Shown one piece after another: positions 1 through 24,487 of a stretch of DNA of 24,487 nucleotides. The stretch comes from a virus, in the IMG/VR virus record IMGVR_UViG_3300031974_002716, positions 1 to 24,487 of that record; one strand, 5' to 3'. Position 1 is the first letter of the stretch; each line of letters opens with the position of its first letter. The position numbers and the translations under genes are program-made. The notes under the pieces were generated by a model. The model was given only the letters and a program-made list of their open reading frames with translations. It did not search any database and was not told the DNA's origin.

Positions 1-1404
1 TGTGTTTAGCAGTATAGGACACCCTGTCTCTTCGTACCAACGCTCTAGCAGTTTTCTAAAGCCCACGCTTTCATTTGTAGAAACTGTCTGTACCCTACTG
101 GTGCCGTCCCCGTGGATGATTGCAGGTAGTCCAGGATCTGTGCAAGTTGAAGTGTATTGCATATAGGGTCCTGTTGGTCCGTCAAAGTAATCTTTTGCAT
201 GTTCTTCAAGGACTGCTGGGGCAAAGGGTCTAAAAAGTTGCCTCTTCTTAATATTGTTAACTCGGTCTTTGATGTCGGGCCCTCGGGGGTCTGCAAGTAA
301 GGAGCGGTGTCCAAGTGCTCTGGGTCCAAACTCTGCACGGCCGTTGGCAACACCAACAATACCAGTAGTAAGTAATTCCTGTAACGCTTCTTCAACTGGA
401 TACTCTCCTTCTATATTGTGACCTAAGTACGGACCTGGCCAATTAATATGTTGCTTCCAGTGTGCTAATGGCGCACCTATTGCACTACCGGCATCACCCG
501 GGTTGGGCATAATCCAAGCATCGTTCCAGTCTTTAACAATAGTGCTGTTAGCAGCACAGTTTAATGCACACCCTCCCATTAGTACAAGGTTACCCGATGG
601 TGATTTCCATCTAGCCCAATTGCTGATATACTTCAATAAGTACGCATATATTGCTTGCACAGCAGCCGCTATATCCATGAGGTCCTGCGGCGTATTCAAT
701 TCAGGTCTCCACCACAAGCACCCCCTATGCAAATTATGTCTAAGTTTTACTCTGGGTCTTTCCCAAAATATTTGTAGCCAACTATGATCGTCAATAGGGT
801 AGAAAAATTCTTGTAGTATTTCGTTAAAGAATCTTAGAGGGTCGCCGTATGCTGCCATACCCATGAGGATGTATTCGTCCTCTTGTGGCTTTAGTCCGAG
901 TCTCTGTGTAAATGCCGAATACCAAAGCCCGATCGAGTGAGGGTATTGTTGTGAATATATTCTCCGGAGGCCTTTTTCTTCGTCGGCGTTCCAGATAGTG
1001 AGTGTATCAAACTCTCCAATACTGTCAATACAAACAACAGTGGCTTCTCTAAAAGGACTAGTATAAAAACCGGCAGCAACATGGGCAAGGTGATGATCAG
1101 TATACCTAATAGGAGCAGATATACCATACTGTCGAAGATAATGATTAATATTGTTTTTACCAACGTATTTGATTCCTTGTCCTGCTCGAAGTTGTCTAAG
1201 AGTTTTTCTAAAGGGTCTTTCGTACCATACCACTTCATCAGGCTCTCCCCATTTTCTTGCCTCGCATATTAATTTATCATTTAAATGCGCATCGTTTTTT
1301 ATACCACTGTATCTTTCGCTGTGGCTTGCAAACACAAGTTCTTTATTTTTAAATACTGCTAATGCTGCATCGTGGCTATTAGCACTTATACCCCAAGTAA
1401 TCAT
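1..1404 (-). CDS. NodU/CmcH-family carbamoyltransferase, 3' end cut by window edge
   Basis: The open frame starts at ATG 1404 and runs off the left edge, giving 468 codons without a stop. The family transfers a carbamoyl group from carbamoyl phosphate to a sugar or related hydroxyl through a carbamoyl-adenylate. Visible family marks are SHDAALAVF near residues 10-18, DHHLAHVAAGFY near 103-114, GGCALNCAANS in the middle, GRAEFGPRALGHRSLLADPR and the FRPFAPAVL segment. The last residues in the window (CPILLNT) match the conserved PxLLNTSFN block, so roughly 50-150 residues are missing. The start overlaps the stop of the small gene 1401-1502 as ATGA. With the glycan genes further right, O-carbamoylation of a surface sugar is the likely role. 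The family is clear; the acceptor is unknown. Confidence 0.93.
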   Translation of the reverse strand, partial: MITWGISANSHDAALAVFKNKELVFASHSERYSGIKNDAHLNDKLICEARKWGEPDEVVWYERPFRKTLRQLRAGQGIKYVGKNNINHYLRQYGISAPIRYTDHHLAHVAAGFYTSPFREATVVCIDSIGEFDTLTIWNADEEKGLRRIYSQQYPHSIGLWYSAFTQRLGLKPQEDEYILMGMAAYGDPLRFFNEILQEFFYPIDDHSWLQIFWERPRVKLRHNLHRGCLWWRPELNTPQDLMDIAAAVQAIYAYLLKYISNWARWKSPSGNLVLMGGCALNCAANSTIVKDWNDAWIMPNPGDAGSAIGAPLAHWKQHINWPGPYLGHNIEGEYPVEEALQELLTTGIVGVANGRAEFGPRALGHRSLLADPRGPDIKDRVNNIKKRQLFRPFAPAVLEEHAKDYFDGPTGPYMQYTSTCTDPGLPAIIHGDGTSRVQTVSTNESVGFRKLLERWYEETGCPILLNT

Positions 1405-1502
1405 GCAGCGTCAATAGCCGCTTGCATAAGTTTTTGTGGTAGACTGCATACCCAAATGTATGGTACCCAAAACAAAATATTATAGATTATTATTTCTGTC
1501 AT
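1401..1502 (-). CDS. 33-residue hydrophobic small protein
   Basis: A 34-codon frame begins at ATG 1502. That ATG overlaps the TGA of the upstream 40-residue gene, and its own TGA overlaps the ATG of the carbamoyltransferase, so it links both by ATGA junctions. The N-terminal half (IIIYNILFWVPYIWV) is strongly hydrophobic and could be one membrane segment. The short C-terminal tail (LPQKLMQAAIDAA) is amphipathic. I recognise no family. The perfectly nested spacing argues that it is real and translated; its size and lack of motifs leave doubt. Confidence 0.55.
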   Translation of the reverse strand: MTEIIIYNILFWVPYIWVCSLPQKLMQAAIDAA

Positions 1503-1621
1503 TTGTATATAAACGGATCCTTTTCTTTTAATTCCTTAATACGTTTTTTAAAGGCACGTTCTTCTTTATACCACGTGATAGGATATATGATCCAGTTCCA
1601 AAATCTTTTTAAGTAAACCAT
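1499..1621 (-). CDS. 40-residue basic/aromatic small protein of marine T4-like phages
   Basis: This 41-codon frame starts at ATG 1621, inside the last codons of the primase gene, and ends with a TGA that overlaps the next small gene. The protein opens with an aromatic stretch (LKRFWNWIIYPITWYKEE) and ends with a lysine/arginine-rich helix and DPFIYK. From memory, very similar short proteins occur near the primase in marine T4-like phages; I did not search. Function unknown. The aromatic N-terminus followed by a charged helix could sit at a membrane face, but that is a guess. Confidence 0.65.
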   Translation of the reverse strand: MVYLKRFWNWIIYPITWYKEERAFKKRIKELKEKDPFIYK

Positions 1622-2586
1622 TTCTTTGCTTTCAACCTTATCTTTAATGGGCTGCTTTCAGCAGCACTTGCTATACTATACAATGTATATAGCCTTCCGT
1701 GTCTTGTAACACAATCGCCTATATCATTAATATCTGCATCCCAGTCTGGCATACTAACATGCCATCCTCTGTCAATTGCTTGTTCTACTAACTTGCTGCC
1801 GGCTTTATCTCTATCCGGTACAACATATATATCTTTGCCTAGTCTGTTGAGCAACAATGCTTGTGCATCTCCAATGTCACTACCTGTTAATGCACAACCT
1901 TCAATGTGTATTGCATCCAATGGACCTTCACATAATATACAGAATATTTTGTTGTGTCCTTGTTCGTCTAATCCATACACAAAACCAGGTTGCGAGTCAG
2001 TTAGATACTTTGGCTTGCTTTCCCCTACTGTACGGGCTGTATATCCAATTATACGCCCCTCGTAGTAGAAAGGTATAATAAGTCTTTCTCTGTATCCTAA
2101 CTGTGGCGACCAATAGTAATCTGTATCATCTAAGTTGAGATTACGTGCAGCCATATACTCTAACACTGCCATACTGTGTTTGTCAAAGTTTTCTATATCA
2201 GCAATGCGTACACTATCTTCTGGCAAATGCACTGTACCAAATGTAGGTAATTCTACATTGTGTTTTTGTACTTCTATACCTTCGTTTTCACGCATAACAT
2301 CTAATGCTAGTTTTGTGATATCTGCATCAGGTGCGTTCATCCACTCTAACAGTTTCTTAAACTTGTAACTTAGATTGCGCCCCGGTTGCCAACTTGCTTT
2401 GAAGCCACAGTTAAAGCAATGATAACTTACATTATCGCCTTCGTATATAACACCGCCACGTCCTCTTGTGTCTGCATTTTCATTATTATGTACACAACAA
2501 GGCGCATTGAAACTAGTCCACCCACTAGGTGTAGTTTTGCGCTTACCGGGCAGGTACAAGGCCAGAGTGTCAGATACAATGCTCAT
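1609..2586 (-). CDS. 61: DNA primase, T4 gp61-like
   Basis: The 325-residue product has the two parts of a T4-type primase, which lays down RNA primers with the gp41 helicase at the fork. An N-terminal zinc-binding site is formed by C30, C31, H33, C57 and C60 (FNAPCCVHN and CFNCGF). A TOPRIM-type catalytic core follows with E220 in LCEGPLDAI and the acidic pair D258/D260 in VVPDRDKAG. Length is close to T4 gp61 (about 340). The start is fixed by the MSIVSD..ALYLPGK opening. A TTGACA-17-TAATAT promoter lies directly upstream and leaves essentially no 5' leader. Its 3' end overlaps the small gene 1499-1621. The partner helicase gene is not in this window. Confidence 0.93.
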   Translation of the reverse strand: MSIVSDTLALYLPGKRKTTPSGWTSFNAPCCVHNNENADTRGRGGVIYEGDNVSYHCFNCGFKASWQPGRNLSYKFKKLLEWMNAPDADITKLALDVMRENEGIEVQKHNVELPTFGTVHLPEDSVRIADIENFDKHSMAVLEYMAARNLNLDDTDYYWSPQLGYRERLIIPFYYEGRIIGYTARTVGESKPKYLTDSQPGFVYGLDEQGHNKIFCILCEGPLDAIHIEGCALTGSDIGDAQALLLNRLGKDIYVVPDRDKAGSKLVEQAIDRGWHVSMPDWDADINDIGDCVTRHGRLYTLYSIASAAESSPLKIRLKAKKWFT

Positions 2587-2592
2587 AGCACT

Positions 2593-2621
2593 ATATTAAC
2601 ATCAATGATTTACATTGTCAA
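2593..2621 (-). promoter_or_regulatory. Sigma-70-type promoter of the primase gene
   Basis: On the minus strand, TTGACA (2621-2616), a 17-base spacer and TAATAT (2598-2593) form a near-consensus promoter. Only six bases separate the -10 box from the primase ATG, so the expected +1 is the A of the start codon. The -35 box overlaps the stop region of the gene to the right (2618-2971). Confidence 0.75.
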
Positions 2622-2971
2622 TGATTTAATTGAATACTGTTGACAACACCATCTGTGTACACAACTGTTGTTCTAACCCAAACATAATTTCCAGTAAAGT
2701 TGTAAAGGAAACTACCTGTTGCATTTGCCCCTTCGCTTTCTGTTGATGTATGAGTTACAATTCCAAACCAATCGTCTGCTGTCGGTGATGTTGCCAATGA
2801 TGCTTGTATTGTTACAGTGCCAATTAAGCCTGTAAGATTAATTTGAACAGTGTGTAATCCATCTGCTCTACTATAAAATCCATCACCTTTGTAGGCATTT
2901 CCTTCTACCGTCTCAGTTGTACTATCACCCGGATGCGTTGTTGTTGATAAAATTATTTCACTACTTGCCAT
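2618..2971 (-). CDS. Small probable virion beta-sandwich protein, paralogue of the next gene's C-terminus
   Basis: The 117-residue product is rich in Thr, Ser, Gly and Val, with no catalytic motif. Alternating hydrophobic strands suggest an all-beta domain. The segment from GLHTVQINLTGLIG through VQASL-type, W, F-x-G-x-Y and terminal I-x-x-I positions aligns by eye with the last 80 residues of the protein upstream (2973-3761), so the two probably share a fold by duplication. The genes are nearly adjacent (stop and start one base apart) and likely share the late promoter at 3783-3790. Proteins like this are often minor capsid, fibre or baseplate components in T4-like phages. Virion role is inferred. 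Confidence 0.75.
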   Translation of the reverse strand: MASSEIILSTTTHPGDSTTETVEGNAYKGDGFYSRADGLHTVQINLTGLIGTVTIQASLATSPTADDWFGIVTHTSTESEGANATGSFLYNFTGNYVWVRTTVVYTDGVVNSIQLNH

Positions 2972-2972
2972 T

Positions 2973-3761
2973 TTAATTTCTCACTAATATCTTTGTAATT
3001 TTATTTGTTGGATCAGCACTTGCCTTAAATCGCAAATATGTATATACACCATTAAAACTGCTAGGCACAGGCTCAGTTTCGCTGCCTGTAAATGTTAAAG
3101 TACTTACTGTAGTCCAATTATTTAAACCGCTAATTTGATTATCTAAAGTTGCTTGCACTTCGATATCTCCAATATATTCATCAGAGTATACTGCAACTGT
3201 ATGTAAAGCATCATTTCCGTTTAATCCCGGGTCTGCTGTTATTTTATCTGCACTAGAAGATCCTGCAACCCAATAGTCTGTTTCGGGTAAAAAGTTAGTT
3301 ATTTCTTTGCTACTTTTTGGTCCTGCATAAGCAGTAGCATCAACAAATATGTTACCAGCACTTTCAAATCCTCTGTTAGCATATGTTAGAGTATTTTCAC
3401 TAGATCCTTCTATGTAAACATTATATTGTAAATATTGCTGTTTCACATTTAGTAAATCGTTTTCACTTAGAGTAACATTGAATAATCCTTTTAGTGAAGT
3501 ACTACTACCATCGTCTTGTATAGTGCATTGCTTTTCGATAATTTTTGTTTTGTTTTCATCGTAAATTACAATAACAGGTGTGTCGGTTACTCTTACTGGT
3601 TTTTGATCAGCATTTAACATTCTAAATTGAATTTTATTATCAATGCCTCTATATGCTTTTATTTGTCTACTATACACTGGTCTATACTCCACAACGAATC
3701 CTATATCGTTTGATACCACGTCAACTTTGTTTTCATATAAATATCTAGGTATTAGTTGCAT
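2973..3761 (-). CDS. Probable virion structural protein (fibre/baseplate type)
   Basis: A 262-residue protein. The N-terminal 120 residues (IKAYRGIDNKIQFRMLNADQ and following) look like the beta-rich adaptor domain seen at the start of some phage baseplate and fibre proteins: a chain of short strands about linear and polarised arguments. A middle linker is rich in Ser, Ala and Gly. The C-terminal 80 residues (ALHTVAVYSDEYIGDIEVQA) resemble the whole of the 117-residue neighbour. It follows a late-type GATAAATA element and an AAGGAT ribosome site. No enzyme motif is seen. A structural role is supported by composition, late promoter and neighbour; the exact location in the particle cannot be told. 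Confidence 0.75.
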   Translation of the reverse strand: MQLIPRYLYENKVDVVSNDIGFVVEYRPVYSRQIKAYRGIDNKIQFRMLNADQKPVRVTDTPVIVIYDENKTKIIEKQCTIQDDGSSTSLKGLFNVTLSENDLLNVKQQYLQYNVYIEGSSENTLTYANRGFESAGNIFVDATAYAGPKSSKEITNFLPETDYWVAGSSSADKITADPGLNGNDALHTVAVYSDEYIGDIEVQATLDNQISGLNNWTTVSTLTFTGSETEPVPSSFNGVYTYLRFKASADPTNKITKILVRN

Positions 3762-3782
3762 TAAGGATCCTTTTTATATAAG

Positions 3783-3790
3783 TATTTATC
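3783..3790 (-). promoter_or_regulatory. T4-like late promoter of the two structural genes
   Basis: Minus-strand GATAAATA matches the T4 late element TATAAATA at seven of eight positions. It lies 21 bases before ATG 3761, with an AAGGAT ribosome site between. The element ends four bases before the plus-strand ATG at 3794, so the divergent gene's control region must overlap it. Confidence 0.6.
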
Positions 3791-3793
3791 GGC

Positions 3794-4165
3794 ATGTTAT
3801 TAAAAGATATTGAACAAAAATTCCCCTACCTGAGTGTTGTCGCATATGGCGGTAATGAATATATAGGTATAATAGTTAACCAAGATACAACTGTGACTAC
3901 AATGTATGTTTATACCAAATTAAAAAACGAAGAAGAAAAAGAGTTATTAATTGAATTAGGTGAAATATGGTGGTGGGAATCTAATCGTATGATACCTATA
4001 AACATTTTTTTACGTAAAGAAATATCTAAATTAAATTATGCAATGATTACAATGAATAGCCGAGACGTAAAAGTAGTAATAGGTCCTTGTGTAAATTTAA
4101 ATAATTTAACAATAAAAAGAGTAAAAAGAAAAAGTGTACAGGTTATGCGGAGACCGGCTCGATAA
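3794..4165 (+). CDS. Conserved 123-residue protein of marine T4-like phages, plus strand
   Basis: One of only two plus-strand genes. The protein begins MLLKDIEQKFPYLSVVAYGG, has a central LGEIWWWESNRMIPINIFL block with three consecutive tryptophans, and ends in a very basic tail (RVKRKSVQVMRRPAR). From memory, close relatives with the GEIWWWESNR block are common in marine T4-like phages, where they remain uncharacterised. The tail could bind nucleic acid. The upstream gap is 32 bases and holds the late element of the divergent gene; TATATA at 3775-3780 could serve as its own -10. The 3' end overlaps the convergent gene 4143-4715 by 23 bases. Confidence 0.85.
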   Translation: MLLKDIEQKFPYLSVVAYGGNEYIGIIVNQDTTVTTMYVYTKLKNEEEKELLIELGEIWWWESNRMIPINIFLRKEISKLNYAMITMNSRDVKVVIGPCVNLNNLTIKRVKRKSVQVMRRPAR

Positions 4166-4715
4166 GTTGCTCGCAAACTAAATTCATATGTACTACACAC
4201 GCCATAGCATAACTGATAGCATGTGCCTTCTTAAAGTAGTAACTGCCGTCTTCAGGCTTCTTCCAAACTTCTTCGAATATCGTTTGCCATGTTTCGTTGA
4301 CAAGATGCCTTTTCGCAGGCCGAATTATCGCTAGTGTTGCTGCTAAATGCTCTACCGAAGTAGGCTTCAATTGCTGCAATAGTTCGCTGTGCCCGTTTAG
4401 ATGAAAGACTTGATCTGAAAAGTCTTTGTGTTCCAATAGTTGCCATAACGGTTCCTTCTCCATTAGTGTGTTTAAGTGTGCTTCGTTCTTAACGTCTTTG
4501 TATATGCTTACGTTAAGAAAGTCTAGTTTAAAGTATCCACGTTCTTCTGCGGTCTTGTGTTCGATAGTAGATAAGTTGTCCACAGGATTATGAGGACACT
4601 CTGTAACATACACACCAGTGTTGTGTTTTTTACCTGTATCTAATTTTGCCACACGGTGTTGTATCTTGTCTAAGACTACACTACGATCAGCAAAATCAAT
4701 ATCAATATCAGGCAC
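4143..4715 (-). CDS. Miniature DnaE/PolC-type (Pol III alpha) catalytic-core protein
   Basis: The 190-residue product reads like a string of the conserved blocks of bacterial Pol III alpha. In order: PDIDIDF (residues 2-8, matching the DnaE palm PDFDVDF with two catalytic Asp), TGVYVTE (33-39), YFKLDFLNV (61-69, matching KFDFLGL with the third catalytic Asp, here D65), LLQQLKPTSVEHLAATLAIIRP (112-133) and YYFKKAHAISYAM (159-171, matching F-x-K-S/T-H-x-x-x-Y). The PHP, beta-binding and OB domains are absent and the spacing is compressed; the usual protein exceeds 1,000 residues. The start is GTG 4715, as a TAA lies directly before it in frame. It overlaps the end of the 59-residue gene. A T4-like phage already has its own polymerase, so the role is unknown. 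Confidence 0.85.
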   Translation of the reverse strand: MPDIDIDFADRSVVLDKIQHRVAKLDTGKKHNTGVYVTECPHNPVDNLSTIEHKTAEERGYFKLDFLNVSIYKDVKNEAHLNTLMEKEPLWQLLEHKDFSDQVFHLNGHSELLQQLKPTSVEHLAATLAIIRPAKRHLVNETWQTIFEEVWKKPEDGSYYFKKAHAISYAMACVVHMNLVCEQLIEPVSA

Positions 4716-4887
4716 TTATTTTACTCCAGTGATACTCACCTTCTTTGGGCGTACTACCAATATACTCCTCACCTGTCTCTCTGTCAATCAATTTCCATTT
4801 CATTGGAGATTTTGTTTTGACAACAAGTTCAACTGGTTCCTCTAATTCATATACATTTACGCCGTCTTGTAGTGTTCTAAAGTTCAT
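4708..4887 (-). CDS. 59-residue conserved small protein
   Basis: The frame runs from ATG 4887, which overlaps the end of the nucleotidyltransferase gene, to TGA 4708-4710, which overlaps the GTG start of the DnaE-like gene. The sequence (FRTLQDGVNVYELEEPVEL, then MKWKLIDRETGEEYIGS) looks like a small two- or three-strand beta domain with a RETGE turn. No family is recognised. The clean junctions on both sides and good coding character support it. A TTGACA-17-TATATT promoter is embedded in its second half. Confidence 0.75.
   Translation of the reverse strand: MNFRTLQDGVNVYELEEPVELVVKTKSPMKWKLIDRETGEEYIGSTPKEGEYHWSKISA
4759..4787 (-). promoter_or_regulatory. Candidate sigma-70-type internal promoter before the DnaE-like gene
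   Basis: Minus-strand TTGACA (4787-4782), 17 bases, TATATT (4764-4759). It lies inside the 59-residue gene and would start RNA near 4752, about 37 bases before the GTG of the DnaE-like gene. The same -35 sequence and spacing recur at 2593-2621, 11162-11190, 12130-12158 and 24084-24112. Being inside a coding region, it could be chance. Confidence 0.5.
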
Positions 4888-5281
4888 TATTATTTCTCAT
4901 TTCTTCTCTAATTTTTGTGGCGCTGATTTTATGTATTTCTTCACCTAAGTCGTGTTCAGTAAATGTATATCCTACACCACGGCCATAACTAATATCCACA
5001 ATGTTGGGCACTATCATTATAATATATTCTTTATGATATGTAAAGCCTTCTTTTGCTAGTTCTTTCTTAATGTTTTCTTCAACGTCTTTAACAATAAATG
5101 GGTTGTCGTCTTGTGTCATTGTGCGACCACCGCTTGCATCTTCTTGTTGTGGTACAGTTCTAATCTGTATGCACACCTGTCCAGTTTCTGCTAATGCACG
5201 TTTGAAAAGTTCTGTGTGTCCTTTGTGCCAAGGCTGCCAACGGCCTAGCATTTGTGTTGTGGGTGCAAAATGATTAAACAT
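4877..5281 (-). CDS. Nucleotidyltransferase of the HxGH superfamily
   Basis: The product of 134 residues carries both signatures of the cytidylyl/adenylyltransferase superfamily: GRWQPWHKGH (13-22, the HxGH nucleotide site) and ISATKIREEM (119-128, the ISxTxxR site). Such enzymes join a nucleotide to a phosphorylated small molecule (NMN, sulfate, glycerol-P and others). I prefer ATG 5281, inside the ATGTTTAA junction with the kinase gene, to an earlier in-frame start at 5311. The tight pairing with an APS kinase-like gene suggests consecutive steps on one substrate; ATP-sulfurylase-like or NMN adenylyltransferase-like activities are both possible. The substrate cannot be read from the sequence. 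Confidence 0.85.
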   Translation of the reverse strand: MFNHFAPTTQMLGRWQPWHKGHTELFKRALAETGQVCIQIRTVPQQEDASGGRTMTQDDNPFIVKDVEENIKKELAKEGFTYHKEYIIMIVPNIVDISYGRGVGYTFTEHDLGEEIHKISATKIREEMRNNNEL

Positions 5282-5705
5282 TTTTTTCTTTCCAATGCTG
5301 ATATCTTTCAACTGCTAACATCAATGTTTCATGAGTATTATCAAACCACTTTGCTACATGATAATCTACGGTAGCAGGAGGCTCAAATAGTTTGTTTGTA
5401 TCTTCGAATCGACCTTCTTTAATAGTGTCCATCCACACTGTAAAGTCAGCATTAAACTCTAATCTAGTTATGTAAGTAGGACACACAAAGTCTGCTACAG
5501 CAACTTTGCCTGCCATAACTACTCCATCTGCTAAATGACGCATACGTTGCGCTTGCCTTACACGCCCTGCTTTAGTAAAGTCCCAGTCATCGTACTTAGT
5601 ACGCACTTCGTCTGCACTAATATGCACTCCGCCTATTAAGTCTGCAAACGGTTTAGCAAGAGTGCTTTTACCACTGCCAGGCAAACCAAATATTAAAATT
5701 TTCAT
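5274..5705 (-). CDS. P-loop kinase resembling adenylylsulfate (APS) kinase
   Basis: The 143-residue protein has a Walker A loop GLPGSGKST (7-15), an ISADEVR segment in the place of the substrate DGD/N block, an R..QA.R..HLA helix, VADFVCPT (70-77) and a RFEDTNKLFEPP segment (99-110). These match the order of APS kinase blocks (CysC), which phosphorylates APS to PAPS. Family members are usually near 200 residues, so this is a short form. It overlaps the zinc-finger gene upstream and the nucleotidyltransferase downstream. Similar short 'adenylylsulfate kinase' proteins are common in marine T4-like phages, but I know of no proof of the substrate. Confidence 0.8.
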   Translation of the reverse strand: MKILIFGLPGSGKSTLAKPFADLIGGVHISADEVRTKYDDWDFTKAGRVRQAQRMRHLADGVVMAGKVAVADFVCPTYITRLEFNADFTVWMDTIKEGRFEDTNKLFEPPATVDYHVAKWFDNTHETLMLAVERYQHWKEKNV

Positions 5706-6382
5706 AAATTCATTTCCTTGATAATTTGTTTTACAAAATTAACGTCTCTTGGTTGTCGTTTGAATCTCAATGCCCAGTGACTTGGATCTAATACAGCACC
5801 AAGCATATTTAGTTGTTCGTCGTTGAAATTGTTTAATGCTGCTTTACCACTGGAACAATTTAAAACCAACCATGGTGAAATCTTACCGTCTTTAATATCC
5901 CACGTAATTCTATTTGTACTAGCATATGAAAAATAATGATTATATACGCTTTCCTTTTCTTTTGCCCATGCTTCCATAGTTTGTATGCTGCGTTCTAATG
6001 CTGTTTCTACGCCCTCTTTGCGAATAAGTTCAATTGCATATTTTTCATACATTGCATCTCTGCACCAGTGATCAAGTTTTACATTACTTGTAACAACATA
6101 ATCGATATACTTATCAGGGTAAAGAGGTCTAACATTATTAACAAAACTGCCAAACTTAACAAAAGCATTATAAAAGGATGACTTAACAAAATCTTCATAT
6201 GTTTTATCTTTCTTGTGTCCTGCACTTAATTTATAAAATCTTTGAAATGCATAAAATCCTACTTGTGTTGGCTTGTCGTCTTTTTGTAACCAGCGTCTCT
6301 TTGGCTCACAAACGTGTGCTATAAGTGTGCTTTCTTTTACATAACTTTTGCCACAATATTCACAAGTGTAATTAGATGTCAA
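5702..6382 (-). CDS. Zinc-finger protein conserved in marine T4-like phages
   Basis: From TTG 6382 the product is 226 residues. A single zinc finger opens it: C7 and C10 (TCEYCGKSY), H23 and C25 (LIAHVC), a CX2C-X12-HXC pattern, followed by a basic stretch (EPKRRWLQK). The rest is helical and charged with blocks such as FYAFQRFYKLS, AFVKFGSFVNNV and KISPWLVLNCSSGKA. I recall homologues in many marine T4-like phages without assigned function. The TTG start overlaps the last codons of the gene upstream; another in-frame TTG at 6445 would add 21 low-complexity residues and is less likely. DNA or RNA binding is likely; a replication or late-transcription role is a guess from neighbours. Confidence 0.8.
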   Translation of the reverse strand: MTSNYTCEYCGKSYVKESTLIAHVCEPKRRWLQKDDKPTQVGFYAFQRFYKLSAGHKKDKTYEDFVKSSFYNAFVKFGSFVNNVRPLYPDKYIDYVVTSNVKLDHWCRDAMYEKYAIELIRKEGVETALERSIQTMEAWAKEKESVYNHYFSYASTNRITWDIKDGKISPWLVLNCSSGKAALNNFNDEQLNMLGAVLDPSHWALRFKRQPRDVNFVKQIIKEMNL

Positions 6383-6842
6383 TTTTTTCGTACCCGTGTT
6401 CGCGGGCGAGTTCTTTGATTTCTTTTTTTGTAGATATTCTAGCAAGTGTTTCGACCTCGTCCATTTTCATTTCTGGATATATGTTTGATAATAATTTTAC
6501 TGCTTTGCTGCTGTCGTCTTTTTTCTTTTTGAGTCCAATCCAAGGATGAAACTGTTTCTTTCCTGTTTTACCTGCAACACATAGTAGTTGCCATTGTAAC
6601 TTAACATGATTAGTTCCGCCTAGTACATTCCAGTTTTTATTGTAATATTCATTTACCTTAAACACTGCTAATGCAGTCTTTTCGTAGTTGCCTTTTACAC
6701 TGCTAATATAACGGTTCAAGTTCCATAAGTCAAGTTTAATATCTTTCTTGCCATCCTCTCCAGCAGCGTCATACAACTCTTTGAAGCCCATGTCGATGCT
6801 TGGTATTAGTTCTTTAAATAGATCTAATTCTTTATTTGGCAT
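6372..6842 (-). CDS. 62: Probable small clamp-loader subunit, T4 gp62-like
   Basis: The 156-residue protein starts at ATG 6842, which overlaps the stop of the 52-residue gene; an extension to 6887 would run back over that gene and is rejected. Blocks are LFKELIPSIDMGFKELYD, NLNRYISSVKG, FHPWIGLKKKK and a C-terminal LARISTKKEIKELAREHG. The layout fits the gp62 partner of the T4 gp44/gp62 clamp loader by eye: helical, no Walker motif, a GK-rich middle and a similar end. Homologues sit in the replication block of marine T4-like phages. The assignment is moderate; a profile comparison with the gp62 family would settle it. No gp44 or gp45 gene is in this window. Confidence 0.6.
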   Translation of the reverse strand: MPNKELDLFKELIPSIDMGFKELYDAAGEDGKKDIKLDLWNLNRYISSVKGNYEKTALAVFKVNEYYNKNWNVLGGTNHVKLQWQLLCVAGKTGKKQFHPWIGLKKKKDDSSKAVKLLSNIYPEMKMDEVETLARISTKKEIKELAREHGYEKIDI

Positions 6843-6990
6843 TTGCTGGTTTCTTTTTCTTTTTCTTTGCGCCAAATGTATATTCAATATTTTCGGTTAT
6901 AGCCCCCGATTCGCAAATTGTAATTTTATTTGTTTTCAACCATTCTTGTATTAATTTTTTGTCTTTATTGTCTATTAATTCTCTAGCCAT
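6832..6990 (-). CDS. 52-residue small protein with lysine-rich tail
   Basis: The frame starts at ATG 6990, overlapping the stop of kdsB (ATGGCTAG), and ends at TAA 6832, overlapping the ATG of the next gene. The product begins MARELIDNKDKKLIQEWLKT, continues with KITICESGAITENIEYTFG and ends in six lysines plus PANAK. I recall the same design (helix, TICE.G block, basic tail) next to this gene in marine T4-like phages. Function unknown; the tail suggests nucleic-acid contact. Both junctions are coupled, so it is almost surely real. Confidence 0.75.
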   Translation of the reverse strand: MARELIDNKDKKLIQEWLKTNKITICESGAITENIEYTFGAKKKKKKPANAK

Positions 6991-7651
6991 TGTTTTGTTC
7001 CCACCTTTCTAAATCTTGTGGAGTGTTTATTTCTATTCCGTTAAATTCAACTTCTACTACACCTATCTTCTGTCCATTTTGTATCCAACGTAGTTGTTCA
7101 AGTTTTTCGATATCTTCTTCTGCATATTTTTTACTGGTAGTATATACAATCTTTGCCTCTCTGTTGTAGCCATACACACCCAAGTGGTGATCACCGTATG
7201 TAAGACTTGCACGTAAGAACCAATGTGCTCTACCTCTGCTGTGTATCATTTTAACACTGTTTGGATCATTTCGCAAGTTAAAATCCATCGGTGTGTATGC
7301 AGTTGATACATCGCTGCGTTGTAGTTCGCTTTCAACTGCACGAATAATATCGCTTGTAATATCAGGCATATCGCCTTGTACATTGATATATCTATCATAT
7401 TGTAATACTTCATCAATGACTTGCATACAACGTTCTGTGCCGTTGTCTGCTTCATTAGTCATTAGACATTTGCCAGCACCCATATGATTGTAAATGTCTT
7501 GATGATCTGTTAAAACATATGTATCTAATCCTGTTGCAACACATTTATTATATACATGTTCAATCAATGGCACACCATTTAACTTGGCCATCATTTTAGC
7601 AGGAAATCTACTGCTGGCATATCTTGCGGGTATTAGTATTGCTGTTGTCAT
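6983..7651 (-). CDS. kdsB: CMP-Kdo synthetase (3-deoxy-manno-octulosonate cytidylyltransferase)
   Basis: The enzyme joins CTP and Kdo to give CMP-Kdo, the donor for Kdo transfer to lipid A or capsule lipid. Family blocks are all present: IPARYASSRFPAK (7-19), NGTERCMQV (70-78), NVQGDMP (90-96), DPNSVKMI (129-136), HLGVYGY (156-162) and a final NTPQDLERW (209-217). Length 222 is slightly below the usual 245-250. D94 of VQGD, a metal ligand in the family, is kept. The later VDTPEDL aspartate is Asn209 here (INTPQDL), which could alter metal use. The start overlaps the stop of kdsA (ATGA), so the two should be made together. Confidence 0.92.
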   Translation of the reverse strand: MTTAILIPARYASSRFPAKMMAKLNGVPLIEHVYNKCVATGLDTYVLTDHQDIYNHMGAGKCLMTNEADNGTERCMQVIDEVLQYDRYINVQGDMPDITSDIIRAVESELQRSDVSTAYTPMDFNLRNDPNSVKMIHSRGRAHWFLRASLTYGDHHLGVYGYNREAKIVYTTSKKYAEEDIEKLEQLRWIQNGQKIGVVEVEFNGIEINTPQDLERWEQNNG

Positions 7652-8418
7652 TGAAATCCTTTCACAGTTTGATTAATATGATATAAACGATGAACTGTTT
7701 GTGCAAAGTCTTCTAAGCGTAACATATTAGGTCCATCACTAGGAGCATTATCTGGATCAGGATGCACTTCTAAGAAGAAGTTATCAACGCCCATGCCAGC
7801 GGCAGCATTAGCAAGAGTTGGAACATAATCCCTATTCCCACCACTACTGTCACCTTGGCCTCCTGGCTTCTGGACTGAGTGTGTGACGTCAAATACCACA
7901 GGTACAGAAAAATTGTCACGCATATACTGGATGCCAGTAAAATCAGTGACCAAAGTATTATACCCAAAACTAGTTCCTCTTTCAGTTATCCAAACTTCTT
8001 TGGCACCTTCTGTTTTACTCAGTATACCTTTGACATCCCAAGGTGCTAGGAATTGTCCTTTTTTAATATTTATAATACAGTCCGACTTACATGCCTCAAC
8101 AATTAAGTCTGTTTGTCTACATAAAAATGCTGGTATTTGTAGGACATCAACTAAGTTATGACATCTACTTATTTGTCCTACTGTATGAACATCTGTAAGT
8201 AATTTAAATCCTGCGGCTTTTATCTTTTGAAAATGGGGTAACGTTTCACTAATGCCTAAGCCACGCTTACCTGACATACTAGTTCGATTTGCTTTGTCAT
8301 AACTTGCTTTGAAATAATATTCAATATCATATAAATCACAAATACGTTGGCATTCAGTTGCAATTTCCAAACTTTGTTCTAATGATTCGTGTTGACACGG
8401 ACCTGCTATAATTCTCAT
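7648..8418 (-). CDS. kdsA: Kdo-8-phosphate synthase, metal-dependent type
   Basis: The protein condenses phosphoenolpyruvate with arabinose-5-phosphate to Kdo-8-phosphate. Blocks: AGPCQHES (5-12), FKASYDKANRTS (36-47), TDVHTVGQ (75-82), IPAFLCRQTDL (95-105), NIKKGQFLAPWD (117-128), ERGTSFGY (146-153), FDVTHSVQKPGG (176-187) and EVHPDPDNAPSDGPN (217-231). Cys8, His180, Glu217 and Asp228 correspond to the metal ligands of the metal-dependent class, as in Aquifex; the E. coli class has Asn at the Cys place. At 256 residues it is a little short but complete. It overlaps an unknown 89-residue gene upstream and kdsB downstream. Neither KdsC phosphatase nor KdsD isomerase is seen here; the host probably supplies them. 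Confidence 0.95.
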   Translation of the reverse strand: MRIIAGPCQHESLEQSLEIATECQRICDLYDIEYYFKASYDKANRTSMSGKRGLGISETLPHFQKIKAAGFKLLTDVHTVGQISRCHNLVDVLQIPAFLCRQTDLIVEACKSDCIINIKKGQFLAPWDVKGILSKTEGAKEVWITERGTSFGYNTLVTDFTGIQYMRDNFSVPVVFDVTHSVQKPGGQGDSSGGNRDYVPTLANAAAGMGVDNFFLEVHPDPDNAPSDGPNMLRLEDFAQTVHRLYHINQTVKGFQ

Positions 8419-8684
8419 TGTGCATCCTTTATAAGATAGTAAGTTGTTACTAGTTTATCAAGTTGTTTCATCAAAGTTTTGTTTTGCAATGCTAATTCGC
8501 ATAAATCTTTCCAACTACCATAATCCAACAACTCGCCTTGTGCTCTTGCAACTGCGCCAGGGTCTCCGCCGATAATCCATTTTGGTTTAGTGTTATGAGG
8601 AGGATCTCGATACCTTGCCCAAACTACTCCGTTTGCACGTTCGTAAATCAATGCTTCACCCGGTATTAGTTTCTGATCCAACAC
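8415..8684 (-). CDS. Unknown 89-residue conserved protein
   Basis: Starts at GTG 8684 (a TTG one codon later is possible), inside the 3' end of the cupin gene, and ends with ATGA into kdsA. The protein opens PGEALIYERANGVVWARY, has a WIIGGDPGAVARA turn and a helical C-terminus. The opening looks like a short beta-hairpin module. I recall similar proteins in marine phages without a function. Its place between a cupin and kdsA is probably due to operon packing rather than pathway logic. Confidence 0.75.
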   Translation of the reverse strand: MLDQKLIPGEALIYERANGVVWARYRDPPHNTKPKWIIGGDPGAVARAQGELLDYGSWKDLCELALQNKTLMKQLDKLVTTYYLIKDAQ

Positions 8685-9009
8685 TTCTTCTCACTATATC
8701 ATTATGATTAAATTCTGCCCAGTATAGTTCAAACGCTACACCATCTTCCAGGCCTTCAAATTGATGAATAACACCTGGCTTTACTTGTGTAAAGTCTCCT
8801 GGTCCAAGAATAGTTTCATCTACTAGATCATAATCCTTTTGCCATACACGAACAAGCATTTTACCTGACTCAACAAAAAATCCATTCCATTTAAATCTGT
8901 GTTCATGCTCGCTACACTTGTAGCCACCTTTGAATTCGATACGGTGAAACTCTAATACACCGTTAGCGTGGATAAGTTCAGTTTGTCCCCAAATCTTTCC
9001 TGCTTTCAT
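8656..9009 (-). CDS. Single-domain cupin
   Basis: A 117-residue small beta-barrel protein. Cupin motif 1 is seen as H35-E-H37 in CSEHEHRFKWNGFFVESG and motif 2 as PGDFTQVKPGVIHQFEG with H82. These His residues normally hold a metal. Overall it resembles the sugar-isomerase or ectoine-type small cupins, and many phage cupins are uncharacterised. A good AGGAG ribosome site precedes ATG 9009. It lies just before the kdsA-kdsB block, so a sugar-phosphate or sugar-nucleotide substrate is plausible but not shown. Confidence 0.85.
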   Translation of the reverse strand: MKAGKIWGQTELIHANGVLEFHRIEFKGGYKCSEHEHRFKWNGFFVESGKMLVRVWQKDYDLVDETILGPGDFTQVKPGVIHQFEGLEDGVAFELYWAEFNHNDIVRRSVGSETNTG

Positions 9010-9018
9010 TTTACTCTC

Positions 9019-9525
9019 CTATAGTAACTTTCCAAAGTCTATAACTTCGCATTGTCTGCTTATATCCTTAACAAAAAATGCACACAGTGGTTCTTTGCCT
9101 GTAGTAACAGGTACACTTAACAATTGCCCATTTTTCATTTTAGGAACATACCATTTTACATCATTGTAAAAATTTACAGTTTCTATTTTTCCAAATTTTG
9201 GTTGATAACTATTAAGAGGATTAAACAAAAATGCTTCAAATCCTCTTTCGTTTAAACTGGTCAGTGGTAGTACTTCTAAGTCGCTACCTGCTTGACTACA
9301 CCCAACTGCAATACACCAATCTAATGGCATAGTAATTTCATGTCCATTAATTTCTAAAACTACTGCTGGCGAATTAAAACTTTCTAAAAATATTAAAGGG
9401 TTAAAGAAAAAATCTGGATCTTGAGGTGTGCTATTATCTAAAACGGCAAATCTCATTGTATCGTCGACTTCATCTGGTAATGCATTTAAGTTAAATGTTT
9501 CATTATCTAAAGTTAGTATATTCAT
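9019..9525 (-). CDS. Conserved 168-residue protein downstream of uvsW
   Basis: The ATG directly follows the UvsW stop (TAAATG). The middle and C-terminus show strongly ordered blocks: ITMPLDWCIAVGCSQAGSDL, EVLPLTSLNERGFEAFLFNP, VKWYVPKMKNGQLL and ISRQCEVIDFGKLL. I recall these blocks almost unchanged in many T4-like cyanophages, always without a function. No catalytic signature is known to me. High conservation of Trp, Cys and the MPLDWC segment suggests a defined binding role. The position next to uvsW suggests DNA metabolism, but the evidence is only neighbourhood. Confidence 0.85.
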   Translation of the reverse strand: MNILTLDNETFNLNALPDEVDDTMRFAVLDNSTPQDPDFFFNPLIFLESFNSPAVVLEINGHEITMPLDWCIAVGCSQAGSDLEVLPLTSLNERGFEAFLFNPLNSYQPKFGKIETVNFYNDVKWYVPKMKNGQLLSVPVTTGKEPLCAFFVKDISRQCEVIDFGKLL

Positions 9526-10989
9526 TTAATTCCAATCTACTTTTTCTATTGTAAATGGATACTGCGCCTCTTTGTAAAACTTTTTACGTTGAGTAAGGTG
9601 CCGCTTCGCAAACTTACAAGTGCTTGTAAGATCCCATATTTGAACGAAGTCTTTGTCCTTTGCCTTTCTTACGCCTCTGCCTATACTTTGAATAACTCTA
9701 ACAAAAGACTTTCCTGGTTCAATAAGTACAAGGTTAAAAATACGAGGAATATTAATACCAACAGCAGCGACACCATAAGTGGCAATAACCACTTGATTAT
9801 CTGACGTGTTGATTTCGTCATACGCATCTTTTCTATCCTTTAGTTTAACATCGCCTTTTACAAATGTCGATCCTGGTATAAGTTCTTGTAGCATTTCGCC
9901 TGCGCTAATTCTGTCTACAAGTATAAGTGTGTTGCCTGATTCTTTTACGCTGTTTAATAATTTGCCTATGTATTCAATTCTTTTTGTATTAGTTGTTAAA
10001 TATTTTAATTCTTCTTGATAATTGCTGTGTGCTACCGTGTCTAATAATTGTACAATATTAACATGTACTTGTGATAACACACCTTTGTCTTGTAATTCTT
10101 TTGCTGATATTTCACCAATAACTGGACCTAGACTAGCGTGAATACTTTCAAACTCAAACTTTTCTTTCGGTATTGTGCCTGTAAGTCCCCAACGTATTGG
10201 TGCATTACGTAAGTTGCGTGTAAGCAAATTCTTTAGCACTTCGGCTTTTGCTTGGTGAACTTCGTCTACAATAACAGTGCTCACACCATCTAAGAACTCT
10301 GCAAGTGATAACACTGCTTCTCCGTCCTTGTGCTTCTTGTCAAGTATATTCAAACTTTGCCAAGTGCAGATGGTGTGAGTCTTACCTAACTCTTTTCTAT
10401 CTCCAAAATAAACGCCTGCATCTAACCCGCAGTTTATATAGTCTTCTTCGGTTTGTGTAACAAGACTTTTGTTTGGTACAATAACTAAACTACGTCCATA
10501 TTTTTCACTCATATGACTTAGTGTTGCTGTGGTAATAGTCTTACCAGCGCCAGTAGCAATTTGCTGTAGGCTTTGTGGATTTTTTGCAAAGTTATTGATT
10601 GCATCAACTTGGTAATCTCGCAGAATAATTTCTTCACCTTCTGCAGGATGTCCCTTAGGCCAACGCACACCCTGGTCAGCCCAATAACGTTCTGTTACTT
10701 GTGGAAATTTTAAATCAATAGGATGACGTCTATCTTCAATATCAACTATTTGTACTTTGTTTTTTTCGAGTACTTCGCTAACCACGTCAAGGTGATTCAC
10801 ATAGCCAGTACCGCCAATGCCAAAGAACGCAACTTTGCCGTCCCAACGTCCTAGTTTATACTGCGGCATATATCTTGCATACGGCACATCAAACTTGAGA
10901 GCATTTGATAACTTCCGCCGTACATCAACATCTAGTCCTTCTAGTTTGATGTTTACTTCATCCTCAATTATAAGTTTGCAAGTTGGCAA
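9526..10989 (-). CDS. uvsW: UvsW RNA-DNA/DNA helicase
   Basis: A 487-residue superfamily 2 helicase. UvsW in T4 unwinds R-loops and branched DNA and shuts off origin replication in favour of recombination replication. Residues 1-100 form the substrate-binding N-terminal domain (YKLGRWDGKVAFFG). Motifs: LRDYQ (123-127), ATGAGKT (145-151, Walker A), VDEVH (241-245, DExH), LTGTIP (269-274), ATYGVAAVGINIP (403-415) and QSIGRGVRK (434-442, arginine fingers). The start is TTG 10989, embedded in the end of the preceding gene with a 26-base overlap. A candidate sigma-70-type promoter lies at 11162-11190. The family and orthology are clear. Confidence 0.96.
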   Translation of the reverse strand: MPTCKLIIEDEVNIKLEGLDVDVRRKLSNALKFDVPYARYMPQYKLGRWDGKVAFFGIGGTGYVNHLDVVSEVLEKNKVQIVDIEDRRHPIDLKFPQVTERYWADQGVRWPKGHPAEGEEIILRDYQVDAINNFAKNPQSLQQIATGAGKTITTATLSHMSEKYGRSLVIVPNKSLVTQTEEDYINCGLDAGVYFGDRKELGKTHTICTWQSLNILDKKHKDGEAVLSLAEFLDGVSTVIVDEVHQAKAEVLKNLLTRNLRNAPIRWGLTGTIPKEKFEFESIHASLGPVIGEISAKELQDKGVLSQVHVNIVQLLDTVAHSNYQEELKYLTTNTKRIEYIGKLLNSVKESGNTLILVDRISAGEMLQELIPGSTFVKGDVKLKDRKDAYDEINTSDNQVVIATYGVAAVGINIPRIFNLVLIEPGKSFVRVIQSIGRGVRKAKDKDFVQIWDLTSTCKFAKRHLTQRKKFYKEAQYPFTIEKVDWN

Positions 10990-12124
10990 GATTATATCCT
11001 TTAAAAAACATATTTTCCATGTTATCGACCATTATATAACAATCGCAATTATACACACAAAACGTTGACACAAATTTATTTGATCTCATACTAGTTAACG
11101 ATAATGCACAAACCGGTTTAAAATTAGATTTCAATAAAATTTTTGGAAGTTTTGTCTTTTTAATATACACTACTTTTGTTTTATTGTCAACCCAGTTGTT
11201 TAATTGTTTTTGTTTTACATAATCATTTAATGGCATATTTTTAATATTAGTATTATCTGCTCTAAATAAAACACTTTGTTCTTTATTTTTAACAAATCCT
11301 ACTGTTGCTTCATAAATGCATTTTACTTGTTCAAACATATTATCTTCATCAACTAAAACAATAATTGGATATCTATTTAACTCATTTAAACTTTTGAATA
11401 TATCTTGTACAGAGTTTTCTTCAGGATTTATATATAATAATTGATTGTCTCTAAATGCAATTTTATCAGTTAAATTTTGTATAGGCCTTTGTGTTATTGC
11501 ATAACTATATCTTATTGCGTTATCTGCATTTTGAACGTAATTTTTTGTTGATGTATATTCTATATTACATAATTGGTTTTCTGCAGATAAGAACGGAATA
11601 TAATTAAATAGGTTTTCTTTTATAATTTTTTGTTCTTTATAGATTGTTAAGACAGTGTCATCTATTTCAAAGTTTTTAAAACATTCTACAATTTGATATA
11701 CATTGTCTTTATCTAATCTAAAATAATGCTCATGACTTCCTTTTACATGATAATATTGTTTATATCCTATTTGGTATCTTAGTTTATCTATACGCATAAT
11801 ATGTTTTTTACTAAATGGAAATCTAATCTTAATCCATTTCCAGTCAGATTTAAAAGATTCGTATACAGCGTTAGGTCCTAGGTCGTCTACAATCTTTATA
11901 TATTTTTTACGATCGATTTGTCTTAGAGGAATCTTAGGTTCTATATTATCTGAAATATCTACAAATTCTTTTACCTTTTTTACAACTAGGTTATATTGTC
12001 TATCTGTTAAAGCAATGCCTCTTACAGTTTGTTTGTATATACTGAAGTATATGGCATTATTAGATTTCAATGAATCCAAGTGAGTATTACAAACATACTC
12101 TAAGTAATCTTCTATATATGTCAT
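10964..12124 (-). CDS. Unknown 386-residue protein coupled to uvsW
   Basis: The frame is taken from ATG 12124; a TTG two codons earlier is less likely. It has no Walker motif. Residues 69-80 (QIDRKKYIKIVD) and 97-106 (WIKIRFPFSK) precede a YYHVKGSHEHYFRL segment. The WIKIRFPF strand looks slightly like the HARP-type substrate domains found in front of some SWI/SNF helicases, but this is a weak eye match. The second half reads like a degenerate nucleotide-binding fold (YPIIVLVDED, near 255). Its end overlaps uvsW by 26 bases, so UvsW may be its partner. A perfect TTGACA-17-TATAGT promoter sits directly in front, with no room for a leader. I do not recognise a named family. Confidence 0.85.
   Translation of the reverse strand: MTYIEDYLEYVCNTHLDSLKSNNAIYFSIYKQTVRGIALTDRQYNLVVKKVKEFVDISDNIEPKIPLRQIDRKKYIKIVDDLGPNAVYESFKSDWKWIKIRFPFSKKHIMRIDKLRYQIGYKQYYHVKGSHEHYFRLDKDNVYQIVECFKNFEIDDTVLTIYKEQKIIKENLFNYIPFLSAENQLCNIEYTSTKNYVQNADNAIRYSYAITQRPIQNLTDKIAFRDNQLLYINPEENSVQDIFKSLNELNRYPIIVLVDEDNMFEQVKCIYEATVGFVKNKEQSVLFRADNTNIKNMPLNDYVKQKQLNNWVDNKTKVVYIKKTKLPKILLKSNFKPVCALSLTSMRSNKFVSTFCVYNCDCYIMVDNMENMFFKGYNLANLQTYN
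11162..11190 (-). promoter_or_regulatory. Candidate sigma-70-type promoter upstream of uvsW
   Basis: Minus-strand TTGACA (11190-11185), a 17-base spacer and TATATT (11167-11162). Expected start near 11155, about 165 bases before the UvsW TTG, inside the coding region of the gene before it. The match is as good as the promoters that lie between genes. Confidence 0.5.
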
Positions 12125-12129
12125 ACACA

Positions 12130-12158
12130 ACTATAACATTTTATAATTGAGATGTCAA
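12130..12158 (-). promoter_or_regulatory. Sigma-70-type promoter of the 386-residue gene
   Basis: Minus-strand TTGACA (12158-12153), 17 bases, TATAGT (12135-12130). Only five bases separate the -10 box from ATG 12124, so the transcript would begin at or inside the start codon. It overlaps the last codons of the glycosyltransferase gene 12141-12995. Confidence 0.75.
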
Positions 12159-12995
12159 GAACTTCAATGGAATACCTTTGGAAATTTCTTCAATAGTATA
12201 TTCTGTCCAAGCATAGTCATTCAACCATTGTTGTCGATTAGGTTTATTAGGAGAATTTATATTAGACAAATCGGTATTACCCACATCATATGCAAGACTG
12301 CTTGGGCCACAAAACACAGGAACACCTGCTATAATTGCTTGAGGACCTGGATTACTACTCCAACTTATTACAGCATGACAGTCTTTAAAACTTAGATTAA
12401 AATCATCGTAAGTGTTATCTAATTTTATAGGATCGTCTCTATATACATTTTGATATTGACGCTCTATTGCATCTAATCTGCATCTAGGATGAGGTCTAAA
12501 CACAATAGGTAGATCTGTGTGCTTTTGTATAGTTTCAATAGTTGTCATTACCCATTCGCTCATACGTGGCATACTTTTCCATTGTAAACTTTTATCATGT
12601 TGTCCACAGATTAATATATGATCGCCTTTGTCTCTCCACGAACGCAACTTTAATCCTAATTGTTGAGAACGCTCATTTGTATTGTTTTTTGGAGCAAAAT
12701 ATGCATCACGATTTATTCCGTTTAGTCCTACTTTCCAAGTTTCTCCTCTTTGGATGCCACCTACTTCTAATACAATAATCGGCTTGTTTTTACGTATGCA
12801 AGATTCCCAAATATCCTTATTTCTTGACATTCTTCCATGGAAAAGAACACTCCAAATAACATGTATATCTGCATCGTCAACAGTTCTTACACTATCAAGT
12901 ATAACATGTCCTGCTGATTTAACACTTTCTTTGAACGCAGAAAAAACAGGTCTACTGTTCAATGCACCATATTCTTCCCATATTTTAAATTTCAT
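12141..12995 (-). CDS. GT-B glycosyltransferase of the capsule/Kdo-transferase (KpsC/KpsS-like) type
   Basis: A 284-residue protein. The C-terminal half carries FRPHPRCR (166-173), SWSSNPGPQAIIAGVPVF (211-228) and a downstream substrate-loop region, the layout of KpsC/KpsS-type and related polysaccharide transferases, which hold CMP-Kdo or nucleotide-polyol donors. The N-terminal half is a Rossmann-like fold with GGIQRGETWKVGLNG (79-93). It is related by eye to the proteins at 13840-14769 and to the C-terminal half of 14756-16468. CMP-Kdo supply by the kdsA-kdsB pair makes Kdo transfer attractive, but this is inference. A GGAG ribosome site and TTAAATA late-type element precede the ATG. A wbbB-like or glycerophosphotransferase role is an alternative. 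Confidence 0.8.
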   Translation of the reverse strand: MKFKIWEEYGALNSRPVFSAFKESVKSAGHVILDSVRTVDDADIHVIWSVLFHGRMSRNKDIWESCIRKNKPIIVLEVGGIQRGETWKVGLNGINRDAYFAPKNNTNERSQQLGLKLRSWRDKGDHILICGQHDKSLQWKSMPRMSEWVMTTIETIQKHTDLPIVFRPHPRCRLDAIERQYQNVYRDDPIKLDNTYDDFNLSFKDCHAVISWSSNPGPQAIIAGVPVFCGPSSLAYDVGNTDLSNINSPNKPNRQQWLNDYAWTEYTIEEISKGIPLKFLTSQL

Positions 12996-12997
12996 TA

Positions 12998-13020
12998 TTA
13001 AATACTCCAGTAGTATTTAA
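12998..13020. promoter_or_regulatory. Palindromic divergent late-type promoter
   Basis: A 9-base inverted repeat (TTAAATACT ... AGTATTTAA) around the 5-base loop CCAGT. Each arm gives TTAAATA, one mismatch from the core of the T4 late element TATAAATA, on its own strand. They would drive the minus gene at 12995 and the plus gene at 13034. The GGAG ribosome site of the minus gene lies at the loop. No other sequence separates the two genes. Confidence 0.5.
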
Positions 13021-13033
13021 CAAGGATAAAAAA

Positions 13034-13852
13034 GTGCCAACAATTTCTTTTGTATCAACATTTCATAAACCTGTATTAGATTTATATGGACAACGTTTTA
13101 TTGATAGTTTTAGCAAAAACGTCGATAAAGATATAAATCTTTATTTGTATGCAGAGGATTGTATTCCAAAAACAAACGATAGTAGAATTAAAATATTAAA
13201 CCAAAAAGAAGAATTACCAAAATTAGTTGCATTTAAACAGCGTTGGAAAGATGTACCTAAAGCAAATGGTAAATGTCCGTGGCCTGAAAGACGGCCGAGA
13301 GATCATCATAAAGAATTTAAATGGCATGCAATACGATTTGCTAACAAAGTATATGCAGTATTTGATGCAGCAGAACGTTGTGATACAGATTGGATTGTTT
13401 GGTTAGATGCTGATACATTTGTACATTCGCCTGTGACATACAACGACTTGCAAAAATTTACACCCGAACGTGCATGGATGAGTTATTTAGGTAGAGGACG
13501 TAAATGGCCTGAGTGTGGTTTTTATGGCATTAACCTAAAGTCTAAACCGGGTAGGTGGTTTTTAAAAAAGTTTGAGGGTGTGTACGAAGAAGCAGAAAAC
13601 GGTATTTTTAAAATGGAAGAATGGCACGATAGTTTTGTGTTTGAAGAAGTTCGTAAAAAGGTACAAGCCAAATTCGACGGATTTCCATATTATAATATAA
13701 GCGGCAATTTAATCAATGGCGAAGGACATCCGTTTATCAACAGCGACTTAGGAAAATATTTTGATCATTTAAAAGGTGATAGAAAAGATGTTGGAAAGAG
13801 TAGTAAGCCTAAAGATTTAATTGTAAAGCGTAATGAAAATTATTGGCAATAA
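13034..13852 (+). CDS. GT-A glycosyltransferase, plus strand
   Basis: The 272-residue product shows a DxD metal/nucleotide-sugar motif in WIVWLDADTFV (near residues 121-131) after a conserved FKWHAIRFANKVYAVFDAA helix. YLGRGRKWPECGFYGINL follows, which looks like the acceptor region. This layout fits a GT-A transferase, but I cannot place it in a numbered CAZy family. The start is GTG 13034 with an AAGGAT ribosome site eight bases before. The 3' end overlaps the convergent gene 13840-14769 by 13 bases. It is the only plus-strand gene in the glycan block, so it may be expressed at another time than its neighbours. Confidence 0.8.
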   Translation: MPTISFVSTFHKPVLDLYGQRFIDSFSKNVDKDINLYLYAEDCIPKTNDSRIKILNQKEELPKLVAFKQRWKDVPKANGKCPWPERRPRDHHKEFKWHAIRFANKVYAVFDAAERCDTDWIVWLDADTFVHSPVTYNDLQKFTPERAWMSYLGRGRKWPECGFYGINLKSKPGRWFLKKFEGVYEEAENGIFKMEEWHDSFVFEEVRKKVQAKFDGFPYYNISGNLINGEGHPFINSDLGKYFDHLKGDRKDVGKSSKPKDLIVKRNENYWQ

Positions 13853-14769
13853 GTTCTCATGTGTCTCCAACAACTGCCGTCTCGTAATTCCTCAAATTTC
13901 CAATGAAACATACTAATACGTCTTACCCATTGTAGCCTATCAAACTCATCAGGATTTTCTATATTTTGAAAATTTGTATTTGAAACTTCTGCACATTGTG
14001 AAGTCTCTGGATCGGTTATAAAAGAATGGTAACCTTGTATAATAGGGCCTACTACACTACTACTATTGTAATTAACTACTGCCCATGCTTTGCGTAAATC
14101 TTCTTCTAACGGTCTGCCTTGAGGACTTATTTTTACATTTGATATATTTTTCAAAGGATTTAATCGATGATAAAGGTAGTCTACTGCTTTTTTATCTCCA
14201 GGATGTGGTCTAATTACAATAGGGCGTTGTGAATATTTTTGAATACGTTTTATAGTTTTTTGTGCCCATATAATAACATCATTTCCTTTCATACTCCAGC
14301 CACCTTGTCTTTGCAACATTACTAAAATATGCCTACCTTTATTTTTCATAGGCTCTAATTGTATATTATAATCTTTACTAATACTTTCCCATCTGTTAGA
14401 ATTTATATTGCTATCGCAATATATTCCAGTGTTAGGAAATATACCATTAAAACTATATCTCAAATATCCATGTGGATTTTTTCCATTTGCATACAAGAAT
14501 AGATTTGCATCTCCTGTGCATACATATTTGTTATTTTGAGTTTGCGAAAGTATTATGTTATTTCTTAATTTTAAATGAGGCGTAGTTTTTTTCTCATACA
14601 CCCAGCCTTGAATCATTCCAACATCGCAATCAACAAGAGAATTTCCTATAGTTACAATTCCTGTATCTCCGACTGATTTAACACCTTCGATATAATATTT
14701 TAACAGATCTGTTTTTTGCTTATTATTGTTATTTGCAGGAACTGTTGACAAATAACTAACTACTTTCAT
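13840..14769 (-). CDS. GT-B glycosyltransferase, second KpsC/KpsS-like paralogue
   Basis: A 309-residue protein of the same build as 12141-12995: IVIRPHPGDKK (184-194), a VVNYNSSSVVGPIIQGYHSF segment in place of the SSNPGPQAIIAG loop, and a HWKFEELRDGSCW ending shared with the other two paralogues. The upstream half is Rossmann-like with GRHILVMLQRQGGWSMKG (145-162). The start ATG overlaps the stop of the large fusion gene upstream by 14 bases. The RPHP histidine is kept. Acceptor and donor are unknown; a CMP-Kdo donor is possible because of kdsA-kdsB. Confidence 0.8.
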   Translation of the reverse strand: MKVVSYLSTVPANNNNKQKTDLLKYYIEGVKSVGDTGIVTIGNSLVDCDVGMIQGWVYEKKTTPHLKLRNNIILSQTQNNKYVCTGDANLFLYANGKNPHGYLRYSFNGIFPNTGIYCDSNINSNRWESISKDYNIQLEPMKNKGRHILVMLQRQGGWSMKGNDVIIWAQKTIKRIQKYSQRPIVIRPHPGDKKAVDYLYHRLNPLKNISNVKISPQGRPLEEDLRKAWAVVNYNSSSVVGPIIQGYHSFITDPETSQCAEVSNTNFQNIENPDEFDRLQWVRRISMFHWKFEELRDGSCWRHMRTYCQ

Positions 14770-16468
14770 TTAGAATATCCCATGCAGTTCCGTTGCGTAA
14801 TTCTTTGGATGTAAATTGGCAATAACTTAAATGTGTTGCTAATTGGTATTGTAAATCTTGTGTTGGCACAATTAAATTTTCTATGTCACTTATTTTTGTA
14901 TTACATACAGAGGTAGCAGCATTTGGTGCTAGAGCAATCGCAGGCACTCCAAATAAAAAGGCTTCTGTTGCTGCTATACTGTTGTACGTAAGTAAGCAAT
15001 GAACATCATCTGCAAGTGCTTGCCAAATAGTTTTATTTGTAACTCTTTCTGTTCTTGTGGGCTTGCTTCTAACCACAATCGGTCTATCAGTATATTTTTT
15101 TATTTCTGTTGTAGTATTTTCAAGCCAGCGTTCTAAATCCTCATTATAAAATTTCATTACTTTTTCGCTTGGCGGACAGATTAATATTTTACTACCAGTC
15201 TTTGGTGGATGACTTGTCCATCTTAATCTTTTTAATCTATCATCATTTCTTTCTATTAATGGTCCAGTGTTTTGCAATCCGTTGAATGTTACTCTATGAT
15301 ATTCTTTTTTTGTATAGGGTTGCAAATATCCTGTATCAATAGCATAAAAGTTTCTTTTGTTTAGCATACAATGTTTTATTGCTTTTTGACTTTTACCTCC
15401 AAGACCCCTAATTATCAGAGTAGTATCTTTATCATCTTTATAATCCCAATAACCAATTTGTCCACCAGAACCTAAAATAAAATCTTCAAGGTATGGATCG
15501 TAAATACGTCCTTTGCTCTCTAGTAATTTTTTATAATTATCTTCAGGATGAAGAGCAATTGCCGCAACTTTAATACCCATATCTTGCTCCTTTAATTTTT
15601 CTAGTTCTTTGTGCGATCCTTTATAAATATTTTCATTTGGATCAATTGTAGTTTGTAAAAATTTTTTAATTAAATTTTTTTTTTGATCTGTGTAACTTAA
15701 ATCATCAACAAGTATATCTTTATTTTGTAGGTTAACAATTTTATTTTCTAATTCTTTTATTCTATGCTCATGGTAATTAGTTTGCATTTTATACCAATCA
15801 TTCGCATATTCACAATTTTGATATTGTTCAAACCAAGGCCCGCCTTCAGTATAATGTAATGCTTTGGGTTTGCCGTCTTCGGGCTCTTTATACCATCCGA
15901 CTAACCAATTCCATTCATGACTTAATTCACCAATTTGATTATCTTCTAACCAACTGAATCTATGAAAAAAAGCGCCGGTTTTATTTTCGTTATTTACTTT
16001 GGAAACACATAGTTCTTGATTAGATGGATGCCCGCAATTTATTAAAAACATACTGCTCCAATTTTTTCTTGGATATATGTGTTGCACTTGACCGTCCATT
16101 TTTATTTTGCCGGGCTGTGGAGTATAATCGTGTTGAGCACACATTACTGCATATTTTGGATCGCATTGTTCGATTAATTCGTTTATATCTGTTTTGAAAA
16201 CAAAATCGCAATCAATAAACAATGCCCATCCTTTGTAGTTACAAAGGAAAGGAACTAAAAATCTTGTGAAAGTAAATTCGGTACTTGCTAAATGATCAAT
16301 TGATCGTGTATAGTAACCTTGCTTTCTTAGTATATGTTGTTTTAATGGAATTATTTCAACAGGAACTGTTGCATGTTCTTCTATACTACGTTTAGCAACT
16401 TGATATGCAATATCTTCTCTGCTATCCCAACCAATAAAAATTTTAAAAGGTTTAATCTCTTCGCTCAA
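14756..16468 (-). CDS. Two-domain glycosyltransferase: GT-A (GT8-like) fused to degenerate KpsC/KpsS-like GT-B
   Basis: The 570-residue product is a fusion. Residues 1-230 look like a GT-A enzyme: FIGWDSREDIAYQV near the start, DCD at 86-88 in LFIDCDFVF, and a late ALHYTEGGPWF block. A charged helical linker follows (KELENKIVNLQNK). From about residue 293 (MGIKVAA) to the end it is a GT-B of the same type as the two neighbours, ending ELRNGTAWDIL. In this copy the RPHP motif reads RSKP (IVVRSKPTRTER), so the histidine is lost, while TYNSIAATEAFLFGVPAIAL is kept. The C-terminal domain may therefore be inactive or use another mechanism. The start overlaps the end of the gene to the right by 17 bases. 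Confidence 0.85.
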   Translation of the reverse strand: MSEEIKPFKIFIGWDSREDIAYQVAKRSIEEHATVPVEIIPLKQHILRKQGYYTRSIDHLASTEFTFTRFLVPFLCNYKGWALFIDCDFVFKTDINELIEQCDPKYAVMCAQHDYTPQPGKIKMDGQVQHIYPRKNWSSMFLINCGHPSNQELCVSKVNNENKTGAFFHRFSWLEDNQIGELSHEWNWLVGWYKEPEDGKPKALHYTEGGPWFEQYQNCEYANDWYKMQTNYHEHRIKELENKIVNLQNKDILVDDLSYTDQKKNLIKKFLQTTIDPNENIYKGSHKELEKLKEQDMGIKVAAIALHPEDNYKKLLESKGRIYDPYLEDFILGSGGQIGYWDYKDDKDTTLIIRGLGGKSQKAIKHCMLNKRNFYAIDTGYLQPYTKKEYHRVTFNGLQNTGPLIERNDDRLKRLRWTSHPPKTGSKILICPPSEKVMKFYNEDLERWLENTTTEIKKYTDRPIVVRSKPTRTERVTNKTIWQALADDVHCLLTYNSIAATEAFLFGVPAIALAPNAATSVCNTKISDIENLIVPTQDLQYQLATHLSYCQFTSKELRNGTAWDILNESS

Positions 16469-17210
16469 TGTCTTCCTCCGTTAATTCGTTACCTATCCAA
16501 ACTTCGATTACTTTTGCACTTTTGTTATCTAAGTTTACGGCCTTATGCCAGTATCCAGTTGGTATATCTATACTGTCTCCTGGCACTAACAAGTTACTTG
16601 TCTTATTACCCGACTTGTCTTCTAAAAACATGTTAATTACACCATCAACTACATGCCAATGCTCGCTACGTTTCAAATGACGCTGATCACTTAATGCTTT
16701 ACCTTCACTAAACTCTAACTGTTTTACTTGCCAGCCGCTGCCTTTGTCTAGTATGGTGTATTTGCCCCAGGCACGTTCTGTAGTAGGTTGACTCCAATCT
16801 TTGAGTATCCAACTGCTACTATTCTTTTTATCTTCGCCGCCTACTCCAAACTCAAAAGAGATATTTTTTACATCAGTATCCATTTCCGGAATATTGTTAG
16901 ATGTTCTGTCACCACCGTTAGCAAATATAATATGTGCTTCTGGATACATAAATCTAACATTTTTAATTGCTTCTTTTGCAGTATTGTCGTCGTCGTCAAA
17001 TAGCACACAGTGATCAACCATGGCTAAGTTTTGTATAATAGTAATTCTTTCGCCACCTGGCATAAACGGACGACCTTTTTTTCGTGTAAGCCAAGCATCA
17101 CTGTTTACACCTACAACTAGAAGATCACCTAATTCTTTTGCTGCTTTAAAATATTCTATATGTCCACTATGTAGTGGATCAAATCCACCTGTTACAATAA
17201 CAACTTTCAT
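16452..17210 (-). CDS. HldE/RfaE-type nucleotidyltransferase fused to a mannose-isomerase-type cupin
   Basis: Residues 1-135 form an HxGH nucleotidyltransferase: GGFDPLHSGHIEYF (8-21), GVNSDAWLTRKKG and a late SSSWILKDW site. This resembles the adenylyltransferase half of HldE, which activates heptose-1-phosphate, and glycerol-phosphate cytidylyltransferases. Residues 140-252 form a cupin like the C-terminus of type II mannose-6-phosphate isomerases/GDP-mannose pyrophosphorylases, with ERAWGKYTIL, RSEHWHVVDGVINMF and PGDSIDIPTGYWHKA. The two are not usually on one chain. A perfect TATAAATA ends four bases before the ATG. A sugar-phosphate substrate is likely; which sugar is unknown. Confidence 0.85.
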   Translation of the reverse strand: MKVVIVTGGFDPLHSGHIEYFKAAKELGDLLVVGVNSDAWLTRKKGRPFMPGGERITIIQNLAMVDHCVLFDDDDNTAKEAIKNVRFMYPEAHIIFANGGDRTSNNIPEMDTDVKNISFEFGVGGEDKKNSSSWILKDWSQPTTERAWGKYTILDKGSGWQVKQLEFSEGKALSDQRHLKRSEHWHVVDGVINMFLEDKSGNKTSNLLVPGDSIDIPTGYWHKAVNLDNKSAKVIEVWIGNELTEEDIERRD

Positions 17211-17214
17211 GTTG

Positions 17215-17222
17215 TATTTATA
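17215..17222 (-). promoter_or_regulatory. Exact T4-type late element before the fusion gene
   Basis: Minus-strand TATAAATA at 17222-17215 is followed by CAAC and the ATG at 17210. In T4 the start of transcription lies about five bases after the element, which here falls on the start codon. In AT-rich DNA such an 8-mer can occur by chance, but it lies exactly in the only intergenic gap nearby. Confidence 0.55.
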
Positions 17223-17230
17223 TGGTAGTT

Positions 17231-17869
17231 TTATAAATTATAGAGTTTTTGAGCCATTTCAAATTCTTGTTTTGTATCTATATCAATTGCTTCAAATTGA
17301 TTTAATTCAAAATAATCATAAGATTGAGGTATCATATAATTTACCTTACGTAAATCTTCCATTTTGCAAACTGTACCTGCATAAGGAAACATATACACTG
17401 GATCGATGCCTTGACTATAAGTATGCCAAAGTCCAAAATTAAAGTTAATAGGACGTTTGTTATTATCTAAAAAATAATGTGTGCTTGGATGTACTGCTAT
17501 TTGATTTTTTTGATTTTTGATATATTTAGAATACATTTCTTTATATCTAGAAAACAATGGACAACAAGTAAAAGTATATATTACATCTTGGCTGTTATCT
17601 ATTGGAACAGTGTTATATATTTCTTGCAACACACTACTAAATTCTGTTATGTTATTGCAGTATTTTTCATCCCTAGGTACATATGTAATGTTTTCAGTAG
17701 AAATAACATTTTTATCATCAGTGCTAACATATACATGTTTAGCACCGGCTTTTTGCAATTGTTCAATTTTTAAGTGTACTAATGTTTTATTATCAGCAAA
17801 TGTTATATGATGTTTATTTGGAAAACGTTCACTATTCTTTTTATAGTTTGTAAGTCCTACAAATCCCAT
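17231..17869 (-). CDS. CMP-sugar synthetase-like cytidylyltransferase (NeuA-type)
   Basis: The 212-residue protein has the NeuA/CMP-nonulosonate synthetase frame: an opening NYKKNSERFPNKH (8-20) that stands for the usual R-x-x-S-x-R-x-P-x-K loop, a HVYVSTDDKNV block, a FTCCPLF segment and EAIDIDTKQEFEMAQKL near the end, matching the family's IDIDTPEDFELAE. Such enzymes activate sialic acids, legionaminate or pseudaminate with CTP. The first loop is unusual in lacking the leading PARGGS residues. The window also holds kdsB, so two CMP-sugar synthetase-like genes are present. It overlaps the oxygenase gene by 13 bases. No nonulosonate synthase (NeuB) is seen. Confidence 0.8.
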   Translation of the reverse strand: MGFVGLTNYKKNSERFPNKHHITFADNKTLVHLKIEQLQKAGAKHVYVSTDDKNVISTENITYVPRDEKYCNNITEFSSVLQEIYNTVPIDNSQDVIYTFTCCPLFSRYKEMYSKYIKNQKNQIAVHPSTHYFLDNNKRPINFNFGLWHTYSQGIDPVYMFPYAGTVCKMEDLRKVNYMIPQSYDYFELNQFEAIDIDTKQEFEMAQKLYNL

Positions 17870-18423
17870 ACTTGATCCTTACTTTGCCATTTGTCCTTAT
17901 CTACATAATTAATAAGCAACACTTTACGTTTTCCTTCAAATGGTCTTTTTGTAAATCCGTGCCATTTGGTTTCATCTGTTTTAAATACAAAACATCTATT
18001 ATGCTTCCATTCTAAACGTGTATGATAATCTTCATCTGGACTGCTATATAAGTCTGTTCCTAAATCACCTTCTCCGTCGATGTAAACAATAATTGTAATA
18101 CGTTTTTCTAGTGTGTCTATATGCGGCACTTGCCAAAAATTACTATCATCCTGTGCTAGTTCTATTCTCATATAACTGTGGGATAAATCATATCCAAATT
18201 CACTTTCAAATGCTGGTGTATTTGTTCTAAAAAAATCAACAACCCTTAGTGTAGTCATATCTAATTTATCAGGAGTAAAAAAGTATCTACCACTTACCGG
18301 TGTACGAGTGCCGTCGCATTGTGTGTTATCACTATCGATTTTTAATATTTTTAATTCTTCTATAATGTCTTTAGGAAGGAAATTGTCTACAATAAAATAT
18401 TCCCAAGGTTCACTATACTTCAT
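17857..18423 (-). CDS. 2-oxoglutarate/Fe(II)-dependent oxygenase
   Basis: A 188-residue protein with the facial triad of the family: H101-x-D103 in VPHIDTLEKRITIIVYID and H155 in TKWHGFTKR, followed by R166 in KRKVLLINYV as the likely 2-oxoglutarate-binding arginine. The EGDLGTDLY block between them is typical. Enzymes of this group hydroxylate or halogenate small molecules, sugars or proteins. In marine phages they are common and mostly unassigned. The start and stop both overlap neighbours by ATG-containing junctions inside the glycan cassette, so a sugar or nucleotide-sugar substrate is likely, not proven. Confidence 0.87.
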   Translation of the reverse strand: MKYSEPWEYFIVDNFLPKDIIEELKILKIDSDNTQCDGTRTPVSGRYFFTPDKLDMTTLRVVDFFRTNTPAFESEFGYDLSHSYMRIELAQDDSNFWQVPHIDTLEKRITIIVYIDGEGDLGTDLYSSPDEDYHTRLEWKHNRCFVFKTDETKWHGFTKRPFEGKRKVLLINYVDKDKWQSKDQVWDL

Positions 18424-19178
18424 TTACGCATTCCATCAAATATTGTAGTCTTAAATTTTTTATTATCATCTATTATAGCATTGATTAAATCATAATGCAA
18501 GTTTAATTTTTTTAATTCTTTAGATAATTTACCTGTATCTTTAGGTAAACACATGCCTCCAAATCCTCTTAAATCTTCATTTACATCTAAGTAGTTTCCA
18601 GTTGTTTTTCCTGTTTTTTCATATGCTGTTTTTATTATATCATAATCAGCATCGTGTTTTTCGCAAACTTCGTACATTATGTTTGCAAACACAACACGTA
18701 ATGCTGCATATGAATTGTTATAAATTTTAAGTATTTCTGCTTCTCTAGGTGTCAAATATTCTACGTGTTTTGGAATATTTTTATATACTTCTGCAATTTT
18801 TCTAGCATGTATTGTATTATATGATCCAATCGCTAACAAATCGCAATCTAAAAAATCTTCTAAAGCAGATCTTTCTTTTAAGAATTCTGGTACATAACAA
18901 ATTGGTAAAGTAAATCTTTCTAATAAATTGTCTATTGTTCCGGGTTGTATTGTGCTTCTAATTGCTACAATACCTTTATAATTGTAAAGGAACAAGTCTT
19001 TTACAACTTGTTCTACATTATCTTCTTGTGTACAAACAAATACAACATCAGTATCTAACACATCTTGAATATTTGTATTTAATTTTATGTCATGTATCAA
19101 TACAGTATGATTCAGTTTTTTAAATCCGTCTGCATTTGCTTTTCCTACTACACCTAAACCTATTACACCAATATTCAT
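18420..19178 (-). CDS. Short UDP-glucose/GDP-mannose dehydrogenase lacking its C-terminal domain
   Basis: The 252-residue protein has the NAD-binding GLGVVG (7-12), a TIQPGT block (76-81), YVPEFLKERSALEDF (95-109) with the catalytic Glu, LKIYNNSYAA (150-159) with the catalytic Lys and Asn, and GFGGMCLPKDT (205-215) with nucleophile Cys210. Such enzymes oxidise the C6 of a sugar nucleotide to a uronic acid. Family members normally have 390-450 residues; here the third, nucleotide-binding domain is absent and the frame ends cleanly with ATGA into the next gene. All active-site residues remain, so it may work on a smaller or differently held substrate. Confidence 0.87.
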   Translation of the reverse strand: MNIGVIGLGVVGKANADGFKKLNHTVLIHDIKLNTNIQDVLDTDVVFVCTQEDNVEQVVKDLFLYNYKGIVAIRSTIQPGTIDNLLERFTLPICYVPEFLKERSALEDFLDCDLLAIGSYNTIHARKIAEVYKNIPKHVEYLTPREAEILKIYNNSYAALRVVFANIMYEVCEKHDADYDIIKTAYEKTGKTTGNYLDVNEDLRGFGGMCLPKDTGKLSKELKKLNLHYDLINAIIDDNKKFKTTIFDGMRK

Positions 19179-20044
19179 AATAAACTTTCTACAGTATTTT
19201 TTAATCCAATTTCTAAAGGAGTATAATCGTTAAATCCAGTTAACATTTGCACTAATGTTGTGTCAGGACATCTGCGTGTTACACTACCTTCTGGACCAGC
19301 ACGTATTTCTAGTTTATCGGGATTTATTCCCATATATCCCATAATCATTTTTGCTACAACATTTATCTGCACCTCATGATCATTACCAACATTTACAGTT
19401 AAATTATTGTGATCACGCACTAACATGTCTGTCATTTTTACAGCATCGTCTACATAACAAAAACTTCTAGTATCGTTACCGTTTATATAATACTTGCCTT
19501 GCTTACAGCGTTCTACAAACTCGCTGATAAAATGATCTTTTTGTCCTGGACCATAAACATTGAAGTAACGTATAATCAAATAATCTAGCCCGCTGTTTGC
19601 TACTAGGTTTTCACCTAAAGCCTTCGGAAGGCTATAACTCCATCTTGGATTGAGAATGTCTTTAAAATAAACTGGTGCCTGCTCATCAGTTGGAATATGG
19701 TAATAACCCGCATCAATTGCTCCGTTAAAAATTTCACATGTACTAGCAAAAACAAATTTAGTATCAGTATTTTTATAACGTTCAATCAAATTTATTGTTG
19801 GCAGTGTATTGTTAATTAGCACGTCTGTAGGTTGTTCATAAAATAATTTGGTGCCGTTGGTTGCAGCAAGATGCACTACCACATCGCTGTCAGGCATTGA
19901 ACTAGTTACACCCGAGTATCTTAGATTTTTAGTATTACCGTCTTTTTTATCATAAGGATAAACTGCATCGTAACTATCTTTGATGTAGTTATAATAATGA
20001 CTACCGATAAATCCTTTATGACCAGTAAGAATACACGTTACCAT
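19175..20044 (-). CDS. NAD-dependent sugar epimerase/dehydratase (extended SDR)
   Basis: A 289-residue enzyme with a Rossmann NAD site TGHKGFIGS (7-15), VVHLAATNG (56-64), the active-site Ser/Thr in FASTCEIFNG (99-108) and Y137-x-x-x-K141 in YSLPK. RYFNVYGPGQ marks the substrate domain. It belongs with UDP-glucose 4-epimerases, UDP-xylose synthases and GDP-mannose dehydratases; the exact reaction cannot be read. The neighbour downstream oxidises C6 of a sugar nucleotide, so a sugar nucleotide is the likely substrate here too, for example epimerisation or decarboxylation of the uronate. Start and stop are coupled to both neighbours. Confidence 0.9.
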   Translation of the reverse strand: MVTCILTGHKGFIGSHYYNYIKDSYDAVYPYDKKDGNTKNLRYSGVTSSMPDSDVVVHLAATNGTKLFYEQPTDVLINNTLPTINLIERYKNTDTKFVFASTCEIFNGAIDAGYYHIPTDEQAPVYFKDILNPRWSYSLPKALGENLVANSGLDYLIIRYFNVYGPGQKDHFISEFVERCKQGKYYINGNDTRSFCYVDDAVKMTDMLVRDHNNLTVNVGNDHEVQINVVAKMIMGYMGINPDKLEIRAGPEGSVTRRCPDTTLVQMLTGFNDYTPLEIGLKNTVESLL

Positions 20045-20658
20045 CCGAAAATATAATCCTTCCTTACATTTGTAATTTCTCTTGCGCCAAATGATTTAAG
20101 ATAAGTGCCAGCACATTCGTTTGTATCTGCTTGTTGCTCACATACAATAATTGGTTTGTATTTAATAATTGTATCCATAGCACCTTTCAACACTTCTAAT
20201 TCGTGGCGCTCGCAATCAATTTTAAGTAAGCCAAATTTTGGTAAATTTAAATCATCTAATCTTTTAATTTGTATAGTTCCTGTGCCAACTTCACTGACAA
20301 AACTACCTCCTGTGTTTTCAGCATCAAATACCATTTCAACTACATCGTTAACACTACCAAGAGCATGTTTGTTTAATTCAACAGGTAGATGTTTACAGTT
20401 CAGTTCTAAACAACTGTATACTTGTTCTAATGGCTCAAAAGCAATTACACGTTTAAATTTCTTAGTTAATGGTTTAGCCCATAAGCCAACATTTGCTCCA
20501 ATGTCAACTGCAATATCAAAGTCTGTAACATACTTGTATGCTTCGTCTCTTACATCGTCTTGATATTGAGGTGGTCCGCCGTTACGAACTCTTTTATTAA
20601 TAAGACGTTCAAAATGATTATCGCTATCTGGCATGTAATATTCAAAAACTTTTTTCAT
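20038..20658 (-). CDS. FkbM-family methyltransferase
   Basis: The 206-residue product has the SAM-binding VDIGANVGLW (51-60), an acidic FEPLEQV that follows the second strand, NKHALGS, and the FkbM hallmark LLKIDCERHELEVLKGA. FkbM enzymes methylate hydroxyls of sugars or polyketides. The first 50 residues (MKKVFEYYMPDSDNHFE) are typical of polysaccharide-cluster members. It overlaps the epimerase (ATGGTAA) and the second methyltransferase (ATGA). O-methylation of a surface sugar is the likely task. Confidence 0.9.
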   Translation of the reverse strand: MKKVFEYYMPDSDNHFERLINKRVRNGGPPQYQDDVRDEAYKYVTDFDIAVDIGANVGLWAKPLTKKFKRVIAFEPLEQVYSCLELNCKHLPVELNKHALGSVNDVVEMVFDAENTGGSFVSEVGTGTIQIKRLDDLNLPKFGLLKIDCERHELEVLKGAMDTIIKYKPIIVCEQQADTNECAGTYLKSFGAREITNVRKDYIFGW

Positions 20659-21209
20659 ACTTTTTCCAATATAACAATATATTTTACAACATCTATCGGA
20701 GGTCCTTTTTTGACCGTGGCTGTTCTTTCTTCAATATTTTCATATATAGTTTTCCATCCATCTAATTGTTGAATTTTTTTCTTCCACCATTTAGGTCTTT
20801 CAATAATTAAATGTGCGTTGCGTCCATCACTTAATGCTTTCTTTGCAGGATGGCATGCTATTAAATGATATTGGTACCTAGTAGTTCTTGCACACAAGTC
20901 TTGTATTGTTTCATCTATTAAGTGCGGCTCAATATGTTCTAGTACATCACTGCTGTAAGTTAGTTCTACTGAGTCTGGTAACGGATTAGGAAAAGTTGCA
21001 GGATCAAATGTGTGCAATTCAATGTTAGGATATTCGGCTTTTATAGTTTCGCTTGTATATCCTTTACCTGCTCCATAATCTAAAAAACTTTTAATGTTTT
21101 TTTCTTCAATTAAATTCTTAACTAATTTTGGTATATTTTTATTTAATCCAAATGTTTTTTTATTATGTAATAATTTTAACTCTTCTAAGTATTCTTTACT
21201 GTGTGCCAT
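20655..21209 (-). CDS. Class I SAM-dependent methyltransferase
   Basis: A 184-residue enzyme with motif I FLDYGAGKGYTS (42-53), HTFDPATFP in the place of motif II and the SSDVLEHIEPH block that marks the methyltransferase-11 type. A basic KWWKKKIQQL stretch and WKTIYENIEERTATV end the chain. The acceptor is unknown. It is the first gene of the glycan block after uvsY and is coupled to it by TAATG. Together with the FkbM gene it gives the cassette two methylation steps. Confidence 0.87.
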   Translation of the reverse strand: MAHSKEYLEELKLLHNKKTFGLNKNIPKLVKNLIEEKNIKSFLDYGAGKGYTSETIKAEYPNIELHTFDPATFPNPLPDSVELTYSSDVLEHIEPHLIDETIQDLCARTTRYQYHLIACHPAKKALSDGRNAHLIIERPKWWKKKIQQLDGWKTIYENIEERTATVKKGPPIDVVKYIVILEKV

Positions 21210-21664
21210 TATAAACTCGCATCTTCCATTCCTGCAACACGTAGTTTAACAATGTTTGTAATTTGCCATTGCTTCTGATCAAGTGCTTTTAGTACGCCTA
21301 ACCATTTGTTACGCATCAGTGCAAATTCGTTGATAATCTTTTCGTAGTCAACTACGTCTTGTTCGCCATCAACATATTTTTCAACGTCACGACTGCTCAA
21401 TGCTCGCTGATAGTTTTCAAGATATTTGCGGAAAAAAGAACTGCGTAATTTACGCAGTTCAATATTCAAATATTCAAGTATGGCTTCTATTTCTTGTAAT
21501 TGATTGAATCTATGTTCAACTATACCGGGCATTTGAGCCGATTGCTTTTCAACGTTTCCTGTTAATTTGCACTCGGCTCTTGCAGTTACCAGTTCTGTTT
21601 CAAAGTGTTGTATTGCTGCTGGAATTTGAGTAATATCTCTGCTTACCCGACTATACCATGCCAT
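21209..21664 (-). CDS. uvsY: UvsY recombination mediator
   Basis: The 151-residue protein matches UvsY in size and blocks: IPAAIQHFETELVTARAE near the N-terminus, PGIVEHRFNQLQEIEAIL in the middle and a long helical C-terminus (IINEFALMRNKWLGVLKAL). UvsY loads UvsX on gp32-coated single-stranded DNA and works as a hexamer. It lies in the same operon as uvsX and gp32, with one small gene between. The family is clear from the pattern and the neighbours. Confidence 0.9.
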   Translation of the reverse strand: MAWYSRVSRDITQIPAAIQHFETELVTARAECKLTGNVEKQSAQMPGIVEHRFNQLQEIEAILEYLNIELRKLRSSFFRKYLENYQRALSSRDVEKYVDGEQDVVDYEKIINEFALMRNKWLGVLKALDQKQWQITNIVKLRVAGMEDASL

Positions 21665-21891
21665 TAATCATCCCATTCACTATCGTAATCACTGTCATCA
21701 TCCATTTCTAGATAATATTGAATAGCAGCATCAAGTACTTTATCTGTTCCTAGCATTTCTTGTAGTTGAACATCTGCCATTCCATAATCAACTAGCATAT
21801 CAACGTATCTCTCCGCTGCAAGTTCAATATGTTTTTTATCTAAGTATTCTTTAAATAAATTCCATAAATCAGAGACAAACTCTTCATTCAT
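21664..21891 (-). CDS. Small acidic protein between uvsX and uvsY
   Basis: Start ATG 21891 overlaps the uvsX stop (ATGAATGA); an in-frame extension to 21921 is inside uvsX and unlikely. The 75-residue product begins MNEEFVSDLWNLFKEYLDKK, contains ELAAERYVDMLVDYG and ends in a very acidic tail (MDDDSDYDSEWDD). I recall the same gene next to uvsX in marine T4-like phages. The acidic tail could mimic the acidic C-terminus of a single-stranded DNA-binding protein or contact UvsX/UvsY; this is a guess. Confidence 0.85.
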   Translation of the reverse strand: MNEEFVSDLWNLFKEYLDKKHIELAAERYVDMLVDYGMADVQLQEMLGTDKVLDAAIQYYLEMDDDSDYDSEWDD

Positions 21892-22972
21892 TTTCGGCAA
21901 ACTCCTCGTTATGATCCACAACTTCTTCGGTTGCGTTAGCGATATTTACCAATTGTTCTTCTTTTGCCGGTAAATCGGCCATGATCATCTCGAGTTTGTC
22001 ACCTGTCCAATTCTTACGATATTCTAGAGTTTCTACATTATTGCTATCAATATATTTGTAGCGGTTACCTTGTTTTTCAAGCAGTCCTTTTGCTTCTAGC
22101 AAATCAAACATACCTGAATATGGATCCATGCCTGTTTCGTATGGAATCTTCACTTGTACTGCTTCAAACGGTTTAGCGTAACGTGTTTTCATAACCTTAC
22201 ACGCTGCTCTAATACCATGTACTTGTGAAGTTTTGTTACCATCAGCATCTTCTTTGAGTTTTAGTTTCTTCATAGCAACAACCATTGAAGAAGCATACAC
22301 AAAGCCACTACCGCCACTAATCTTATCATCTGGATCAAACATATCCTGTGATGCGTAAGTGTGGTTAGTAACACACATGCCTACATTGTAACTGCCAAAC
22401 ATATTCACACAGTTAGTAACAAGTGCTTTTAGTGCCTTAGCCTTACGACCCATATCACCTTTCATATCACCTGCTTCAAACTGATTAACTTCAGTTGGTG
22501 ACATAAGCATACCTAAACTATCAACTACAAACAATACCTTAGGACGATCTTCTTCGTTCATAGAACGATAGTCATCCATAAATGTTGAGATAGTTTTAGC
22601 AACATCGTCGATCATTGCCATGTTAAGTTTTAGGATTTTGTCTTCTGTTGTTTCTACACCTAATGCGTGTAGCCACGTTTCATCAAGCGCATTTTCACTG
22701 TCAATTAATACAACAAAAATACCTTGTTCTTGTGCTGACTTTACAATATTGCCAGACACAATGTAAGACTTGCCTGCACCTGATTCGCCTGCAAACACGC
22801 TTACTTTACCCAGTGGAATACCTCTGCGGAAATCACCACTTAGTAAATAGTTAAGTGCAAAGTTACCTGTGCTGATCCAGTCTTGTGGATCATTGAACCC
22901 TGAACTCATACCTTTAATAGATTTTGTTAAACTGTTTCGAAACTTTGAAGGATCGAATGCCTTAGTAGCCAT
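21884..22972 (-). CDS. uvsX: UvsX RecA-like recombinase
   Basis: A 362-residue strand-exchange protein. Walker A is GESGAGKS (62-69), Walker B VLFVVDS (146-152), and VTNHTYASQDMFDPDD with SGGSGFVYASS are the DNA-binding loop regions, as in T4 UvsX. UvsX forms filaments on single-stranded DNA and, with UvsY and gp32, starts recombination-dependent replication. It begins at ATG 22972 after an AGGAG site, just behind the gp32 terminator. The long N- and C-termini match the family. Confidence 0.96.
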   Translation of the reverse strand: MATKAFDPSKFRNSLTKSIKGMSSGFNDPQDWISTGNFALNYLLSGDFRRGIPLGKVSVFAGESGAGKSYIVSGNIVKSAQEQGIFVVLIDSENALDETWLHALGVETTEDKILKLNMAMIDDVAKTISTFMDDYRSMNEEDRPKVLFVVDSLGMLMSPTEVNQFEAGDMKGDMGRKAKALKALVTNCVNMFGSYNVGMCVTNHTYASQDMFDPDDKISGGSGFVYASSMVVAMKKLKLKEDADGNKTSQVHGIRAACKVMKTRYAKPFEAVQVKIPYETGMDPYSGMFDLLEAKGLLEKQGNRYKYIDSNNVETLEYRKNWTGDKLEMIMADLPAKEEQLVNIANATEEVVDHNEEFAENE

Positions 22973-22987
22973 ATTATCTCCTATTCT

Positions 22988-23018
22988 AAAAAGTAAAGGA
23001 AAGGGCCGAAGCCCTTTC
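22988..23018 (-). terminator. Rho-independent terminator between gp32 and uvsX
   Basis: On the minus strand, GAAAGGGC, a TTCG tetraloop and GCCCTTTC form a perfect 8-bp stem, followed by CTTTACTTTTT. The site starts a few bases after the gp32 stop and ends 16 bases before the uvsX ATG. It would reduce uvsX transcription relative to gp32, which is needed in large amount. Confidence 0.9.
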
Positions 23019-23023
23019 TATTA

Positions 23024-24022
23024 TTAACCTTGACGTGCTCTAATCATTGCAAGAATGTCTTGCGCACCGCCTGCGTTTTCTTCTGCAGGTGCTGCTTCTG
23101 CTGCTGGAGCAGGTTGTGGTGCTGCCGCTGCTGGAGCAGGATCTTGCCATCCAGTATCTGTTGATGCTGCTGGTGTCGGAGTAGGTGTTGGTGCAGGTGC
23201 TGCTGATCTATTTTGCGGATCACCTGTACGTGCTTGCATGCCTGCTGGACGGAAGTAATTACTCCAACGCTCTGCATCATATGCTTCGCCGTCTACACTT
23301 GCTTCAAACATTTCAGTCAAAACCTTAACTTCAACTTCGCCTGGCTTTTTAGGAAGGAAATCACTGAGATTAAACAAACCGTGATTATTCACTGCTGCCA
23401 TCTCTGCATCACCTAGTGGACGCTCTCTACGTGCCCAATTACTTGCGCCATAGTCAGCATAGCCACCTTTTGTACCCTTTGACAAACGGAAGTCAACACC
23501 AGCAGTATAATCTGTTGGTAATTCTTCCATGTCTGGATCCATTAGTGCTGCTTTGATTAGTTGGAAAATTTGTGGACCAATAATGAATCTACGAATTGGA
23601 TTCTCTGGCTGCGAATCTTCCTTTAATGGATCATCTACAACAAAACCTTGGAAGATGTACGAACGTTTCTTCCAATACTTACGACCCATGTCTTCTAAAC
23701 TTGGATCTTTAAACCAACCACGTACTTCTTGTAAGATGTTACAAGACTCTCCATACATTTCCATACATGGAACTTGTACTTGTACTGGACGTGAATCAGT
23801 TTCACCTTTTACTCCAGCGAATGGAAGTTTGATCATCAAACGCTCTTTCCAAAAGAAAGTGTTTGAATCATCGCCGTCAGGCAAAAAGCGTAGCGTTGCT
23901 TGCTCGCCTTCTTTCATATTCCAAAATGGGTAAATTGCGTTATCGCCGCCGCTGTTAGAGTTACCGCCTGTGCGTGACTCTTGTTCTTTTAGTTTCGCTC
24001 TAATTTCTGCTAATGATGCCAT
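23024..24022 (-). CDS. 32: gp32 single-stranded DNA-binding protein
   Basis: The 332-residue product has the T4 gp32 plan: a basic N-terminus (LAEIRAKLKEQ) for cooperativity, then the OB-fold core with YPFWNMKEGEQATLRFLPDG, VQVPCMEMYGESCNI, KKRSYIFQGFVV and NPIRRFIIGPQI. C86 and C94 are the only cysteines, so the H-C-C-C zinc site of T4 is not complete. Residues 270-320 are a Pro/Ala/Thr-rich linker and the tail is ILAMIRARQG, less acidic than that of T4. A GGAGG ribosome site, a sigma-70 promoter with a nested late element and a UUCG terminator frame the gene. Confidence 0.95.
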   Translation of the reverse strand: MASLAEIRAKLKEQESRTGGNSNSGGDNAIYPFWNMKEGEQATLRFLPDGDDSNTFFWKERLMIKLPFAGVKGETDSRPVQVQVPCMEMYGESCNILQEVRGWFKDPSLEDMGRKYWKKRSYIFQGFVVDDPLKEDSQPENPIRRFIIGPQIFQLIKAALMDPDMEELPTDYTAGVDFRLSKGTKGGYADYGASNWARRERPLGDAEMAAVNNHGLFNLSDFLPKKPGEVEVKVLTEMFEASVDGEAYDAERWSNYFRPAGMQARTGDPQNRSAAPAPTPTPTPAASTDTGWQDPAPAAAAPQPAPAAEAAPAEENAGGAQDILAMIRARQG

Positions 24023-24083
24023 AGTTATGCCTCCTTGTATATTGCCTATGTCTTCTGTGCCTTAAGTGTGTAGCACAATTACT

Positions 24084-24112
24084 ATACTACACAATGTTAT
24101 TTATCTTGTCAA
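24084..24112 (-). promoter_or_regulatory. gp32 promoter: sigma-70 boxes with nested late element
   Basis: Minus-strand TTGACA (24112-24107), 17 bases, TAGTAT (24089-24084), with GATAAATA (24105-24098) inside the spacer, seven of eight matches to the T4 late element. The -35 box is also one arm of an inverted repeat (TTGTCAA/TTGACAA, 24106-24127 region). The leader to ATG 24022 would be about 55-70 bases with a GGAGG site. Confidence 0.65.
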
Positions 24113-24138
24113 CTGTTTTTTTGACAAATTTTTCAAAT

Positions 24139-24168
24139 AGTTAGCCGATTATCTTAAACCGGCTAACT
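24139..24168 (-). terminator. Hairpin at the end of the right-edge gene
   Basis: A 9-bp stem (AGTTAGCCG / CGGCTAACT) with a 12-base loop. One arm lies in the last codons of the gene at the right edge and the stop codon lies in the loop. The following minus-strand bases are A/T-rich but not a run of T, so termination may be partial. It closes the gene before the gp32 promoter. Confidence 0.6.
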
Positions 24169-24487
24169 CTTGAATTCTTGTAAAGTCTGCCATCTTACGT
24201 GCCTGATATTTTTCATATACGTGGCCTAGACGTTCTATAAACTGACTTGCTGGCTTGACATATTGATCGCCGTAGTCTTTTTCTACACTGGTCAATACTG
24301 CTGTTTCGCCTTTTGGAAACTGGCCTGTTTGTCTATCAAAGTAACTTAAGATAAACTCGCCTAATGGAGTTTTATCTTTTTCAATTACAATATCATCTTC
24401 GTCCGAATCTGGATGATCTATTTTGTCGCCTTTTTCTGCGCCATTCATTTTTGCTTTTCTTACAGCGTGTGCATATGCGTTGCCTTC
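24149..24487 (-). CDS. Unknown protein, 5' end cut by window edge
   Basis: The frame is open from the right edge to TAA 24149, 112 codons plus stop; an ATG at 24448 exists, but the reading frame continues 13 codons further (EGNAYAHAVRKAK) and the start is probably outside. The EGNAYAHAV opening, an acidic DHPDSDEDDIVIEKD stretch, PLGEFILSYFDR and the ending MADFTRIQELAGLR remind me of small proteins in marine T4-like phages that end in an RI..LAG motif. No function is known to me. It stops inside a hairpin. Confidence 0.8.
   Translation of the reverse strand, partial: EGNAYAHAVRKAKMNGAEKGDKIDHPDSDEDDIVIEKDKTPLGEFILSYFDRQTGQFPKGETAVLTSVEKDYGDQYVKPASQFIERLGHVYEKYQARKMADFTRIQELAGLR

Follow-up and report, generated by a model that had tools for sequence, protein, structure and literature searches.

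The window, by which the whole stretch of 24,487 nucleotides analyzed here is meant, is a virus record of a T4-like phage, in which genes for a Kdo-8-phosphate synthase (kdsA) and a diverged CMP-Kdo synthetase (kdsB) are found together with genes for two glycosyltransferases predicted to possess the fold of retaining beta-Kdo transferases. Such genes are present in a large family of marine viruses that infect bacteria. According to the reading favored here, which is held to be rather probable, kdsAB would raise the amount of CMP-Kdo available to transferases of the phage, by which a glycan containing Kdo would be assembled, most likely at the host envelope and possibly on the virion. Lists of viral auxiliary genes usually end at annotation; here, candidate enzymes that would consume the product of kdsA/kdsB are named, so that a few purified proteins would allow a test of whether phages rebuild the surface of the host or their own coat with Kdo.

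The occurrence of kdsA and kdsB as marine viral cargo is already published. Both genes are among the commonest LPS-related viral genes in marine viromes of surface and subsurface depths according to PMC10653327; kdsB is also listed as a marine viral auxiliary metabolic gene in PMC9529941, where LPS genes of T4-like phages are proposed to stop multiple infection or superinfection. In the passages concerned, the kds genes are given by annotation only, with no transferase link, tree or active-site analysis. Descriptions of the link to the beta-Kdo-transferase fold, of the phage Glu-x-Asn metal site and of the unconserved nucleophile were not found in open-access full text, and the changes in the active sites are apparently novel.

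Genomic Setting

The T4-like replication surroundings of the kds pair, recognized in an earlier sequence-only reading of the window, are borne out by genes for a gp32-like SSB, UvsX, UvsY, UvsW and primase. UvsY, UvsX and the gp32-like SSB are encoded at 21209-24022 on the minus strand (phrog_231, tblastn for UvsX, phrog_1192), while the UvsW helicase gene (9526-10989, minus strand; PF04851, UvsW_N) separates the transferases from the kds pair. Sugar and transferase genes are thereby flanked by UvsX/UvsY/gp32 and UvsW/primase, which is the arrangement of a glycan/LPS cluster of T4-like marine phages. The phage is probably of large size, since the closest UvsX proteins (59-67%) are those of large myoviruses, Agrobacterium phage Atu_ph07 among them, and kds-bearing relatives are found on contigs of up to 358 kb.

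Several further genes accompany the pair. Directly upstream of kdsA, an 89-amino acid ORF (8415-8684, minus strand) overlaps kdsA at its end by ATGA (8415-8418), as read directly from the sequence; its family is present in 60 of 100 kds loci. Next to it lies the gene of a cupin protein (8656-9009, minus strand; PF07883, 3e-7), whose family occurs in 85/100 kds loci. Between UvsW and the transferase P0003, a 388-amino acid protein without Pfam or PHROGs match (10964-12130, minus strand) is kept in 59/100 kds loci. Near kdsB, adjoining genes encode a small nucleotidyltransferase-like protein and a small P-loop kinase (4877-5705, minus strand), relatives of which occur in about 29 of 100 kds loci.

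KdsA and the kds Gene Pair

The two kds genes lie where they had been placed before, kdsA at 7648-8418 and kdsB at 6983-7651, both on the minus strand. They had been described as fused; this has to be corrected, because they are separate genes of a tightly packed operon with a 4-bp ATGA stop/start overlap (7648-7651, minus strand) evident from direct reading.

Judged by its sequence, KdsA (256 amino acids) is a standard KdsA equivalog with all catalytic blocks intact. It passes both curated NCBIfam cut-offs (NF003543, 343.3 versus 242 bits; TIGR01362, 330.5 versus 314 bits), is about 50% identical to bacterial KdsA, and matches solved KdsA structures of the PDB at 2e-79. The blocks FKxSxDKANR, NIKKGQF, THSVQ and EVHxDPDxAPSDG are near-invariant in 68 distinct phage homologues and align with the PDB KdsA proteins; Cys8 at the metal-ligand position indicates the metal-dependent class. 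A search of KdsA trees for a phage clade had been suggested, and such a clade is present: among the 90 sequences of the tree, 39 KdsA proteins from phages and that of L105, a phage-like contig binned with a Neomarinimicrobiota genome, group in one clade with 100/100 support, which lies within the bacterial sequences on a long stem. The KdsA of cyanophage S-SCSM2R is found elsewhere in the tree, on a very long branch.

Among 60 distinct kdsA/kdsB pairs, 49 are adjacent or overlapping within 60 bp. Both genes are under purifying selection (median dN/dS of 0.14 for kdsA and 0.09 for kdsB), which argues that both encode functional enzymes, and together with the conserved adjacency it indicates a pairing beyond chance. 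In some phages, kdsA is found with no detectable kdsB nearby (L045, L054, L060, L067, L073, L080). In related records, a single in-frame stop occurs in one kdsB (G004, 12285-12947) and in one kdsA (G019, 22682-23452), reflecting sequencing error, decay or recoding.

KdsC and KdsD are not encoded in the window, and a search of 20 large related records (up to 330 kb), which may be fragments, yielded no homologue of either. The view of the pair as a CMP-Kdo supply line lacking KdsC and KdsD is thus supported, and arabinose-5-phosphate and phosphatase would have to be provided by the host.

The Altered Mg Site of KdsB

KdsB of the window is a diverged CMP-Kdo synthetase of 222 amino acids with matches to PF02348 (2.1e-25) and to the PDB KdsB structure 1vh1 (1.5e-29). 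Its best NCBIfam KdsB subfamily match (3e-48) is below cut-off, as are all curated models, the best of which is NF003952 with 164.2 versus 193 bits (TIGR00466, 115.8 versus 155.2 bits). The claim of complete active-site blocks in both enzymes therefore stands for KdsA and fails for KdsB, in which one ligand of the catalytic Mg-A is replaced by Asn209. The enzymes belong to the same two families as KdsA and KdsB of the bacterial Kdo-lipid A pathway (TIGR01362; TIGR00466 and NF003952), sharing the KdsA blocks and nearly all conserved KdsB residues; the phage KdsA differs in forming a clade of its own, the phage KdsB in being shorter, in missing the cut-offs and in the metal site.

This site was compared between 36 diverse phage KdsB proteins, 46-89% identical to that of the window, and 26 bacterial ones including that of E. 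coli. The Mg-A ligand D235 (E. coli numbering) is Asp in 26/26 bacterial sequences and Asn in 36/36 phage sequences. The phage Asn always stands in the context Glu-Ile-Asn (Glu207-Ile208-Asn209 of the window; codons at 7025-7033, minus strand), while in bacterial KdsB the residue two positions ahead of the Asp is Gly, Ser or Ala. The first Mg-A Asp (E. coli D100) is retained, and so are R10, R15, K19, R78, Q98, K143, R157, H181, E210, Q211 and R213 in all 36 phage proteins; at other positions conserved in bacteria, the phage exceptions are mostly conservative. D235 is the sole known metal ligand altered in the 36 sequences.

In KdsB of A. aeolicus, the catalytic Mg-A is bound by D95 and D219 (PMC3149649), the latter corresponding to E. 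coli D235. The related CMP-Neu5Ac synthetase binds the metal by two Asp residues one residue apart, D209 and D211, and in its D211A mutant kcat is reduced 15,000-fold (PMC2901514). Synthetases of this kind may thus be severely impaired when a Mg ligand is missing, which speaks against the reading favored here. When the motifs are aligned by spacing, the phage Glu207 coincides with D209, the first Asp of that pair. Our reading is that Glu207 may have taken over the role of Mg ligand in phage KdsB.

An occurrence of Glu-x-Asn KdsB in bacteria was considered and is not supported, given the Asp in all 26 bacterial sequences compared and the phage-like nature of L105, which was inspected gene by gene, and of L106. 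Both contigs, assigned by binning to a Neomarinimicrobiota MAG, contain kds, UvsW and P0003 genes of the phage type, which may result from faulty binning or give a weak indication of the host. A phage-like Glu-x-Asn KdsB together with a KdsA (5968-6684 and 10607-11497) is also found on L104, a contig binned with a Euryarchaeota MAG that carries a plant-like rhamnose-synthesis ORF at its end. This is possibly an algal contig, in which case the altered KdsB would serve a eukaryote, too.

Glycosyltransferases with a Predicted beta-Kdo-Transferase Fold

The three candidate transferases of the sequence-only reading (TRANSFERASES) were taken to be P0003 (12141-12995), P0004 (13840-14769) and P0005 (14756-16468), all on the minus strand. 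They have a domain in common, with hhalign probabilities of 99.9% for P0003-P0004 and 99.2% for P0003-P0005. In P0005, this domain is C-terminal and is preceded by a GT-A-like domain (FIDCDF; phrog_28018, 5.9e-48). Since searches of Pfam, NCBIfam, PHROGs and PDB with the sequence of the shared domain were silent or at noise level, structure prediction was needed.

AF2 models of P0003 and P0004 were obtained with pLDDT of 92 and 93, respectively. The best 21 Foldseek matches of the P0003 model, with 6mgd at 2.8e-7, are all beta-Kdo transferases of the families GT99, GT107 and GT140, represented by WbbB, KpsC and KrkA. In the comparison by VIA, the Z-scores of P0003 are 13.9 for KpsC, 12.3 for WbbB and 10.8 for KrkA versus 10.4 for the next unrelated GT-B fold; those of P0004 are 14.2, 12.6 and 11.9 versus 10.8. 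For both models, the three known families of retaining beta-Kdo transferases thus outrank everything else in the PDB; KpsC and WbbB stand out clearly from other GT-B folds, KrkA by a small margin. P0003 and P0004 are therefore predicted to resemble retaining beta-Kdo transferases, with which they would share the fold over 227-255 residues, the (K/R)xHP motif, the Gln of QxxxD and perhaps the Glu base. Compared with KpsC, WbbB and KrkA, they are shorter, hardly detectable by sequence similarity, and devoid of a conserved Asp nucleophile.

The (K/R)xHP motif binds CMP in sialyl- and Kdo-transferases (PMC12887879). It is present as RPHP in P0003 and P0004 and is degenerate in P0005 (RSKP). In P0003, Glu77 and Gln132 are invariant or nearly so; Glu77, kept in 90 of the 91 distinct proteins of the family, is aligned with the EDG motif of KpsC containing the base Glu66, albeit in a weak profile alignment (the best probability against KpsS/KpsC profiles in hhalign is about 66%). 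Known retaining Kdo transferases have the Asp of a QxxxD motif as their nucleophile; this residue is conserved in neither family. At the candidate position of P0003, two residues after the Gln (QH[D/E/N/Q]KS), 67 proteins have D, 16 E, 7 N and one Q, and the P0004 family mostly shows QRxGGWS at this site, as does P0004 itself. The motif is intact (QVPGD) in L247, a relative from bacteria, which makes a loss of the nucleophile in the phage transferase types plausible. Because the Asp is not conserved, P0003 and P0004 are not filed as members of GT99, GT107 or GT140. The notion of three candidate Kdo transferases thus holds for two proteins at the level of predicted fold and for the third by its shared C-terminal domain, whereas the catalytic Asp of the known enzymes is not a conserved feature.

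At least 585 viral contigs match the transferase family, so that any function of these transferases would be common in nature. A protein encoded near kdsA in L073 and L080 (family 80) was rejected as a further relative; its HP match is due to chance and it looks like a GT4 enzyme.

Association of Transferases and kds Genes

Among 48 loci picked by similarity to P0003 alone and having enough downstream sequence, kdsA is present in 37 and kdsB in 35; several of the kds-less exceptions have identical coordinates and apparently represent one phage population. Also outside the usual arrangement, kdsA is found near transferases of the P0003 family (L081, L073). In a sample of 35 loci anchored on UvsW, 33 have the transferases and 17 the kds genes. 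An inseparable association is not upheld by this sample (Fisher p = 0.49), which shows the transferases to be core to the lineage and the kds pair to be accessory. The association may come from shared ancestry.

KdsB is the recurrent CMP-sugar synthetase in the transferase-bearing records searched, and no PF02348 synthetase was detected in any of 22 transferase-bearing records chosen for absence of kds genes, among them records of 115, 92 and 262 kb. The argument that an increased CMP-Kdo supply makes sense only with a Kdo transferase is weakened by this picture of near-universal transferases, variable kds genes and kds-less records lacking such a synthetase. The picture fits transferases that are able to live on host CMP-Kdo, with kdsAB acting as a booster; another donor is also possible.

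Further Glycan Genes of the Window

Between P0003 and P0004, on the opposite (plus) strand, a GT-A-like glycosyltransferase, P0006, is encoded (13034-13852; WLDADTF, weak PF00535), whose family is present in 57/100 kds loci. The region at 18420-21209 (minus strand) encodes, according to Pfam, a sugar-nucleotide dehydrogenase, an NAD epimerase, an FkbM methyltransferase and a second methyltransferase; a carbamoyltransferase is encoded at 1-1404. An unusual pairing is seen at 16452-17210 (minus strand), where a heptose-1-phosphate adenylyltransferase-like domain (TIGR02199, 2e-23) is fused to a cupin domain of the mannose-6-phosphate isomerase type (PF01050, 6.4e-19). P0007 (17231-17869, minus strand) is a second diverged CMP-sugar-synthetase-like protein (PF02348, 8.1e-5; PseF, 3e-6), resembling PseF and KdsB in its N-terminal part and apparently without relative in the other clustered loci. 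It is a possible alternative source of a donor.

Proposed Pathway and Alternatives

We infer the enzyme activities, the donor, the rescue by Glu207, the acceptor and the purpose as follows. The two kds genes would be expressed together as a supply pair. KdsA would convert host arabinose-5-phosphate and PEP into Kdo-8-phosphate, from which the phosphate would be removed by the host phosphatase KdsC; phage KdsB would then activate Kdo with CTP to CMP-Kdo at a rearranged Mg site, in which Asp94 is accompanied by Glu207 in place of the usual second Asp. CMP-Kdo would be the donor for P0003, P0004 and perhaps the C-terminal domain of P0005, and the glycan, on the host envelope or the virion, would be completed by the sugar-nucleotide dehydrogenase, the epimerase, the methyltransferases, the two GT-A-like domains and the carbamoyltransferase. 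Such a glycan might block re-adsorption of other phages or replace a receptor, as suggested in the sequence-only reading. If the nucleophile were truly absent, direct attack with inversion would be the simplest alternative chemistry. A more far-reaching version, put forward tentatively and doubtful as it stands, is that the terminal part of the Kdo pathway has evolved into one peculiar to the phage lineage, in which a Mg ligand of KdsB has shifted from Asp to a Glu at a distance of two residues and transferases of the beta-Kdo fold lacking a covalent nucleophile, maybe inverting ones, form Kdo linkages unlike those of the host. For two enzyme mechanisms that have been studied well, nature has provided an experiment: in KdsB, Asp is replaced by a fixed Asn accompanied by a new Glu, and in a Kdo-transferase fold, the nucleophile is not conserved.

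Among the alternatives, upkeep of the outer membrane is to be considered, in which the kds pair would sustain or increase the formation of Kdo2-lipid A by the host while a long infection lasts, with CMP-Kdo being used by host transferases and the phage transferases being unrelated. With no KdsC or KdsD of its own, the pair plugs into the host pathway, and the explanation agrees with kds genes that vary while the transferases are constant within the lineage; we nevertheless judge it unlikely, as the recurrence of a CMP-Kdo pair as cargo in phages with beta-Kdo-fold transferases is left unexplained. The changes in KdsB could also reflect an altered substrate, a Kdo-related, CMP-activated keto-sugar, in which case this sugar or the P0007 product would be the donor of the transferases. 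Such a view draws on the KdsB scores below the curated cut-offs, on the fixed active-site changes, on the resemblance of P0007 to PseF, and on the homology of a pseudaminic acid transferase, too, to KpsC (PMC12887879). It is made improbable by KdsA, a standard enzyme whose catalytic blocks are invariant, and by the conserved residues of KdsB outside the metal site, which are unaltered.

The remaining two explanations carry little weight. That the genes are decaying or passengers without a role, KdsB being dead from the lost Mg ligand, is suggested by D235N and by the loss of the transferase nucleophile, but would hardly be compatible with median dN/dS values of 0.08 to 0.14 across kdsA, kdsB and both transferases or with an Asn and a new Glu that are fixed across KdsB proteins just 46-89% identical; the chance of it is slim. 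Least credible of all is attachment of the glycan to phage DNA in the manner of glucose in T4. The genes do lie in the UvsX/UvsW region, where a DNA glucosyltransferase is encoded in T4, but the transferase fold is that of polysaccharide enzymes, and DNA modification was set aside because an enzyme of the thymidylate-synthase/hydroxymethylase type (PF00303) is absent from 18 of 20 large related records.

Related Loci in Other Phages

Two phages offer parallels to the window. In Synechococcus phage S-SCSM2R (PQ898602), kdsA and kdsB adjoin and a glycosyltransferase of the type of the P0005 N-terminus is encoded nearby, as in the window; unlike there, the kds genes are convergent, KdsB has Asp at the Mg-A position, and KdsA is outside the phage clade. 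Caulobacter phage CcrColossus possesses a glycosylation cluster, gp126-gp131, in which gp128 is homologous to P0004, and one CcrColossus protein matches the P0003 model. It differs from the window in that no kdsA or kdsB was detected and in the position of the cluster between a tail protein gene and the lysis genes, from which a hint at virion glycosylation in this phage is taken. The P0004 homologue is found there in a sugar-transfer cluster directly after the tail protein gene and beside a sialyltransferase-like gene (L101, 4246-7406; gp126-gp129). Matches to the Acinetobacter "phage" MD-2021a were set aside, since they may stem from bacterial sequence within a phage record. In Tetraselmis virus 1, four structural relatives of P0003 are contained in BFVD, two of which are named capsule polysaccharide biosynthesis proteins.
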